Shown: piece after piece, positions 1 to 64,000 of the stretch | How the letters are laid out: each line of letters begins with the position of its first letter | How positions within the stretch are numbered: position 1 is the stretch's first letter | Source: a virus | Strand: one strand, 5' to 3' | Virus record (IMG/VR): IMGVR_UViG_3300005581_000008 | Span: 1 to 64,000 of that record | DNA: 64,000 nucleotides | Program-made: the position numbers and the translations under genes | Notes under the pieces: generated by a model | What the model saw: the letters and a program-made list of their open reading frames with translations, nothing else | What the model was told of the DNA's origin: nothing | Database searches by the model: none

Positions 1-626
1 CCTTCAGCGTCAAGACCATGAACAGACTTCATGTCTTGTGCTAATTCGATAGAGTATTCTGCCTTCAAAGCACGAGTCTTTGCAGTTACAGAAGTCTTTT
101 CGATAGAGAAAGCCATAGCACCGAAAGAACCATCACCAACACCACCTTGACCTAGACGCTCGCCATCGGCAGTTGCTAGACCAGAACCAGTAGTTTCAGA
201 ACCAGCAAAGTCATACGCACCAGAGTGAGTACCAGTACCAGAGAAGTCTGTATCAGCTTCGTTGAACAATGCTTCGTCACCACCTTGAGTGCTGTAACGA
301 GACTTCATTGCGAAGATTAGACCAGTTGGTTGAGTCATTGGTTGTACACCGCAAACATCATAAGCGATCATTTGTGGCATTGCACGACGAACCAAGCTGA
401 TCATTACTGGATCAAACTTAGCGAAACCGCCAGTGTCGCCATAAGAGCCAACAGCGTTAGCTGGTGCAGCTTCAAACAACGCTTCACGCTGTTTAGCCAT
501 TTCACGCTCTTGGTTTTCTAGAAGAACCGCAGTTACTTCTTTACGATAGTTGTCACGAATCTTTGGAGCACTTTCGTGCTCAAGAATCGGAGCCCATTTT
601 TTTACTAAATCTTGACGAGATTGCAT
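1..626 (-). CDS. 23: Major capsid protein gp23, N-terminal part (runs off the window)
   Basis: This is the T4-type major capsid protein that forms the head lattice. Reading leftward from the ATG at 624-626 gives an open frame of about 208 codons to the window edge. It starts MQSRQDLVKKWAPILEHE and contains SLVRRAMPQMIAYDVCGVQP and, near the edge, AEYSIELAQDMKSVHGLDAE, which are hallmark gp23 segments. The N-terminal part is expected to be removed by the gp21 protease. An AAGGAAA ribosome site lies about 9 bases before the ATG. It follows the gp22 scaffold gene by 15 bases, the classical T4 order 21-22-23. The C-terminal part is outside the window. Confidence 0.95.
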   Translation of the reverse strand, partial: MQSRQDLVKKWAPILEHESAPKIRDNYRKEVTAVLLENQEREMAKQREALFEAAPANAVGSYGDTGGFAKFDPVMISLVRRAMPQMIAYDVCGVQPMTQPTGLIFAMKSRYSTQGGDEALFNEADTDFSGTGTHSGAYDFAGSETTGSGLATADGERLGQGGVGDGSFGAMAFSIEKTSVTAKTRALKAEYSIELAQDMKSVHGLDAE

Positions 627-641
627 TTTGGATTTCCTTGT

Positions 642-1667
642 TTATTTTAATTTGTTAAGCTGAGCAGCATAAGCAGACATAGCTGGATCTAATTTCTTAG
701 AAACTTCTTCAGTCAATGCTTCCACTGGAGCATCAGTAACTACAGACTTAATTTCTGTAGAACCTTTAGTTGTGAAATAATTTTCACGAATAGTCTTTAC
801 TTTGGTTTCAAAACTAGTTTGGTCTTCATAAGAGAGTTCTTCAACAAGAGACATAAACTTTTCAGTTTCTGTATCAGTCAAACCTTCACTTACAGTCTTA
901 ACGATTTCAGCACGATTGCTTTCAGCAAGAGTCTTGCTTAGTTCAATGTTAGCTGCAACTTGTTCGTTAAGTTTTGCTTCCAATTCATCGATCTTAGATT
1001 CCATTTCACCAAGCACATCGAATTTCTCTTCAGGAATATCAATATAGTGCTCTTCAAATAAATTCTTCAGACCGCCAATGAAACCTTCAAGAATATCTGA
1101 TTTCATACCACGCTCTAGGGCAATTTCATTCTGTGTCATCCACTGCTCGGCAATATAACCGAGGTATCCATCAACTTGCTCAACAATTCCCTCTGTATTC
1201 TTCGCAACAGCTTCCGCTAGTTTGCTTTCGAATTCTTCTTCAATACGAGCAACTTCGTTCTTAACACGATTAAGAACTGCTGCTTCAAAAATAGTTTCTG
1301 CTTTCTGACGGAACTCTTCAGAAAGTTCTTCGCCAGCCATCAATGCGTCAACATCTTCTTTAACGCTAGTACCTGTACGAATAACTGCTTGGTCACCAGC
1401 AACTGCGCTGGATGTAGCAGGATTTGATTTCTTAGATGTACCACCCTCAGCTTCTTTCTCGTCATCAACATTGTTGCGAGAATTATCTGGGTTAGGTGTT
1501 TCACCACCATTCGGTACATTGTTTGATGCATCACGAATAACAGCTTGATTGCCTGCTTGTGCTCCATCTTTACCTGAATCTGTACCACCTTCTGTGCCGT
1601 GTACTTTGAATTCGTCTAGTTTCTTAGACTCAGCCAAAATTTCAGCGATTTTTTGTTCGATTGACAT
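642..1667 (-). CDS. 22: Prohead scaffold protein gp22
   Basis: 341 residues, longer than T4 gp22 (269). This is the internal scaffold of the prohead, degraded by gp21 during maturation. It is highly acidic and helical. Residues about 1-110 are a low-complexity acidic region with a small duplication (AGNQAVIRDAS and AGDQAVIRTGT). Residues about 130-320 contain the recognisable gp22 core (IAEQWMTQNEIALERGMKSDILEGFIGGL) and coiled-coil heptads. AGGAG lies just before the ATG and a TATAAATA late promoter sits 35 bases upstream, so gp22 and gp23 can be transcribed separately from gp21. The assignment rests on position and this core motif; the N-terminal extension is specific to this phage group. 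Confidence 0.92.
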   Translation of the reverse strand: MSIEQKIAEILAESKKLDEFKVHGTEGGTDSGKDGAQAGNQAVIRDASNNVPNGGETPNPDNSRNNVDDEKEAEGGTSKKSNPATSSAVAGDQAVIRTGTSVKEDVDALMAGEELSEEFRQKAETIFEAAVLNRVKNEVARIEEEFESKLAEAVAKNTEGIVEQVDGYLGYIAEQWMTQNEIALERGMKSDILEGFIGGLKNLFEEHYIDIPEEKFDVLGEMESKIDELEAKLNEQVAANIELSKTLAESNRAEIVKTVSEGLTDTETEKFMSLVEELSYEDQTSFETKVKTIRENYFTTKGSTEIKSVVTDAPVEALTEEVSKKLDPAMSAYAAQLNKLK

Positions 1668-1701
1668 CGTTTTCTCCTGTAACTGGATAGTTCTATTAAA
1701 T

Positions 1702-1709
1702 TATTTATA
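1702..1709 (-). promoter_or_regulatory. Late promoter, TATAAATA, for gp22-gp23
   Basis: Reading the minus strand gives ATTATAAATAAT, an exact match to the T4 late promoter -10 element (bound by the gp55 sigma factor family). It sits in the gap between gp21 and gp22, leaving a leader of roughly 25-30 bases before the gp22 ATG. A separate strong promoter for scaffold and capsid fits their high demand. Confidence 0.75.
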
Positions 1710-1711
1710 AT

Positions 1712-2365
1712 TTATCTGATTTTACTCAGAAACCTTTGGAAAGCAATAATCTTCGCTTCCTCTAGATTGCGTGAAGAAGCCTTGCGAATAGAACGCTGTG
1801 CTTCCTCAATATGTTGTTCCACAAACTTTCCATCAACAAAGACCCACTCTTTTGACTCCATAATACCTCTTACGAACGCATCTGGAGCAGACGGATCGGC
1901 AACGATGTCAGCTGCAGTGGACAGCATAAAATCGTCTTGAACAATTTGAACACCTTCGTTATTTGTTTGAAGGGAACCAAGTGCTCTGCTAGAAACTCCA
2001 AGGTTTGCACCACCATCTAAAAGACCTCGTGCAATTTGTCCCATCGGTGTTTCTAGAATCTTTGCTTTGCCGATGTAGTTAGTACCTTCTTTGCGCAAAC
2101 TAACAATCATGTGAGATACACGATCCAAATTAATGGAAGGAGTGTCTGGATGACCAAGTTCGCCATAGGCACGATTTTTGTCGACAGATTCTTTAATGTA
2201 ACGACCTACTTCATTATCCATAATTGATTCTGGATACATACGACCATTACGATTCTTCAGTTCAGATTGAAGAAAAATTCCTTCAATAAAATATTCTTTT
2301 CCTTTGCCGAGTTTTGACTCAACAATAAGGTTTGTGGTATCTAAAACTTCTCTAATTAGTCTCAT
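1712..2365 (-). CDS. 21: Prohead core protease gp21
   Basis: 217 residues, the usual length for T4 gp21 (212). This serine protease of the herpesvirus-assemblin-like U9/S77 family cleaves scaffold and capsid proteins inside the prohead. The expected catalytic residues are visible: His72 in AYGELGHP, Ser125/Ser126 in NLGVSSRALG, and an acidic segment ADIVADPSAPDAFV near 152-164. GGGAG stands before the ATG. It lies directly upstream of the scaffold gene, as in T4. Identification is secure. Confidence 0.95.
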   Translation of the reverse strand: MRLIREVLDTTNLIVESKLGKGKEYFIEGIFLQSELKNRNGRMYPESIMDNEVGRYIKESVDKNRAYGELGHPDTPSINLDRVSHMIVSLRKEGTNYIGKAKILETPMGQIARGLLDGGANLGVSSRALGSLQTNNEGVQIVQDDFMLSTAADIVADPSAPDAFVRGIMESKEWVFVDGKFVEQHIEEAQRSIRKASSRNLEEAKIIAFQRFLSKIR

Positions 2366-2367
2366 GA

Positions 2368-2796
2368 TTAACTCCCTACAACTGCTGGGTTATCGTAAGC
2401 ACCAAAAGTAGCGTCTTCAACTTTAGTAGACCAGCCAGCAACTTTACGGAGAACTAAAATACCAGTAATATCTTTTGCAGCAGCATTAGTAATAACGATA
2501 TCAAAAGTGTTATCATTAGAAAGTGGAATACCCCACGCATTTAATTCTGCATAAGGAGCATTTTCAGGTGCGCAAGAAATAACATTTTTGCTATTGCGCA
2601 CAATATTAACCTTTGAAGCCAACTCACCTGTTACTTGCCACTTAACTATATTGACTGCAGGAGTATCAGCATTTCTTGCTTGAGTACCAGCAGTTAAGTT
2701 GGCAATAGTAATAGTGCCAGACTCTGCCAAAGAAGATGCGAAATGAATCACAGTTTCCTGGTTTGTATTTTTAAGGGTTGTGATAGTCATTGCCAT
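2368..2796 (-). CDS. Unknown protein of the head gene cluster (142 aa)
   Basis: I do not recognise a named family. The protein is 142 residues, predicted beta-rich, without signal peptide or membrane segment. It starts MAMTITTLKNTNQETVIHFAS and reads like a small beta-sandwich (repeated Val/Ile/Thr alternation, e.g. WQVTGELASKVNIVR). GAGGAAC lies 8 bases before the chosen ATG; a second ATG two codons later is possible. It is squeezed between a putative prohead core gene and gp21 with 1-2 base gaps, so a virion role such as head decoration is a reasonable guess, but this is inferred from location only. Confidence 0.75.
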   Translation of the reverse strand: MAMTITTLKNTNQETVIHFASSLAESGTITIANLTAGTQARNADTPAVNIVKWQVTGELASKVNIVRNSKNVISCAPENAPYAELNAWGIPLSNDNTFDIVITNAAAKDITGILVLRKVAGWSTKVEDATFGAYDNPAVVGS

Positions 2797-2797
2797 C

Positions 2798-3346
2798 TTA
2801 TTGTTCCTCTAATTTTGTAAGCACATGAAAGAAGTTCTCTTTCGACTCTCTCATATACTCAATAATTTCTGTTTGCTTATGTAATAAGTTATTTAGGCGT
2901 AATTGAGTACGCTCGTCAATAGTTACAATCGACTCATCATTAAGAACATAATGCAATTTACCCTCAACCAATCTGTCCAGTTTATTAAGAGAACGAATGC
3001 CTTGAACAACTGGGTCTACACTAAACATGTGAGAAGAAGCAAGTTTGATATAATTTTCGATTAATGTATCGGTAACTTTAATGTCGTGATATTCTTTAAT
3101 AATATTAGCAACTGTATGTTCTGATAGTTCTTCGTATAGGTCTTTTGATACTTGTTCTTCTAATTGTTGCGAAATGTAGTCTTGTTTAATGTATTGTCTT
3201 GCTTCTTCTAAACTTGTAAATTCTGTTTCAATACCATTTATCAAAACCTTTCCTTCTTCAGTTCTTTCGATTAACTGAAGATAAGATCTGATACTCTCAA
3301 CGATATCAGATCGCTTTAAAGATTTTGTAAATTCTGAATATTTCAT
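2798..3346 (-). CDS. Putative prohead core protein (gp68 position)
   Basis: 182 residues, strongly helical and charged (many Glu, Lys, Leu), no Cys, no membrane segment. It occupies the place of T4 gene 68, between a gp67-like gene and gp21. Residues about 40-90 (SLEEARQYIKQDYISQQLEEQVSK and onward) and 130-182 look like coiled coil. A prohead inner-core role follows from position and composition; I see no diagnostic motif that proves homology with gp68. Confidence 0.7.
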   Translation of the reverse strand: MKYSEFTKSLKRSDIVESIRSYLQLIERTEEGKVLINGIETEFTSLEEARQYIKQDYISQQLEEQVSKDLYEELSEHTVANIIKEYHDIKVTDTLIENYIKLASSHMFSVDPVVQGIRSLNKLDRLVEGKLHYVLNDESIVTIDERTQLRLNNLLHKQTEIIEYMRESKENFFHVLTKLEEQ

Positions 3347-3348
3347 TA

Positions 3349-3888
3349 TTAATCGTTGTGATGCATACCGCTATCAGGACGAGTTTCATAGCCATGGTAA
3401 TCTAATCTTTTTATGTATTCTTTATGTTGTGGTGAACCTTTACCACCTAAATGCTTATCAGCAAATTCCTTATGTGATCCAGGTGAACCACCAGCACTCA
3501 TATTATCATGGTCAACTGCATCTTCTGAGTGGCTTTTTACATGTTTTGCAGCTTCAGCACCGTGATGTTGTTCTACTTTTTTAAGAATTTCTTTTGCTTT
3601 GCTTCTATGGTAGCTTTGTTGTCTAGGAGTAGCCTCATCGTTATGCTCACTACTACTACTAACATGATTATAATGATCAGCTGCTAAATGTGCAAGGGAT
3701 GGTACTGTTGCTTCGCTTAATTCTTCAGTAACAACTTCTTGATTGAACATACCTTGAGCAACAGACTGACGCATGTCATCTAACTTAGCAGATAACTTTT
3801 CTTGCATGGCCATTGTAAATGCATTTTCTGTTTCTAGTGCATCACCTGCTCTGATTGCTTGGACTAAATTTTGTACTGTTTCATTCAT
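3349..3888 (-). CDS. 67: gp67-like prohead core protein with a His-rich C-terminal extension
   Basis: 179 residues against about 80 in T4 gp67. Residues 1-60 resemble the gp67 start (NLVQAIRAGDALETENAFTMAMQEKLSAKL), a helical prohead core segment. The rest, residues about 65-179, is a hydrophilic tail with many His, Ser, Gly and Lys (for example HYNHVSSSSEHND, VEQHHGAEAAKH, HKEFADKHLGGKG). It lies directly downstream of the portal gene as gene 67 does in T4. The tail is not part of known T4 gp67; it might be a cleaved internal peptide or a separate fused DNA- or metal-binding segment. Function of the tail is unknown. Confidence 0.72.
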   Translation of the reverse strand: MNETVQNLVQAIRAGDALETENAFTMAMQEKLSAKLDDMRQSVAQGMFNQEVVTEELSEATVPSLAHLAADHYNHVSSSSEHNDEATPRQQSYHRSKAKEILKKVEQHHGAEAAKHVKSHSEDAVDHDNMSAGGSPGSHKEFADKHLGGKGSPQHKEYIKRLDYHGYETRPDSGMHHND

Positions 3889-3900
3889 AAGATTCTCCTA

Positions 3901-5580
3901 TTAATTTGGCCAAGTACCAGTTTTTAATTTGGTAACTTTACCTTTGCTCTGTTGTGTATCTTGTTCTGCTTCAGCATCAGCTTCTTGATCTTGAGCACCT
4001 TGATCTTGCTGAGGTTGTGCAGCTTGTTGTTGCATTTGTTGTTGCTGTTCAGCCTGTGCATCCATCGCTGGTTGCTGCATTGCCTGTTGAAGTTCTCCTT
4101 GAACAGTTGCTTGCTGAATCATAATGTCTTGTTCTTTATTCATTTCTTTCTGGATGTCTTTAATTTCTTTATCATCCAAACGAAGAATGTTTTTCTTAAC
4201 CCAGTCTTGTGAATAATACTTACCAACAAATGGGTCTACAATTTGTAGTAAGCCCATTCTGGCTTGCATAATTTCACTGTCACGCAGTTCAGCGTAGTTA
4301 TTATCTTCGATGTAATCGTATTTAATTCCAACACGAAGATCATCCCATTCATCTGGACGGATAATACCTTTGCATATTAACTGAACACGAAGTGCTTGGT
4401 TAAACAATGCATTAAATTTCTTACGAAGTCTAATAATAAATTTATTAAACTTAACTTCATCACGAGTAATTTCTTGAGCACGACCAATACTAAAACCTGA
4501 AGACTGTTGTAGTCGGCTAGCTGGAACATTTAACGCATGAAATAATTTACCTTGGAAGTATTCAATATCTTGAATCTCACCTAAATTTTGTCCACCTGGA
4601 AGTGTAGTAATCTCAGTACCTTTACCACCTTCACGACGAGGCATCCAAAAATCTTCCATCATTGAAAGATGTTTACGATCGTCACGAGTTTCGCCAGTTG
4701 TTGCATCATAAACAATCTTGTTACGGAACTTATTCATAATGTCCGTAACATACTGCTCTGCTTTCAACTTAGGTAAATTACCCACATCAACATAAAAAAT
4801 TCTTCGTTCAGGCGCACGGCTGATACGATAGATGACAAGGGAGTCCTCGATCATCTTTAATTGATTTACTGGTTTAATTGCCTTATGAAGATAAGACATT
4901 GCCATACCAGTATTTGGATCTACATAACCTGATGGGACATAGACCACTGAATCAAGAGCCAATTTAACACCATGTGTTGTTTGCTCTGTAATCCCTTTGT
5001 CGTTATAAAGATAGTATTCTTCTACTTCTTTTACAACTTCAACACCTTGTGGTGTTCTTTCCTTTTTAATATTCTTAATACGACGAATCTTACGAGGATC
5101 GATGTATCTTAATTCTTGGATACCATCTTTCATTCTCGATTCATCGATAAGAATTTGATAATATAACCTTCCGTCAATATACCATGCACGGAAAGTTTCA
5201 TGCGCTCTTTCATCGAACTTTAATATACGGAGTACATTATCAAATTCTTCACGAATTCTAGTTTTAATATTGTCTGATACTTTAACTTCGTCAAGAACAA
5301 TCTCAACGGATTTATGAGTTTCATCAGCCACAATGGCTTCATTAACAATATCTTCAATCGCACCATCACAATCACTATACTGTGCTACTTCACGGTAGCG
5401 ACGGATCAAATCATTTTCGTTCTTAATAACACCTTCGAGATCCATGACCATACCGTAGTACCCACCAGCATTTACACCAGTGTTTACTACGGTTGCTCCA
5501 GTCTCATTCGGACTAGGAGGAACTACACTTGGTAATTGCTCCTCATCCTTGCGTTTTATCTCAAATCCAAAAATCTGCAT
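3901..5580 (-). CDS. 20: Portal vertex protein gp20
   Basis: 559 residues (T4: 524). It forms the dodecameric portal through which DNA enters the head and to which the neck attaches. Recognisable gp20 segments include DCDGAIEDIVNEAIV (about 70-84), KLKMIEDSLVIYRISRAPERR-type core near 235-255 and, at about 305-370, MPRREGGKGTEITTLPGGQNLG and ALNVPASRLQ followed by GRAQEITRDEVKFNKFI. The last 70 residues are a Gln-rich tail (QQATVQGELQQAMQQP and more), low complexity and probably flexible. It is downstream of gp19, in the T4 order. Confidence 0.96.
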   Translation of the reverse strand: MQIFGFEIKRKDEEQLPSVVPPSPNETGATVVNTGVNAGGYYGMVMDLEGVIKNENDLIRRYREVAQYSDCDGAIEDIVNEAIVADETHKSVEIVLDEVKVSDNIKTRIREEFDNVLRILKFDERAHETFRAWYIDGRLYYQILIDESRMKDGIQELRYIDPRKIRRIKNIKKERTPQGVEVVKEVEEYYLYNDKGITEQTTHGVKLALDSVVYVPSGYVDPNTGMAMSYLHKAIKPVNQLKMIEDSLVIYRISRAPERRIFYVDVGNLPKLKAEQYVTDIMNKFRNKIVYDATTGETRDDRKHLSMMEDFWMPRREGGKGTEITTLPGGQNLGEIQDIEYFQGKLFHALNVPASRLQQSSGFSIGRAQEITRDEVKFNKFIIRLRKKFNALFNQALRVQLICKGIIRPDEWDDLRVGIKYDYIEDNNYAELRDSEIMQARMGLLQIVDPFVGKYYSQDWVKKNILRLDDKEIKDIQKEMNKEQDIMIQQATVQGELQQAMQQPAMDAQAEQQQQMQQQAAQPQQDQGAQDQEADAEAEQDTQQSKGKVTKLKTGTWPN

Positions 5581-5604
5581 TATGTAATAACCTTCAGTTA
5601 ATTA

Positions 5605-6192
5605 TTAAAGTGGGAAGCTACCAACTGGAGTATCAATAGAAACATTGACACCAAAGCCAGATGCTGCACCAGTATTTGAAGTAAAGAAGTTGTATTGGAA
5701 CTCTACATCAAACTGTTCAATTGCATTTTGTTGCTCGTAATCTAAACCGATTGCGGAAATTGTTGTCGGGAATGCATCAACAAATTTGTAAGACTTAATA
5801 GTTGCACCATTACGATCTAGTTGGTGAACAGATAAGTCAACTTGATACTCAGTAGGATTAATACGACCATTAGTAGTATTATAATTCTGAATACCTGATT
5901 GCCACTGCTCTAGAGCATTACGGATACCAAATGTGGTGTCGTTGTAAATCGTCACAGTCCATGGTTGGAATGTTCGTTCACCAGCAAAGTTAACTGGGCG
6001 ACCACGATACAAGACTGGTAAAGTCTCGATAGTGGATGCAGGCAACTGAGCAGCTTTACACAAAAATTGTGCACGCTGTCCAGCTACCACACCTAGAGTA
6101 ACATAAGATGGGAATGTTAATTCAACACGGAATTGATTAGGGCGAGCACCACCACCAATCATCTGCGCTTTAAAATCAGCAATGTTTGCCAT
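5605..6192 (-). CDS. 19: Tail tube protein gp19
   Basis: 195 residues (T4: 163). It polymerises into the inner tail tube. The sequence has the typical pattern: ANIADFKAQMIGGGARPNQFRVELTFP at the start, then QFLCKAAQLPASTIETLPVLYRGRPVNFAGERTF in the first half, and FVDAFPTTISAIGLDYEQQNAIEQFDVEFQYNFF in the second. A GATAAATA late-promoter-like element is 24-31 bases upstream and AAGGAGAG precedes the ATG, consistent with strong expression of a major structural protein. Confidence 0.95.
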   Translation of the reverse strand: MANIADFKAQMIGGGARPNQFRVELTFPSYVTLGVVAGQRAQFLCKAAQLPASTIETLPVLYRGRPVNFAGERTFQPWTVTIYNDTTFGIRNALEQWQSGIQNYNTTNGRINPTEYQVDLSVHQLDRNGATIKSYKFVDAFPTTISAIGLDYEQQNAIEQFDVEFQYNFFTSNTGAASGFGVNVSIDTPVGSFPL

Positions 6193-6215
6193 TTAATTCT
6201 CTCCTTGTTCTTTCT

Positions 6216-6223
6216 TATTTATC
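6216..6223 (-). promoter_or_regulatory. Late promoter-like GATAAATA before gp19
   Basis: The minus strand reads AAAGATAAATAAG, one mismatch to TATAAATA, in the short gap between gp18 and gp19. It would leave a leader of about 15-20 bases containing the AAGGAGAG ribosome site. Confidence 0.55.
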
Positions 6224-6229
6224 TTTAAA

Positions 6230-8419
6230 TTACGCACCAACTTCGCTGAAGTTAATCGCAGAGCGAGCAGCAACAAAGTTAAGAGTAATAAAGTTGATAG
6301 AACGATTTGGTTTAACGAAGATATCAGCAACGAACTCGTTGCGATCAATAACTTCACCTGTGTTGTTAGACTCATCGCACTTAACAACGAAATCAGTAAT
6401 ACCACGACGACCTTGTACATCACGGAGGAATGGCTCTACTAAGTTACGGAATTGCGCACGAGTGAAACCATCATTGAATTCGAACAACTGGAATTTAGCA
6501 GCTGTTGCGATTGCTTTCTCCATAACGATGAATAGACGACGCACATTGATACGATCAAATGCGCTTGGCTTAGCCAATAGAGTTTTGTCACCGAACAGAA
6601 CAGTACCTTCTCCTGGGAATGTAACCACTGGGTTAATACCAGCTTTGTAGAGATTGTCTCTCAAAGTCTTAGAAGGGTTGAACGCTAAACGAACAACATT
6701 TTTAATTTGTCCACGATTTAGACCACCTGGAGAGAACCAAGGATCATTAGTGTAATCAGTACGAGCACACAGACCAGCAACATCGGCATTTAGTGGAACA
6801 TAACGATATTTGTCTGCATAACGATCATACTGGTATTTGTATCCAGAATCTAGGACAGCGTATGAAGTGCTTGGTAAAGCATTACGGTAAGCAACCATAG
6901 CAGTAGATTCAGTTGAAGTGCTACCAATGATAACATCACCAGTAGAAGTGTTTTGTGGAGAAACAAAGGCTACGCAATCAAGACGAGTTTCGCAGATGTT
7001 ACTGATAATGTAATTTGCTACTGTAGTAGATGCTTTACCAGCAAGAACCAAACTAATATCATATAGTTCTGCATTTGCGAATAGAGCATAAGCAGAATTT
7101 AATTCTGCGTCTGTTGCAGCAAAATCATCAGTACCACCAGATAGTGAAACAGTTTGAGCAGAAGTCAAACTCTTATATACTGCAGCATTGGCTAATGTTG
7201 TGCCAAAATCTTTGGTTCCAGCAACTGAAGTTAATGCAGTAGGATGATCCATCCACCAGATGTATTCAGAACGAGAGTTAATAACATCTTTGTAGTAGTT
7301 ATTAGTACCATCTGATTTCTTCGCATCGTTCGCTTTAGAAACAAAAGCGAATTTTTCTAGAACAAATCCTGGGGTGCCAGTAACAAGACCATCTTCATCG
7401 ATAACGATAATATGCATTTCGTCAACAGCAGCTGGAGCAACCATTACATCTTTTGCGTAAGTAGAAGTTCCTGGAGCAGCATCAAACTGATCTGCATAAG
7501 CCCATGAAGTAAAGGTAGCAGAATCCGCCATAGAAACTAGTAATGAGTTTCCAGTAGTTCCTGGATATTTTGCAGCCCATGCACCAACAACACCAGCACC
7601 ATTTGCTAGGTATGTATTGTAATATTCACCATTGGTAACTTTTAGACCAGCAGTAGAAATAGTACAAGTCGCAGTCGCAGTACCAGCGATTGTAATAGTA
7701 GGTGCTGTAGTATAACCGCTACCAGCTGTGACAATATTAATACTAGAAACTGTAGAAGTTGTTAGAGTTACAGCACCAAGTGCTGCACCAGAACCATTAC
7801 CAGTAATAGAAACTGTTGGGGCAGCTTTGTAACCAGTTCCTGCAGTAGTGATAGTAATACCAGTCACTAAACCACCAGAGAAAGTAGCAGTACCTACTGC
7901 ACCAGTACCAGAATCACCAGCAGCAGGAGTAATAGTAACAGTTGCGCTGGTATATCCAGAGCCACCAGATGCAACTGCAATCGCACTAATACCACCACCT
8001 GATAGAACCGCAGTTCCAGTAGCAGTAATACCACCAGCATCAGTAGGAGCAGAGAATGTTACTGTTGGAGCAGCACCAGTAGATGAGTATCCAGAACCAC
8101 CAGAAGTAATAGCAATAGTAGCTACCCCACCAGTTTGAGTGGCAACCGCATTCAAAGCCCCAGTGTCAGCACGGACTAGTAATAGATTATTTGTGTATGA
8201 TAGGAAGTTTGCAGCAGTGAAAAAAGATTGAAAATTGCTATCATTTGGTTTACCGAAGCGACGGACTAGTTCATTCTCAGAACTAACTGTGCTAGGTTCC
8301 ATTACTGGACCCCATGGAAACACCCCAGCAAAAGCACCAATAGATGATGATACGGCTGGAACGATAGAAGTGAAATCTTTTTCTACGACTGCAACGCCTG
8401 GAGATAGTTGAAACGGCAT
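6230..8419 (-). CDS. 18: Contractile tail sheath protein gp18 with inserted GSGY repeats
   Basis: 729 residues (T4: 659). It forms the sheath that contracts on infection. The N-terminus (QLSPGVAVVEKDFTSIVPAVSSSIGAFAG) and C-terminal region (NVRRLFIVMEKAIATAAKFQLFEFND and LVEPFLRDVQGRRGITDF) are classical. Residues about 95-258 are an insertion of four beta-type repeats with the pattern GSGYTTAPTVTITG, placed where sheath proteins carry exposed variable domains. A CTAAATA element lies about 52 bases upstream. The gene precedes gp19 as in T4. Confidence 0.96.
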   Translation of the reverse strand: MPFQLSPGVAVVEKDFTSIVPAVSSSIGAFAGVFPWGPVMEPSTVSSENELVRRFGKPNDSNFQSFFTAANFLSYTNNLLLVRADTGALNAVATQTGGVATIAITSGGSGYSSTGAAPTVTFSAPTDAGGITATGTAVLSGGGISAIAVASGGSGYTSATVTITPAAGDSGTGAVGTATFSGGLVTGITITTAGTGYKAAPTVSITGNGSGAALGAVTLTTSTVSSINIVTAGSGYTTAPTITIAGTATATCTISTAGLKVTNGEYYNTYLANGAGVVGAWAAKYPGTTGNSLLVSMADSATFTSWAYADQFDAAPGTSTYAKDVMVAPAAVDEMHIIVIDEDGLVTGTPGFVLEKFAFVSKANDAKKSDGTNNYYKDVINSRSEYIWWMDHPTALTSVAGTKDFGTTLANAAVYKSLTSAQTVSLSGGTDDFAATDAELNSAYALFANAELYDISLVLAGKASTTVANYIISNICETRLDCVAFVSPQNTSTGDVIIGSTSTESTAMVAYRNALPSTSYAVLDSGYKYQYDRYADKYRYVPLNADVAGLCARTDYTNDPWFSPGGLNRGQIKNVVRLAFNPSKTLRDNLYKAGINPVVTFPGEGTVLFGDKTLLAKPSAFDRINVRRLFIVMEKAIATAAKFQLFEFNDGFTRAQFRNLVEPFLRDVQGRRGITDFVVKCDESNNTGEVIDRNEFVADIFVKPNRSINFITLNFVAARSAINFSEVGA
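7646..8137 (-). repeat. GSGY-type repeat module inserted in gp18
   Basis: Four copies of a roughly 40-residue unit with the signature (I/V)xxGGSGYxxAPTVxI(T/S)GxGSGA. Copies start near residues 100, 144, 185 and 224 of gp18. The same unit appears in gp14 and gp8 in this window, so it is a shared, presumably surface-exposed beta module and not a feature of the sheath fold. Confidence 0.85.
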
Positions 8420-8447
8420 TGTATTTCTCCTTGTTAATAAGTTTACC

Positions 8448-8465
8448 TAGACAATTTCATGTCTA
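8448..8465 (-). other. Short stem-loop in the gp18 leader
   Basis: TAGACA and TGTCTA form a 6-bp stem with a 6-base loop. It falls about 6 bases after the CTAAATA element at 8471, so it would lie at the very 5' end of the gp18 message. There is no following T tract, so it is not a terminator. A stabilising role is inference. Confidence 0.4.
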
Positions 8466-8470
8466 CATTT

Positions 8471-8477
8471 TATTTAG
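8471..8477 (-). promoter_or_regulatory. Late promoter-like CTAAATA before gp18
   Basis: The minus strand reads AACTAAATAAAATG in the 72-base gap between gp17 and gp18. CTAAATA differs from TATAAATA by its first two bases but is the form repeated before several other genes here. Confidence 0.55.
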
Positions 8478-8491
8478 TTTTTACACGATTT

Positions 8492-10069
8492 CTAGAAGTT
8501 TAATGGAGCCTTCTCTGGCTTTCCATCTTCATAGAAACCGAATGGTGTTAATTCTTCTTCGATCGCTTGCATTTGCTTAGCGTACATTATATTTCGTAGA
8601 TTAACATTATTTAGGTCTTTAAAATAACTGTTAGTAGTGAGCCACCCAAACAGAACTAGAGGCATTACTAAGTCATCATGGTAACCTTCATCAGCTTCAT
8701 ATGAACCCTTCTTCTCGATAAAAGTCGAGATTTCAGAGATTGTATCCGCATCATTTATAATAAGTTTGTTTTCCTCAACGAGTGCTTTAAAGTTATGACA
8801 CCCAATTCGTTTAATCTTTTTATCGGTATTAACACCCAATTGTGTTTTACCACCACCAAAACCACCTGAGACAGTCTGCCCCATAGCGTGTCTTGTAACC
8901 ATCAATATATTTTCGTATTCCATCTCAGAATATAGGATGTGAGCAACCTGTTCCGAGATGTTAATTTCCAATAATACCCATGCTTGGTTGTAGTCTGATC
9001 CAACTTTATAAATGACATTTGGATAGAGCAACGGACTAATTTCATTATTACGATACTTTGCAACGATTCTGTAAGGAACCTCTGTAATATCAATAACTTG
9101 GAATGCTGAATAATCCCCACCAACACCTTTTGCTATATCGCAAACCATACAATAACTATGACCAGCCTGTGGGTTTACATATACATCTAACCCATCTTTC
9201 TGATAGACGATAGTATCTGGACTCATTCTAGAAATAGCATCTGCTCTAACTAGAGTAAGAGAAGAACCTAAGAAGTTACAAAGAACCTCTTGAGTAAATT
9301 TAAGTTCACCAAGCTGTGCTTTTTGTTCTGCAGCCCATGCTTCATCACGACCTGGAATTTCCCAGTATGGTATGAATAGATTAACGAATCCATTTCTACC
9401 CTTTTCAGCATCTGTCCAAAACTTCCAGAAATGATTATATCCTAAAGGAGTTGAAGACAATAGAATCTTAGTAGTCTGACCAGCTGAAATCGTAGGATAG
9501 ACTGAAGTAAAGAATTCTTCTGCCACATTGTTTGGAATAATCGCTGCCTCGTCAACATACAACATGTTTACTGATTTACCACGAATACCAGACTTACCTG
9601 TTGCAGCAGTGAATACTTTTGATCCATTCTCTAATTCAATATCACCTTTGTTCCAAGTAGTAACACCTTGCTGCATCCACTTTGGCAGCAACTCATACAT
9701 TGTTTGATAACGATCTAAAACCTCACGAGCAGCAGTTGCTTTGTTCGCAAGGATAGCCACAGTTTTGTTGGCTTGGAAAATCGTATACCAAAGAATGTAG
9801 GCTGCAGAGGTAGTTGTCTTACCTTGCTGACGACCTTCCATAAGAATCACACGACGATTAGTATGGATTACATTTACTTTGTTTTTCTGGCAATCATACA
9901 GTTTAAACAACTGTAAGCCATGATCCAGTGTAACAATATAGCAGTAGGTCTCGATAAAATATATCGGATCTGCTGCACACTTCATGTACTCTTTTACATC
10001 TTCAGGTGTAAAATCAACGGTAACTCCAGCTGCTTTTAAATTGGAGTTTGAATTATAAATTTGTGCCAT
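8492..10069 (-). CDS. 17: Terminase large subunit gp17
   Basis: 525 residues (T4: 610). It is the ATP-driven DNA packaging motor and headful nuclease. Residues 79-86 give the Walker A motif GRQQGKTT, residues 169-174 the Walker B MLYVDE, and 203-209 the coupling motif LLSSTPL. The C-terminal RNase-H-like nuclease has Asp311 in MVCDIAKG, Asp319 in GGDYSAF, and a later acidic cluster in GYHDDLVMPL. It overlaps the stop of gp15 by one base. The small terminase gp16, which lies between gp15 and gp17 in T4, is absent here. Confidence 0.96.
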   Translation of the reverse strand: MAQIYNSNSNLKAAGVTVDFTPEDVKEYMKCAADPIYFIETYCYIVTLDHGLQLFKLYDCQKNKVNVIHTNRRVILMEGRQQGKTTTSAAYILWYTIFQANKTVAILANKATAAREVLDRYQTMYELLPKWMQQGVTTWNKGDIELENGSKVFTAATGKSGIRGKSVNMLYVDEAAIIPNNVAEEFFTSVYPTISAGQTTKILLSSTPLGYNHFWKFWTDAEKGRNGFVNLFIPYWEIPGRDEAWAAEQKAQLGELKFTQEVLCNFLGSSLTLVRADAISRMSPDTIVYQKDGLDVYVNPQAGHSYCMVCDIAKGVGGDYSAFQVIDITEVPYRIVAKYRNNEISPLLYPNVIYKVGSDYNQAWVLLEINISEQVAHILYSEMEYENILMVTRHAMGQTVSGGFGGGKTQLGVNTDKKIKRIGCHNFKALVEENKLIINDADTISEISTFIEKKGSYEADEGYHDDLVMPLVLFGWLTTNSYFKDLNNVNLRNIMYAKQMQAIEEELTPFGFYEDGKPEKAPLNF

Positions 10070-10815
10070 TAGAAGTTAAATGTCCAACTCTCATTATCAA
10101 CTGTTGCAGTAGTTACATCACCTTCTGCCGTATAAATTCTATTTGGGTCACTAAAGTTTTCGTTCTGACCAACATTAGCATTAACAGTATCGATAATACT
10201 TTGACCAGAAATTGGTCCAAATAAATTCATTTTCATTTGAAAGCTAAGAGTATGAGTAACAAACCTACGAGTTTGGAAATCTCCATCATAATCATCTTGA
10301 ACCGATACACTATTTAACACGATAGGAACATCAAGTTTAACATTCATATCTGGAACTGCATTAAGAGTCAATGTATACTCAGGTGTAAAAGTAGGAAGAA
10401 TTTGTTCTATAATTTGTAGACCATCTTCTTGAGTTTTTGTTAGAATGTATAATGATAAATCAATATTGTATGGAACAGGAGTATACATAGTAGATACTGA
10501 ACCAGTACCATCACCACATTTTATCTGTTGCATGCGATTTACTTTACGAGATGGATCATAGTTATAACCAATAATTTCAAAAGACATTCTTGGTAGAGTT
10601 GTATAAACATGATTTTCCAAAGTTGGATCTTGTTCCAAACGAACAATCCACTTTTCCTTTGGTGCATAAGCCAGTGGAATCTGTAATCTTTGAATTACCG
10701 TACCAGTTACAGAATCACCTTCACGACGATCGATATAGATGTCACTGAATAGCGAACCAAATCCTACAATGCACTTGCGGATTATTCCGTGGTAGTATAC
10801 ATTACTGTTTAACAT
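10069..10815 (-). CDS. 15: Tail sheath stabiliser / tail completion protein gp15
   Basis: 248 residues (T4: 272). It caps the finished tail and connects it to the neck. The start YYHGIIRKCIVGFGSLFSDIYIDR and IQRLQIPLAYAPKEKWIVRL are typical gp15 segments, as is PRMSFEIIGYNYDPSRKVN. It overlaps gp14 by one base on one side and gp17 by one base on the other, giving tight translational coupling of neck and packaging genes. Confidence 0.94.
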   Translation of the reverse strand: MLNSNVYYHGIIRKCIVGFGSLFSDIYIDRREGDSVTGTVIQRLQIPLAYAPKEKWIVRLEQDPTLENHVYTTLPRMSFEIIGYNYDPSRKVNRMQQIKCGDGTGSVSTMYTPVPYNIDLSLYILTKTQEDGLQIIEQILPTFTPEYTLTLNAVPDMNVKLDVPIVLNSVSVQDDYDGDFQTRRFVTHTLSFQMKMNLFGPISGQSIIDTVNANVGQNENFSDPNRIYTAEGDVTTATVDNESWTFNF

Positions 10816-11744
10816 TATGGGTTATTGTCTCTGTCAATTTCACCGAATGGATTTGATACGCTAAACAATACATCCTGTGCTTGTGTTTTAAACTTATTAT
10901 TATCACCGAAGGATTCTGGCTTATCAATATTAATATCAATAGAAGCAGTTGCTACCGCACCAGATCCGCCACCGCCAGTTATAGAAACTACTGGAGCAGT
11001 TTGGTATCCACTACCTGGATTTGTTACATCAATGCGAATAATTTTATTTGCAGTAGTACCTGTTCCACGAACAGCAGTTGCCGTAGCACCAGAACCAGTT
11101 GCGCTTGTGAAGGATACTGTTGGAACTGAAGTGTATCCTGATCCTTGAGTAGTCATTGTAATCTTAGTAACTTCACCTGTAGGAGATCTAGTTGTATTAG
11201 TGGTAAATGTCTTGAGAGTTTCAAAGGCATCAATCGGTGCAATGCCAGTATCTATTCTTTCAGAAGCATACTGGAACAATTCAACTTGTAGTTTGTAAAC
11301 ATATAGTTTACCAAGCTGATAAAATGGATCTTGATGGGCAACAAATTTAATTTCAAACAAACCTTTAGTTAATGGAAAGTAAATTAAATCACCTTCGCAT
11401 GGTCTATTTGGTAGAATGGTTTGACCATAGCGACCAACCATCTGTTCCCAGCGACGACGAGCAACTACCAATGTAGCTGACTGTTCCATCATAAGACCAA
11501 ACTTCTGAATGAACGCACCTTGTCCACCAAGAGAATCTACATTCTCAAAATACATTTCAATTGGAAATGAAGAGGTAAATTTTGATAGACGATCTTCACC
11601 AAGAATCTCGTCTTTAGAAACTAATGTTCTTGGAATGTACATGAACTCATTACCGTAAATCTTAAGAGATTCGATAATGAGATCTTCAACTAGGTACTGC
11701 TCATTTCTAGTACCATGAGAAAAATAAACATTAGTTGTTGACAT
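10815..11744 (-). CDS. 14: Neck protein gp14 with inserted GSGY repeats
   Basis: 309 residues (T4: 256). gp14 joins gp13 in the neck between head and tail. Residues 1-175 are recognisable: NEQYLVEDLIIESLKIYGNEFMYIPR, GQGAFIQKFGLMM, and PTLTKGLFEIKFVAHQDPFYQLGKLYVY-type core near 125-150. Residues about 192-270 are two GSGY repeats (GSGYTSVPTVSFTSATGSGA and GSGYQTAPVVSITGGGGSGA). The gp14 end (DVLFSVSNPFGEID) resumes afterwards, showing a true insertion. Confidence 0.94.
   Translation of the reverse strand: MSTTNVYFSHGTRNEQYLVEDLIIESLKIYGNEFMYIPRTLVSKDEILGEDRLSKFTSSFPIEMYFENVDSLGGQGAFIQKFGLMMEQSATLVVARRRWEQMVGRYGQTILPNRPCEGDLIYFPLTKGLFEIKFVAHQDPFYQLGKLYVYKLQVELFQYASERIDTGIAPIDAFETLKTFTTNTTRSPTGEVTKITMTTQGSGYTSVPTVSFTSATGSGATATAVRGTGTTANKIIRIDVTNPGSGYQTAPVVSITGGGGSGAVATASIDINIDKPESFGDNNKFKTQAQDVLFSVSNPFGEIDRDNNP
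10935..11171 (-). repeat. GSGY-type repeat module inserted in gp14
   Basis: Two units with the same signature as in gp18, at gp14 residues about 192-225 and 233-270, immediately before the conserved C-terminus of the protein. Confidence 0.85.
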
Positions 11745-11745
11745 G

Positions 11746-12702
11746 TTATCCTAAAAAGAAATCAAGAGGTGCTGATTTATTTTGTAATTCGTCTTCTAGG
11801 TCTTTAATTTCTGTAGTGGCTTCGTCATATAGTTTATCACCATCCAGAGTTACACCACCTGGAAGTTGAATGCCAGAGAATTTTTTAATGTTGGTTGCCC
11901 ACTGTTTTTTAAACAATGCAATAACATAGTGTTTTAACCACTGTTCGTTGTAAACTTTACTCCATGTGGTCGGATCCATTGCACGATAAGACTGAACAAT
12001 AATATAATCACCAAGAATAAAATCTGTTGCCCAATTAGCGTCTAGGTATAAACGACCATTTAAACGATTGAACCTAAATCTTTGATGACCATTTAACTCT
12101 AAATCTAATAGAGCCAAATGCGACATAACTGTTTTGTAGTAGATTAAAGAAGTAGATGTTAAATCATACAAGTCATTTAATCTTAATTGATACTGCAAGT
12201 CGAAAATGTTCTTTGATGAAGATGCTTGTCCAGCAGATATAATTTGAGTGACACCCCAAACATAGTCTGGAATTTCAATATAACGATTATCGTATTCACG
12301 GATTATAATAGAAGACAGAGTTGCATTATGCCCTGCTGAACCATTAATCGTTTCGCCAGCAGTAAAAGTTCCAACAATATTTTTAACTAGTAATAGTGTT
12401 CCAGAAGAAGTTCTGCTGGATTCTTGGCAAACTTCAGCAGTAGCACCAGAAGTTGCTCCAGTAATTTTTTCAGCAAGATTAAATGTACCTGCAACTGATG
12501 CAGATAATGTAATTTCAGAAGCACGAATTTGTTGCTTAAGATAAATCTGCTCAATACCTTCGTAGTGATATATTTTCCAATAATCTAATGCTTCATCAAG
12601 ACGATCTTCTAATTGATCATCGTCCACATTTATTTCAAGCACGGGAGCACCCAGTGCTCTTAGCGCATATTGTTTTAACCCATCTCTTGTAGAAACAGCC
12701 AT
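11746..12702 (-). CDS. 13: Neck protein gp13 with a small inserted module
   Basis: 318 residues (T4: 309). The start STRDGLKQYALRALGAPVLEINVDDDQLEDRLDEALDYW and later IEIPDYVWGVTQI and LYLDANWATDFILGDYI identify gp13. Residues about 64-132 form an insertion with two related halves, GTFNLAEKITGATSGATA and GTFTAGETINGSAGHNATL. The C-terminus GGVTLDGDKLYDEATTEIKDLEDEL is typical. It precedes gp14 with a 1-base gap. Confidence 0.93.
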   Translation of the reverse strand: MAVSTRDGLKQYALRALGAPVLEINVDDDQLEDRLDEALDYWKIYHYEGIEQIYLKQQIRASEITLSASVAGTFNLAEKITGATSGATAEVCQESSRTSSGTLLLVKNIVGTFTAGETINGSAGHNATLSSIIIREYDNRYIEIPDYVWGVTQIISAGQASSSKNIFDLQYQLRLNDLYDLTSTSLIYYKTVMSHLALLDLELNGHQRFRFNRLNGRLYLDANWATDFILGDYIIVQSYRAMDPTTWSKVYNEQWLKHYVIALFKKQWATNIKKFSGIQLPGGVTLDGDKLYDEATTEIKDLEDELQNKSAPLDFFLG

Positions 12703-12703
12703 T

Positions 12704-15211
12704 TTAGTTTCCTAACTTTGCTTTTAGTTCTTCGATTTGTTTTTGCTGTTCTTTAATAGCTTCAACTAATAATGGAATCATTCTTTCATAATGAATAGTT
12801 AAGTATGTTGCATCGATTGGAGCAGGAACAACGATCTCTGGTAGAACTGCCTGAACTTGTTGAGCAGACAAACCTACTTCTTGTTTAGAAGAATCGTATC
12901 CTAATGATGCAGCAGTTTCATTTGCATAATAGTGGAAACCATCAAGAGAAAGAACTTTCTCCAAAGCATTTTCGATATTGCCAGTACGAGTCTTAAGACG
13001 ATCATCAGAATAGTAACCAGTAATAGTTCCAGTTGCACGGATCTCACCAGCAGTACCAGAAGCAGCAGTTCCAACTCCAATTGAACCTAACTGTATACTA
13101 GTATTAGTTGGAATAATTTCTGGGATAGTCCAAGTAACTGCAACAGAACCATCAACAGATTTACCAGTACCACCAAGAGTGATAGTTCTAGCAGTACCCC
13201 ATGATGCAGTAGTAATTGCTGCAGAACCATCAAATGCAGTTCCGTTAATATTTCGTGCAGTAGTTAGAGTGGCTGCAGAACCAGTAATACGAAGAGCATC
13301 AATAACACCTACTGTCCCAGAAGCAACACCAGTAGTAATTGTAGTGTCTGGAATAAAGGTAAAGAATCCAGTGCTGTCATCAAAGCCAAAGAAACCATTT
13401 TTAGCAGATCCGCTAAACCAACGGAAAGCCACACCACGATCTTGATTATCATCGACTGTTGGAACAGTGTCGCCACCTAATTGTAAAATAGTATTATCTA
13501 AATTAACAGTGCTAGAATTAACTGTGGTAGTTGTACCATTAATAGTTAAGTTACCAGTGATAACTGTATTGGCATTATTTAATGTTAATGTACCAGTCGA
13601 TGCACCGATAGAAACTGTGGTAGCTGCTCCACCAATATTAAGAGTAGTGGCTACTGTATTGTATAAGTTCTGAGTAGTATTTGAACCAACAACAGTACCT
13701 GGACGAAGTGTTAATGTAGCACTAGTAGCATTACCAATATTAAGAGAGGTAGCTGCACCAAAAGCATTAACAGTAGTGGCTGTTGTATTGAAAATATCCA
13801 TCGATGCACTACCAGCAACAACGCTAGTAGTCAATGTCGGACTAGTACCAAACACTATAACACCTGTACCAGTTTCGTCAGTAATGGCTGTCGCCAACTG
13901 AGCAGAAGTAGCAGTTAATGTATTATTTGTTAAATCGATAGACTTATTAGTAAGAGTATCAGTAGTTGCTTTACCAACTAGCGTATCGCTAGCATTAGGT
14001 AAAAGTATTGTTCTGTCTGCAGTAGGATCTACTGTGGATAATGTTGTTTCAAAACCATCAGCAGTAGCACCTTCAAACACAAAGGCATTTTGAATTTCAA
14101 CAGTAGTTGAATTTACAGTAGTAGTAGTACCATTTACAGTTAAATTACCAGTAACAGTTAAATTATTGCGAACTGTAGATGTACCAGTAGTAGCACCAAT
14201 TGTTAATGCAGTTGCTGCACCAAAGGCATTAACAGTAGTGGCAGTTACATTGAACACATTCTGAGTAGTTTGTGTTCCAACTAGCGTACCAGTGTAATCT
14301 TTAAGATTAGTTCTATTCCATTGACCAACTTGAGTTGATGCAGTTCCTGCACCATCCTCAGCATAAAAATCTAAGTCACCATTTGATGCACTTGCAGATG
14401 TTTCTGCAATAATAAAAGTAAATCCATCAACTGATTTTACACCGCCCAGAGATGCCCATGCTGCTGCAGCATATCCTTCAAAAGAAGAAAGAGTACTATT
14501 ATAGCGGATCATACCAGTGGCAGGAGTTACTGGTCTTTGACCAGTACTACCAACTGGGATTTTCCAGTTGCTTGAACCCGTGGCAGTAAGAATATCTAAT
14601 CCAGCTAAAGAAGCACTAGTGCTACCCAAAGAAATTGCAGTAGAACCAACAGTAATTTGTCCAGCTGCCCAAGATGGAGCAGAAGAAGCACCAGTAGAAA
14701 TAAGGAAAGTTCCTGAAGCACCTGGAGCAATAAAGGAAGTTGTTCCAGTATCTGCTTGGTAAGGTAGGTAACCAGCTGATCCGCCAGCAATGTTAGTGGC
14801 AGTAACGGCAGTGCTAGAAGTACCTGCAGTAATTGAAGCTGGAGAAACCCAAGCAGGCACACCAGATCCAGAAGAAACTAACAGCTGACCAGAAGAACCA
14901 ACACCAGTAAATCCAATACTACTATTTGTAGAATAAGCAACTGCACCAGAAGCTGCTGACAGAGAAGCACCAGTACCACCGTATCCTAAACCGATTGGCT
15001 GACCATTCCAAACACAGTTTGTGGACATGGTTTTATTGGTTAGTGTTTGTGCAAAAGTATTATTAATTAAAATTGACCCACCACCTGGAGTTGTACCATC
15101 ATGAAGTCTAAATGTTTTTACTTCAGTGTCATAGGTAATCTCACCAATAGCACCTGTGAATGCATTGTTCTGGGTAGTAGTTCCTCTTCTAAATTGTACT
15201 TGCGTTGCCAT
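12704..15211 (-). CDS. Tail fibre protein with S74 intramolecular chaperone domain
   Basis: 835 residues. The N-terminus (MATQVQFRRGTTTQNNAFTG, EITYDTEVKTFRLHDGTTPGG) is a common phage fibre start. The middle is a low-complexity Ser/Thr/Gly/Ala/Val region with repeated LTNKT and TTTVNS motifs, probably a trimeric beta-fibre. The last 101 residues are a peptidase S74 chaperone: YYSDDRLKTRTGNIENALEKV (Ser735, Asp736), EVGLSAQQVQAVLPEIV, then a C-terminal coiled coil. S74 domains trimerise the fibre and cut themselves off at the Ser. Which role in the particle it has (long fibre or whisker) cannot be told. CATAAATA is 21 bases upstream. Confidence 0.88.
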   Translation of the reverse strand: MATQVQFRRGTTTQNNAFTGAIGEITYDTEVKTFRLHDGTTPGGGSILINNTFAQTLTNKTMSTNCVWNGQPIGLGYGGTGASLSAASGAVAYSTNSSIGFTGVGSSGQLLVSSGSGVPAWVSPASITAGTSSTAVTATNIAGGSAGYLPYQADTGTTSFIAPGASGTFLISTGASSAPSWAAGQITVGSTAISLGSTSASLAGLDILTATGSSNWKIPVGSTGQRPVTPATGMIRYNSTLSSFEGYAAAAWASLGGVKSVDGFTFIIAETSASASNGDLDFYAEDGAGTASTQVGQWNRTNLKDYTGTLVGTQTTQNVFNVTATTVNAFGAATALTIGATTGTSTVRNNLTVTGNLTVNGTTTTVNSTTVEIQNAFVFEGATADGFETTLSTVDPTADRTILLPNASDTLVGKATTDTLTNKSIDLTNNTLTATSAQLATAITDETGTGVIVFGTSPTLTTSVVAGSASMDIFNTTATTVNAFGAATSLNIGNATSATLTLRPGTVVGSNTTQNLYNTVATTLNIGGAATTVSIGASTGTLTLNNANTVITGNLTINGTTTTVNSSTVNLDNTILQLGGDTVPTVDDNQDRGVAFRWFSGSAKNGFFGFDDSTGFFTFIPDTTITTGVASGTVGVIDALRITGSAATLTTARNINGTAFDGSAAITTASWGTARTITLGGTGKSVDGSVAVTWTIPEIIPTNTSIQLGSIGVGTAASGTAGEIRATGTITGYYSDDRLKTRTGNIENALEKVLSLDGFHYYANETAASLGYDSSKQEVGLSAQQVQAVLPEIVVPAPIDATYLTIHYERMIPLLVEAIKEQQKQIEELKAKLGN

Positions 15212-15231
15212 TTATTATTCCTCTTTCGATA

Positions 15232-15239
15232 TATTTATG
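15232..15239 (-). promoter_or_regulatory. Late promoter-like CATAAATA before the 835-residue fibre
   Basis: Minus strand GCATAAATATATC, one mismatch to TATAAATA, overlapping the end of the upstream gene, followed by GAGGAATAATAA and the start at 15211. Confidence 0.55.
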
Positions 15240-18093
15240 CTTGGGCTTCTGACCAGAATAAGTTGATGTTTGTGGTGCACGAAGAAGCAGATAAGTTTTT
15301 AATAACAACTGCCAAGACATCTGGACCATCTGGATAATTACTATATCCACCAATAGCAGAATTAGTTAATTCTTTTAACTGACCCAAGTCGATTTCAGCA
15401 AAACCATTAACCTGCGCAAGCGTCGCAAACACTTGTTCACCTGGAGTTGCAGTAGTAGTAACGCTTGTTGAAATTTGCGCAAATGATGGTTGGGATCCTA
15501 ATGCGCTAGTATTAACAGAATTCCATGTTAATGAAGACGCATCAATATTACCTGGATTCAAAATACCGTAAACTTGAATATTTTGTGTTGATGTCATCTG
15601 TAGTTTTTGTAGCAATAACTGAGATCTATTAATTAAATCTCGTTCACCTAAAGTTCCAGATATAGAGTTTGATACAGATGGAGCTAATCTTAAGAAGAAA
15701 GCTGTTTCTGATGAGTCTGCTGGAATATTATTATTTAATGATGCATAGTTAAAAAAGTATCCACGATCAGTATCAAATCCACCATCCATAATATAAGATG
15801 AACCCCAGTGATTAATAACTGGTGATGCTGTACAACTAATAAGAATAACTGAATTAAAACCATTACCAACTACATGGGATGCAGCTGCACCACCACTAAA
15901 TGTTTTCTGAGATCCGCCAGCAAATTGTTGGAAGGAAGCACCTCTGGTGCAACCATTTAAAATATTACCTGCTTTACTACTATAATTAATACACTCATTT
16001 TCTATCATTACAGTTCCGCTAGATGGGAAACGCTGCGCATCTACTAACTCAATTGATGTTGCTGAATTACTAATAGTTGTGGCTAATCTTCCAATAACAG
16101 ATTCATTGATAGCTTGATAACGAACTGCGCTGTTACCAGATCGCATGTATGCTTCATCGTTTAAGTTATTCTGTTTCATACGGTGAACAAGAACCATATT
16201 ACCATCACCACCACGACACATAAAGTCGATAAAACCAGCACCATACCAAGAGAATGAAATACCCAACATTTGCATTTTGTTAAGGTTTAAATTGTATCCA
16301 GAAATACCAGTACCATCAACTTTATCAATATTAAATTGAGATTGAGGAATTCTTTGATCTATAACAACTGAAATTTTAACCCCAGTAGAATTTGAGACAC
16401 CTCTATACTCTGGGTTAACTGTCATTGTATTATCATCAGTAATGGAACCAACCATGTAAGTCATACCACGAATAACAATTCTATCACCAGCTTTTAATTG
16501 TTGAGTGAAACGACAATTTGTGCCAGATATTAATTGTGATCCAGCATTTACTGCCACAAAACCAGATAATTGATATGTACCTGATCTTTTAACAACTGCC
16601 ATTTCTGATCCGTCAAATTCCCAGAATAATCCATTTTGATCATCGAATGGTCCAACACGAACAGAAGCCCCATGCCAGTTTTTAACTGTGACACGAGGAA
16701 GGTTTGTAATAACTGCACTAGTAGAACCTAGTGTACCCTGTGCAGAAACTGTAAAAATATTTTCACTGGTAATACCAGCAACACCATATGTTCCGTTGTA
16801 TCCACTGGTAACAACACCAGAAATTAGAACTGACGCACCAATTTGTAAACCATGGTCAGATTCTGTTGTGACAGTAATTGTTGAGCCAACAGTAGTATTT
16901 GCAGCTGAGATTTGGTCAAGGTTAAGAACTGGATTAAATAAAACACCTGAAGTCCAAAGAACACCTTTACCAGATTGGTAACGCATATACTTTTTAGTTT
17001 GACGAGAAACAGACGCACCATGTGAGGCAACAAAAGTTCCAAGAGTCACACCACCATCAAATGGTCGATGCATAACAAACGCATCTGATCTTGTATGAAT
17101 AACCATAGTAATAGCAGCGGAAGCCACCGCACCACCGACACGAGCAGTAAATGTAAATGTAGTTGGAGATGGAACTGATTCTGCAAAAAAGTTACCAGTT
17201 AATAGTGCGTGGTTTGTCCCAACAGAACTGGCAACACCAACGACAGGAGCACCTGGAACTAAACCATGGTTGGCAGAACAAGTAACAGTAATAACTGATG
17301 GATTCGCTCCGTTTGATGTAACAGATGAAACAGGTAATTGTGAACCAGCATAAAAACCACCACGACGACCATAAGTGGAACTACCAAAAATTGATAAACC
17401 ATTTGTTCCAACAATACCTTTAGCATAGTATGTAAATGTAGTGCTAGTTGGAACAGAGTTAATTACAAAAGCACCTTCTGCTCTTGCGTAGTTTGCAGTG
17501 TTGGTTAATCCAAAAATAATAACTGGGTTATTAACAGTAAGACCATGAGAAACAGAAGTAGTTACAGTGATCATTGATGGAGAATTACCATCAGTAGTGA
17601 TAGAAGTAATAAACAAATCTAGTCCAGGCTTTTCAAAAATTCCTGGAACATTACGAATGTCAGTATAGTTCTGCCACTTTGTTGGTTGAAGACCATATTC
17701 AAAGTCAGCATCAATTAGTGATTGTGGTTGTGCGATACGCATTCTTTCAATTGCATCAACACCGAATGCATATGGACGAACAATGTTACCAACTTGTTTA
17801 GGCGCATCAGTATAAATGGCAATTTTGTCATTGGCTGACATTGCCGAAGTATCTTTACTAAATGTTACAGTAGTAGCACCATCTTGTTCGGAATAAAAAG
17901 TATTACTATCACTAGGGTCGAATGATACTGTACCACTACGAGTTGGATCACCAATCGCATAAATGTTTTCTTGAATAGATTTATTCGCAACAATCAATAG
18001 TTGAGTCGCATCACACTTTCCAGGGAACTTAATAGTTCCAGCATTTGCAATACCTGGAGTAAAAATATATTTTTCAACTAGTTGGCGAGCCAT
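15235..18093 (-). CDS. Large virion structural / tail fibre-like protein (952 aa)
   Basis: 952 residues of a kind found in T4-like aquatic phages, with no exact function known to me. It starts MARQLVEKYIFTPGIANAGTIKFPG and continues with FGVDAIERMRIAQPQSLIDADFEYGLQPTKWQNY. It contains three HG-type modules (SHGLTVNNPVIIFG near residue 180, NHGLVPGAPVVG near 275, DHGLQIGASVLISG near 415), a GD-type module (GTNCRFTQQLKAGDRIVIRG near 530) and a C-terminal beta-rich region with single Cys residues. It is probably a fibre or fibre-attachment protein. No membrane segment or signal peptide is visible. Confidence 0.8.
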   Translation of the reverse strand: MARQLVEKYIFTPGIANAGTIKFPGKCDATQLLIVANKSIQENIYAIGDPTRSGTVSFDPSDSNTFYSEQDGATTVTFSKDTSAMSANDKIAIYTDAPKQVGNIVRPYAFGVDAIERMRIAQPQSLIDADFEYGLQPTKWQNYTDIRNVPGIFEKPGLDLFITSITTDGNSPSMITVTTSVSHGLTVNNPVIIFGLTNTANYARAEGAFVINSVPTSTTFTYYAKGIVGTNGLSIFGSSTYGRRGGFYAGSQLPVSSVTSNGANPSVITVTCSANHGLVPGAPVVGVASSVGTNHALLTGNFFAESVPSPTTFTFTARVGGAVASAAITMVIHTRSDAFVMHRPFDGGVTLGTFVASHGASVSRQTKKYMRYQSGKGVLWTSGVLFNPVLNLDQISAANTTVGSTITVTTESDHGLQIGASVLISGVVTSGYNGTYGVAGITSENIFTVSAQGTLGSTSAVITNLPRVTVKNWHGASVRVGPFDDQNGLFWEFDGSEMAVVKRSGTYQLSGFVAVNAGSQLISGTNCRFTQQLKAGDRIVIRGMTYMVGSITDDNTMTVNPEYRGVSNSTGVKISVVIDQRIPQSQFNIDKVDGTGISGYNLNLNKMQMLGISFSWYGAGFIDFMCRGGDGNMVLVHRMKQNNLNDEAYMRSGNSAVRYQAINESVIGRLATTISNSATSIELVDAQRFPSSGTVMIENECINYSSKAGNILNGCTRGASFQQFAGGSQKTFSGGAAASHVVGNGFNSVILISCTASPVINHWGSSYIMDGGFDTDRGYFFNYASLNNNIPADSSETAFFLRLAPSVSNSISGTLGERDLINRSQLLLQKLQMTSTQNIQVYGILNPGNIDASSLTWNSVNTSALGSQPSFAQISTSVTTTATPGEQVFATLAQVNGFAEIDLGQLKELTNSAIGGYSNYPDGPDVLAVVIKNLSASSCTTNINLFWSEAQA

Positions 18094-18102
18094 GTTTTTC
18101 CT

Positions 18103-18921
18103 TTAGAAACCAAAAATAATAGAGTAAGCAATATAGTCAGCCTTAATAGACTGATCGATATTATTCAATGAAACGATACCATCAACAACAAGAGTACCCA
18201 TGTTATAAATGTACTCAGAAACTGCAGTTACTAATCCTAGATCTTCTGTAATTGTCACTACACCATCAGTGACTAAACCAAGATCCGACTGAGCATTAGT
18301 GGCAAAAACTGCAGAGGCTATTACAGCATCTGGATTAGAATTTTGCCAGATCGATCCGTTATATTTTAAAACTTGCTGGGCAGTTGGTGATGTGATAGTA
18401 ACATCAGTTAAACCATCTAATGATGCTGCTGAGTTTGAAACCCACTGAACACCAGTTCCAGTAGATGTTAAAATATAACCATTGGCACCAGTGTTACCAC
18501 CTGCAGTAACTGCACCAGTTAGGGTTACACCACTTAGAGTTTTGTTTGTTAGGGTTTGTGTGCCAGTTAATGTAACATCACCAGCTGGTGTACTCCACTG
18601 AACACCTGTTCCAGTAGATGTTAAAACTTGCCCATTTGTGCCTACTCCACCACCAGCTGTTAGTGTTCCTGTTAGGGTTGCTGCTGATAGAGTTTTATTG
18701 GAAAGGGTTTGTGTTCCATCTGATGTGGAAACTGCAACGATAGACTCTGTTATTCCATCGTCTTTTTTGAAAAATAGGTTACCATTGTAGGTATTAATCG
18801 CAATCTCACCCAGCGCAATATCGGTGGTGAGAGGGATTTTACCTGGAACTGCACTTCGTTTTAAAATAACGATGTTTGAGTTTAAGGTAAGTGGTGGGCT
18901 ACCGCCTCCTGCAGATGGCAT
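18103..18921 (-). CDS. Short tail fibre protein with tandem fibre repeats (272 aa)
   Basis: 272 residues. Residues about 1-65 are a fibre N-terminus (LNSNIVILKRSAVPGKIP, DIALGEIAINTYNGNLFFK). Residues about 70-165 are two copies of a unit reading TQTLTNKTLSGVTLTGAVTAGGN followed by STGTGVQW. The C-terminal part has the adhesin-like DGLTDVTITSPTAQQVLKYNG and a hydrophobic end. A ribosome site is weak. The gene follows a terminator-like structure, so it may start a new transcript. Confidence 0.78.
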   Translation of the reverse strand: MPSAGGGSPPLTLNSNIVILKRSAVPGKIPLTTDIALGEIAINTYNGNLFFKKDDGITESIVAVSTSDGTQTLSNKTLSAATLTGTLTAGGGVGTNGQVLTSTGTGVQWSTPAGDVTLTGTQTLTNKTLSGVTLTGAVTAGGNTGANGYILTSTGTGVQWVSNSAASLDGLTDVTITSPTAQQVLKYNGSIWQNSNPDAVIASAVFATNAQSDLGLVTDGVVTITEDLGLVTAVSEYIYNMGTLVVDGIVSLNNIDQSIKADYIAYSIIFGF

Positions 18922-19012
18922 TATAATAACCTATTCTATATAGAATTTAAAACAAAAAAACCAGTATATACTGGTAGTGGGAATTACACCCCACTCATGT
19001 ATTTAGCGAATT
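18922..19012 (-). other. Intergenic region with three consecutive palindromes
   Basis: In 91 bases the minus strand shows, in order, CTAAATA (19006-19000), stem AGTGGG/CCCACT (18995-18976), stem ACCAGT/ACTGGT (18975-18960), a T tract, and the palindrome ATTCTATATAGAAT (18946-18933). It separates two fibre genes. The first stem and the terminator stem abut without a spacer. Whether CTAAATA here is an active promoter is uncertain because it lies just upstream of the terminator. Confidence 0.65.
18953..18975 (-). terminator. Rho-independent terminator after the 867-residue fibre
   Basis: Minus strand ACCAGTATATACTGGT, a perfect 16-base palindrome (6-bp stem, ATAT loop), followed directly by TTTTTTTG. 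It lies about 40 bases after the stop of the 867-residue fibre gene. This is the clearest intrinsic terminator I found in the window. Confidence 0.8.
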
Positions 19013-21616
19013 TTAATAAGTGCCACCATCAATCTGGAATCCATCCAATAATGAAGTAGCAGCACCTGCACCGATAATATCAGTTCCAACATAAATTTTC
19101 TTAGCAACTGATAAACCACCAGACATAACAACACCAGCAGTTCCAAGTGGACCAGCTTCAGTAGTGTTAGTGAAAGTAATTAAACCAGAACCAGCAATAG
19201 TAGTACCACTGAAAGAAGAAGCAGTAATTGTCTTATTGCTTAGTGCTTCAGATCCAGCTAGAGTAGCAAGAGTACCAGTAACAGGTAGTGTTAATGAGGT
19301 GTTTGCAGTTGCAGTAAATGTCTGAGCAAACGCACCAGCATGAGATACATTACCTGCTAGAGTTAATGTATTTGATCCGTTGTTTACACCAGTACCACCA
19401 TAAGTTGGACCAACGATAGTACCTTGCCAAGTACCAGTAGCGATAGTACCAAGAGTAGTAATAGTTGATTGACCAACATAAGTTGATGCAATATCTACTG
19501 CATCTGCACTAATAGTAATTCTACCTGCAGTACCAACAACATTTAAAGTGTTACCAGTCTTTGTTAAACCATCACCAGCAACAACTTGCCCAGCACCAGA
19601 GAACTGAACATAGTCAATTCCAGTAGTACCAATTGTAATAGCACCATTAGTAGTTACAACAAAACCATTATCAGCGTTAACTGTACCTTCTTGAACAAAA
19701 CAGAAATCTCCACCTTCAATCTCTAAAACAGTGGAATTGTCATCATTATCGATTGCACGAGTAAGCACCCAGTTTGTAGAAACAGTACCAACAGTGGTTA
19801 CTGTATAGATACCATTTTGGAAAGCAGTTGATTGATCTTTAACAAGAACACGCTGTCCAGCTGTTAAGACGATCGAATCAATTGTAAAGGCAGCTTGAGA
19901 TCCAGAGTTAGTTAATGTAGCACCAACACCAGAAGATCCGTTAGCATATGTTGCAGTTAAGTTTGCAGTAGTTGCTGCACGAACTGCATCTTTAACCTTT
20001 AGACCAGTTTTAACAGCGTCAACATAGTTCTTAGTTGCAGCGTCAGTAGACTGAGTAGGTTCAGCAACAGAAGTAATACGCTTGTTAGCAACATCAACAG
20101 TACCAGTACCAGTTGGTACCAAGTTAACACTGTTGTTACCAGCTGCAGCATTAACAGTCATATTACCAGAAGTGGCAGTAATGCTAGTTGCTAAAGCAGC
20201 ACCAAGAGTTGGTGTTACTAGAGTTGGGCTAGATGCGAATACTAAAGCACCAGAACCAGTCTCATCGGAGATAACACCAGCAAGTTCAGCAGAAGTAGTT
20301 GCAGCAAAAACACTTAATTTGTTTGCTACATAAGCAACAGTACCACCAGCACCGAATGCCACAGAAGCAGTATCTGTACCAGTGAATGTTAGGGTATTAC
20401 TTGCAGTGAGAGTTTTACCATCAGCGATAGTTAAAGTAGAACCAGTCGCAGGAGCAGTAAGAGTAACTTTATTAATACTTGTGGCAGAAGCAACACCAAG
20501 AGTTGGTGTTACTAGAGTTGGACTAGTAGCAAATACTAGAGCACCAGAACCAGTCTCATCGGAAACCGCAGTTGCCAATTGAGCAGAAGTCATAGTTACG
20601 GTGTTTGAACCGAAACTAATTGTCTTGTTAGTAAGTGTATCAGTAGTAGCACGACCAACTAGCATATCTGTTGCTGCTGGCAGAGTTAATGAATTTGACC
20701 CAGCAACAGCAGAAGCAAGTACAGTAATTGTACCTGAAGTAGATCCATTAAATGTAGCACCTGTAGAACCAATGGTTGCACCATTGATTGTTGGGCTAGT
20801 TAGTGTCTTATTAGTAAGAGTCTGAGTGCCAGTTAGCGTAGCAACAGTCGAATCGATATCGAATGTAACGCTAGTGGCTGTACCAACTGCAGCAACTGTA
20901 GAAGTAATACCAGTACCACCAACGAAGGTAACAGTATCAGTGGCAAGAGCAACAGAGTCAGTACCAGTGTCACCAGCAATACTAAGAGTAGTGGTAATTG
21001 AAGCAGTAGAAGCTGCAGTCAAACGACCTTGAGCATCAACAGTAAATACTGGGATTGCAGTGGCAGATCCGTAACTACCTGCAGTTACTGCAGTGTTAAT
21101 TAGAGAAAGAGTAGAAGTATTAGAACCATCAGAGTTGGTAACAAGAATCTGACCAGCAGTACCAGTTACTGCACCACCAACTGTATCAAAGATGAACTCG
21201 GCAAGACTATCTGAAGTTCCATTAATGTATACATTATTAAGAACTGTTTTACCAGTACCGTTTGGAGTAAGAACAATGTTACCATTGGTATCAGTTGAAC
21301 TGATAGTATTAGTGCTACCAGTAAGAGTTAGATTACCAACATTAAGGTTATTAATTTTACTGCTGGCATCAAGAACAATCGCAGATGACGCAGTTAGCGT
21401 ACCTGGAGTATGATCCAACATGTCGGTAAAGTATTTACCACCGATGACAAAGTGGTTTGCTGCATTACCTGATGTTTCTGTACCAAAACCAATGTATAGG
21501 CGATCACCACCATTAGAACCATTGTCGGTTAATGCTGAATACGCTAATTCGCCAGCACCCAGCGTTGCTGGATTACCTGTTACTGACGAACGCTTTATGC
21601 GAATAATAGATGCCAT
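19013..21616 (-). CDS. Large low-complexity tail fibre protein (867 aa)
   Basis: 867 residues. The start ASIIRIKRSSVTGNPATLGAGELAYSAL and DRLYIGFGTET is a common phage fibre N-terminus. The middle is dominated by Thr, Ser, Gly, Ala and Val with repeats GTQTLTNKTL, TDTLTNKTI and DETGSGALVFATSPTLVTPTLG (two near-identical copies). Near residues 505-650 a more globular part (RITSVAEPTQSTDAATKNYVDAVK, LTAGQRVLVKDQST) resembles fibre shaft domains of other phages. The end is TEAGPLGTAGVVMSGGLSVAKKIYVG. It is followed by a strong terminator. Probably a trimeric fibre shaft; host receptor unknown. Confidence 0.82.
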   Translation of the reverse strand: MASIIRIKRSSVTGNPATLGAGELAYSALTDNGSNGGDRLYIGFGTETSGNAANHFVIGGKYFTDMLDHTPGTLTASSAIVLDASSKINNLNVGNLTLTGSTNTISSTDTNGNIVLTPNGTGKTVLNNVYINGTSDSLAEFIFDTVGGAVTGTAGQILVTNSDGSNTSTLSLINTAVTAGSYGSATAIPVFTVDAQGRLTAASTASITTTLSIAGDTGTDSVALATDTVTFVGGTGITSTVAAVGTATSVTFDIDSTVATLTGTQTLTNKTLTSPTINGATIGSTGATFNGSTSGTITVLASAVAGSNSLTLPAATDMLVGRATTDTLTNKTISFGSNTVTMTSAQLATAVSDETGSGALVFATSPTLVTPTLGVASATSINKVTLTAPATGSTLTIADGKTLTASNTLTFTGTDTASVAFGAGGTVAYVANKLSVFAATTSAELAGVISDETGSGALVFASSPTLVTPTLGAALATSITATSGNMTVNAAAGNNSVNLVPTGTGTVDVANKRITSVAEPTQSTDAATKNYVDAVKTGLKVKDAVRAATTANLTATYANGSSGVGATLTNSGSQAAFTIDSIVLTAGQRVLVKDQSTAFQNGIYTVTTVGTVSTNWVLTRAIDNDDNSTVLEIEGGDFCFVQEGTVNADNGFVVTTNGAITIGTTGIDYVQFSGAGQVVAGDGLTKTGNTLNVVGTAGRITISADAVDIASTYVGQSTITTLGTIATGTWQGTIVGPTYGGTGVNNGSNTLTLAGNVSHAGAFAQTFTATANTSLTLPVTGTLATLAGSEALSNKTITASSFSGTTIAGSGLITFTNTTEAGPLGTAGVVMSGGLSVAKKIYVGTDIIGAGAATSLLDGFQIDGGTY
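20200..20570. repeat. Near-identical direct repeat inside the 867-residue fibre gene
   Basis: A stretch of roughly 70-80 bases around 20205-20275 recurs around 20495-20565 (both contain ccaagagttggtgttacta and ccagaaccagtctcatcgg). It encodes the two copies of the SDETGSGALVFATSPTLVTP unit. Direct repeats allow repeat number changes by recombination. Confidence 0.8.
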
Positions 21617-21630
21617 CTTTTATTTCTCCG

Positions 21631-21876
21631 TTAAAATTCTCCACCTTCCATGTTCTGAGCATCGAGGGTGGTGGTGGATGTCCACTTATTTGTTGTTGTT
21701 CTGTATACTAAAACTGATCCATTAATCTTAGTAGTTGTATCGACATCTGCAATCGCACTCAATGATTCTACCACTGCTGGATTAGTAACAGTTGATGATG
21801 AAAGAGTCAATACCCCTTCGGATACTGCAACTGTTAATGCTTCATCAGGTGAAACTACCGCTATTGTATCTGCCAT
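21631..21876 (-). CDS. Small fibre-associated protein (81 aa)
   Basis: 81 residues, no Cys, beta-rich, starting MADTIAVVSPDEALTVAVSEG. The middle VDTTTKINGSVLVYRTTTNKWTST matches a motif often seen in phage fibre domains (a DV-x-LVY-x-W-x pattern). It lies one base after a BppU-like small protein and 14 bases before the 867-residue fibre, so it is probably part of the same fibre complex. Function not established. Confidence 0.72.
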   Translation of the reverse strand: MADTIAVVSPDEALTVAVSEGVLTLSSSTVTNPAVVESLSAIADVDTTTKINGSVLVYRTTTNKWTSTTTLDAQNMEGGEF

Positions 21877-21877
21877 A

Positions 21878-22213
21878 TTATATCTGAGTAATTTGTGGTG
21901 TTACTGTTACAATACCTTCAACCACTCTAGTTTTAGTCGTAGCAGGAGAAGTTATTTCTACATCATAAAGCCATCTGCCAGAAGGGATAGCCTCTGATTG
22001 AGTGTTTGATAATTGTAATCTTATCTTACCAGTAGCTGCATTATAGATGCTGGCATTAAAGTTATACACAGTACTAGAACTGTATGATTTTCTAATTTGT
22101 GAAGCTACAGTATACCCAGTCAAATCTAGTGCTTGACCATTAGAAGCAGTCACAGTAATTATATTACTATAAGTGCTTCCAGCATCTACAAAAAGGTTGC
22201 TAATAGTAGCCAT
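21878..22213 (-). CDS. Small beta-sandwich virion protein (111 aa)
   Basis: 111 residues. The sequence pattern NIITVTASNGQALDLTGYTVASQIRK, IYNAATGKIRLQLSNTQSEAIPSGRWLYDVEIT is like the N-terminal Ig-like domain of baseplate upper proteins (BppU-type) and of many small phage structural proteins. A perfect TATAAATA late promoter lies 27 bases upstream, so this gene opens a transcription unit with the 81- and 867-residue genes. Likely a connector or decoration domain of the adhesion apparatus; inferred. Confidence 0.75.
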   Translation of the reverse strand: MATISNLFVDAGSTYSNIITVTASNGQALDLTGYTVASQIRKSYSSSTVYNFNASIYNAATGKIRLQLSNTQSEAIPSGRWLYDVEITSPATTKTRVVEGIVTVTPQITQI

Positions 22214-22239
22214 TTTTATTTAATCCCCAGTTTACATCT

Positions 22240-22247
22240 TATTTATA
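22240..22247 (-). promoter_or_regulatory. Late promoter, TATAAATA, before the 111-residue gene
   Basis: Minus strand GTTTATAAATAAGATG, an exact match to the T4 late promoter core, between the 708-residue propeller adhesin and the 111-residue gene, leaving a leader of about 20 bases. Confidence 0.75.
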
Positions 22248-22266
22248 AACTAAGGGATTTGCTTTC

Positions 22267-24393
22267 TTACAAATCAGTTCTTGTAAAGTTTGCCTGACCC
22301 CAACCATGTTGTGATGGGTTGTTTGAGCCATCCCATCCGTAGTACCAAGCCATAGAACCAGTAGAAAGAACGAATCTATTATTAGTGGTAATGAGACAGA
22401 AACCAGATTCTGCATCTTCACCCACAGCACCAATCATATAAGCAGGTTCATGGAATCTTGGTTGCATTGGATGATATGCTCCTCTTTGGAAATGTTCCCA
22501 TGGTAATCTGTTACCACCACGATTATGTTGAGCAGTAGGATCAGCACCTCCGTTTTGACCAACACCACGAGACCAAGCAGTTCCATTCGTTCCGTTTGAC
22601 CATGTTCTTCCGTCTGAGTTTTGGAAAATAACTTTTAAGTTTGCATTTGCCTTAGCTGTATGAATATACTTAATATCAGTCATATTACCCATATGAATAG
22701 GAACTGGAGTCTGAGTGTTTGGGTTATTGTAGGCATTATCAGAAACACACTCATCATAGTTTAGATGTTTTCTATATGTTGGAATAGAACCTTGTCCGTT
22801 ATCACCAATTAGAAACATAGCACCAGTACCCTTTTCTTTGATAACTATACCATGGGTCATGTTACTTCGATTGATTAGCCAGAACTCTTCACAGTTTCTC
22901 ATGACATCATTAAGATTACCTATCTCAGACATTTTATTACCAATGCCTTTAGAATTTCTACGGTAATTAAATAATTGAGCAGCTGGAGTAAAGACGCCAA
23001 TATATGTTTGGTTTGTATTGCCCATACCATAAATAGACGCACCACTTGCACCGTAGTAACCAACATAGTGCAAAGTTCCGTCGTTGGTTAAAACAACTCC
23101 ATTACCATAGGATCCTTGTCCTTGGAACATAACTTTCTTAATACCACCAAATCTTGCCCAGTTATATTTAATTCTTTCTGGACGATAAAGATTACCATAG
23201 TTACCTTGTCCTAGTTGCCCGTAACCATTATAACCCCAAGAATATAAATCACCATCTTGAGTTAATGCGTATGAAGATTGGTAATCATATCCAGACATCC
23301 ACATATCTACAATAGCTTTACCATGAAAATAATTTTGTGGTATTACTGTTGGTGTTGAGTAGTTAGATGTATTACCGTGTCCTAATTGTCCGTAGCCATT
23401 ATATCCCCATGTCCACACACGACCTGTATTATCTAATGCATAGCAAGAGTGAGTATCAGTATCATTTGAATATACACCCTTTGCAGAGTGACCAGCTTTA
23501 ATAACAAATACATCTCTTAGTACACCAGTTCCTCTAGCACCAGATCTTCCAACTCTTCGGAAATATTGTCTGTTAGTAGTAGTTGCATCACCATTTTGTC
23601 CATGCCCAGCGTAACCACATTTATATAATTCGCCATTATCAAATAAAGCAAATGTAAAGGCATCTGTTCCTGTAAGTTGGATTAATTTTGGAGCACCACC
23701 AGTAATTGATGGTCTATATCCATCGATATAATCATAGAAATCAAAACCAGCATTTTTAGTGTAATTAAATGTACCACTGGCATTCACATTATTAGAAGCC
23801 ATCCAAGTAGTTCTTTCACCTAGTCCGTGTCCAATATCACCATAATCACGACCCAAGAAAGATAACTCATAGTTACCATTAATTGTCATGATATTAATAT
23901 ATCCTGTCTGGTTAGCCATATTATTATCTTCGCACATATTGCGAGTCCAACCCATTGGAGGATATAGCGCAAATTGTAGTTGATTTTTCGATCTATCTAG
24001 TCTAGAACATTCTGCAATTTTAGTCCACTTAGTTGTAACTGCACCATTCTCATAAATTGGATGTCCACCAAAATTATCAGTAACACACTGGAAAAAGTCA
24101 CCATTGTAACGAACAATGTCGCCAACATAATGTTGATCTTTAAATGCCCAGTCACCTTTATAGACAGAACCACTTATTACTAGAGTCCAGTTAGTCGTAT
24201 CAATTCCTGGTTTTACTTCATGACCAAATAGATTGTTTTCTACATGGTAGTTGCTATTCATCACATAGGCTTTACCATTAATACGAACTGTATCATTTAT
24301 TTTATAAATGGTTCCTTCATCCCAGCTTCCCATCCAATTTTGTTTTAATTGGGTGTAATCTAAGTCACCCGCTAAAGATCTTGATAGTGGCAT
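22267..24393 (-). CDS. RCC1-repeat adhesin, copy 1 (708 aa)
   Basis: 708 residues. Residues about 10-130 hold two carbohydrate-binding-like modules typical of phage adhesins (WMGSWDEGTIYKINDTVRINGKAYV and YKGDWAFKDQHYVGDIVRYNGDFFQC). Residues about 240-690 hold about seven RCC1-type repeats, for example CYALDNTGRVWTWGYNGYGQLGHGN and YALTQDGDLYSWGYNGYGQLGQGN, which should fold as a beta-propeller. Later blades are divergent (GDNGQGSIPT, NGTNGTAWSRG). Two paralogues lie downstream in the sequence order to the right. A receptor-binding role is inferred; RCC1 folds are otherwise best known as protein-interaction propellers. Confidence 0.85.
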   Translation of the reverse strand: MPLSRSLAGDLDYTQLKQNWMGSWDEGTIYKINDTVRINGKAYVMNSNYHVENNLFGHEVKPGIDTTNWTLVISGSVYKGDWAFKDQHYVGDIVRYNGDFFQCVTDNFGGHPIYENGAVTTKWTKIAECSRLDRSKNQLQFALYPPMGWTRNMCEDNNMANQTGYINIMTINGNYELSFLGRDYGDIGHGLGERTTWMASNNVNASGTFNYTKNAGFDFYDYIDGYRPSITGGAPKLIQLTGTDAFTFALFDNGELYKCGYAGHGQNGDATTTNRQYFRRVGRSGARGTGVLRDVFVIKAGHSAKGVYSNDTDTHSCYALDNTGRVWTWGYNGYGQLGHGNTSNYSTPTVIPQNYFHGKAIVDMWMSGYDYQSSYALTQDGDLYSWGYNGYGQLGQGNYGNLYRPERIKYNWARFGGIKKVMFQGQGSYGNGVVLTNDGTLHYVGYYGASGASIYGMGNTNQTYIGVFTPAAQLFNYRRNSKGIGNKMSEIGNLNDVMRNCEEFWLINRSNMTHGIVIKEKGTGAMFLIGDNGQGSIPTYRKHLNYDECVSDNAYNNPNTQTPVPIHMGNMTDIKYIHTAKANANLKVIFQNSDGRTWSNGTNGTAWSRGVGQNGGADPTAQHNRGGNRLPWEHFQRGAYHPMQPRFHEPAYMIGAVGEDAESGFCLITTNNRFVLSTGSMAWYYGWDGSNNPSQHGWGQANFTRTDL

Positions 24394-24420
24394 TTAATTT
24401 ACCTTTTTCCTATTATGCTA

Positions 24421-25059
24421 TTATGCTTGTTCTTCTGTAAATACTTTTCCTGCTGAGGCTGTAGCTAGTCTCACAGCTTCTTCTGCAAATGCTTTAGCCA
24501 TAGCTTCTAAATCTACTTCTGGTTCACTTTCAGAAGATTTTATTCTTTCTAACCTAGCTGCCATTCTTGCTTCTTCTTCATCCGCATTCTTTTGAGCCTG
24601 TTCTAATACAACCTCAGGAATATTATACAAAGAAATTAAATCTTTTTTATGAACAGCAACATCATATGCAGGTAAACCCAATTTGTTTAGATACTCTGGA
24701 TCTTCCTTGTATTTATTTGCAATAGAACCATTGTATAACAATACAGTTTTTGTAAAGTTGCCATCTAGTTTTGTTTCAATATTAAAGTCATTATCATCAG
24801 TAGGTGTCAACATTTCTTCTGTCATGTCTTTATGAACAGAATCATATCTTTTGTTACCAATAGTAATTAAGTAAATATTTTCCGCATCCCATTCAGTTGG
24901 GTAACGAGGATCTCGGTCACCCTTAAATTGCGTAACACCATTAATTTCTGTATCTTCTTCAAGAATTTTATGAAGATCAAATCCTAAAGAAGGAAATGCT
25001 GTAGTAGTGTCATCTGTTTGCGATACTATTTTTCTAGTAGTTATCTTGCTCGTTGCCAT
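24421..25059 (-). CDS. Unknown protein between two RCC1 adhesins (212 aa)
   Basis: I do not recognise a family. 212 residues: an N-terminal region with Asp/Thr-rich hydrophilic sequence (QTDDTTTAFPSLGFDLHKILEED), then a mixed region, and a C-terminal third that is helical and acidic (EQAQKNADEEEARMAARLERIK and EAMAKAFAEEAVRLATAS). No Cys. It sits between two paralogous adhesin genes with 9-27 base gaps. A fibre assembly chaperone would fit the position and the helical end, but nothing in the sequence proves it. Confidence 0.68.
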   Translation of the reverse strand: MATSKITTRKIVSQTDDTTTAFPSLGFDLHKILEEDTEINGVTQFKGDRDPRYPTEWDAENIYLITIGNKRYDSVHKDMTEEMLTPTDDNDFNIETKLDGNFTKTVLLYNGSIANKYKEDPEYLNKLGLPAYDVAVHKKDLISLYNIPEVVLEQAQKNADEEEARMAARLERIKSSESEPEVDLEAMAKAFAEEAVRLATASAGKVFTEEQA

Positions 25060-25068
25060 TTTTATCCC

Positions 25069-27639
25069 TTAAACAAAATTAGGTACTGGATGTGGAGTAT
25101 TCTGAGGCTCACCTTGACCATTGATACTGTAATTATAGTCTCTGCCGCACAATAGAATTTCTCCTCGTTCTGTCAACCAGAAGTTGGAAGTTACATGTCC
25201 AGCAGGACCATCATAATCACCATAACCCCAAATATCAACAACACGATTTCCTGGTTCATAGTAGTTACTAGCCATAAAACAACGAGCCCATCCAGCATTA
25301 GTGCTGCTGGTTCCATTCTGTTGATGATATGTGTAGTTATTACCTACCACATTCTGATGACCAACACCAGCTTCTCCATACTGATTCCATCCAGAACCAT
25401 ATGTGATACCATCTTTATCTAAACATACTTGGGTATTAGCACCAGAGCGACCACTACCTGACATACAAACAATATCAGTCATCGCTCCCTTTGGTCCAAA
25501 CATCTGTGCTGGTGTTAATCTGCTCGAAGTAGACGCAGATCCAAAGTTGTAATTACCAGCATTACCGCATCCCCATAGTTGTAAACTTGTATCTAAGAAG
25601 AATGATAACTGGCAACCACCTGTTGTTGCCCAAATATTCTTAATACCACCACCAATAGACCAACCAGCAGTAGAAGAAGTTCTTCTTAGCGTACCAGTAG
25701 AATTACTATCACTAGTAGTGTTATTAGTTCCTAGTTGCCCAACATCATTATATCCTTGTGTCCATACATGACCTTGTCCATCAAGAACCATGAGCCACTC
25801 AGCATTTTCCGCAGAAGGAGTCATAACCTTTTGGATACCACCGTATGTAGACCATGTAACAGGCACTTTATATGGTGCAGCAGATTGACTTGCGCTTGCA
25901 AAAGATGCAGTTGAATATCCTAGTTGTCCGTAGTTATTTCTACCCCAACCCCATAGGTTTCCTGCTTCATCTAGCACATGAATAGAGTTTTCCTGAGTAA
26001 ACACATCAACAATTCTATTATTTTCAAAGAAAATTTCTTTCGGTAAACACATTGGTGTTCGGACATTATCTGTTCTATTAGCTATACGATAACCAGTGGA
26101 AAGATGGTTTTCTGGACCAATACCGCACTGTCCGTAACCATTGTAACCCCATGTCCACAACTCACCAAATTCATCTAGTGCAGCGTACCAAACACTGGAG
26201 TTTCTAGAATTTGAATTACCACCTGCTAGTTTAACGATGGCACGATTACCAAATCTTGACTTGTCCAACTGAATATATGCAGATGAATAATCTGCATCTT
26301 CACCAGTACCCAAAGAAGAACCGCTAGAAGTACCACCAACAATAACAGTACCATTGGATGTTAGCGAAGCATTAGTTGTCCACTGCGCATTGTTTTGCAT
26401 TAGTCGTGGTGCTTGACTCTTTCTAAAGTTTTCAGCAAAAGATTTATTACCAAAGTGCGGGTTTGCATCTGTATAGTAATCATTAAAATACTGAGCAGCT
26501 TCTTCACCAGCACTTAGACGGTAACTATCTAACTGTCCTGGACCACCCTGACCATAGTAGATATGTCCCTTACCAATTCTGTGTCCACGACCATCAGCAC
26601 CAACAGAAAGAGATCCACGATACTTCATCTGCGCTGGCATATGTGGTGTATTCCATGCCCATGCCCATGCAGCCAATGAGTTCGTTGCTGGGTCTTTATG
26701 AGATGCAGGAATGTTCCAAGGAATACCAGAATATGTACAAGCTACTGTACCAGTACCTGTACCTGTGGCAGTTGCTACGAATTCAGTTCCAACAGTATTA
26801 TATGCTGCACCGAAACTAGTAAAGGTGCTTGTACCAACAGTTACAATAGTGTAAGTAGTACCTGCAATCATTGCAGTCGCACCTATTGTAGTTGCGTTTG
26901 AGAAGGTTGGTTTCTTAACATACGGATGTCCTGCCCAATTAAATGGATTTTTATTGACACCGCATACGATTCTTTCGTGAGGTAAAGCATCGTGACCAAT
27001 AAGGAATGGTTCCCAGACACCAACATAATCAAAAAGTGGATCCACATTAGTATGACCATTAGTACAGAAATAAGAATTACCATTTCTTACAACTATCTGA
27101 CCATCTGTATAATTAGCAGTTCTTGACCACTCACCAGAATATGTCATACCTTCACTTAACAAATCCCAATCGGTTTTGTTTAGAGCGACTTCATAGGTAT
27201 TGGCCATTCTTCTTGGACCAATAGCAACCACTCCACTAATAGATCCAGTAGTAAGAGTATTTCGTTTGCTAACTTGAATAGTTGATTGTGTTGTTGATAT
27301 ATTAGTGATAGAAATAATTCTACAATCTGGTTCTAAGAAACTAGCATATGCAAATAAATCAGCATTTGCAACGATTCTAGAATCTGCAATATTTGGTAAA
27401 GTAGTATCCCATGTTACAGTGAAAGTATCAGTACCAAATGTCATTCCACTAATGTTTCCTGTCATTGGGAATCCACTTAATGGACCAAATAATAAAGATG
27501 TATAAGATTTGGAAGTTTCATTCTTATAGATGTAAGATTGTCCGTTATACTGAACAACATCACCTTGTGTATATGTAGCAGTAGAACTCCAGGCTCCTCT
27601 GTTTACAAATTTAATCTTACCTAATGTTAATGTAGTCAT
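25069..27639 (-). CDS. RCC1-repeat adhesin, copy 2 (856 aa)
   Basis: 856 residues, the largest of three paralogues. The N-terminus carries the same module pattern (RGAWSSTATYTQGDVVQYNGQSYIYKNE and YSGEWSRTANYTDGQIVVRNGNSYFC). An extra beta module (residues about 250-300, IAGTTYTIVTVGTSTFTSFGAA and so on) is inserted before the propeller. RCC1 repeats follow: FGELWTWGYNGYGQCGIG, AGNLWGWGRNNYGQLGYS, QGHVWTQGYNDVGQLGTN, then divergent blades (GCGNAGNYNFGSAS, GSGWNQYGEAGVG). Likely a receptor-binding adhesin; the three copies may give alternative or combined specificities. Confidence 0.85.
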   Translation of the reverse strand: MTTLTLGKIKFVNRGAWSSTATYTQGDVVQYNGQSYIYKNETSKSYTSLLFGPLSGFPMTGNISGMTFGTDTFTVTWDTTLPNIADSRIVANADLFAYASFLEPDCRIISITNISTTQSTIQVSKRNTLTTGSISGVVAIGPRRMANTYEVALNKTDWDLLSEGMTYSGEWSRTANYTDGQIVVRNGNSYFCTNGHTNVDPLFDYVGVWEPFLIGHDALPHERIVCGVNKNPFNWAGHPYVKKPTFSNATTIGATAMIAGTTYTIVTVGTSTFTSFGAAYNTVGTEFVATATGTGTGTVACTYSGIPWNIPASHKDPATNSLAAWAWAWNTPHMPAQMKYRGSLSVGADGRGHRIGKGHIYYGQGGPGQLDSYRLSAGEEAAQYFNDYYTDANPHFGNKSFAENFRKSQAPRLMQNNAQWTTNASLTSNGTVIVGGTSSGSSLGTGEDADYSSAYIQLDKSRFGNRAIVKLAGGNSNSRNSSVWYAALDEFGELWTWGYNGYGQCGIGPENHLSTGYRIANRTDNVRTPMCLPKEIFFENNRIVDVFTQENSIHVLDEAGNLWGWGRNNYGQLGYSTASFASASQSAAPYKVPVTWSTYGGIQKVMTPSAENAEWLMVLDGQGHVWTQGYNDVGQLGTNNTTSDSNSTGTLRRTSSTAGWSIGGGIKNIWATTGGCQLSFFLDTSLQLWGCGNAGNYNFGSASTSSRLTPAQMFGPKGAMTDIVCMSGSGRSGANTQVCLDKDGITYGSGWNQYGEAGVGHQNVVGNNYTYHQQNGTSSTNAGWARCFMASNYYEPGNRVVDIWGYGDYDGPAGHVTSNFWLTERGEILLCGRDYNYSINGQGEPQNTPHPVPNFV

Positions 27640-27658
27640 TTGTTATTTTCCCTTAATC

Positions 27659-29776
27659 TTATTGGTTCTTTAGTTTAGTCATGACATTCCAATAAGAACC
27701 TCTATAGTGCGTTCCACTAATAGTATAGTCATTTGAGTATCCAGTATTATAGCATCGACCTGTAGTTAAATCTACATAGAAACCGAACTTATTACTTGAG
27801 TGGCCAGTTGGGTAGTATTTCCAGTAAGAACGATATGTACTAATCTGAGCATGTGGATACAATAGATTATTCTTTAGTCGATAGTTTGCAGAAATATTAT
27901 CTGGATCTCTGTCTTGTCTCTCATTGTATGTATCTGTATTTCCAGAAGCCCAAGCACCACCATTGTTTGAATACCCGCAGAAATACCAATCACCATCACT
28001 TCTCTTAACTGACATATTAGTATACGAAGAAGCACCACAATTTGATGCCATATCAACCACATTGGTTAAAGCAGTTCCACTTCTAAATTGAGTAGCTTGT
28101 AAAGTTGAGTAGTTTGTAGTAGATGCTTGTGCCACGGATAGTTGATAGTAACCATTATACCCACAAGTATATGCAGTATTGGATGAATCTGATGATCCTC
28201 TTGTGACCATCATAGATCCGTATTGACCACCGTAGTGCCAAGCATTCCACACATCTGTTAACTTTGTTCCACTCGGAGAAGTATTTTGTGGGGCTGCTGT
28301 CGTCACGGCAGCTGTAACACCATTATACCCTCCAGTATAAACTTCTAGAGGTAGACACACATTATAAGTGTGGTTATGTGCAAGTTGTCCATAACCATTA
28401 TAACCCCAAGTCCAAAGAGTATTATCTCTTCTAATAACTAACAGTGATACAGTAGAACCAGATGAATTTCCACCACTAGTATTAAATTTCTTAATACCAG
28501 TTGTAGAAGTTGTACCCCATGTTTTAACAAATGTTGGTGAAGAACGATTTGTAGTATCACCAACACCTAATTGTCCGTTACCATTGTATCCTATTGCATA
28601 CATCTTTCCTTGATCAGTCAAGAACCAGAAAGATCCATAGTTACCACCAGTTGCCCAGATCTCAATAATTTTACCATTGGTTGTTTGGTCAAAAGAAACT
28701 AAAGTTGGTTGGTAGTAATCTGTTGCATTACCTTGTCCCAATTGTCCATAACCATTATAACCCCACGCATATAATTCACGAGTATCATCTGAGTTACGAA
28801 TTAAAGCGTAGCAAGATCTTGTAGAAATATTACCGTCAGAAGAAGAAGCAATACGAATGGCTTTCTTAGTGCGAAGAATTGTTGTTGGACTAGTTTTATT
28901 AATACCAGCGTATCCACACTGTGTAAAATTGGTATACTGTGTAGTTTGGCCATGTCCACAAGCACCTTGAACATTATATCCTGCAGAGTGTACTTCGCCA
29001 TTGTCAAATAGTACTAGAGTACCATCAAATCCGCCATCGCTTTCAATTTGAATAAGTTTTGGTGCTGCTGTGGTTGGAGAAGTTGGAAGAGAACCATCAA
29101 ACCAACTCAAATGAGAGAACGATGCTTCTCCTGGAGTTTGTTGTGTTCCTGACGCTACACCAGTACCTAAATTGTAGCTAGAGTTTCTACCATAAGACAT
29201 TAAACCGTATCTTCTATTAACATACTGTACTGCACCATTACCTGCTAGATTAGATCCAGGAGTTTTAAACTCACCGAAACTATCGCCCATACCAACATAA
29301 CTAGTTCCAGGTACTGCAAGCGCATAAGCATCCCAAACAGTTTTATGTGTTGGTGAATAACCTTCGTTTGGACCGAACAAATAAGCAAATTTATCTCTCA
29401 TAGTCCCAGTGGAAATCTTTTTCCAATATGCAGTTTGAGTTGATGGATTCTGATTTGTACCTGTTTGAATACAGATATATGAATCTTGTTCTAGATAATT
29501 GTGGTGATCATTATAAGGTAGTGTTCTTTTATAAGTTATAATATCACCCACAGCATAAGCAGTAGCATTTGACCACTCACCAGCTTGATACACACCACCA
29601 CCCATTAAATCCCAATTCGCAGTGTTTAATTCTGGAGTGGTTGAAGATGAATTGGCTACTTCACAAGCATAGTATTTGTTTTTGTAAAGAACGATGTCAT
29701 CTACCAAGTATGATGTGGCTGCAACCCAAGAACCTCTTGGATTAAATCTTAGTTTACTCAATGTTGATATTGTCAT
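27659..29776 (-). CDS. RCC1-repeat adhesin, copy 3 (705 aa)
   Basis: 705 residues. N-terminal modules RGSWVAATSYLVDDIVLYKNKYYACE and YQAGEWSNATAYAVGDIITYK precede about seven RCC1 units: NGEVHSAGYNVQGACGHG, RELYAWGYNGYGQLGQGN, QGKMYAIGYNGNGQLGVGD, NTLWTWGYNGYGQLAHNH, and diverged units ending in TGRCYNTGYSNDY. It is upstream in transcription of the other two adhesins. The strongly conserved GYNGYGQLG unit also gives near-identical DNA stretches between the paralogues, which could promote recombination. Confidence 0.86.
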   Translation of the reverse strand: MTISTLSKLRFNPRGSWVAATSYLVDDIVLYKNKYYACEVANSSSTTPELNTANWDLMGGGVYQAGEWSNATAYAVGDIITYKRTLPYNDHHNYLEQDSYICIQTGTNQNPSTQTAYWKKISTGTMRDKFAYLFGPNEGYSPTHKTVWDAYALAVPGTSYVGMGDSFGEFKTPGSNLAGNGAVQYVNRRYGLMSYGRNSSYNLGTGVASGTQQTPGEASFSHLSWFDGSLPTSPTTAAPKLIQIESDGGFDGTLVLFDNGEVHSAGYNVQGACGHGQTTQYTNFTQCGYAGINKTSPTTILRTKKAIRIASSSDGNISTRSCYALIRNSDDTRELYAWGYNGYGQLGQGNATDYYQPTLVSFDQTTNGKIIEIWATGGNYGSFWFLTDQGKMYAIGYNGNGQLGVGDTTNRSSPTFVKTWGTTSTTGIKKFNTSGGNSSGSTVSLLVIRRDNTLWTWGYNGYGQLAHNHTYNVCLPLEVYTGGYNGVTAAVTTAAPQNTSPSGTKLTDVWNAWHYGGQYGSMMVTRGSSDSSNTAYTCGYNGYYQLSVAQASTTNYSTLQATQFRSGTALTNVVDMASNCGASSYTNMSVKRSDGDWYFCGYSNNGGAWASGNTDTYNERQDRDPDNISANYRLKNNLLYPHAQISTYRSYWKYYPTGHSSNKFGFYVDLTTGRCYNTGYSNDYTISGTHYRGSYWNVMTKLKNQ

Positions 29777-29786
29777 TTCCTATACC

Positions 29787-30116
29787 TTAATATGTAGCAG
29801 TTAACTGGCCAGAAGAGTTAATGGCTAGTGTTAATTTATTAGAGAAGAACGCAGTCAGCGCATTTTCAATATTAGATACAGATGTGCTTGCTTCAGTCCC
29901 TAATATTTGATTGTGTATAAGATTACCACTACTGTCTACTGAAAGAACATTGTATCCAGAAACTGAAACTGGAACCCAAGCAGTTCCATCCCAAATTTCT
30001 ACACTGGACAGATCTGTGTTGTATCTGGTCATCCCCTGTACAGGACTTGCTGGACGCTGAGCAGTAGTACCAACACCTATGGTAACATACTGGTCGCCTA
30101 AGACTGTTGCTGGCAT
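29787..30116 (-). CDS. Small fibre-type protein with a DGTAW motif (109 aa)
   Basis: 109 residues. TAQRPASPVQGMTRYNTDLSSVEIWDGTAWVPV is a motif common in phage fibre and tail-spike proteins; the 835-residue fibre has a related copy (GQRPVTPATGMIRYNSTLSSFEGY). The remainder is beta-rich with a short helical stretch (SNIENALTAFFSNKL). It overlaps the stop of the S74 fibre by one base. Probably a fibre tip or adaptor; function not established. Confidence 0.72.
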   Translation of the reverse strand: MPATVLGDQYVTIGVGTTAQRPASPVQGMTRYNTDLSSVEIWDGTAWVPVSVSGYNVLSVDSSGNLIHNQILGTEASTSVSNIENALTAFFSNKLTLAINSSGQLTATY

Positions 30117-30994
30117 TATTTAACTCCTTTTAATTCTTGTATCTCTTTATTTAGCTCTTTTATCGCTTCTATTAAAAGAGGGACTAGTTTTTCGTACTGC
30201 ACTGTTTTGTAATTTTCGCCTGAACGAGAAATCTCTGAACTTTCAAATAACATGATATCAAATGGTGCAGGTTTAACAACTTCAGGGAGAACTTTTTCTA
30301 CTTCACCAGCTAAAACACCGACTTGGCTTTCTTTACTAGTATAGCCAAAAGATTCTGCCAACTGGTTTGCCGTATAAGTAACACCTCGCAAAGAACATAC
30401 TTTTTCTAATGCATTTTCAATAACTTGAATATTTTCTTTTAATCGTTCGTCTGAGTAGTTAGAGCTAATATTACCAGCTGCACGAATCTCGCCACTAGTG
30501 GCAGAAGCTGCAAGCCCAACTCCTAGAGATTTAACTTGAGTGACAGAATCAGAAGCTGTTAGTGAAGTTCCATTATAGGTTAAAGCTGCAGTGGCTGAAC
30601 CAAGAGCAATAGTAGTTGCAGCACCGCCAATATTAAGAGTGGTTGCCGTGGCATTAACTAGATTAAATGTGGTCGCAGTAGTAGTAATATCACCACCATT
30701 AACTGCCAAGTCTGCAGTTATCGTGGTATTACCAGTTACGGCTAGTGTACTAGAAAGAGTGGTTGCACCAGAAGCATCTAGGGTTCCAGTAATACCGATT
30801 GAACCAGAAAGAAACCCTCCAGAACCATCTCTACGAACTACAGCATTAGCAGTATTTGTGCTAACGGCATCGGTAGTTTCTACTTTAAAGCTGTTCAGGT
30901 TTAAGAAATTGTTATCAATTTCTGAGTTTGACAATGGAAGATTCTTGACAGTTGCTCCACTGCCAGCAGTACTTCTAGTTGTTATTGAAGCCAT
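30116..30994 (-). CDS. Tail fibre with S74 intramolecular chaperone domain (292 aa)
   Basis: 292 residues. N-terminus MASITTRSTAGSGATVKNLPLSNSEIDNNFLNL is a fibre attachment region shared in style with the 405-residue fibre. Residues about 55-150 are a Thr/Ala/Gly/Ser shaft (ATTLNIGGAATT). From residue 178 an S74 chaperone follows: NYSDERLKENIQVIENALEKV (Ser181-Asp182), QVGVLAGEVEKVLPEVVKPAPF and a coiled-coil tail (KLVPLLIEAIKELNKEIQEL). It marks the right boundary of the fibre locus, directly left of the modification cassette. Confidence 0.87.
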   Translation of the reverse strand: MASITTRSTAGSGATVKNLPLSNSEIDNNFLNLNSFKVETTDAVSTNTANAVVRRDGSGGFLSGSIGITGTLDASGATTLSSTLAVTGNTTITADLAVNGGDITTTATTFNLVNATATTLNIGGAATTIALGSATAALTYNGTSLTASDSVTQVKSLGVGLAASATSGEIRAAGNISSNYSDERLKENIQVIENALEKVCSLRGVTYTANQLAESFGYTSKESQVGVLAGEVEKVLPEVVKPAPFDIMLFESSEISRSGENYKTVQYEKLVPLLIEAIKELNKEIQELKGVK

Positions 30995-31030
30995 TTTATT
31001 GGTGTTCCTATGGGTTTACAATATATTTAT

Positions 31031-31038
31031 TATTTAGG
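31031..31038 (-). promoter_or_regulatory. Late promoter-like CCTAAATA before the 292-residue fibre
   Basis: Minus strand CTCCTAAATAATAAATATATTG. Two overlapping late-like cores, CTAAATA (31037-31031) and AATAAATA (31031-31024), lie between the last cassette gene and this fibre. The start is 30 bases or more downstream with AGGAAC as ribosome site. It makes the fibre operon independent of the cassette. Confidence 0.6.
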
Positions 31039-31060
31039 AGTTCTAATAAGGATGCAATTC

Positions 31061-31726
31061 TTATGCAATTTCCATATAAGAACCATCGTAATTATTTATA
31101 GAAAACTCCAAAATGTTTCGGATATTTGGGTTTCTGGAGTCTACATAAAACCTAACCATAATCATGGGAGAATCTCCATAATTAAACGCATTATGATAGT
31201 GATAGCTATTAAAACAATATCCTCTCCCCACAGGGTAGGATTCCTCATAAACTGGGATCGGTTTATTAAAATCTGAACATCTATAATCCATATAGTGTAG
31301 CACACTAAATTTTGAATTCTCGGGCATCTGAATAGGTAACTGCCAAACAGAAATCCATTCTGGTTGTTTAGATTCTAATACATGACTATGCCAGCCTGCA
31401 GAACCATTTGGATTTATTCTTTCTATTCTAGCCAGTAAATTACCAGCACCTAAAGATAGTAGAAGTTCTCGGAGATAAGGACATTTCTTTATAGCATCAG
31501 TTTCTTTAAACTCTCCAGTCCATGCTTCTTTGGGATCAGATTTGCAATCTCCGTTAATGCTATACAAAGCGATAGAATCCCAAGAAGATTCTATGTAACA
31601 TCCAGCTTTGATATCTTCCCAACTATTATAGGGATAAAACTCTAAACCTTGTATCTCTGATAAAATCTTAGATGCATCAAACTCAATAGGTAAAGGAAGA
31701 TGTGCAATTTGACTTAGGTTATTCAA
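31061..31726 (-). CDS. Aspartyl/asparaginyl beta-hydroxylase-like 2OG oxygenase, copy 2
   Basis: 221 residues. It belongs to the cupin-fold oxygenases that use Fe(II), 2-oxoglutarate and O2 to hydroxylate Asp or Asn side chains in proteins. Candidate iron ligands are His113/His115 in AGWHSHVLE and His176/His178 in SYHYHNAFN, with Arg192 in MVRFYVD as the 2OG anchor. The spacing is as in the AspH family, whose members often have only two His ligands. It overlaps its paralogue by 8 bases and ends the cassette. Substrate is unknown; proteins of the same cassette or the fibres are the natural candidates. Confidence 0.82.
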   Translation of the reverse strand: MNNLSQIAHLPLPIEFDASKILSEIQGLEFYPYNSWEDIKAGCYIESSWDSIALYSINGDCKSDPKEAWTGEFKETDAIKKCPYLRELLLSLGAGNLLARIERINPNGSAGWHSHVLESKQPEWISVWQLPIQMPENSKFSVLHYMDYRCSDFNKPIPVYEESYPVGRGYCFNSYHYHNAFNYGDSPMIMVRFYVDSRNPNIRNILEFSINNYDGSYMEIA

Positions 31727-32432
31727 TGTAATCTCCAGTATAAGAATTCACTGCATCTTTAACTAAATCATAAACTAAGTCATCTCTAAGGTCTGCAAAG
31801 AAACGAATTGTTAGCCTCACACCTTCTTCATCAAAATTAAATACATTGTGATAGTGGAATGCATTAAACACAACTGGAGTTGACGGTATATAACTAGCTT
31901 CGTATACCTTTGGAAGTTCCTTGCCAAAATCAACCATTCTGTATTGTTTGTTTGATATTACAGAGTATTTAAACTTATCTGGCATCGTAATTGGTAACTG
32001 AATAATCATCATCGTCTCTGGATGATATAATTCAAAAGCATGATTATGCCAACCCATTACAGTTCCAGGATGAATCTCCTCAATCCTTGCCAACGCTTTA
32101 CCACCACCCAACTGTTCAACAATTTCGTAGGTATACGGCAGATATTCAGACAAACCAGTTTTCTGAAACTGCCCCCAAATTCTTTCTAACTCTCCTGGAC
32201 CAGCACCCTCTAATCTATCGCAAAATATTTCACCATTATAACTGAACAATGATAAATTGTTCCACTTACTTTTACTGTGTCCATGATTCTCTTGCATAGT
32301 AGCTGAGTATGGCATTAGCGGAAATGGACACTCACGAATCTCGTGCTCAATCCTTTCTGCATCGTATTTAAAATTTAACGGCAGATGAGGAATTCTATTT
32401 ACTTGTTCAACTAATTGCGCTATGTTTCTCAT
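31719..32432 (-). CDS. Aspartyl/asparaginyl beta-hydroxylase-like 2OG oxygenase, copy 1
   Basis: 237 residues, paralogous to the 221-residue neighbour. Shared landmarks are LARIEEIHPGTVMGWHNHAFE (His129, His131), the IIQLPITMPDKFKYSV strand region, and VVFNAFHYHNVFNF (His193/195) with Arg210 in RLTIRF. It should be a soluble cytoplasmic 2OG/Fe(II) hydroxylase. It overlaps the radical SAM gene upstream by 26 bases, so the pair is translated together. Two copies suggest two substrates or a heterodimer. Function in this phage is inferred. Confidence 0.82.
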   Translation of the reverse strand: MRNIAQLVEQVNRIPHLPLNFKYDAERIEHEIRECPFPLMPYSATMQENHGHSKSKWNNLSLFSYNGEIFCDRLEGAGPGELERIWGQFQKTGLSEYLPYTYEIVEQLGGGKALARIEEIHPGTVMGWHNHAFELYHPETMMIIQLPITMPDKFKYSVISNKQYRMVDFGKELPKVYEASYIPSTPVVFNAFHYHNVFNFDEEGVRLTIRFFADLRDDLVYDLVKDAVNSYTGDYIE

Positions 32433-34311
32433 TAATAAAATTTTCGTAAAAGGTTCTTATCTGATAAAATTTATCATACTTTGGAGCAGTGGAAAACTTT
32501 AAAGAATTAACTCTTTCAGCCCATTGTTCATATATTGACTCTGGTACATCTAAATTTAATTGCTCTGCTAATTCTACTAAGAATTTTAAATAATCTTCCT
32601 GAAACACTACAGCACAAGATTGAAAAATATAACTTAAATTTGCAGACACATTTGTGTGTGGTAAATTATATTCTCTAAAATCTACAATCTCTTTTCTATT
32701 ACCTGAAACTAATTCTTGCATCTGATCGCTAAGGTTTCTCATAGCCAAAAGATATTTATTATCAGTATCGGACATAACCTTTTGGTATAGATGTCTAAAC
32801 AGAATAGATGGTCTACTAATTTTACCAGATGCAATATTGGCATCGATAACAATTTTGGTGAAATCAAATAATGGTCTATTGTAGACGATCCAATAATTCA
32901 CAAAGAAAAACTCAGTATACTCTTCTTCAGTGTATCCGTTGGCTTTAGTCACAAACTCCACATCTGAGATATAGACAGGATCATCGGATATATGATATTT
33001 AGAGAACTCATCTACATCGTTAAATTCATAGCTATTTAATCTAGACTTACCAACACAAACCCTTGCAGTTTTAATACCATGTTCTTTTTTATACTCTGGA
33101 TCAAAGGCAGGAGAGTCTGGTAGCAGTAACCAAATATATCGTTCAAGTTGATATCCATGTTCGTACTGAAGATCTATCTCATCGTAAAAATCTTCCTTCG
33201 TGTATCCTGGAAGTCCAAGAATGAATTCAATATCTGAACGAACATCATATGTCTTTTCCAAGTATCTGGCAAACTCAAAATCTTTTTCTCTTGGTACATC
33301 AGTTCTTTTAATGTTTCGTAAAACTTTTTGACTAATAGACTGTAAACTAATTTTGTAACGATTAACTGCGCCACATCTTGCCAATGGTTCAATAACAGCC
33401 CATCTTGCTTCTTGTTTAGATTTCGTTATACCAAATAGTTCAACTTGAGTTGGCAACCCATATATGTTCTTAGACTGCTCGATATAATTTGAAACATCAA
33501 CATCTTCTTTGAATATTCCATAGTTTGCGTCAACAATTTGAACACCCTCAATACCAAACTGTGGGATATAATCTAGATCTTGTTTAATCATATCCAGTGG
33601 TTTACGAATAACCTTTCCACCGATACCACCACCCCACTCGCAAAACACGCAAGCATAGGGGCATCCTCTAGATAATTCTATTGGAAGAACAAGTGGAACA
33701 TTGGCTTCCATTGCCAAATCTTTGCACTTGTAAATAATATCTTCATTTCCTGGGATCATTGCCTGAGGAAATTGAAATGTAACTTTATTTGGAGTTGGTC
33801 CACGACCAGTTCTAAAGATAGAAAACCTTACCTGTTTCCAATCAATATCACCTTCAGCATATTGATTTAACATATCCTCAATAAACCACTCACCATAACT
33901 AGTAGGTTCACAGATAGCATCTACAAATTTATGACTAAAGAACCAGTCTAGTTTATTGTGAGTTATACCTAAGTGTGGTCCACCAATTACAATAATTCGT
34001 TTCGGGTTTCTATTTTTAATCTCTTTCGCAATTGCCATAATTGCCATATGGCTCCATACATAACTAGAAAACAAATAGATGTCAGAATCTTGTTTATCGT
34101 AATAGTTTACGATATCATCGAAACTCATTCCTTCAACATCTAAAACTGGTTCTTGCCAAATTACATTTGACGAATACTTACCATTTTTAGTATAGTAGTT
34201 CTTGAAGTTTAACCAATGGATCGGTAACCTAATAACAGGTGATCTTAGTTCAACTGTTAAGTATGAGATTTTTATGGATTTTCTGGGTGGCTTCAACATA
34301 ATCTGTTTCAC
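32407..34311 (-). CDS. Radical SAM enzyme with B12-binding-like N-terminal region (634 aa)
   Basis: 634 residues. The radical SAM cluster motif is C217-PYA-C221-VF-C224 (SRGCPYACVFCEWGGG), followed by the usual barrel (EGVQIVDANYGIF, SDIEFILGLPGYTKEDF). Residues about 60-145 look like the Rossmann region of B12-type radical SAM enzymes (YLFSSYVWSH, IIVIGGPHLGITH), but the cobalamin-ligating DxHxxG motif is not visible. It could be a methyltransferase or an oxidoreductase that needs no base-off B12. A GTG start at 34311 or the ATG at 34299 is possible; both overlap the preceding gene by 50-62 bases. Likely part of the cassette's modification chemistry. Confidence 0.85.
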   Translation of the reverse strand: MKQIMLKPPRKSIKISYLTVELRSPVIRLPIHWLNFKNYYTKNGKYSSNVIWQEPVLDVEGMSFDDIVNYYDKQDSDIYLFSSYVWSHMAIMAIAKEIKNRNPKRIIVIGGPHLGITHNKLDWFFSHKFVDAICEPTSYGEWFIEDMLNQYAEGDIDWKQVRFSIFRTGRGPTPNKVTFQFPQAMIPGNEDIIYKCKDLAMEANVPLVLPIELSRGCPYACVFCEWGGGIGGKVIRKPLDMIKQDLDYIPQFGIEGVQIVDANYGIFKEDVDVSNYIEQSKNIYGLPTQVELFGITKSKQEARWAVIEPLARCGAVNRYKISLQSISQKVLRNIKRTDVPREKDFEFARYLEKTYDVRSDIEFILGLPGYTKEDFYDEIDLQYEHGYQLERYIWLLLPDSPAFDPEYKKEHGIKTARVCVGKSRLNSYEFNDVDEFSKYHISDDPVYISDVEFVTKANGYTEEEYTEFFFVNYWIVYNRPLFDFTKIVIDANIASGKISRPSILFRHLYQKVMSDTDNKYLLAMRNLSDQMQELVSGNRKEIVDFREYNLPHTNVSANLSYIFQSCAVVFQEDYLKFLVELAEQLNLDVPESIYEQWAERVNSLKFSTAPKYDKFYQIRTFYENFINEKHSAIS

Positions 34312-35302
34312 TGTTTATTTTAATAATTCTTGGAGCCAACTGTTTCATATGAACACAGTGCTCTTCAACCATATCATGGTGTTTTAAATCTTTAATTGTT
34401 TTCTTGCACCCATTACAAATTGCAAACATTGGGCAACCGATACACTCATCCTTTAACGAATATAGTTCTGGAGCATCTTGTAGTGGTGTAATAAATCCAC
34501 CTTCTTTAACTTCCTTTACAAAGTTAATAGGGTATTCTTTATCATCACCCATCGCTCCACAAGAATAATAATCTCCCTCTGGATTCAATGCTCTTATATG
34601 ATCATCACAATTTCTTGCTTGAGGACAAACATTGGCAATATTATTCAGACGAGTCATCATCTGTTTTGTATTAAACTCCCAATGCCAAAGATCTTTCTCG
34701 TATATCTCTATGTACGCTTCGTATATCTTACTTAGGCGATAAGGTTTATCCTGTTCACCAGAAGCCATGGCATAGTTTAACTTACATTGAACATCCATCT
34801 TCTTGGCTAACTCTACATGTTTAATTGCATGTTTCTCATTCTCTTCAGAGATAACAGCAATAAATCCTGGGCGATAACCAATCTCTTTTAGAAACAAATT
34901 ACTGACATTCCAAAAGTCTTTTTCAGTATAGACTCGGTTCTCGTTAATCTTACGACCAAATCCATATTGAAAACTTGTGGTGACTCCGACTCTTGGATGT
35001 TTGAACAAAGGTGTCCACATCTCTGGTTTCTTGTAGAATGCCCAAAGATTAGTAGTCAATCCTAAAGTTGTTATAAGTTTGTGTTCTTCGATATAATCAA
35101 GAATCTCAAAATAATACTCTGGCTTTACCATTAATGGATCACCACCATTAACAATAATCGTATTTGTGTTTGGAAATCTTTTTAAAAAATCGAATACATG
35201 CTGTAAATCAAGTGTGCTGGTTTTGTCTTCTACAAGTTTAGTGGATGAACAAAAGGTACACTTAAAATTACATAGTTCCGTTGGTTTGATTATCAGTTCC
35301 AT
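34250..35302 (-). CDS. Radical SAM/SPASM maturase-like enzyme, copy 2 (350 aa)
   Basis: 350 residues. The cluster motif is C11-NFK-C15-TF-C18, followed by VNGGDPLM (GGDP at 53-56), a SAM-binding segment. The C-terminal Cys-rich part (C226, C232, C248, C287, C290, C296, C299, C316; e.g. ECIGCPMFAICNGCKKTIK) is a SPASM domain that holds auxiliary iron-sulfur clusters in peptide-modifying enzymes. It overlaps the neighbouring genes by 35 and 62 bases. The natural reading is a maturase that modifies a ribosomally made peptide or protein, with the product unknown. Confidence 0.88.
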   Translation of the reverse strand: MELIIKPTELCNFKCTFCSSTKLVEDKTSTLDLQHVFDFLKRFPNTNTIIVNGGDPLMVKPEYYFEILDYIEEHKLITTLGLTTNLWAFYKKPEMWTPLFKHPRVGVTTSFQYGFGRKINENRVYTEKDFWNVSNLFLKEIGYRPGFIAVISEENEKHAIKHVELAKKMDVQCKLNYAMASGEQDKPYRLSKIYEAYIEIYEKDLWHWEFNTKQMMTRLNNIANVCPQARNCDDHIRALNPEGDYYSCGAMGDDKEYPINFVKEVKEGGFITPLQDAPELYSLKDECIGCPMFAICNGCKKTIKDLKHHDMVEEHCVHMKQLAPRIIKINSETDYVEATQKIHKNLILNS

Positions 35303-36275
35303 GCGTCACTTTATATTTACTAAGCCATTCTGTATTATCTTTGTTCTGTAGAATTGCGTTCCAAAAAATTGGATTTACAGAATCAAAGTTGGAAAGATTT
35401 GGGAATACCAATTGGTGTTGTGAAGCAAAGACTGGATCTAAAATGTAATCTGCAACCAACTCCCTTTTCGATAATCCCTTAATAGAATTAACGATGTCGC
35501 CATATTCTTGTGTATTATTCACTACGCTAAAGAAGTGGTTGCCATAATCATATCCATAAACTTCTTTGATAGTATTATGGATGCCATCAACTGGCATTAA
35601 TTCATTGATATCAAATTTGGTTAGATAAGAATCAATATACTCTGCGTTTGTTAAGTTTGCGATAGTATATTCATCATTAGTCATAATTGCTGGAAGGGTC
35701 TGTTCAGCAAATTTTAACCAAAATCCTGGAGATCCATCGTACATCGCATCAACACGATCTATACAAAAATCCAGTGACTGTTCGTCACCTTGAATTGCAT
35801 TGGCATATTCTATTTCTACTCTAACATATTCTAGAGAAGCAGCAAACTCTGAAGTCTTTGGTGCTAAGTTTAATTGTTCTGGTAATTCAATACGAGTAAC
35901 TTCTCTTAATCCAGTAACTTGTAGTCCATAGTTATAACTTCCAAGACCATAGTTTTCTTTTAACCTATCATAAGAATACATTTCGTTAAGAGCAGTTTCG
36001 TTTAGTACAGCACCAAAGAAAAAAGAATATACATACTGAAATGTTTCATCATCACAATATATGATAGTTTTTACATTTGAGAAGTCTTCATGAATATCTG
36101 CAAATAATTGATCTAGTATAACAGGTGTTACAGTCTTATAAATTTTGTAGATATCAAAACAATTGTTTATTTGAGGATCATCAATATTTTTATGATCACC
36201 AAGCCATACATGTTTAGCAGTTTCTACAATATTATTTGTAGTTGAGAGATAGCAGTTGTCGAATAGAAATATCAT
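35268..36275 (-). CDS. Unknown cassette protein, paralogue of its neighbour (335 aa)
   Basis: I do not recognise a family. 335 residues with the start MIFLFDNCYLSTTNNIVETAKHVW, clearly similar in pattern to the adjacent 293-residue protein (MLHLFNSCYVYPVELFD), and both continue with a segment ending in IIYCDDETFQYVYSFFFGAVL or the like. The rest is soluble, mixed helical/strand, with acidic patches (EYVRVEIEYANAIQGDEQ). No catalytic motif, membrane segment or metal-binding pattern is obvious. It starts 4 bases inside the preceding gene. A role as substrate-recognition or scaffold partner of the radical SAM enzymes is a guess. Confidence 0.75.
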   Translation of the reverse strand: MIFLFDNCYLSTTNNIVETAKHVWLGDHKNIDDPQINNCFDIYKIYKTVTPVILDQLFADIHEDFSNVKTIIYCDDETFQYVYSFFFGAVLNETALNEMYSYDRLKENYGLGSYNYGLQVTGLREVTRIELPEQLNLAPKTSEFAASLEYVRVEIEYANAIQGDEQSLDFCIDRVDAMYDGSPGFWLKFAEQTLPAIMTNDEYTIANLTNAEYIDSYLTKFDINELMPVDGIHNTIKEVYGYDYGNHFFSVVNNTQEYGDIVNSIKGLSKRELVADYILDPVFASQHQLVFPNLSNFDSVNPIFWNAILQNKDNTEWLSKYKVTHGTDNQTNGTM

Positions 36276-37153
36276 ACTAAGATACCCATTTGTTGAATTT
36301 CATGCTTTGGCATTTTTAATAACCATCGTAATAACCAAATGTCAATCTTATCGCCCATATTTTTGTTTGCCGATAACAACAGTAAAAACAGTGGATCTTT
36401 TATCATCTCTGAAATGTTATTAATGCTGTAGTATTTTAAAATAGTAGGATCTGTGAATGTATTAAATTCTTTTCGCATTTCCATATACAAATCTTTCATA
36501 GAAACTACTGTGTCAAATGAAGCATTTCTATAATCACTAACCCAAGAATTATTCGGTTCTTTTCTTGATAAGTATTTGGCTTTCGCTTCTGGGTAGAAAG
36601 AATACACATATCGATTAACAATATTATCAATAGTGCTATAATCTCCAGAAGCCACTTTCCATTCAACACCTGCGTTTTGTTTAACCCAAGTTTCTGATAG
36701 TTTAAATGGATCATCTTCAGGAATGTCTTCTAATGACATAAACATATCAGAAAGAACTTTTATATTAGCTCTGCTTGTTTGAGATTGCATTAACTTTGCT
36801 CTTGTATTTAAACGAAGTGCAAAAAGTTTGGCAGCATCTAAGAAAAACTCTTTACTTAAATTTGTAACTTGAGTTTTTAATTTAGCAGTAAAGAATTTTA
36901 CAAAACTATCGTTATCAGCGTATATCACAAACGCTTGTTTATTACTTAAAACTAATTCTAGTATTCCGCTAGAAGCAAAATGTTCAAAACAAGAAAATCT
37001 TTGAAAGGCATCTTTTGGACTAGAATTGTTATAATAAAAACTATTAGTTACTACAGGAGTATTGGTGTGGTCTTTTCCTACCACCAAATATTGTTTTGTT
37101 GGATCAAATAATTCTACAGGATAAACATAACAAGAATTAAATAAGTGTAGCAT
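36272..37153 (-). CDS. Unknown cassette protein, paralogue of its neighbour (293 aa)
   Basis: Unrecognised. 293 residues, starting MLHLFNSCYVYPVELFDPTKQYLVV. Residues 1-100 align in pattern with the 335-residue protein (LFxxCY start, then a hydrophobic strand with YADNDSFVKFFTAKL). Residues about 180-293 include aromatic- and Ser-rich helices (YVYSFYPEAKAKYL, TILKYYSINNISEMI). It overlaps the 253-residue gene upstream by 17 bases and the paralogue downstream by 4. No known enzyme signature. Pairing of paralogues suggests a heterodimer. Confidence 0.75.
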   Translation of the reverse strand: MLHLFNSCYVYPVELFDPTKQYLVVGKDHTNTPVVTNSFYYNNSSPKDAFQRFSCFEHFASSGILELVLSNKQAFVIYADNDSFVKFFTAKLKTQVTNLSKEFFLDAAKLFALRLNTRAKLMQSQTSRANIKVLSDMFMSLEDIPEDDPFKLSETWVKQNAGVEWKVASGDYSTIDNIVNRYVYSFYPEAKAKYLSRKEPNNSWVSDYRNASFDTVVSMKDLYMEMRKEFNTFTDPTILKYYSINNISEMIKDPLFLLLLSANKNMGDKIDIWLLRWLLKMPKHEIQQMGILV

Positions 37154-37898
37154 CGGCTTCTTTGATCATTGAATTTAATTGTTGTGGGGTAAATTTAGCG
37201 TCTAAAATAATTTTTAAAATTGGGAAAAACAAACATGTTTTAGAAGACAGATAATAGGTTAATGTTTTACCAGAATATATTGGTCTATCAAAATAGAAAT
37301 CAAAATATTTTAAATCGTCAAACTTTGGTAATGAACCATAGTAATGGAAATTAAATGCTTCATTTAGTAAGATATTTACAAAAGTTTTTCCAACTTCTTG
37401 TTTCTCAGTTACAATATTATTTGTAATAAAATCGCCATGCACCTCATGATACGAATTCAAATTCTTTATCGCTAATAGTATAATTCCATCTAGCAAATCA
37501 GCCAACTGTTTTATTAAATCTTTATTCTGTTCTACAAATAATGCAATGTCACCATTGGATAAAATACTTTTTTGAAGAAAAGGTTTATCATCTTCTGATT
37601 TATCAACTAAAGATAGATCGTATCCTTTATACAAAAATAAAGATTTAAGAACTGCTGCTTCTAATTGTTCAATATGGCATGTTGAATTGTGTTTAATAAA
37701 TTCGCAAATCAAATCACTTTTTTCATCGTAAGCAATATCTGTGAAATCAATATTCAAATTTTCATATTTTAGATTACTAAGATATGTAATAAAGTTCTTA
37801 CCTTTAATTTTTGAATTGGCATAGTCAATGGCTGGAGATTTTATATCTCCAGTTATAATATGTTTTAAAACTTCAGAGTCAAATGGTATAGTGTACAT
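37137..37898 (-). CDS. Unknown cassette protein (253 aa)
   Basis: Unrecognised. I place the start at the ATG at 37898, where stop and start share one base (TAATG) with the precursor-like gene; an upstream non-ATG start would add 10 residues. The protein is soluble and helical, with many Lys, Leu, Asn and Asp, and ends in TPQQLNSMIKEADATLI. Central segments (DLIKQLADLLDGIILLAIKNLNSYHEVHGDFI) are amphipathic helix. No Cys cluster and no catalytic motif. Its immediate coupling to the precursor-like gene suggests that it binds, exports or protects that product, but this is inference. Confidence 0.72.
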   Translation of the reverse strand: MYTIPFDSEVLKHIITGDIKSPAIDYANSKIKGKNFITYLSNLKYENLNIDFTDIAYDEKSDLICEFIKHNSTCHIEQLEAAVLKSLFLYKGYDLSLVDKSEDDKPFLQKSILSNGDIALFVEQNKDLIKQLADLLDGIILLAIKNLNSYHEVHGDFITNNIVTEKQEVGKTFVNILLNEAFNFHYYGSLPKFDDLKYFDFYFDRPIYSGKTLTYYLSSKTCLFFPILKIILDAKFTPQQLNSMIKEADATLI

Positions 37899-38419
37899 TA
37901 AATACTTCCGTGGCAAGATCCATGGCAATTACTATGACAGTAAAATTCTTCTATGGTAACTGTGGTAGTTCTATTAGTATCTATTGCAGTTGATAGCAAA
38001 GCAACGAAAGCATCTAAATCAGAAACAGTAATAGTGTCTCCACCCTCTACTCCAATAAGAGGATCTGGCGCAATTTGATAAGTTTCACTAAGGCTAGTTA
38101 TATTAGTCTCGTTAAATTGTAAAGAAGATCTTGGATTCCCACCATTTTGATACCACTTCAATAAATTAACAGATCGTATTCTTGATAATAACTGCGCATA
38201 GTTTTTAAAATTTGTGGTTATTGTAGAAGCAACCACATTAGTATCTGAGATCTCGGAAGCAAAACTAGCAGGTATTGTTAAATCAGCTGCTGTGGCTGGT
38301 GCCTGAGAAAAAGGATTGGTCGTAGCTGACCATACAATACCAGTATTGTATAATGTCTTTAATGCTTCCATCGATTCAACGATGTTTGCTTTTGTTATAT
38401 TATCGCCAGCTGTTGTCAT
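37898..38419 (-). CDS. Putative modified-peptide precursor ending in (Cys-His-x-x)3
   Basis: 173 residues. Residues 1-160 contain no Cys and look like a soluble leader or carrier (NIVESMEALKTLYNTGIVW, EGGDTITVSDLDAFVALLSTAID). The last 13 residues are C161-H-S-N-C165-H-G-S-C169-H-G-S-I: three tandem four-residue units. The start ATG is preceded by AAAGG seven bases away. The gene overlaps a radical SAM/SPASM gene by 20 bases and is coupled to the next by TAATG. Clustering of modifying enzymes next to a short Cys/His core is how modified-peptide systems are built. An alternative is a virion protein with a metal-binding tail. No homologue is known to me by name. Confidence 0.8.
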   Translation of the reverse strand: MTTAGDNITKANIVESMEALKTLYNTGIVWSATTNPFSQAPATAADLTIPASFASEISDTNVVASTITTNFKNYAQLLSRIRSVNLLKWYQNGGNPRSSLQFNETNITSLSETYQIAPDPLIGVEGGDTITVSDLDAFVALLSTAIDTNRTTTVTIEEFYCHSNCHGSCHGSI

Positions 38420-39479
38420 TCTTTAACCTTTGCATTAGTGTTTTCGGTGCTGCACAGATATCTCCTTGCCATTTCAATTGATGGCAGTCGCTATTGCAGA
38501 TATCAAATACATCACAGGTATAGCAACGAGGGTCTCTTTCTATCTCGCATGTAATGTTATTTATTCTTCCTCTGGCGGAGAGTAAAGTTCTAATAGGTTG
38601 AGATATATCTCCAAACCCATTACCCACTGCAGCATTCGGACATCCAGCCACAGTTCCATCGGCATTAATCGTAAAGATTTTCTGTTCACAATCTCTACAT
38701 CTAACTCCACCATGTATTCCCTTAGTTATAGAGGAATACACACCTTCCAGTAGGACATCTTTATATTTAGGTTTTATTGTCTGATAGGTTTCATGCATTC
38801 TAACAAACCAATCGTCTTGGTCTTTATTTGCAGGAAAGATATGTGTATTTTCTAGAGCCGATCCATCGTGGGTTAGTCGTTCAAACTGCACCCAATTAAC
38901 ACCTAGCGTATTCAGCCAGAGAACTAACTCAGTGGTATCCATCTCCATTAGTTGTTTATTAAGGCTAATATTCAGTGTAATATTATGCCCAGCATCTACT
39001 ACAGTTTGAAGATTCTTTCGCCAGAGGTTTTCTTGTTTATCATTCTCAAATCGAATACCTTTATCCCACGAAGTGCAGAATCCATTTTTAAGAACAGTTT
39101 TGAAAAACTGCATATGATCTTCAGTTAGATTAAAACATAGATTTGTAGAGCAAGACCAGTTAAGATTCGGGAATAATTTTGATACTTTATCCCAGACATA
39201 ATACATATCATCCAGCGGAGCAAGGAATGGTTCTCCTCCATGAAATGTAATATTCCCACCATTGAAAGATGGGCATTCCTCGTGGAGTCGTTCAAACCAC
39301 TCTACAGTATGTTCGGGATTAAAGTATATCTTTTTGCCGTTGGCACCATTTGTAAAACAGTGTTGGCAATTAAGTTGACAAGTTTCTGTGGTCTTGAGAT
39401 AGACCACTAAATCTTTTGGGATTAATATATCTGAAAGAGATACATCTGTCTTATGAAAGACAATTGGTTGAGTTATCAT
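38400..39479 (-). CDS. Radical SAM/SPASM maturase-like enzyme, copy 1 (359 aa)
   Basis: 359 residues. The cluster motif is C34-QLN-C38-QH-C41, with GGEP at 81-84 (ITFHGGEPFLAPLDD). The C-terminal SPASM region holds C261, C264, C280 (RCRDCEQKIFTINADGTVAGC), C311, C319, C322, C328, C332 and C342 (RCYTCDVFDICNSDCHQLKW). This arrangement is typical of sulfatase-maturase and RiPP-maturase relatives, which make formylglycine, thioether or C-C bonds on Cys, Ser or other residues of peptides. It overlaps the Cys-His-tailed protein by 20 bases, so it is the first candidate for modifying that tail. It starts 6 bases after the 405-residue fibre gene. Confidence 0.9.
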   Translation of the reverse strand: MITQPIVFHKTDVSLSDILIPKDLVVYLKTTETCQLNCQHCFTNGANGKKIYFNPEHTVEWFERLHEECPSFNGGNITFHGGEPFLAPLDDMYYVWDKVSKLFPNLNWSCSTNLCFNLTEDHMQFFKTVLKNGFCTSWDKGIRFENDKQENLWRKNLQTVVDAGHNITLNISLNKQLMEMDTTELVLWLNTLGVNWVQFERLTHDGSALENTHIFPANKDQDDWFVRMHETYQTIKPKYKDVLLEGVYSSITKGIHGGVRCRDCEQKIFTINADGTVAGCPNAAVGNGFGDISQPIRTLLSARGRINNITCEIERDPRCYTCDVFDICNSDCHQLKWQGDICAAPKTLMQRLKNDNSWR

Positions 39480-39485
39480 GAAGCA

Positions 39486-40703
39486 TTATAAAATTACACA
39501 TTCAACAAGTTTAACATTAACATCTTCATTTGTTTCTAATGCTATTGCAAAACTATTATTCGTATCACCGAAGAATGCTTTACCGTCTTGATTACAAATT
39601 AGTGGTTGTCCTTTACGGATTGGTCCAATAACTTTAACTGGCACACGACCACGAAGGGCAATAGCCTGTCCTTCTAATTCATCGTTCATAATGAAAGCTG
39701 GGTTTGTAGACACAACACCAAGAACTCTTTGTCCAGAAGTATAGGAAGCAGTACCTTCAGCGTCGCCAGCAGATGCAACAACAATAACTGTTCCAGGTTC
39801 ATATTCTTGATCAGTTGTATATTTTTCTGCCAAGTCAGCGTATTTAGCGGAAGTTGCAGTACCGTAAATAGTACCAAACCTATTTACTGATTGTCCAATA
39901 TCACCTGTGCCATCTGTACCAGATTTTAAAATTTGAGAAACTGTAGGAGTTTGACTCCCATCAATAGTAATATTACCAGCAACACCATTTGCATTTGTTA
40001 ATGCGATATTTGTTCCAGCAGTTAATGTTCTGGTAGTTGATGTTCCAGAACCAGTTCTAACAACTAAACCAGTTGTTGTTAGAGCAGACAATGCAACTAA
40101 CTCTGCAGAATATCCTTGCACATCTAAACCTACAACTAGTCCAAGATTAGTTCTTGCCTGTGCTGCATCAGATGCACCAGTACCGCCATCAGCAAGTGCC
40201 AAGTCAGTAATACCACTAATAGTACCACCAGTTATAGTTACACTATTAGATGCTTGCGTGGCGATGTTACCAAGTCCAAGAGCAGTTCTTGCATTGGCAG
40301 CAGTATTAGCACCAGTGCCACCATTTTCAAGTGCCACGATACCTGTAACATTGTTTGCGTTACCACTTAAAGAACCAGTAAAAACACCAGTAACATTACC
40401 TGTTAAATTACCAACAAAAGAAGTAGCAGTAATAGTACCTGCAGCAAAATTTCCAGAAGAATCACGACGAACAAGAGTGCTAGCAGTATTAGTAGTGGCT
40501 TGTTCAAAACCATCAACAGTGTCCGCATCTAAACCAGAGCCAGACCCATCTACTGTTTTAATTTTAGTTAAAACATCAGCAGCTGTATACAAGGCGGAAT
40601 CTAGTTTAGATCCAACCTCAGTGTTTAGGTTACTGAAATTAGCATCTGCCTCTGCAATCGTTAATGGACTGCCTTTAGTTGTTCTTAATACGATTACCGC
40701 CAT
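39486..40703 (-). CDS. Tail fibre protein with Peptidase_G2-like C-terminal region (405 aa)
   Basis: 405 residues. N-terminus VLRTTKGSPLTIAEADANFSNLN is the usual fibre attachment region; VDGFEQATTNTASTLVRRD and ENGGTGANTAANARTALGLGN are repeat motifs of fibre shafts. From about residue 280 (GTATSAKYADLAEKYTTDQEYEPGT, RVLGVVSTNPAFIMN, LRGRVPVKVIGPIRKGQPLI) a C-terminal domain resembles Peptidase_G2-type intramolecular chaperone ends of phage fibres. It borders the modification cassette on its right side and starts one base inside the stop of the small coiled-coil gene. Confidence 0.83.
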   Translation of the reverse strand: MAVIVLRTTKGSPLTIAEADANFSNLNTEVGSKLDSALYTAADVLTKIKTVDGSGSGLDADTVDGFEQATTNTASTLVRRDSSGNFAAGTITATSFVGNLTGNVTGVFTGSLSGNANNVTGIVALENGGTGANTAANARTALGLGNIATQASNSVTITGGTISGITDLALADGGTGASDAAQARTNLGLVVGLDVQGYSAELVALSALTTTGLVVRTGSGTSTTRTLTAGTNIALTNANGVAGNITIDGSQTPTVSQILKSGTDGTGDIGQSVNRFGTIYGTATSAKYADLAEKYTTDQEYEPGTVIVVASAGDAEGTASYTSGQRVLGVVSTNPAFIMNDELEGQAIALRGRVPVKVIGPIRKGQPLICNQDGKAFFGDTNNSFAIALETNEDVNVKLVECVIL

Positions 40704-40927
40704 TATCGTTCCTTATTGATAAGAGAGATTAATAATTGTTTAATCTCTGCAACATCTGTTTTTAAATTTTGTATATCATTAGAGTTTGAACTAATCTTTT
40801 CTTGCAAACTCTTTTGGGCATTCATCTTAGCCATATAATTCATATAATCAGTGGCATTAGTATTTATCACTGCGCCACTAGATATATCTCTAGCTAACCC
40901 ATCTTTGTCTTTTATTTTTACTAACAT
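40703..40927 (-). CDS. Small coiled-coil protein (about 74 aa)
   Basis: I take the ATG at 40927, which overlaps the stop of the 2188-residue gene by one base (TAATG), giving 74 residues: MLVKIKDKDGLARDISSGAVINTNATDYMNYMAKM and onward. A longer TTG-initiated form is possible but unlikely. The C-terminal half is a clear coiled coil (LQEKISSNSNDIQNLKTDVAEIKQLLISLI). Similar small proteins occur next to fibre genes in T4-like aquatic phages. Probably a trimeric fibre connector or oligomerisation factor; function not established. Confidence 0.72.
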   Translation of the reverse strand: MLVKIKDKDGLARDISSGAVINTNATDYMNYMAKMNAQKSLQEKISSNSNDIQNLKTDVAEIKQLLISLINKER

Positions 40928-43900
40928 TATGCGCAAGAGATTACACGAAGATCTTTAATTCTTGGTACTTCTGAACTATTAGTAGACTTCATTACAATCT
41001 TTAATTTAACAGCATCATAAGTTTCCATATCTTTCTTAGAGAAAGATGCGTCTACAAATCTACCAGTACTATTGCTATAATAAGGAATAGTTGTGTCTGG
41101 AGTCATTTGGGTAAACGGAATAGAATCCCACTCTGTGGTAGAACCAACTGGTGATGTTTTATACCAAACTTCAACACCTGCTTCTACTGGAAGATTAATA
41201 GCAAATTTAACTCTTAAGAAAGTAGAAGCATTTGCTAAATTAACTTTCTTAGTTACATATTTACTATAAGAAGAAGAATTATCTGGAGCAGTTTCTGCCA
41301 CGAATCTCTCTTTCTGTTTAATCATTATAGCATTAGCTCCAACTGCTTCAGTGGTAAATGTTAAACCATCAGTTCTACTAACAGTTGTTGTAACAGTATA
41401 ATATTTAATACCAGTGACAGCAGCCAAAGTTAATGCAGCGTTTGCAGTTAGAGTGATTGTAGTTGCAGTAACTGCAAGAACAGTTCCGATAAATGTAGAA
41501 CCTTGGAATAACGCAAAGCCAATTTTCACACCATCTGAAACAAAGTTAGTTCCTGTCACAGCTGTACTACTAGAACTAGAAGTAAATGTACCAGTTAATG
41601 CCGTTCCACCATCAATAGAAGTAGAAGATACTAAGAATGTACCATTATTATCAGCATTTGACGAACCAGAAACAGTAATATACTTACCAACAGTCACACC
41701 AAACATGGCACCATGTCTTGTGTTAATTTGAGTTCCACTGAAAGATACGGCACTAGAACCAAGGAATGATCCACCGTAATTTCCAATTAGAACATTATCA
41801 TCAAGATTTGCTACATTTAGGTTATCTGATGTTGGGCTGTTAATTTTATTATTAATTGTAATTAAGCTAGTTCTATGTGTATCTAGAATAGGTGATAGTG
41901 CTGCATTGCTACTGCTAAACTGGCAGTTTAAATACATAGATTTAATACCAGAACTCCATCCAGAATTAGCAGGAAGTTCATTAATTTCAGAAGCTACCAT
42001 TTTTGGAGCAAAGAAATTATTAGTTTCATTTACGAGAATAGATTCATATGTCAAAGTCTCTGGAGTCACATAAGCAACCTGAGAACTATTATCTACTGCT
42101 TTACCAGTAGTTGCTTTAAAACCAAACTCAATTGGAGTTTCAGAGAAAGACTGAATTTGAATTGCTGGTTGAATTGCATCAAACTGAATATTTCTGGTAG
42201 CCTTAACTGTTGATCCGCCAGAATAACCAGATGAAGTTGCAGTACCGCCAGCAATAGTGATAACATAGCTATCTAAATCTACATCGCTAATAGTATGAGT
42301 ACTATTAAATAATGCAAATGCGATTCCATTAACATTGGCAGTAACTCCACTAATAGTTACCTTTGATCCAGATGGCATACCATGATTTGTATGCCAGACA
42401 CGAACCTTATTATTAGTTACATTGGGTGTTACTCTAGTTTCAAATGGATCATAATCTAAAGTTTGTAGCGGAACAACATCGTTAATGTATTCAACATTAG
42501 ATAATACATCAGTTCTAAAGTTTGCACGATAGATTGCAAATTTAAGATCTTGTGATTGATCCGCTGTCCAAGTAGAAGCATTCTGAGATTTAAATAACGA
42601 ACCAAGATATGGTTGCTCAGAAATAGTTCTACTAGTTCCTACCATTAATTCACCAACTTGAGAGATCCAAACATTATATGAATTACAATCAGAAGCTAGA
42701 ACTATACAGTATTCTGTATTTTCTGCAACATAAACTGGAGATGGGAATGTGAAAGTTGTTGGTGTATCCCACTTATTAACTTCTACATCATCTAGTGTAA
42801 CAGTTTGAGTTGAAATATTAACTTGTTCTGGTTTTAATGTTACACGAGAAAATGGTAATACTCGTTTTCCTGGATAACCATTAACAACCTCACGAAGTTC
42901 TAACATAACAGGAATTTTTGTATCTTTAGTAGCAAAGAATACATCAACTTTAGATAAGAAACACCCACCCTTAACATCAATTAAGAATGTTTGCGCAAGC
43001 GGATCCCACCATCCAGTATCTGCTACAACTCGTTCAGATGATTGAATAATAACTTGGTTATCACTCAACTGTTCTTCAACTAACTGTGCATTTCTAACAG
43101 AATGTATAGTTGTTTCACGAGTTTCTAAAATACCCTCTGCACGATAATTTGCTCTTGCACGAGATGTGAATAGTCCATCTGCAGTAGTAACATCAACTAA
43201 TTTTAGTTCACGAGTACCGCAACGGAATCTTATTGATTCTGTATTTGGAATATTAAAGAGTAACTGAACATCACCATTAAAATTAGATACTAAAGGAGTG
43301 CCTTGTGCATTAGATGTTAAAGATGTAAATGTACCAGTCGCTAAAGAATTTGAACCAGTAATAATATCAGAAGCGACGAATGTTCCTTGAACATTAACTA
43401 CATACAAAGAATACGCATTTGATGTAGCGTCTGGATCAAAATCTTTACCAACTACTACTGCAGTCGCAAGAGAAACTGATCCTGTAATAACATCACCACG
43501 ATTTAAACATACTTGTGAATCACCACTAATTCTTCGAGCAGTTCCAGAAGCACTGCTACCCACATTAACATCAATATTAAAAGCACCACTTGTTGGTGTA
43601 TAAACTAGTTTAGATGCTGGTGTACAATAAGCAGAAATATCCACACCATCAAAGAATGGATAGAAACGAGTGTTTGGTTTTAACTTTTGAATCTGTATAA
43701 GAATGTTTCTTGAACGAATGTACGGAAGAGCAGCAGTAGAAAGAACACGATCTCCAATAATTTGTCTGTCAATTTTTTGCACTAAAGATGTTTTGATACC
43801 AGTTCTTGATTGTCCAACTTCAGTTGCAGTAGACTCAACAGTAATCTGACGAGCATTACCCCAGCCAACACCACCGAATTTTGCATTGGCTTCTGCTTGT

Positions 43901-46900
43901 GATAAACGAACATCACCAAAACCAGAAGCCCATTCTCTACCAAATGTATATTTAATATTACTATTAGTAGAAGCACCAGACCACTGAGTTTGCCACGCAT
44001 TCCATATTGTTCCCAATACACCAGATTTTTCGGCAATATTTTTTACAGTAGTAAAGTTACCTTCAACATCGATAACTAAATCTGGGCGACGATCAATCTC
44101 AAACCAATCATCAGATGATGGATTAATTTTAACATCACCGAGGAAAGTGAATACAGCAAATGGGTTAATATTTTCTAAACGAGAAGCATATGGTTGATCA
44201 ATTATTTTAACATGTGGTACAGTTGTGTTTAGAGGTAATGTAATAACATCACCATACAATTTGTAATTAGCACTAGTTCTTTGAGAATCAATATTATTTT
44301 TCTCTAATAAATTTATGTTGTTCATTGAATAGAATGGGCGCAGTTCAGCGTTTTCCATATCAATGGAGCACATATAATCTGGAGATAATGTATCACCAGT
44401 AGCGTGTCCTGTAAATCCGTCTACGATAAATCCATTTTTAAATCTAGTATTACCAGTAGAATCTACAATGTTTAATGATTCTGTTTGTTGTTCTAGTAAT
44501 GATAGAGATGTATAATACTCAAGATTGTCAATTCTTTTTTCTAGTTTACCGATATCACGCATAGTGTATCGTTTGTTATCAATTCTATTAATTTGAACAT
44601 TATTACTATTAGTTCCAAATGTGTATGGTTCTAAAGTCAATGTATATAAAACTAATCCAAGAGTAGGATCTAGTGGTTCACCTGGATTTAATGATGACAC
44701 TCCATCAATCGGGAAAAATTCACCAGCAAAGTCTACCGCAATTTTAGTTTTTCTAGAAAGATAGTATGAATAATGAGTGATAAAATCAATACCTCTTTTA
44801 GGTACTAATGTGTTTGTAGAGCTAAATGTTAATCCACTATCAGCAATAATTGGTCTAAAATCTACACAGTCTCTTAAAGACACACCCATAAATGATGGGA
44901 TATTTGTGTAACTAACTTGCCCTGCAACATAAGAGTCAACAGTACAATAGTCGCCAGCATCATGCGTAAAGTAATCAAATGTTACTTCAATTGGTGCTTC
45001 TGGTGGGGCATAAGAATTCTTAAGAACTAATCTGGCTAGATCATAGTGAGTGTGTCTTTGTCCGTTATCCCAGTCATAACGATCTGAAATATCAATAGTG
45101 TATCCACCAGTTGGAGCAGAGAATGTTCCGCTTCTCATTTTAACAGAGACTAGTCGATATCCATCTGCCTTACCCAATAGTACTTCTGTAGCCTGTGCTT
45201 CACCTTGTGCAGTGAATGTTGCGACAGCTGATGGAACTAGCGTTTTAGTTTTTCTAGTGACATTGGCACCAGTTTTGTTAATTGCACAAATAAGCGTAAT
45301 GTTATTACTACTAGATACACCACCAGTAAATGATACTGTGATAGATACAGTTCCAGTACCAGTAATACTATACTGAGATGTAGAAAGAACTGTACCAGTA
45401 CTAGAGTTAACAATAATGTAGTTATCAGTGTCTGCAGTTGATGCGAATGTTGCGCCACTATTAACTGTAAATGTTAGAGAAGAACCAGTATATGTCGATG
45501 AAAATCTTTGGTATACTGTGTAGTTAGAAATTGTAGAACCATCTGCAGCTTTTACAGATTTAATTGCAAATTGAGGTAACTGATACACCAATGATGTAGA
45601 TTCTGGTTCAATAATCTTAGTAGATAATCTATCCGCAGTTTTATCTACGATAGTAATTGAAGAATCTACTTCCATTTGATCTTGTGCTGTCACAGCAATA
45701 ACTCTGCGTTGAGTTCCACCGAAAGAAACAATATCACCAGCAATAAAATCTGTCTGGAATGTTGTACCAGAACCTTTAATGAAAACACCTGCTGCTGGAG
45801 TTGTAGAACCGCTGGTTGCTACAGAAGTTCCAGAACCACGAGTTATAGTTAATATCGGATTAATATCTGCACTGAAACTTGTAGCAGCAGAACCACCACT
45901 AAAGAAGAACGATTTTACTTTACGGTTAAAGTCAAAGTTACCATTCATCTTAACATCGAATAAAGATAGTTTATAGATGGCTGTTGCAGATCCTGGATTA
46001 GAACCACTGTCCCATTCAATAAAACGAACTCGTGCAGTTCCAACTGCAGTTGCTCCACTTGGTGCAGTACCGCCAGTAACAACTGGTCTATCATACAATG
46101 TAACAGAAGAATAATCTCCGATCGGAGGAGCACCCCAGAGATTGGTAATTGTTGCATAGTTACCAACAGTAGTTTGTAATGCCTGAGAAGTTACTTGAAT
46201 ACTTTCTCTGGCTTTTTCTACTGTCACATAACTGGTTGATGGTTTTTCAATTTCATAACCTTGAACATACGCTTTTCCAGGCTCTAAACCAATTGCCAAT
46301 TTTTTTTCGTTGAGTAGGTTAGCTGCTACATCTTGAGCATCAGATGGTGCAAATACACCACGATTATAGAATGGTGACGAATTCCATTCCCATGTAACAC
46401 CTGTTCCTGAACCATCTTGAGCAACACCAGATGTGTGGATAGGACCAGGAGTTGCTGCGCCATTATTAACAGATTGTGCATTATCTTTAGCAACATAAGT
46501 GTTGCCATTATTTGTAACAACATCACCTGTTATGTAATATTTTGCAGCTGCCCATGCACCACGATTATTGTTTCTATATTCACGAACATCGATTTCAAAA
46601 TTCTTAACAGTATAATTACCAGACTCATCATAAGTTCGGTGAGCAAATTCTTGTTGCAGGATAGAATATTCTGTTCGGTTTGTACCACGCTGGATGGCAC
46701 CATCGCCAGTTCTAATTAACTCAATAAAGTCAATATCAATGACGCTATCCAATGAAAATTTAGTTAGCGTTGCAGCAATAGAATAACGATGCGCACCTGG
46801 AGCAGCATAGTTAAATGAATTCTGTGCGTTATCGAATAGAGTTTCGTCTTCTTCAGAAGTTAGAATAGATTCAGTTGCAACAAGACCAATACGATATGTT

Positions 46901-47493
46901 GGAGTATTGCTATATTTGTCTAAAATAATTATCTGTGGCTCAACTAGAACAAAGTGCCCTTTAATGTAATAAACACCAAGTTTGATTTCTGCAATAGAAC
47001 CAACACCAACTGGAGAAGATGCTAATGCTTGTACTGAACTAATTTCTGTATCTACATCAGTTAAAATATCTGATGCTGCAAACACTTTGCTTGTTCCAGT
47101 GCTACCAGAATTTTTATATTTTACAAATAAGGTAGGAGGATCACCAGCTTGTGATGCAGAATAATGGGTAACTTGTGCTTGCAAGCCACCCGCATTTTGA
47201 ATAACTTTACCAACATAAGATGCTACGACAGTATCTGCTTGGATAGAATTATAAGAAGATTCTAATTTAACATATCCGATAGTAGTATCAACAGAAGAAT
47301 TACCAGGAATGACCATGGCTCCTTCTTTGAATACATGAGATCCAAAACGAGTGATTTGTTTCTGCAGAATAGTCTGCATTTGAGTAAGTTCTCTCGCCTG
47401 AACAGCAAATGTTGGGCGATACAAGATTTTATAAAACTTCTTAGTTTCGTCAAAATCGTCGTAGTAAGGTTCAGTATTAAAGTCGATGGCCAT
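40927..47493 (-). CDS. Giant DUF4815-type virion protein (2188 aa)
   Basis: 2188 residues, the largest gene here. The N-terminus (DFNTEPYYDDFDETKKFYKILYRPTFAVQARELTQ, QITRFGSHVFKEGAMVI) is the DUF4815-type start found in large structural proteins of aquatic T4-like phages. The middle contains conserved stretches such as LVPKRGIDFITHYSYYLSRKTKIAVD, KLEKRIDNLEYYTSLSLLE and YIRSRNILIQIQKLKPNTRFYPFFDGVDI. The C-terminal half has an adhesin-like YVAENTEYCIVLASDC segment and several inserted GD- and HG-type modules. It lies after gp8 where T4 has wedge genes gp9-gp12, so a wedge-to-fibre connector is plausible but inferred. No gp10-12 homologue is seen. Confidence 0.85.
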   Translation of the reverse strand: MAIDFNTEPYYDDFDETKKFYKILYRPTFAVQARELTQMQTILQKQITRFGSHVFKEGAMVIPGNSSVDTTIGYVKLESSYNSIQADTVVASYVGKVIQNAGGLQAQVTHYSASQAGDPPTLFVKYKNSGSTGTSKVFAASDILTDVDTEISSVQALASSPVGVGSIAEIKLGVYYIKGHFVLVEPQIIILDKYSNTPTYRIGLVATESILTSEEDETLFDNAQNSFNYAAPGAHRYSIAATLTKFSLDSVIDIDFIELIRTGDGAIQRGTNRTEYSILQQEFAHRTYDESGNYTVKNFEIDVREYRNNNRGAWAAAKYYITGDVVTNNGNTYVAKDNAQSVNNGAATPGPIHTSGVAQDGSGTGVTWEWNSSPFYNRGVFAPSDAQDVAANLLNEKKLAIGLEPGKAYVQGYEIEKPSTSYVTVEKARESIQVTSQALQTTVGNYATITNLWGAPPIGDYSSVTLYDRPVVTGGTAPSGATAVGTARVRFIEWDSGSNPGSATAIYKLSLFDVKMNGNFDFNRKVKSFFFSGGSAATSFSADINPILTITRGSGTSVATSGSTTPAAGVFIKGSGTTFQTDFIAGDIVSFGGTQRRVIAVTAQDQMEVDSSITIVDKTADRLSTKIIEPESTSLVYQLPQFAIKSVKAADGSTISNYTVYQRFSSTYTGSSLTFTVNSGATFASTADTDNYIIVNSSTGTVLSTSQYSITGTGTVSITVSFTGGVSSSNNITLICAINKTGANVTRKTKTLVPSAVATFTAQGEAQATEVLLGKADGYRLVSVKMRSGTFSAPTGGYTIDISDRYDWDNGQRHTHYDLARLVLKNSYAPPEAPIEVTFDYFTHDAGDYCTVDSYVAGQVSYTNIPSFMGVSLRDCVDFRPIIADSGLTFSSTNTLVPKRGIDFITHYSYYLSRKTKIAVDFAGEFFPIDGVSSLNPGEPLDPTLGLVLYTLTLEPYTFGTNSNNVQINRIDNKRYTMRDIGKLEKRIDNLEYYTSLSLLEQQTESLNIVDSTGNTRFKNGFIVDGFTGHATGDTLSPDYMCSIDMENAELRPFYSMNNINLLEKNNIDSQRTSANYKLYGDVITLPLNTTVPHVKIIDQPYASRLENINPFAVFTFLGDVKINPSSDDWFEIDRRPDLVIDVEGNFTTVKNIAEKSGVLGTIWNAWQTQWSGASTNSNIKYTFGREWASGFGDVRLSQAEANAKFGGVGWGNARQITVESTATEVGQSRTGIKTSLVQKIDRQIIGDRVLSTAALPYIRSRNILIQIQKLKPNTRFYPFFDGVDISAYCTPASKLVYTPTSGAFNIDVNVGSSASGTARRISGDSQVCLNRGDVITGSVSLATAVVVGKDFDPDATSNAYSLYVVNVQGTFVASDIITGSNSLATGTFTSLTSNAQGTPLVSNFNGDVQLLFNIPNTESIRFRCGTRELKLVDVTTADGLFTSRARANYRAEGILETRETTIHSVRNAQLVEEQLSDNQVIIQSSERVVADTGWWDPLAQTFLIDVKGGCFLSKVDVFFATKDTKIPVMLELREVVNGYPGKRVLPFSRVTLKPEQVNISTQTVTLDDVEVNKWDTPTTFTFPSPVYVAENTEYCIVLASDCNSYNVWISQVGELMVGTSRTISEQPYLGSLFKSQNASTWTADQSQDLKFAIYRANFRTDVLSNVEYINDVVPLQTLDYDPFETRVTPNVTNNKVRVWHTNHGMPSGSKVTISGVTANVNGIAFALFNSTHTISDVDLDSYVITIAGGTATSSGYSGGSTVKATRNIQFDAIQPAIQIQSFSETPIEFGFKATTGKAVDNSSQVAYVTPETLTYESILVNETNNFFAPKMVASEINELPANSGWSSGIKSMYLNCQFSSSNAALSPILDTHRTSLITINNKINSPTSDNLNVANLDDNVLIGNYGGSFLGSSAVSFSGTQINTRHGAMFGVTVGKYITVSGSSNADNNGTFLVSSTSIDGGTALTGTFTSSSSSTAVTGTNFVSDGVKIGFALFQGSTFIGTVLAVTATTITLTANAALTLAAVTGIKYYTVTTTVSRTDGLTFTTEAVGANAIMIKQKERFVAETAPDNSSSYSKYVTKKVNLANASTFLRVKFAINLPVEAGVEVWYKTSPVGSTTEWDSIPFTQMTPDTTIPYYSNSTGRFVDASFSKKDMETYDAVKLKIVMKSTNSSEVPRIKDLRVISCA

Positions 47494-47521
47494 TGTTTTA
47501 ATCTTCTCTTGGTTAGTTCTC

Positions 47522-47528
47522 TATTTAG
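47522..47528 (-). promoter_or_regulatory. Late promoter-like CTAAATA before the 2188-residue gene
   Basis: Minus strand AACTAAATAGAGAAC in the 35-base gap after gp8, about 29 bases before the start codon. AAGAGAAG follows as a weak ribosome site. Confidence 0.55.
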
Positions 47529-50500
47529 TTAGAATCTTATAACAGTTCTAAGCGTCACAGTCTCATCATCAGATGGAGTAAATCCAGCTTTATTGTCAAT
47601 AAACATTAACTGTCCAGAATATTTATCCACTGTTGGTGATGTTACATTAGTAGCAGTAAAGGTTTGTGATGCAGCATTAGTGAAAGTATCGTTCAATTGT
47701 GGGACATCATTATCTAAAGATTGAATTAATACTGAGTTTGAAGTAGATGAAACTACTCTATATTTTCTATAATATGTAGTTCCACTAACACTTCTTGCTA
47801 CAGTACAATTTGTATCTTTGGGGAAATATGTTGTGTTAATAGATCCCTGTAATAAGAAACATCCTGATCCAATAACATTCTGATAACGAGTATTATCTAA
47901 GAATGATCTTGGGTTTTTAATAATACCCAGTTGTCGATAATCGTTGTTAACGGTAACACCTTGATTTAAATCGTTTGATACATTAGAATAAAACATTAAT
48001 GTTCTAGCAAATAATTCATCAGGAGCATTTTTACCGTGTCCACCGTAAGGAGAAATAATTGCTCTAGCAGTTCCAGCTTTTCCATTACCTGCTATTACAA
48101 TATCTGCCCATGTATAATTTTGTCCAGGATTTGTTATATTTATTTTAGTTATTCTACCTGTGGCAGTATTAATAGAAGCTGTGGCTGTTGCGCCAGTGCC
48201 ATCTCCATTAATTGTAATAGTAGCCACACCATAACCATATCCACCAGAAATTAACTTAACTGCATTAATAGTCCCAGCAGTTGTTAAAATCTCATTATTA
48301 GCCTGCAAAGATTTAATATCTCCAAGATTTAAATCTGCTTGCATAGTGGCATTAGTTCCTGTACCAGAAACCGCAAGAGTTGCTGCAGTATATCCAGTAC
48401 CAGCATTTTCAACAGTAACTCCAACTACCTGCCCACCATCAATAATAGGTAATAATTTAGCATTTGATTTGTCAACATTAACAACACCTACTACACCAGA
48501 ACCTTGATCAACACTAGTGAATGTTATTGATGGGTTAGTAGAATAACCAGCACCGAACCTACGAATTGCAGACCCAGATGCAGCAATTCCAGCATAAGTT
48601 AAAATAACATCACCACTGGTAGCTGTACCACTAGTATGTGATGGAGCGACAGTACCTAATTTAGATACTAGTAAATTCTGATATTGATATACAGTATCGT
48701 TTGCGCTACCAACAATATACATATATGCATTGGTTGGATGCAGTGCAAGACCAGAACCAGTGCTCTCAAGCCCACCAATATAAAACTGATTTGTATATAG
48801 TGCAGTAGCAACTGAATTGGCAGTACCTAAAGTATACTGGTAAATATAGTCAGTAGTTGCATCAGTAACTAACATGTTTTTACCATCAGCAGTAACAGCA
48901 ATATCTACTGGGTTAGTAGTTTGACTCGCAACGCTAAAAGATGTACTATATGTGGCAGTAGTAATAGTCCAAGCTGTACCTAGCGTATATTGAAAAATAG
49001 CATCGGCAGTTGCGCCAACTAACCACATTTTTGTTCCATCAGCACTAAATGCTAAACCACCAGTAGTAGTATCTTCAGCAGCAATAGAAAATGTGGCAGA
49101 TGTAGTTAGCGCAGAAGTTGAGATAGTCCAAGCAGTGGCCAGTGTATATTCTTGAACCAAGTCAGCAGACTGTCCAACAACAAACATCTTTAATCCATCG
49201 CTGGAGAATGCAATACCTACTGGAACAGTTTCTGTGGCTAGTGCTCCAGATTCATATGAGAATACTGCAGTAGATACATCCCATGCTGAAGAAAGATTAT
49301 AAACAATCACATTATTATCAGTATCTCCAAGAACAAACATCTTTGTTCCATCAGTTGAGAATGCTAAACACGATGGAGCAGTATCTCTTGCAGTAACAGA
49401 AACTGATTTACCTGTATAAGTTGCTTGTGTAATATTTAATTGAGTACCAGCAGTTGTAACAGTATATAATCTATTACTAGCAAAAATTTGGTCAGAAAGT
49501 TGAACCTGTCCTTCTGAAGACCATGCAGTTCCAAAAGTTACAGTTGGGTCGCTAGAATAGTTATCTCCAATATTTGTAACAGTAGCATATAAAACACTAC
49601 CAGAAACAGTATTCATTTTAACAACTGCAGTTGCTCCAGAACCACCACCACCAGAAAAATTAACTGTAGGTGGTGTAGTATATCCAGTTCCTGCAGAAGT
49701 TAAATTAATTTCTCTAACTGCTCCAACTGGTGTTACGCCAGAAACAAATCCACTGGTAACAGTAACAGTAGATGTTCCAGTTGCGGCAGACATAGTTTTA
49801 GCAGTGCCACCAATACTAGCAGTAATAGTTAAAGTTGTAGAATTAGGTACAGTTAAAATGTAGTAAGTAGTTCCAGAAACAATAGTGCCAATAGTTGTAC
49901 CAAATACAATGCGCTGACCAGCATAAAAACCTGCAGTAGAACTAACAGTTATAAGATTTGTAGTCAGTGCAGTAGAAACTGTTCCAGAAGCTAAAGATAT
50001 AGTGCTAGTTCCAAGAGTAGCAGTTCCTTTTGCTCGTGTACCAACATACTTTAAAGAAGCAGTTCCATTTTTAACAATTCCAAATCGGTGTGTTGGTTCT
50101 AGTGCTGATAAAGTTCCTGGAGAATATATCTCAAAGAAATCGCCAACAGAGTTATATAATTTTTGCCCAATGATAACTCCACTATTAGCAATGAATAGAG
50201 TTGCACTGTTAATAGGATCACCGAAAGTTACAGTTGGTGCAGTGAAATAATTAATACCAGCCGAGGTAATAGTTACTGGAGTTACAGTGTTTAAGAATAC
50301 TGGATCTTCTTCTCGGTAACCATCACCAGTTACTGAAATTGATGCTCCAGTGTATCCAGTACCTTTATTGGTAATTGCGATACTATCTAAACTACCATTT
50401 GAGTAAAATTGGTTTGTTAATGCTGAAGAAACTGGAATTTGTTCTGCGCTTAAGAATTTGTTTCTCAAATTGATAGGCACATTATACATATACTTCCAGA

Positions 50501-51230
50501 TGTATCCATCTGAAGTAGTAATAGGAGTTACAGATGTTCCAGAAGGTTTTACTATAGAAAAAGAATTATTATTATTGTCTAGACATTTGTATACATTATA
50601 ATCATCTGTCATAACATAAAAGATAGTATCTTCAATATTATTTTCACCAGAGTAAGACAGGTTTAATATTGCTTGTAAGTTTGCTCCAGAACCACCAGAA
50701 CCACCAGTGACTGTTACAGTAGGAACAGAAGTATATCCAATTCCTCTTGAAACTAAATCAACACCAATAATCTGACCATCTAAAACAACTGGAGTATATT
50801 CTGCACCAGTTCCACCACCACCAGTTATTGTAATAGTTGGAAGAGTATTATAACTAGAACCCCCAGAAATAATATCGATACCAATAATTTGATTGCAATA
50901 CTCGTCATCGTACATATCATATACAACACCTGATATCCAATCATATCTTGGGATAACAAAACATACATCTGATGGACCAATTTGCTTCATAGTGATAATT
51001 TCACTACGAACTGCTCTTTCATAAGCATAGCTATCGATAGGATAAGGTGGAGCAGTTTCATCATCCCAAGCTAATGTTTTACCCAAGAAATAATAGTAAT
51101 TAGAACTTCTTGTTACCACATCTCTGTATACACCTTCTGCAAGAGATTTGTGCAGAATAGTTTTTATTAGAGATGAAGATGATGTTGTACCACTACTTGG
51201 TGGAACTATCGAAGATGAAGAAGCTACCAT
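47529..51230 (-). CDS. 8: Baseplate wedge protein gp8, greatly enlarged
   Basis: 1233 residues against 334 in T4 gp8. Conserved gp8 landmarks survive: TAPPYPIDS (59-67), FVIPRYDW (91-98), TSDGYIWKYMYNVP (239-252) and, near the end, YRQLGIIKNPRSFL and MFIDNKAGFTPSDDETVTL. Between them are GSGY-type repeats (about 116-188, 283-340, 505-570 and again after 900) and, at about 605-852, five propeller-like repeats with the unit LAFSTDGTKMFVLGDTDNNVIVYNL. These insertions explain the extra length. gp8 is a wedge subunit at the edge of the baseplate, so the additions would be exposed. It precedes the 2188-residue gene. Confidence 0.88.
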   Translation of the reverse strand: MVASSSSIVPPSSGTTSSSSLIKTILHKSLAEGVYRDVVTRSSNYYYFLGKTLAWDDETAPPYPIDSYAYERAVRSEIITMKQIGPSDVCFVIPRYDWISGVVYDMYDDEYCNQIIGIDIISGGSSYNTLPTITITGGGGTGAEYTPVVLDGQIIGVDLVSRGIGYTSVPTVTVTGGSGGSGANLQAILNLSYSGENNIEDTIFYVMTDDYNVYKCLDNNNNSFSIVKPSGTSVTPITTSDGYIWKYMYNVPINLRNKFLSAEQIPVSSALTNQFYSNGSLDSIAITNKGTGYTGASISVTGDGYREEDPVFLNTVTPVTITSAGINYFTAPTVTFGDPINSATLFIANSGVIIGQKLYNSVGDFFEIYSPGTLSALEPTHRFGIVKNGTASLKYVGTRAKGTATLGTSTISLASGTVSTALTTNLITVSSTAGFYAGQRIVFGTTIGTIVSGTTYYILTVPNSTTLTITASIGGTAKTMSAATGTSTVTVTSGFVSGVTPVGAVREINLTSAGTGYTTPPTVNFSGGGGSGATAVVKMNTVSGSVLYATVTNIGDNYSSDPTVTFGTAWSSEGQVQLSDQIFASNRLYTVTTAGTQLNITQATYTGKSVSVTARDTAPSCLAFSTDGTKMFVLGDTDNNVIVYNLSSAWDVSTAVFSYESGALATETVPVGIAFSSDGLKMFVVGQSADLVQEYTLATAWTISTSALTTSATFSIAAEDTTTGGLAFSADGTKMWLVGATADAIFQYTLGTAWTITTATYSTSFSVASQTTNPVDIAVTADGKNMLVTDATTDYIYQYTLGTANSVATALYTNQFYIGGLESTGSGLALHPTNAYMYIVGSANDTVYQYQNLLVSKLGTVAPSHTSGTATSGDVILTYAGIAASGSAIRRFGAGYSTNPSITFTSVDQGSGVVGVVNVDKSNAKLLPIIDGGQVVGVTVENAGTGYTAATLAVSGTGTNATMQADLNLGDIKSLQANNEILTTAGTINAVKLISGGYGYGVATITINGDGTGATATASINTATGRITKINITNPGQNYTWADIVIAGNGKAGTARAIISPYGGHGKNAPDELFARTLMFYSNVSNDLNQGVTVNNDYRQLGIIKNPRSFLDNTRYQNVIGSGCFLLQGSINTTYFPKDTNCTVARSVSGTTYYRKYRVVSSTSNSVLIQSLDNDVPQLNDTFTNAASQTFTATNVTSPTVDKYSGQLMFIDNKAGFTPSDDETVTLRTVIRF
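48675..49418 (-). repeat. Five-repeat propeller-like insert in gp8
   Basis: At gp8 residues about 605-852 five units repeat: (L/I)AFSxDGxKMFVxGxxxDxVxxYxLxxAWxxSTA, with starts near 620, 671, 725, 774 and 828. The spacing of about 50 residues and the SxDGxKMF motif resemble WD/lactonase-type beta-propeller blades. Fewer than seven units are clear, so the number of blades is uncertain. Confidence 0.8.
50667..50885 (-). repeat. GSGY-type repeat module in gp8 (first copy pair)
   Basis: gp8 residues about 116-188 give two units, SGGSSYNTLPTITITGGGGTGA and SRGIGYTSVPTVTVTGGSGGSGA. They match the inserts in gp18 and gp14. Confidence 0.85.
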
Positions 51231-51258
51231 TTACTCTACCCTAAATGTAAAAAGTTGA

Positions 51259-51726
51259 TTAACCTACAGTAACAACCCATGTTACAGCGATAGTATCACC
51301 AGCTGATTTACCAACAGATGGGAATGTAGTACGGCAAAGCATTGTACCTGCGCCAGCAGTACCTGAGTTAAATACAGCTGCTTCCTGAATACCAGGAGAT
51401 GTAGAAGTACCAGTACCAGCTGGGAATGTAGCAGTAAAAGTAACTGTATTAGTTGATGTAGAAGATGAGCATGATACACGACCAACTTCTGCGATTAACT
51501 GTGCCTGAGCAGCGTCTGGTGTAGTTGCACTAGTACCAATAGCCATGTGAGTCATAGAAACTGGTGAGTTGGTAGTAGCAATTATCTTAGATGCGATAAA
51601 AGTCTTACCTGAGGTAACTACCAAGTTTGGCACTTCAAACTCACGAATTGTTTCACCTGCTGCATTACGATGAAGGATTTTAACCATTCCAGTTGCAGCG
51701 ATATTGTCTTTATTAAATTGTTCCAT
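51259..51726 (-). CDS. Small beta-rich virion protein (155 aa)
   Basis: 155 residues. Residues 14-50 (GMVKILHRNAAGETIREFEVPNLVVTSGKTFIA) and 60-155 follow a pattern common in phage tail-region proteins: MTHMAIGTSATTPDAAQAQLIAEVGRV, then VTFTATFPAGTGTSTSPGIQEAAVFN and TMLCRTTFPSVGKSAGDTIAVTWVV. I cannot name the family with certainty; such proteins accompany baseplate or fibre genes. It sits between gp7-like and gp8. A baseplate-associated accessory role is likely; exact function unknown. Confidence 0.78.
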   Translation of the reverse strand: MEQFNKDNIAATGMVKILHRNAAGETIREFEVPNLVVTSGKTFIASKIIATTNSPVSMTHMAIGTSATTPDAAQAQLIAEVGRVSCSSSTSTNTVTFTATFPAGTGTSTSPGIQEAAVFNSGTAGAGTMLCRTTFPSVGKSAGDTIAVTWVVTVG

Positions 51727-51746
51727 AAATTTCTCCTATTGAGGTT

Positions 51747-54491
51747 TTAAGCGGTAAAGGTTTCTGTTAAACCTTCACTGTATTCTTGTGAATAATAATC
51801 TTGTCCTTGGTAAGAATTCATCCAAATTTGGCCAAGAGTTGTTGTTGGATTAGCTAAGTTTTCTGGGTCTATAGTAACCCCATCATTAATCAGATGTCCA
51901 GCATAACTGTTAACAACCTGTTTACCAAGATATTTATCTGTGCTTATAGCAGGCATTTCAGTTATAATGGAAGTATCTGCTAATAATTTGGTAATATCAA
52001 AGTTTGATATTACCTCAGATATGCCACTATAGGTTTCGCTAATATTTTTACCAGTATTAAAAGTAGCATCTGAATCTGTCATAGAAACAGATTCAGTGGT
52101 AAATCCTGCGCTTGAGCCAGCAGGTAAAACTTTAGTGAATTGGTGAGTCAAAGCATCAGTGGGAGAAACACTTTCTGTGGATAAAGTTACTCCATCATTA
52201 AGAATGTGCCCAAGGAAACTATTAGCATCTTGCGCACCAAATCTCTTGGTTGCCGTTTTAAAAACTAATTCTCCACTAGTAACATCAATTGCATCTACAA
52301 ACCCCTTAGTTAGAGTCCAATAAATTCCATTTATCTGATTTCCAGAAATATCATATTCCTTACCATCCAAGATAAGAAATTCGTCTTCCAATCCAATACC
52401 CATAGATTTAACTAAAGATTCTAACTGAACGCTAAGGTCAAAATCATTGGTGATATTAAACTCTCCAAAAAGAGCCATACCAGCTGGATGCAACATAGTT
52501 TTAACTGCTGATTTATATGATGCTAGTCTCTCATCAATTTTAATAACATAAGAGAACGCTTGATAGAATTTACTATCTTGGATAAACATCGAGTCGGATA
52601 AGAATCCATTGTTTGTTTCATAGTATCCTGGATATCTAACTAAAGCACCCAGTTTAACATAAATTACAGATGGGTCATCAGAAAATGTTTGAGCATTTGC
52701 AGCAGACAGTGAGAATTCACGAAGAACAGTACCAACATAGCTACCATCTACATATGGAGCAAACACATCATATGTTCCTCCGCTTACTGCTACTGAAGAA
52801 TTAGTTCTTAATGTTAAAGATGTATTTGAAGCAATAGCAGAAACTATTCCAAGCTGAACACCAGAAGAGTTTTTAATTATATCATTAATTTTTATCTGAG
52901 TAGTAAATGATGTTCCAACACCAGTAATAGTAACACTAGATGTAGAAGCAGTAATCGTGCCTGTACCAAACCCTTGACTAGAATAGTAATTAAAATAATC
53001 ACTAGAGTTAATATAACCTTGTTCGTTAAAACCATCGGTGTAATCAGAAATGGTTGGTCTGTTAGTATATGACTGGGCTGTTCCTCCAGCGTTACCAAGA
53101 AATAAACTACCAACTAAACGAATGTTTCTAAATGTGTATGATTGAGCAGTATAAGCACTACTAATGCTAGTTCCAGGTTCATACGAAGATGGTAATGAGG
53201 CTAGAGTAAGAGAAGTATTACTTTCAATACTTTTAACCACTCCAATTAATAATGGTGTAGTATTTGTAGTCCAAATCTCATCACCAACAGCCACACCACC
53301 TGATTGTCCAAAAGTCGTACTGACTCCAGTAACAGTTAAACTAGATGGAGATGCAGTAATAGTTCCAGATGTAGTTGAAGAATAAGTTTCCGATTTAAGT
53401 AATGTGGCAGTTCCTGCCGAAGCAACGACCCCAGCAGCAATAACATCGTTTGATGCGAGAATAGAAAGAGCAAAGTCAGAGTTATAACCTAAGCCGAATC
53501 GAATTAACTCTGCATATTTGATACCACCAAACTCTGTGGTGGCAGTAACTTTCATTAAAGCACCAGTACCAGCACCAGATTTTAATTCAAAAACCTGCCC
53601 CAATCTAAAGTATTTTCCAGGTTGAGATATAGAGATAGTTTGAGTTGCTGGTAATATTTTAGCTTGGAAAGTATCTTTAAATTTTATTAAATCGCCAGCA
53701 TTAATTTTACCAAAGAATCTTTTATCTAAAAAGAACTCGTATAATTCGTTAGAGAAAATTAAAGCAGTATTTACAACACCAGTAGTAGCCTTTGTTAAAG
53801 TTACTATGTTGCCTACAACTGAAACTACTTTACTGCCATCAAATATATTATTTCCTGTGACGAGTTGACCAACTTCAATACCCACAGCTGTAGAAACTGT
53901 TATAGTGGTTGAATTTGATGCACCTGTGGCAGTTATCTCATATGATTTGCCGATTTTAACAATTCTATCAACTTCACCAATTAGTTGTTCTTTCTTGTCT
54001 ACAAGAACACGAAGAATTCTTCCTGCTGTTTGAATATCAACTAATTTCCCGACAATATCATCTGGGTCGCCATAATCTACCTGAGCAAAAATTGAAATTT
54101 CTTGGTTCCATCTACCATCAGATGCTCTAAGCATTGATTGGTTTGGATATGTTAATTCTACTTGTTTACCATACAATAATTTGAATAGTAACTTATAAGA
54201 TGCAGCAGACCCTTTAGATAGATACTGATCTCTTATATGAGAAAGTAAAAATCTTTCGTCTTCAACTACCAGTGGAAGATTATAGGCTAATTCTTTTTTA
54301 AATTGTACTATAAAATCTTCTAGGGTAATATCAATATCTCTAATATTACTTAAATCTACACCTTGTGTTTTCAAGTAATCATAGTAGGCTTCAACGAAAG
54401 CTACAAATGTTGGGTAGTCCTCCCTGATAAATTCAGGGAGTTGACTTCTAACTACTGACGACAGTGGTGTTCTAACAGGATTTGTATGCAT
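51747..54491 (-). CDS. 7: Baseplate wedge protein gp7-like (914 aa)
   Basis: 914 residues (T4 gp7: 1032). The N-terminal QLPEFIREDYPTFVAFVEAYYDYLKTQGVD and RFLLSHIRDQYLSKGSAASYKLLFKLLYGKQVEL are hallmark segments of the gp7-type wedge initiator in aquatic T4-like phages; the position between gp6 and gp8 agrees. Residues about 375-436 and 508-570 are two related inserts (GTITASPSSLTVTGVSTTFG and GTITASTSSVTITGVGTSF, each followed by GIV-SAI-SNTSLTL). The C-terminus has a DGKEYDISGNQINGIYWTLTKG segment and a repetitive tail. Starts one base inside gp6's stop. Confidence 0.83.
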   Translation of the reverse strand: MHTNPVRTPLSSVVRSQLPEFIREDYPTFVAFVEAYYDYLKTQGVDLSNIRDIDITLEDFIVQFKKELAYNLPLVVEDERFLLSHIRDQYLSKGSAASYKLLFKLLYGKQVELTYPNQSMLRASDGRWNQEISIFAQVDYGDPDDIVGKLVDIQTAGRILRVLVDKKEQLIGEVDRIVKIGKSYEITATGASNSTTITVSTAVGIEVGQLVTGNNIFDGSKVVSVVGNIVTLTKATTGVVNTALIFSNELYEFFLDKRFFGKINAGDLIKFKDTFQAKILPATQTISISQPGKYFRLGQVFELKSGAGTGALMKVTATTEFGGIKYAELIRFGLGYNSDFALSILASNDVIAAGVVASAGTATLLKSETYSSTTSGTITASPSSLTVTGVSTTFGQSGGVAVGDEIWTTNTTPLLIGVVKSIESNTSLTLASLPSSYEPGTSISSAYTAQSYTFRNIRLVGSLFLGNAGGTAQSYTNRPTISDYTDGFNEQGYINSSDYFNYYSSQGFGTGTITASTSSVTITGVGTSFTTQIKINDIIKNSSGVQLGIVSAIASNTSLTLRTNSSVAVSGGTYDVFAPYVDGSYVGTVLREFSLSAANAQTFSDDPSVIYVKLGALVRYPGYYETNNGFLSDSMFIQDSKFYQAFSYVIKIDERLASYKSAVKTMLHPAGMALFGEFNITNDFDLSVQLESLVKSMGIGLEDEFLILDGKEYDISGNQINGIYWTLTKGFVDAIDVTSGELVFKTATKRFGAQDANSFLGHILNDGVTLSTESVSPTDALTHQFTKVLPAGSSAGFTTESVSMTDSDATFNTGKNISETYSGISEVISNFDITKLLADTSIITEMPAISTDKYLGKQVVNSYAGHLINDGVTIDPENLANPTTTLGQIWMNSYQGQDYYSQEYSEGLTETFTA

Positions 54492-56326
54492 TATGATCTA
54501 ATAGAATTAAACTGGTAGTTGTAACCTGCTTGTAGGTCACCATTTGCGGTTTCGTCTGCAATTGCTTCAACAGTAATATATTCTGGATCAATCTGTACGA
54601 TTTGATTTAGGGCAGAGACCACATCATATGATTCTGGTTTAACTTGCCATTCAAACACGGCTCCATCCAACGCAGTAATAATTAAATTTCTAACTACAAT
54701 TCTACCTAAATCGTAATTGATAGTTCCAATTGTAGCGTTTACAATAACTTTTTCAAAGTTAGTATTGTAGTAGTATAAACGAATATTACCCTTAGCATCA
54801 TCATCTAAAAAGTGGACTAGAGTGCTATTTGGAACAAAGAATCCAGTTGTTCCGAACACCTCACCTTGTTTACCACCATCTTGAGAAATTGGATTAATCA
54901 AATCAATAACATATTGTGCCGATACATTGTACTCAACATCATGTGGGTGACGGATCATTATACGAGTAATATTATTAACGATTGCTGGATCTGCCTGATC
55001 AATAATTCTAGTTAATTTAGAATAACGAAGAACTGAATCAAACCTTTCTAAATCATCATCATTAAATTTCATAATGGCTTCTTTTACTAGCGTTTCAATT
55101 TGTTTAGCAGATTTAGTAGTTGTTCTTGGGTTGTAGTGAACAAATGTAGTAACTTTAATATTAAAAACTTCTGGATCAACAATCTCTGGTGTGATAGAAA
55201 CTACATTTCTAGAAGCTAAAATATTGTTTCTTACAAATTCTTTTTGCAGGTTAGTTAATTTAGATGCTTCTTTTGGTTTAATACAAATAAATGTTTTTCC
55301 AAAAACTGGAGGATCATTATCCTCGCCACCCCATACAGAAACAGTTTGTGCCTCAGGCAACAATTTTAAAATAATAGCTTTATAATCATCTGGGGTAACT
55401 GCACGATTTTGAGCAGCATAGTATTTTGGTGCATTAAATTTAATTTCATCGATAGTTTCTGGTGATGCTCCACCACTTGCAATATCTATAGGGATAACAG
55501 ATAAGTTACTTCCAGCAATAACAGCCCCTGCATATGTGAAGGAAGAAGCAGTATTAGGTGCTTCTAAACTAGAGACCATGTAATCTAAAGTAACTACATT
55601 ACCAGAAGATAATGCTTTACCCAAATTGTTATTACCAAATGTTATCTCATAAAGACCATCATCGATTTCTTTAAGGAAATAACAATTAGTGATTTCTGTA
55701 ACCTCAGTTAATACCTCTGCTCTAGTAAACACTTGATACACATCTGAAGAAGCAGACTCTTGTACGCTAACAGTTAATGTATCTAAATCTGCATTGGCAT
55801 TCGGAACGATATAGCGAACACCAGCAGCAACAGTATATTTGTATTGGAGTGGTGTACCTTCTGTAAGAACCAGATTACTAAAAGTATAGTTACCTGCTGT
55901 ATTAAGAGCAACAGTAACAGCAGATCTGTTATAGAAAATATATGTTACATTATCAATAGAAGTTGTGAACTGTTGCATTCTAGGAATAGTAACAGTAGAT
56001 GGAGTGCTGGTTGGAGATGCCACAGTAGCATTAACAGTTGCTGAAGAACACTTGGCTGATCTTGGAATATATCCAAGCATTTTAGCAAGAGAAACTACAG
56101 ATGCTCGTTTGCTGGCAGAATCTAAGAATACTTCATTAACAGCTAGGTTAGTATAGATACCATTATAATGAGTATTGTAGGCTAAAACATCTAAGAGAAC
56201 AGAAAGACCAGATCCTTCAAAATCGTAATCTTGAAATTCTGTTTGTCCCTTTAAAAAGTTCTTTAAATTAGTTTTAATAGTATCAAAGTCTAACTCTGAT
56301 ACTGATATTCTTTTATTGTTTGCCAT
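54491..56326 (-). CDS. 6: Baseplate wedge protein gp6
   Basis: 611 residues (T4: 660). gp6 dimers form the inner ring of the baseplate wedge. Typical segments: DFDTIKTNLKNFLKGQTEFQDYDFEGSGLSVLLDVLAYNTHYNG at the N-terminus, AVNEVFLDSASKRASVVSLAKMLGYIPRSAKCSSA, then PKYYAAQNRAVTPDDYKAIILKLLPEAQTVSVWGGEDNDPPVFGKTFI-type core with the gp6/gpJ-like fold. It follows gp25 with no gap and ends inside the gp7-like start. Identification is secure. Confidence 0.95.
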   Translation of the reverse strand: MANNKRISVSELDFDTIKTNLKNFLKGQTEFQDYDFEGSGLSVLLDVLAYNTHYNGIYTNLAVNEVFLDSASKRASVVSLAKMLGYIPRSAKCSSATVNATVASPTSTPSTVTIPRMQQFTTSIDNVTYIFYNRSAVTVALNTAGNYTFSNLVLTEGTPLQYKYTVAAGVRYIVPNANADLDTLTVSVQESASSDVYQVFTRAEVLTEVTEITNCYFLKEIDDGLYEITFGNNNLGKALSSGNVVTLDYMVSSLEAPNTASSFTYAGAVIAGSNLSVIPIDIASGGASPETIDEIKFNAPKYYAAQNRAVTPDDYKAIILKLLPEAQTVSVWGGEDNDPPVFGKTFICIKPKEASKLTNLQKEFVRNNILASRNVVSITPEIVDPEVFNIKVTTFVHYNPRTTTKSAKQIETLVKEAIMKFNDDDLERFDSVLRYSKLTRIIDQADPAIVNNITRIMIRHPHDVEYNVSAQYVIDLINPISQDGGKQGEVFGTTGFFVPNSTLVHFLDDDAKGNIRLYYYNTNFEKVIVNATIGTINYDLGRIVVRNLIITALDGAVFEWQVKPESYDVVSALNQIVQIDPEYITVEAIADETANGDLQAGYNYQFNSIRS

Positions 56327-56719
56327 TTATCGGGTTCTCTCTAATGCTAGATCGAGAGTTATTGGTCTCTCGGTATTGATTATTTTAAATTCTAGTGATA
56401 CATATACCTCATTGGCATCGATAGAGTCATTAACTTTAACATCTATTATTTCTACTCTTGGTTCAAAGTTATTAATGACATCTATAATCGCTCTCTGTAA
56501 CATAATAGTAAACATTGGTCCAGGAAGTTCAAAGAGCAATCCTCTAATCGGTGAGCCAATCTCGCTATGGAATGGTCTTTCATAGTTTCTGGTCAACAGT
56601 AAATTTTTAATAGACTGTTTGATAGCATTGTCGTCGTATCTGCGTGAAATATCCTTAGTTACTGGGTGAGCAGTAAAATTAAGGTCGAGATCGGAAAAGA
56701 TTCTTGTATTTCTTGACAT
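56327..56719 (-). CDS. 25: Baseplate wedge protein gp25
   Basis: 130 residues (T4: 132). gp25 is the small wedge protein that binds gp6 and gp53 and starts sheath assembly. The core EIGSPIRGLLFELPGPMFTIMLQRAIIDVINNFEPR, with the conserved E-G-P motif, and the end LEFKIINTERPITLDLALERTR are diagnostic. No Shine-Dalgarno sequence is seen before the ATG; instead CCTAAATAATAAT lies immediately upstream. Confidence 0.95.
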   Translation of the reverse strand: MSRNTRIFSDLDLNFTAHPVTKDISRRYDDNAIKQSIKNLLLTRNYERPFHSEIGSPIRGLLFELPGPMFTIMLQRAIIDVINNFEPRVEIIDVKVNDSIDANEVYVSLEFKIINTERPITLDLALERTR

Positions 56720-56733
56720 ATTATTATTTAGGT

Positions 56734-57036
56734 TTATTCTATGAATGAGTTGGTCGAACCTTCAGCTATTGCATCTCCGCACTGGATATTATCACCGATC
56801 CTAGCTGCTTTTTTACCTTCGATATATGTTTTACTGGCTCCACTACTAGGAATACGAATATCTGAATTGTGTGTAGTTATACCACAAGTATGCGCAGCAA
56901 ATTTACAATTAGAATCAACTACTGCAGCTAGTTTCCCATTAAAGAAAGTCTTAGCCACAGGTGTAGTTATTAAGTTGGTTGGAGCGAAACAACCATGCCC
57001 TGTGGACATGTCACCTAGTCTACTTACTGCTGGCAT
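56734..57036 (-). CDS. 5.4: PAAR-type membrane-piercing tip protein (gp5.4-like)
   Basis: 100 residues (T4 gp5.4: 97). This is the PAAR cone that caps the central needle and holds a metal ion. SRLGDMSTGHGCF at the N-terminus, KFAAHTCGITTHNSD in the middle and ARIGDNIQCGDAIAEGSTNSFIE at the end give the PAAR pattern with metal-ligand His/Cys residues. It overlaps an unknown gene by 17 bases. Located next to the hub gp5 gene, as expected. Confidence 0.93.
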   Translation of the reverse strand: MPAVSRLGDMSTGHGCFAPTNLITTPVAKTFFNGKLAAVVDSNCKFAAHTCGITTHNSDIRIPSSGASKTYIEGKKAARIGDNIQCGDAIAEGSTNSFIE

Positions 57037-57550
57037 ATGACACCAATTCTTTTAAATTTAACATTCCTGGAGTCCAGTTTAGGTCTTGGGCTAGTATAGT
57101 ATAAGTTTGAGAAGCTACTACGGTATTTGGAACTAAAGGGTCATATGCTTCTGCAAGATAAGTGAATGTTCGACTTCTTGTAGTATCAGCTTTAAATGAA
57201 ATAACCTGATATACATTGGATCTACTAACAGCGTCAAATACTCCAGCGTTTTCTCCAAGAGTCGTTATGGTAGTAAAAGATCCGTCCTCTGCTCTAGTAG
57301 TAAGACTATCATTAAAAATACCTTTATAATATCCACTAACAGTTCCAGGATTTCCAGCAGCAAATGTTATACTGTTTGGATTAGTTTCTTGAGGAATTAT
57401 ACGAACATTATAGTATGTAGGTGCGCCAGCCTCAACTGGTGGAATTGCAAGAGGATCTCCTGCAGCACCCTCAACATAATATTGTACTGTATGGCTAAAG
57501 GAAGCCAGTTCAGCATGAGTACCTAGTAGTGTTTCAGTTGGAACCCACAT
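57020..57550 (-). CDS. Unknown protein between gp5 and PAAR (176 aa)
   Basis: I do not recognise a family. 176 residues, beta-rich, with one Trp-Val-Pro start (MWVPTETLLGTHAELASFSHTVQYYV) and strands such as YYNVRIIPQETNPNSITFAAG and VYQVISFKADTTRSRTFTYLAEAYD. No Cys. It starts one base inside the gp5 stop and overlaps the PAAR gene by 17 bases, so it is translated with the central hub proteins. A role in the tail tip (needle shaft or hub adaptor) follows from the location only. Confidence 0.72.
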   Translation of the reverse strand: MWVPTETLLGTHAELASFSHTVQYYVEGAAGDPLAIPPVEAGAPTYYNVRIIPQETNPNSITFAAGNPGTVSGYYKGIFNDSLTTRAEDGSFTTITTLGENAGVFDAVSRSNVYQVISFKADTTRSRTFTYLAEAYDPLVPNTVVASQTYTILAQDLNWTPGMLNLKELVSYASSK

Positions 57551-60500
57551 TATGCAGGTTTCTTATGTGGAGGACAAGTTGCCAATAAAACAAAGCCTTT
57601 GCCTCTAAATGCTTGGGCATCATGATTTACCATTGTGAACGCTTGTTTTTTTCTACCTTTCATTTTGTAAGAACAGTGAATCCAGTTTTCAAACGGATGA
57701 TTATACTCAAGTATAAGCTGGTCATATGGAACAACCTTTTCTAGCTTGACACAATACTCATATGTTTTATCAAATTTAGGAGCAAGCATAATTCCAATGT
57801 CAACAGCGCATCCCTTTGGATGATCCGATGACTTAGATTCATTTTTAACAACACCTCTTAAACGATATCCAGAATTAATCTTCCATTGTTTTTTATACCC
57901 ACCAATACCACCTGGAAGAACATCAAGCGCAGGTTCCAATACATTCTGAGCAAGCATAGCCATATTACAAATAATTTCTTGAACTTTGTATAATCTTTCT
58001 GGTCCGTCCTTAGTTTCTCTTAACATTTGATCAACTAATTTATGGTTGCCAGTTGTACCACCATCGATTAGCATACCAAGAGTAAAGTTTTTCGATAGAC
58101 GGAAGTCATCAGTAAAGTTTGTAGTACCGTAAATAATTTTGCAGTCTACAGGAACTTCTTTAGCGTTTGCAGATGGTTTAGTTATTGGAGTGGCATCTAC
58201 TCCAAGCGGTGGAGGAGCATTAACAACACCTTCAGTTCTAGCGGTTTGATGTGTTGCTGCTCTACCTTCTGGTGTTTCTGCAATATCAGGTGTTTCAACT
58301 ACTGCTTTATCTTCAAATTGTCTTTGTGGTGGAACAGTATAAGGAACAACTGCATTAAACGGAGAACCTTTTGCTGGTGGAGTTAATGCAACATTTTCTA
58401 CAGCTGTAGCTGCAGCTGCTCCATTACCAAATTGCCCCTCAGAATAATCCATACTGGTTTTTCCGCCAGAAAGATAATTCGCAGCACCTTCGGATTGTAC
58501 ATTAACTGTAGATCCTTTAAGACTTAACGCAGAAACTGCTTGCATATTAAATGCTGCTTGAGATTTAACATTGACACTACCAGCATCAATACTTAAAGCA
58601 CCCACAACTTTAACCTTCATATCATTACCAACTGCTAATGTTAAATCACCAGCAATACCAATATCAGCATTAGTACCAACTCTCACTGTTGCATTATTTT
58701 CAACATGAATATTCGCATCTGTTCTTGCATAAATGTTTGTATTACCTTCTACAGTAATATTTAATTCACCATCTACGCTGACGCAACCATTTCTTTCCAT
58801 GATGATAAAATTATCACCAACAATATAATTAACTTGCGTTCCAGTAGGATCAATTTCAGTGAATGTACCAGAGCGGTGATAAGTATGAATTCTTTCATAT
58901 CCTGGGGTATCATCAAACTCTTGAATATGCCCAGACTCAGTCTCAAGAACTTTATTGTATGGATACTGTGCGCCATATGTTGATAATGGTTGATCCCAAG
59001 ATCCTAGGTCAAGTGCTTTCGGAACAGTTAATTTACGAATCACATCTTTTTTATTAACAACAGTACCATCAATAATACCACGAGCTAATCTATTTGTATC
59101 TGGTTCACCAATATAAGCTAATAGTGGATATTTGTTATTTGGGTCTCTAAATCCAGTATTAATAGAACCAGATTTTATACTCTCATCCGATGGTCTTGGT
59201 GTTGGATCTTTAGTGTCTTTTGGAGGTTGTGGCACTGGTGCACCAGCACTTTTTTCAGTTCCACCTTCTGCAACTGCTCCATAAAAATATTCATAGTATG
59301 TTTTTTTAAGTTCAGCAATATCAGGAGAGTTAACACCCACACCTTTTTTTGCTGCATAAAAATAATCAGGATGTTTTGAAGGAGGAACACCCTTGGATGT
59401 TCGATCTTTAATATAAAGAGCAGCAATTACTGCACCGACATTGATGTCATCGCCAAGAGAATCTGGATTGTTAACAAGATCAATTTTAATTCCATATGCT
59501 AATGCTTGCTGTTGGTACTTGGTATAGTTCGCACGACCAGTTAATTGAATAAAACCTCTACCGTAATATTTTCCACCATCAGCATCATTTAGGTTTCCTA
59601 ACTGGTTTGACATACCTCTTTTTGTAGTGCCATAAGCCCATGAGAAGAATTGTTCTCGTGTGATACCTTTTTTGGTAGCGTTTGAATATTTTGCAACATC
59701 ATCTGGTGTGGCAAAAGAAAAGATTTCCTTTAACCTTTTTTCATCATAATTAAAAAATTCTTTTCGTTGAATCCATCTAGACTCACCGCCAGCAATAGCA
59801 AGGATAGAACACTTTTGTTCTTTAGTTGTCAATCCAACTTTGTCACATGCAGCGATAATGGCTTTAATACCTGCCGTAGAAAGTGCTACATTATCTGAAG
59901 ATTTTTTAGGTGGTACTGTTGGAATTACATCATTGGTTGATGAAGATTTAACAGGTGATGCTATGGCTGATCCAGTAGTGACTGGTGTTCCATCTCCAGA
60001 TCTAACTATTGTGCCGTCACCAGTTCTTAGTGCAGTATCATATACTTTACTTTCAGCAACTGCAGATAAATTAGTTGGTGCTGCTTCGAACGATATAATA
60101 TTTTCTTCAAGTTTAATAACTGGTTTACTAATAGTTATTTTTGTTCCACTATCGATTGACACAATAGTAGAGTCAGAAGGAATACCAAAACCTATCACCT
60201 TCATGTTAGGTTTTAGTTGTGTTGTTAAATTATTTGATCCATTTTCTGGATCAAAGAAAGTTAATTGTTTACCATTAGTTGGTCCAGGAACAGTTCTTAA
60301 TTTTAGATCTGTAAGTTTAACGGAAGCAGTAATAGATCCATTATCATCTGCGTCAACAGGTAAGGGTGAACTTGGAATACCACCAAGTGTTCCTAAAAGA
60401 ATGGGTTGTTGTTTATCATCATCAGCAAATATAATAATAACCGATGTGCCTTCAACTGGACCAACAGGAGATTGTCCAATTCCATTCATCGCTGCAGAAG

Positions 60501-60648
60501 TAACTGGCTGAACGGGAACTGCCCATGGAAGATCTGCTGTAGGTAGCTGAGATTTATCGTGAGTGTGCAATCCTACAACTCTGACTTGACATCGCCCAAG
60601 TCTTAGTGGATCACTTCTATTTTCTACGACACCATAGTAAAAATTCAT
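57550..60648 (-). CDS. 5: Baseplate hub gp5 with GH19 and M15 hydrolase domains
   Basis: 1032 residues (T4: 575). Residues about 1-95 are the gp5 OB-fold (NFYYGVVENRSDPLRLGRCQVRVVG, TSVIIIFADDDKQQPILLGTLGG). Residues about 260-455 are a glycoside hydrolase family 19 domain (IAGGESRWIQRKEFFNYDEKRL with Glu289, and YYGRGFIQLTGRANYTKYQQ) instead of the T4 lysozyme domain. Residues about 570-745 form the needle beta-helix (repeated VxGxxxIxVxxN). Residues about 835-1010 are an M15 D-Ala-D-Ala carboxypeptidase-like domain: SGYRLRG, SSDHPKGCAVDIG (His943, Asp950) and WIHCS (His991). The combination would cut glycan and peptide parts of the cell wall. Confidence 0.92.
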   Translation of the reverse strand: MNFYYGVVENRSDPLRLGRCQVRVVGLHTHDKSQLPTADLPWAVPVQPVTSAAMNGIGQSPVGPVEGTSVIIIFADDDKQQPILLGTLGGIPSSPLPVDADDNGSITASVKLTDLKLRTVPGPTNGKQLTFFDPENGSNNLTTQLKPNMKVIGFGIPSDSTIVSIDSGTKITISKPVIKLEENIISFEAAPTNLSAVAESKVYDTALRTGDGTIVRSGDGTPVTTGSAIASPVKSSSTNDVIPTVPPKKSSDNVALSTAGIKAIIAACDKVGLTTKEQKCSILAIAGGESRWIQRKEFFNYDEKRLKEIFSFATPDDVAKYSNATKKGITREQFFSWAYGTTKRGMSNQLGNLNDADGGKYYGRGFIQLTGRANYTKYQQQALAYGIKIDLVNNPDSLGDDINVGAVIAALYIKDRTSKGVPPSKHPDYFYAAKKGVGVNSPDIAELKKTYYEYFYGAVAEGGTEKSAGAPVPQPPKDTKDPTPRPSDESIKSGSINTGFRDPNNKYPLLAYIGEPDTNRLARGIIDGTVVNKKDVIRKLTVPKALDLGSWDQPLSTYGAQYPYNKVLETESGHIQEFDDTPGYERIHTYHRSGTFTEIDPTGTQVNYIVGDNFIIMERNGCVSVDGELNITVEGNTNIYARTDANIHVENNATVRVGTNADIGIAGDLTLAVGNDMKVKVVGALSIDAGSVNVKSQAAFNMQAVSALSLKGSTVNVQSEGAANYLSGGKTSMDYSEGQFGNGAAAATAVENVALTPPAKGSPFNAVVPYTVPPQRQFEDKAVVETPDIAETPEGRAATHQTARTEGVVNAPPPLGVDATPITKPSANAKEVPVDCKIIYGTTNFTDDFRLSKNFTLGMLIDGGTTGNHKLVDQMLRETKDGPERLYKVQEIICNMAMLAQNVLEPALDVLPGGIGGYKKQWKINSGYRLRGVVKNESKSSDHPKGCAVDIGIMLAPKFDKTYEYCVKLEKVVPYDQLILEYNHPFENWIHCSYKMKGRKKQAFTMVNHDAQAFRGKGFVLLATCPPHKKPA

Positions 60649-61925
60649 TATTTTGCCCTGTTCATATCAATCATTGATGATTCTTTAATAACTTCCATAT
60701 AACACTCATGTTTTTCTCTATCAATGTAATGGTTTATTGCTGCGATAATATAATTACCTGAAAACATTTTATCTGTTGTATCTTTATCTGCTTTTGATAG
60801 TGGTTCAATTTTCTTAAGATCTAGAGCAATTTTCAACCCAACAGTATAATCACATCTTCCAGGAACTGTAATATTTAATTTATTAGCTTCCGACAATTTT
60901 AATAAAGATATTCTTTCCTGATTAGTCTTTGCATTTGTCACATCTTCAAAACCATTAAAATTTCCATAATCTTTTGGAAAATTTATAATCCTTGAGTTAG
61001 CCCTAAAAATTGCACGATCTGAATTTATTGCATATTTATTAAGGTGTTTCTGTTTATCAAATTTTTGAAACATATTATAATTTTTTGCAGAATATGTTTT
61101 CTTAACTACATCATATGATACTTGTCTAGAAGATAGCATTCCAGTTCTAATACGATCCATATAATCGAACGCTACTGGAATGCTAATCTCAAGAATTCTT
61201 TTAAAGTCTTCTGTGGTATTTCTAACACTTCCACCACCTGGACGATCATCACGAGTATATTTGTCATATACAAATGACGCAAATGTTGCATTTGCATAAA
61301 GAGTTTCTAAAGTCATAAAATAGAATCCATCTCTGTTCTCAAAAAAGATATAGCTGGGTGAGCCATTTTTATTAACAGCTTGGGCAGCTAGATACTGAAT
61401 ATTCTCAACTGGACTCCAGTAATTTGAAATGTATTTTGTATTATTAGAAGTTTCTTCTACATAGACCTTCTTAGTAGTTTCTAAACCATATGTTTTATCT
61501 GTTAAGAATGGTTTGATCAGTTTAGATATCTGGTCACCAAATACTTTGCTAAGTTTCTTATTTAAATCTACTACTGCTTCTACAGAAATAAAATGTAATT
61601 GATATACTACTGATTTATCACCAGTCATCTCTCTACTGGTCATTTTGTAAATATAATATTTACCTTTAATGTTATTTTCTTTTAAAGTGGGAGTACTAAT
61701 TTCTAGTTCAAGAAATTCTTCACCAATAAATGGGAAAAGATTAACTAAGTCAATTGAGTCTTTAAGAATTAAACTGCCAGTAATAAATGGCGAAAATAAA
61801 TCCTCATAGTATTGCACATTAATAACTTGTGCGCCAACATCTTGATAAAAACCCTTTGGGGTAATTATTCTAACTTTATCGATGCTGACATCGCCAGCAA
61901 ATCGCAGTACTGAACTAGGTTTCAT
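60648..61925 (-). CDS. 27: Baseplate hub protein, gp27-like (425 aa)
   Basis: 425 residues (T4 gp27: 391). It is adjacent to gp5 and gp53 where the hub trimer is expected. The N-terminal NVQYYEDLFSPFITGSLILKDSIDLVNLFPFIGEEFLELEI is a tube-like hub domain; the last segment KMFSGNYIIAAINHYIDREKHECYMEVIKES resembles the C-terminal hub domain of contractile tails. No Cys cluster. It is probably gp27 in function, although I assign it by position, fold-like pattern and length. Confidence 0.75.
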   Translation of the reverse strand: MKPSSVLRFAGDVSIDKVRIITPKGFYQDVGAQVINVQYYEDLFSPFITGSLILKDSIDLVNLFPFIGEEFLELEISTPTLKENNIKGKYYIYKMTSREMTGDKSVVYQLHFISVEAVVDLNKKLSKVFGDQISKLIKPFLTDKTYGLETTKKVYVEETSNNTKYISNYWSPVENIQYLAAQAVNKNGSPSYIFFENRDGFYFMTLETLYANATFASFVYDKYTRDDRPGGGSVRNTTEDFKRILEISIPVAFDYMDRIRTGMLSSRQVSYDVVKKTYSAKNYNMFQKFDKQKHLNKYAINSDRAIFRANSRIINFPKDYGNFNGFEDVTNAKTNQERISLLKLSEANKLNITVPGRCDYTVGLKIALDLKKIEPLSKADKDTTDKMFSGNYIIAAINHYIDREKHECYMEVIKESSMIDMNRAK

Positions 61926-62677
61926 TACAATAGATCTTTATAGTCATTCAAAATGATGTTTATAATTCGTGGAGATATTAATTTTATTCTGCGTTTCGCT
62001 TCATTATTATTTTGAAACCAAATTAAGTTAGTCACAGAAACTGCGCCAGCTGTACCTGAGTTAACTACAAAACCTGCAGCATTCTCATAATGATGAATAT
62101 AGTTTTCTCTATTAGTTGTTTCTATTGTTAGGGTTGTTCCAGATGTTACTATTGGTACATAAGATATAGCAAATTTAAATGTATTTTCTGTTACTTCAGT
62201 TACAGTAAATGTTCCATTAGGAACTGTTACAGTCGAACCAGTTGTTGTTAGAGATAATGCACCACCAGTAACAGTAACTGTAGTAGTAGGGCTAACTAAT
62301 ATTCCATGTAGTGGAGCAGTAACAGTAATCTTTCCGCTAGAATATACCCAACTTGTTGCAGTAATTGTAGGATTGAATATAGCCTTAGCTGCACTAATAC
62401 AATTATTATCTGTTAGTGGCCAATCGCTTAGATAATCATATCTCTGATTTGCCAACATTAAAATCCAATGATATTCTGGGTCTCCATAAACTCGTTCTGC
62501 TACAATTTCTGGAGTATCTCCATCCATAATATCATATTCGTCAAAGACTGCAATGTTATCTAATACTTCTTTTCTGAAACGAACATTCCTAGTTATATCT
62601 TTAACTATGTGAGTTTTAGTTTTAAAATCACCATATTTAAAATCGTATAAGAATACTGGAAATTCTTTAAAGTACAT
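61925..62677 (-). CDS. 53: Baseplate wedge protein gp53 with inserted module
   Basis: 250 residues (T4: 196). It joins adjacent wedges. The gp53 core is at the N-terminus: VRFRKEVLDNIAVFDEYDIMDGDTPEIVAERVYGDPEYHWILML. Residues about 102-188 are an insert of the HG-type module (ITVTAPLHGILVSPTTTVTVTGG, NGTFTVTEVTENTFKF). The end NNNEAKRRIKLISPRIINII is typical again. It overlaps both neighbours by one base. Confidence 0.9.
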   Translation of the reverse strand: MYFKEFPVFLYDFKYGDFKTKTHIVKDITRNVRFRKEVLDNIAVFDEYDIMDGDTPEIVAERVYGDPEYHWILMLANQRYDYLSDWPLTDNNCISAAKAIFNPTITATSWVYSSGKITVTAPLHGILVSPTTTVTVTGGALSLTTTGSTVTVPNGTFTVTEVTENTFKFAISYVPIVTSGTTLTIETTNRENYIHHYENAAGFVVNSGTAGAVSVTNLIWFQNNNEAKRRIKLISPRIINIILNDYKDLL

Positions 62678-63789
62678 TATAGACCATCCTCAATCTTATC
62701 TTTGGTTAATAGAGCCAACTCACGGAATGACATCTGAACATTAATCTGTGTGGGCATGCCGTTATCGAATGTAGTAAAATTACCATTTGGAGTATAGTTG
62801 ATACTCATCTCAGTCAATACACATGATGTGTGGCGATGTATATGTGTATTTTCTAATCCACCCTGATAATAGAAGATATCAAATTCAGATGGATATATGT
62901 AAACAAAATTATTTGCATCTTTAAATTCAGGATGCATGTGGTATTTAAATTGTTGAATAATTCTTAATACATTTTCTGCTTCGCCAGAACTTCTAGGAAA
63001 GAACTGGTATTCGAACTGGAATGTTCTAAAATCTACACCTTTAAATACTTGTTCTTTCTTTGGGTTTGCAGCTAAGCCTGTAGCTGCAGAGTTTGCGGCA
63101 GAATTTGGTCCTTTTGATAACATCAAGTTAGTTACCATAGCCTGTGCTGGATCAGCTAAATCTTTAATCTTACCACCACTGCTTGTTGCTTTTAAAATCT
63201 CTTCAATACCAGAAGTTGCCATTGCCATCGCTAAAGTGTCTTCTTCACTCCACTGCATTCCATAGCGAATTTGAAGCTGGTTTGGAATATGTAATGCGAT
63301 GGCAGTCTTTAATCTTTTCTGTGCTCGTGAAGCAGTGGCTGCATAGTTAGCTGTTGCTGCAGCACCGACTGTAGATAGTGCAGCTACACCACCTGAAACA
63401 CCACCTGCTCCTAGGGCTTTACCTAATAGCGCACCACCAACATTTAATCCTGCGTTGGCTGCGAATAGTTCTGTGGTTGATACATCTGTGGCAATCAAAT
63501 CTCCACGATCTCTTGGAGTAATCTCTTTAACAAATAGATCTTCATTATCTTGTTTACCAAGTTTAGAGTCTACTTGAACATTGATGTAAAATACTACATA
63601 GTTACCACCATATATTCCTGTTGGCGATAGCAAATCGTCTGGGTAAGAAAATTGCTCAGTATTGTACTTATTAGAAAACTCTGATGGATTTTTTCCACGA
63701 CTTCCGTACTTTATACCACCTTTTAGTGGTATAGACTGAGGTCCAGAATCAGTAATGCTGGCTAAACTTGCGTCTGGGTCAAATGCCAT
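62677..63789 (-). CDS. Baseplate tail-tube cap/initiator protein (gp48/gp54-like)
   Basis: 370 residues (T4 gp48: 364). FRTFQFEYQFFPRSSGEAENVLRIIQQFKYHMHPEF and FVYIYPSEFDIFYYQGG are typical of the gp48/gp54 tube-initiation pair, which closes the baseplate and nucleates the tail tube. Residues about 115-165 are a Gly/Ala-rich stretch (NVGGALLGKALGAGGVSGGVAAL) that may be internal. I cannot decide between gp48 and gp54 from the sequence alone. It is the first minus-strand gene and starts behind CTAAATA with AGGAAA as ribosome site. Confidence 0.8.
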   Translation of the reverse strand: MAFDPDASLASITDSGPQSIPLKGGIKYGSRGKNPSEFSNKYNTEQFSYPDDLLSPTGIYGGNYVVFYINVQVDSKLGKQDNEDLFVKEITPRDRGDLIATDVSTTELFAANAGLNVGGALLGKALGAGGVSGGVAALSTVGAAATANYAATASRAQKRLKTAIALHIPNQLQIRYGMQWSEEDTLAMAMATSGIEEILKATSSGGKIKDLADPAQAMVTNLMLSKGPNSAANSAATGLAANPKKEQVFKGVDFRTFQFEYQFFPRSSGEAENVLRIIQQFKYHMHPEFKDANNFVYIYPSEFDIFYYQGGLENTHIHRHTSCVLTEMSINYTPNGNFTTFDNGMPTQINVQMSFRELALLTKDKIEDGL

Positions 63790-63805
63790 GTTTTTTTTCC
63801 TAGGA

Positions 63806-63812
63806 CTAAATA
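63806..63812 (+). promoter_or_regulatory. Late promoter-like CTAAATA for the gp4-like gene
   Basis: Plus strand GGACTAAATAGTTGG, 28 bases before the gp4-like ATG. It faces the minus-strand element at 63831, so the two divergent transcripts would overlap at their 5' ends. Confidence 0.5.
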
Positions 63813-63830
63813 GTTGGTTAATACTTATAT

Positions 63831-63838
63831 TATTTAGG
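63831..63838 (-). promoter_or_regulatory. Late promoter-like CCTAAATA for the baseplate operon
   Basis: Minus strand GCCTAAATAATATAAG, about 42 bases before the gp48/54-like start. It is the likely first promoter of the long leftward late operon in this window. Confidence 0.55.
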
Positions 63839-63839
63839 C

Positions 63840-64000
63840 ATGTTTCATAAAAGAAAGTTTACCCCAGTTTTTCCAGAAAAGTATAAAGGCGACCCAACGA
63901 ACATTATAATGAGAAGTTCGTGGGAAACCATGTTTGCTAACTGGTGCGATAAGAACTCCAATATAATTAACTGGAGTTCAGAGGAAACTATAATCCCATA
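63840..64000 (+). CDS. 4: Head completion protein gp4-like (N-terminal part)
   Basis: The only convincing rightward gene. From the ATG at 63840 the frame stays open to the window edge (53 codons): MFHKRKFTPVFPEKYKGDPT, then NIIMRSSWETMFANWCDKNS and NIINWSSEETIIPY. This is the T4 gp4/gp50 head-completion nuclease-like family, which closes filled heads. The pattern KYKGDPTNII-RSSWE is a strong family hallmark. The C-terminal two thirds lie outside the window. Ribosome site is weak (TTTAGGC directly before ATG). A T4-like late promoter lies upstream. Confidence 0.88.
   Translation, partial: MFHKRKFTPVFPEKYKGDPTNIIMRSSWETMFANWCDKNSNIINWSSEETIIP

What the first reader, a model, noticed from the sequence alone, without database searches (positions are those of the whole stretch)
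47529..51230. gp8 enlarged almost fourfold by a propeller and beta repeats
All conserved gp8 segments are present but widely separated. A five-repeat propeller-like domain and several GSGY units are inserted. Wedge proteins normally are compact, so this baseplate would carry extra large domains, perhaps for glycan binding.
Basis: partly seen in the sequence, partly recalled or inferred. Interest (0 to 1): 0.7.

Follow-up and report, generated by a model that had tools for sequence, protein, structure and literature searches.

The report
Phage baseplate wedge protein with propeller
A structural protein in the landing gear of an uncultured T4-like virus has acquired a removable five-bladed propeller domain, related to domains in other viruses' tail fibres, that probably helps the virus grip its host's surface.

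Summary
Window 47529-51230 encodes a 1233-aa gp8 (baseplate wedge) of a T4-like phage: PF09215 and phrog_438 match, and the conserved N-terminal, middle and C-terminal gp8 segments are kept but spread apart by inserts (T4 gp8 is 334 aa). The inserts are about ten 38-aa GSGY units, two small beta modules and a five-bladed beta-propeller (residues ~604-857). AlphaFold2 models the propeller well (pLDDT 88.7; 20 strands). The gp8 core itself was modelled poorly, so its fold is untested.

Large gp8s are normal here: 104 complete relatives span 532-1243 aa, median 959. The propeller is the unusual part. It occurs in only four lineages, always at one site, and relatives without it close up cleanly. 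Its tree nests inside tail-fibre propellers. Between two near-identical phages the divergence jumps exactly over the propeller. Homologous repeats come in blocks of five (153 of 156), and the most variable residues lie on one face.

Best reading: an accessory adhesion module in a wedge protein, comparable to 'evolved Dit' proteins. Ligand and glycan binding were not tested. Novelty: new variant of a known kind.

The parts
47529..51230 (-). gp8-family baseplate wedge protein gene, 1233 aa
50901..51182 (-). conserved gp8 N-terminal segment (residues 17-110; PPYPxDS ... VIPRxxW ... YDMYDD)
   Evidence: PF09215 match residues 58-108; alignment with T4 gp8
50646..50897 (-). insert 1: two GSGY units (residues 112-195), absent from T4, cyanophage and 532-aa relatives
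50391..50645 (-). conserved gp8 middle segment (residues 196-280; NVYKCLDNN ... DGYIWKYMYNVP)
50196..50390 (-). GSGY units 3-4 (residues 281-345)
50031..50195 (-). 'EPTH' beta module (residues 346-400), same pattern as the module that hosts the propeller
   Evidence: sequence comparison
49722..50030 (-). length-variable spacer region (residues 401-503; 20-237 aa in relatives), low model confidence
49521..49721 (-). GSGY units 5-6 (residues 504-570)
49422..49520 (-). first half of the LYTV...PSHTSG module (residues 571-603), which the propeller interrupts
48660..49421 (-). inserted five-bladed beta-propeller (residues 604-857)
49251..49400 (-). propeller repeat 1 (residues 611-660)
49092..49250 (-). 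propeller repeat 2 (residues 661-713)
48939..49091 (-). propeller repeat 3 (residues 714-764)
48786..48938 (-). propeller repeat 4 (residues 765-815)
48660..48785 (-). propeller repeat 5 (residues 816-857); its fourth strand is supplied by residues ~604-611 (velcro closure)
48579..48659 (-). second half of the LYTV...PSHTSG module (residues 858-884)
48045..48578 (-). GSGY units 7-10 (residues 885-1062); the last three are shared with 532-aa relatives and partly with cyanophage gp8
47532..48044 (-). conserved gp8 C-terminal segment (residues 1063-1233; NDYRQLGIIKNP ... SGQLMFIDNK ... TVIRF)

Best explanation
This is gp8 of an uncultured T4-like myovirus. A five-bladed beta-propeller of the kind otherwise found in phage tail fibres has been inserted into a loop of an outer beta module. 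Shown here: gp8 membership by sequence, the exact insertion site, the five-blade count, the modular presence and absence, the single origin of gp8 propellers from within tail-fibre propellers, and the local divergence jump over the propeller. Inferred: the gp8 core still builds the wedge (in T4, two gp8 per wedge, twelve per baseplate), so up to twelve propellers would project from the upper baseplate rim, where the variable face contacts a host surface polymer. It would act as an accessory adhesin that raises avidity or lets the phage through a surface layer, as inserted carbohydrate-binding domains do in 'evolved Dit' baseplate proteins. The GSGY units are most likely outward spacer or decoration modules.
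For: gp8; the gene follows gp25-gp6-gp7-like genes, matching T4 gene order 6-7-8. Propeller: AF2 pLDDT 88.7, pTM 0.86, 20 strands, closed; matches Lentibacter phage and other viral models at TM 0.83-0.85. Five blades are general: block span about 244 aa in 153 of 156 viral blocks. Clean insertion: relatives read LYTVTGAGTT-SGTAPTHTSG across the junction. Patchy presence: three changes on well-supported branches of the gp8-core tree, L012 with and its sister L082 without; a fourth carrier, L295, uses the same site. gp8 propellers form one clade (SH-aLRT 99) nested among propellers of other phage proteins, many with collagen repeats or tail-fibre profiles. Against L007, 147/762 nt differ inside the propeller and 131/1899 in the flanks (p=2e-19); 46 of 78 aa changes fall in it. 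The three most variable blade positions lie in the BC and DA loop region, the same three in all five blades. Literature: five-bladed propeller in the phi11 receptor-binding protein (PMC4901313); evolved Dit inserts promote adsorption (PMC10688798); gp8 copy number and place in T4 (PMC3004832); gp8 mutated during phage-host coexistence in S-PM2d (PMC9910659).
Against: No ligand, glycan or binding site is shown. dN/dS inside the propeller against L007 is about 0.16, so there is no sign of positive selection and many changes are conservative; the excess divergence could be an old allele exchanged by recombination. The full-length AlphaFold2 model leaves the gp8 core below pLDDT 50, so exposure of the propeller on the baseplate is not demonstrated. 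In T4, gp8 sits slightly inward in the upper baseplate dome (PMC3004832), not at the host-facing rim. Carriers are few. Variable top loops are common in propellers of any function.
Confidence: 0.62

Rival explanations
1. The propeller is a structural or decorating domain with no specific ligand: it bulks up or stabilises the enlarged wedge, or contacts neighbouring enlarged baseplate proteins.
For: Other virion proteins of this phage are enlarged by GSGY units too (sheath 729 aa, neck protein), so enlargement may be a general virion trait. Purifying selection dominates inside the propeller.
Against: The propeller is dispensable in close relatives at the same site and related to tail-fibre domains. 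The variable positions are confined mostly to one face.
Confidence: 0.22
2. The propeller is an enzyme domain, a lactonase or gluconolactonase-like hydrolase acting on surface polymers.
For: Weak Pfam matches to Lactonase (24.4 bits, cut-off 21.7) and SGL (25.0 bits, cut-off 26.3) for the isolated domain.
Against: Five blades instead of six or seven. Conservation is nearly the same in every blade, with entropy profiles correlated 0.78-0.98 between blades, and the invariant residues are the repeated structural G, Y, L, F, P set. No residue conserved in one blade only, as an asymmetric active site would need, was seen.
Confidence: 0.05
3. The propeller carries an attachment function inside the particle: it docks a tail fibre or another adhesin onto the baseplate rather than touching the host.
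For: gp8 lies close to the fibre-attachment protein gp9 and to gp10 in T4 (PMC3004832). The same domain occurs inside fibre proteins, so propeller-propeller contact is conceivable.
Against: No propeller-bearing fibre accompanies the propeller-bearing gp8 in the window's own record: the search there finds no second propeller copy, though that record may be incomplete.
Confidence: 0.1
4. Assembly or gene-fusion artefact: a tail-fibre fragment wrongly joined into gp8.
For: Propeller kin are tail-fibre-like proteins.
Against: The same junctions occur in several independent contigs (L005, L006, L007, L008) and in diverged lineages L010, L012 and L295 at the same site.
Confidence: 0.01

Closest known systems
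T4 gp8 baseplate wedge protein (PF09215; PDB 1N7Z) and cyanophage gp8 (phrog_438)
   Same: Shared N-terminal, middle and C-terminal segments and gene order
   Different: T4 334 aa and cyanophage about 510 aa against 1233 aa; no propeller and few or no GSGY units in those
Evolved Dit proteins of lactococcal 936 phages (PMC6669499, PMC10688798)
   Same: A core baseplate protein with an internal, patchily distributed, adhesin-like insert
   Different: Different virus type (siphovirus, Gram-positive host), different core protein, different insert fold (BppA-like carbohydrate-binding module); there binding was shown by experiment, here it is inferred
Phage phi11 receptor-binding protein Gp45 (PMC4901313)
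   Same: A five-bladed beta-propeller in a phage baseplate-associated host-recognition protein
   Different: A dedicated trimeric receptor-binding protein; no sequence similarity found in the PDB search and not among the 50 best fold matches
Tachylectin-2, five-bladed propeller lectin
   Same: Five sequence repeats of about 50 aa forming a closed propeller (from general knowledge)
   Different: No sequence match and not among the listed fold matches; lectin activity untested here
Lactonase (PF10282) / SGL / YVTN-type propellers
   Same: Weak profile similarity of the repeats; YVTN propeller 1l0q among the top fold matches
   Different: Five blades, TM only about 0.5, no asymmetric active-site conservation

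Membership tests
gp8 baseplate wedge family | Match to the family profile above the curated cut-off | tested here: met
   PF09215 29.5 bits against 25; 30 of 33 family members match; phrog_438 E=1.8e-83
gp8 baseplate wedge family | Conserved landmarks along the whole chain, in order | tested here: met
   Alignment with T4, S-SM1, BUCT-ZZ01 and Mosig; hhalign with T4 gp8 alone finds only the N-terminal 70 columns, probability 95%
gp8 baseplate wedge family | Gene neighbourhood gp25-gp6-gp7-gp8 | tested here: met
   gp25-, gp6- and gp7-like genes directly upstream, one 155-aa gene between gp7 and gp8
gp8 baseplate wedge family | Core folds as T4 gp8 | tested here: inconclusive
   Core pLDDT mostly below 50 in the full-length model
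gp8 baseplate wedge family | Dimer, binds gp7/gp10/gp6 and is needed for gp6 folding | not testable with these tools
   Known for T4 (PMC3004832)
Five-bladed beta-propeller | Exactly five repeats of about 50 aa | tested here: met
Five-bladed beta-propeller | Closed ring of five four-stranded sheets | tested here: met
   AF2 model pLDDT 88.7, 20 strands with the N-terminal strand completing the last blade; a prediction, not an experimental structure
Lactonase PF10282 (7-bladed) | Seven blades | tested here: not met
   Five blades, although the isolated domain scores just over the cut-off
Evolved baseplate protein with carbohydrate-binding insert (works-like comparison) | Internal insert present in some and absent in other close relatives at one site | tested here: met
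Evolved baseplate protein with carbohydrate-binding insert (works-like comparison) | Core protein is Dit | tested here: not met
   Core protein is gp8
Evolved baseplate protein with carbohydrate-binding insert (works-like comparison) | Insert binds host saccharide | not testable with these tools
   Needs binding assays

The most novel reading that the evidence does not exclude
An undescribed family of five-bladed beta-propellers, with a conserved scaffold and a five-fold ring of variable positions on one face, serves aquatic phages as an interchangeable recognition module. It is carried singly or in two or three copies by tail fibres, has been captured by the wedge protein gp8, and is also used by SAR11, Bacteroidota and other bacteria on large proteins. 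The baseplate wedge would then be a second, swappable host-binding layer in T4-like phages.
Probability: 0.4. Interest if true: 0.75.

Novelty: new variant of a known kind. Interest (0 to 1): 0.55.

Why it matters
In T4 the wedge protein gp8 is known for structural and chaperone roles. Here a tail-fibre-type domain appears in it as a removable, exchangeable module, which would make gp8 a second adhesion layer and extend the 'evolved baseplate protein' idea from siphoviruses of Gram-positive bacteria to T4-like phages. It also points to a widespread five-bladed propeller family in aquatic phages and SAR11, for which no solved representative was found here, whose variable face gives a concrete, testable binding hypothesis.

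Tried and rejected
Reading the feature on the plus strand: stops throughout, rejected. A partial seven-bladed propeller with two degenerate blades: rejected, because the block length is about 244 aa in nearly all homologues and the model closes with five blades; a second blade profile counted six in 38 blocks, but with the same span, so the sixth is most likely the split velcro strand. Assembly artefact: rejected. Sequence search of the PDB with the propeller and with GSGY units: no meaningful relative; the best GSGY hit (BurrH, E=0.002, an alpha-helical repeat protein) was judged a composition match. PDB fold search: only generic, mostly seven-bladed propellers at TM about 0.5. Full-length structure for the gp8 core: uninformative. 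Cyanophage-type host: no psbA in six related contigs, which is weak because all may be fragments; the host remains unknown. The nearest isolates by gp6 and portal are Pelagibacter and Methylophilales myophages. Papers joining 'baseplate wedge' and 'beta-propeller': none in the held library.

Full report
What is there. The finding lies on the minus strand: one 1233-aa ORF from 51230 down to 47529. The window is part of a 66,861-base virus record. Its structural genes are those of a T4-like myovirus: scaffold, portal, sheath, neck, then gp25, gp6, a gp7-like protein, a 155-aa protein, this gene, and a 2188-aa DUF4815 protein. The nearest isolates by gp6 are HTVC008M, Melnitz and Mosig, at 41-42% identity; by portal, Mosig and Melnitz at 54%.

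It is gp8. Pfam PF09215 scores above its cut-off, phrog_438 (baseplate wedge) matches in five stretches at E=1.8e-83, and 488 phage records match by tblastn, mostly cyanophages, many annotated as baseplate wedge/gp8. A multiple alignment with T4, S-SM1, BUCT-ZZ01 and Mosig shows the gp8 landmarks in order, with inserts between them. hhalign with T4 gp8 alone recovers only the N-terminal part, so the full-chain statement rests on the chain of intermediates.

How it grew. Lengths form a ladder: T4 334 aa, Mosig 486, S-SM1 510, BUCT-ZZ01 525, a viral-contig group at 532-534, and a large group around 860-1060 aa. Among 104 distinct complete relatives the range is 532-1243 and the median 959. Much of the excess is GSGY units: nine by profile in this protein plus a degenerate one, four in the 532-aa group, two in S-SM1, four in BUCT-ZZ01, sixteen in L314. 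GSGY units also sit in this phage's tail sheath and neck protein. AlphaFold2 models the units as short beta-meanders with pLDDT mostly 80-90. So the fourfold size relative to T4 is mostly a property of the phage group.

The propeller. Residues 604-857 are not GSGY material. Relatives without it read straight through the site (LYTVTGAGTT-SGTAPTHTSG), while this protein has LYTVTTAGT-[insert with the propeller]-LGTVAPSHTSG. AlphaFold2 gives a closed five-bladed propeller (pLDDT 88.7, pTM 0.86), the N-terminal strand completing the last blade. Homologous repeats in viral contigs come in blocks with a span of about 244 aa in 153 of 156 cases, two of the other three being two adjacent blocks. The same holds for most cellular homologues, found in SAR11, other Alphaproteobacteria, Bacteroidota and candidate-phyla genomes. 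Solved structures give only TM about 0.5 with propellers of more blades; viral models give TM 0.83-0.85, including a Lentibacter phage protein at 1.4 A rmsd.

Where it came from. Most other carriers are not gp8: the gp8 profile hits no independent locus among L085-L159. Many have tail-fibre features such as collagen repeats and tail-fibre profiles. In a tree of 79 propellers the gp8 ones form a clade (SH-aLRT 99) inside the phage propellers, next to fibre-type ones from L090, L108, L113, L119, L134 and L157 (quick method, many weak branches elsewhere). On the gp8-core tree, presence needs three changes on well-supported branches, and L012 is sister to L082 (without). One capture followed by losses, or exchange among gp8 genes, both fit.

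Signs of function. Compared with L007, the same gene in a close relative, nucleotide differences rise from 131 of 1899 in the flanks to 147 of 762 in the propeller (p=2e-19), with edges near residues 601 and 845, and 46 of 78 amino-acid changes fall inside. Because dS rises together with dN, this looks like exchange of a diverged allele rather than positive selection. Across 57 propellers, the three most variable blade positions (+9, -7, -9 from the DG motif, 3.2-3.5 bits) are the same in all five blades. They lie in the BC loop and the DA loop/start of strand A, which by general propeller geometry share one face, while the CD and AB loops on the other face are conserved (0.9 and 1.2 bits). 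This is what a recognition surface on a fixed scaffold would look like; it does not identify a ligand.

Mechanism proposed. In T4, gp8 is a dimer, twelve copies per baseplate, in the upper dome in contact with gp10, gp7 and gp6 (PMC3004832). An outward loop insert would give up to twelve propellers per baseplate. The nearest functional precedent is the evolved Dit of lactococcal phages, where an internal carbohydrate-binding insert promotes adsorption (PMC6669499, PMC10688798). A five-bladed propeller is the proposed receptor-binding platform of phi11 (PMC4901313). gp8 was among the genes mutated early in a cyanophage-host coexistence experiment (PMC9910659). Adhesion is therefore the preferred reading; exposure, ligand and effect on infection are inferred.

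Limits. The host is unknown. The loci were found with the window's own sequences, so their frequencies are not unbiased. A 1330-aa unannotated UniProt protein (A0A6J7WV12) matches the full-length model at 41% identity, so a relative was already deposited, undescribed as far as the held library shows.

Noticed in passing
window 37898-39479 (-): A 173-aa protein ending in EEFYCHSNCHGSCHGSI overlaps the start of a radical SAM gene with a Cys-rich C-terminus (38400-39479); two more radical SAM genes lie at 34250-35302 and 32407-34311 (the latter with a weak, below-cut-off B12-binding match). This looks like a peptide-modification cassette inside a phage structural region.
   Followed up: partly
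window 22267-24393, 25069-27639, 27659-29776 (-): Three RCC1-repeat proteins follow one another in the tail region, so the virion may carry further propellers of another kind.
   Followed up: no
window 6230-8419 (-) and 10815-11744 (-): Tail sheath (729 aa) and the neck protein carry GSGY units like those in gp8.
   Followed up: partly
L165-L243 (genome contigs): The same five-bladed propeller occurs in SAR11, other Alphaproteobacteria, Bacteroidota and candidate-phyla genomes, often several per very large protein.
   Followed up: partly
window 51259-51726 (-): A 155-aa protein of unknown function (phrog_5417) sits between the gp7-like gene and gp8; T4 has none there.
   Followed up: no
window 57550-60648 (-): The 1032-aa gp5-position protein seems by eye to hold a lysozyme/chitinase-like segment (GRGFIQLTGRANY) and a C-terminal peptidase-like segment; not checked with tools.
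   Followed up: no
L046:5995-8980: gp8 split into two closed ORFs of 295 and 636 aa, a real frameshift or a sequencing error.
   Followed up: no
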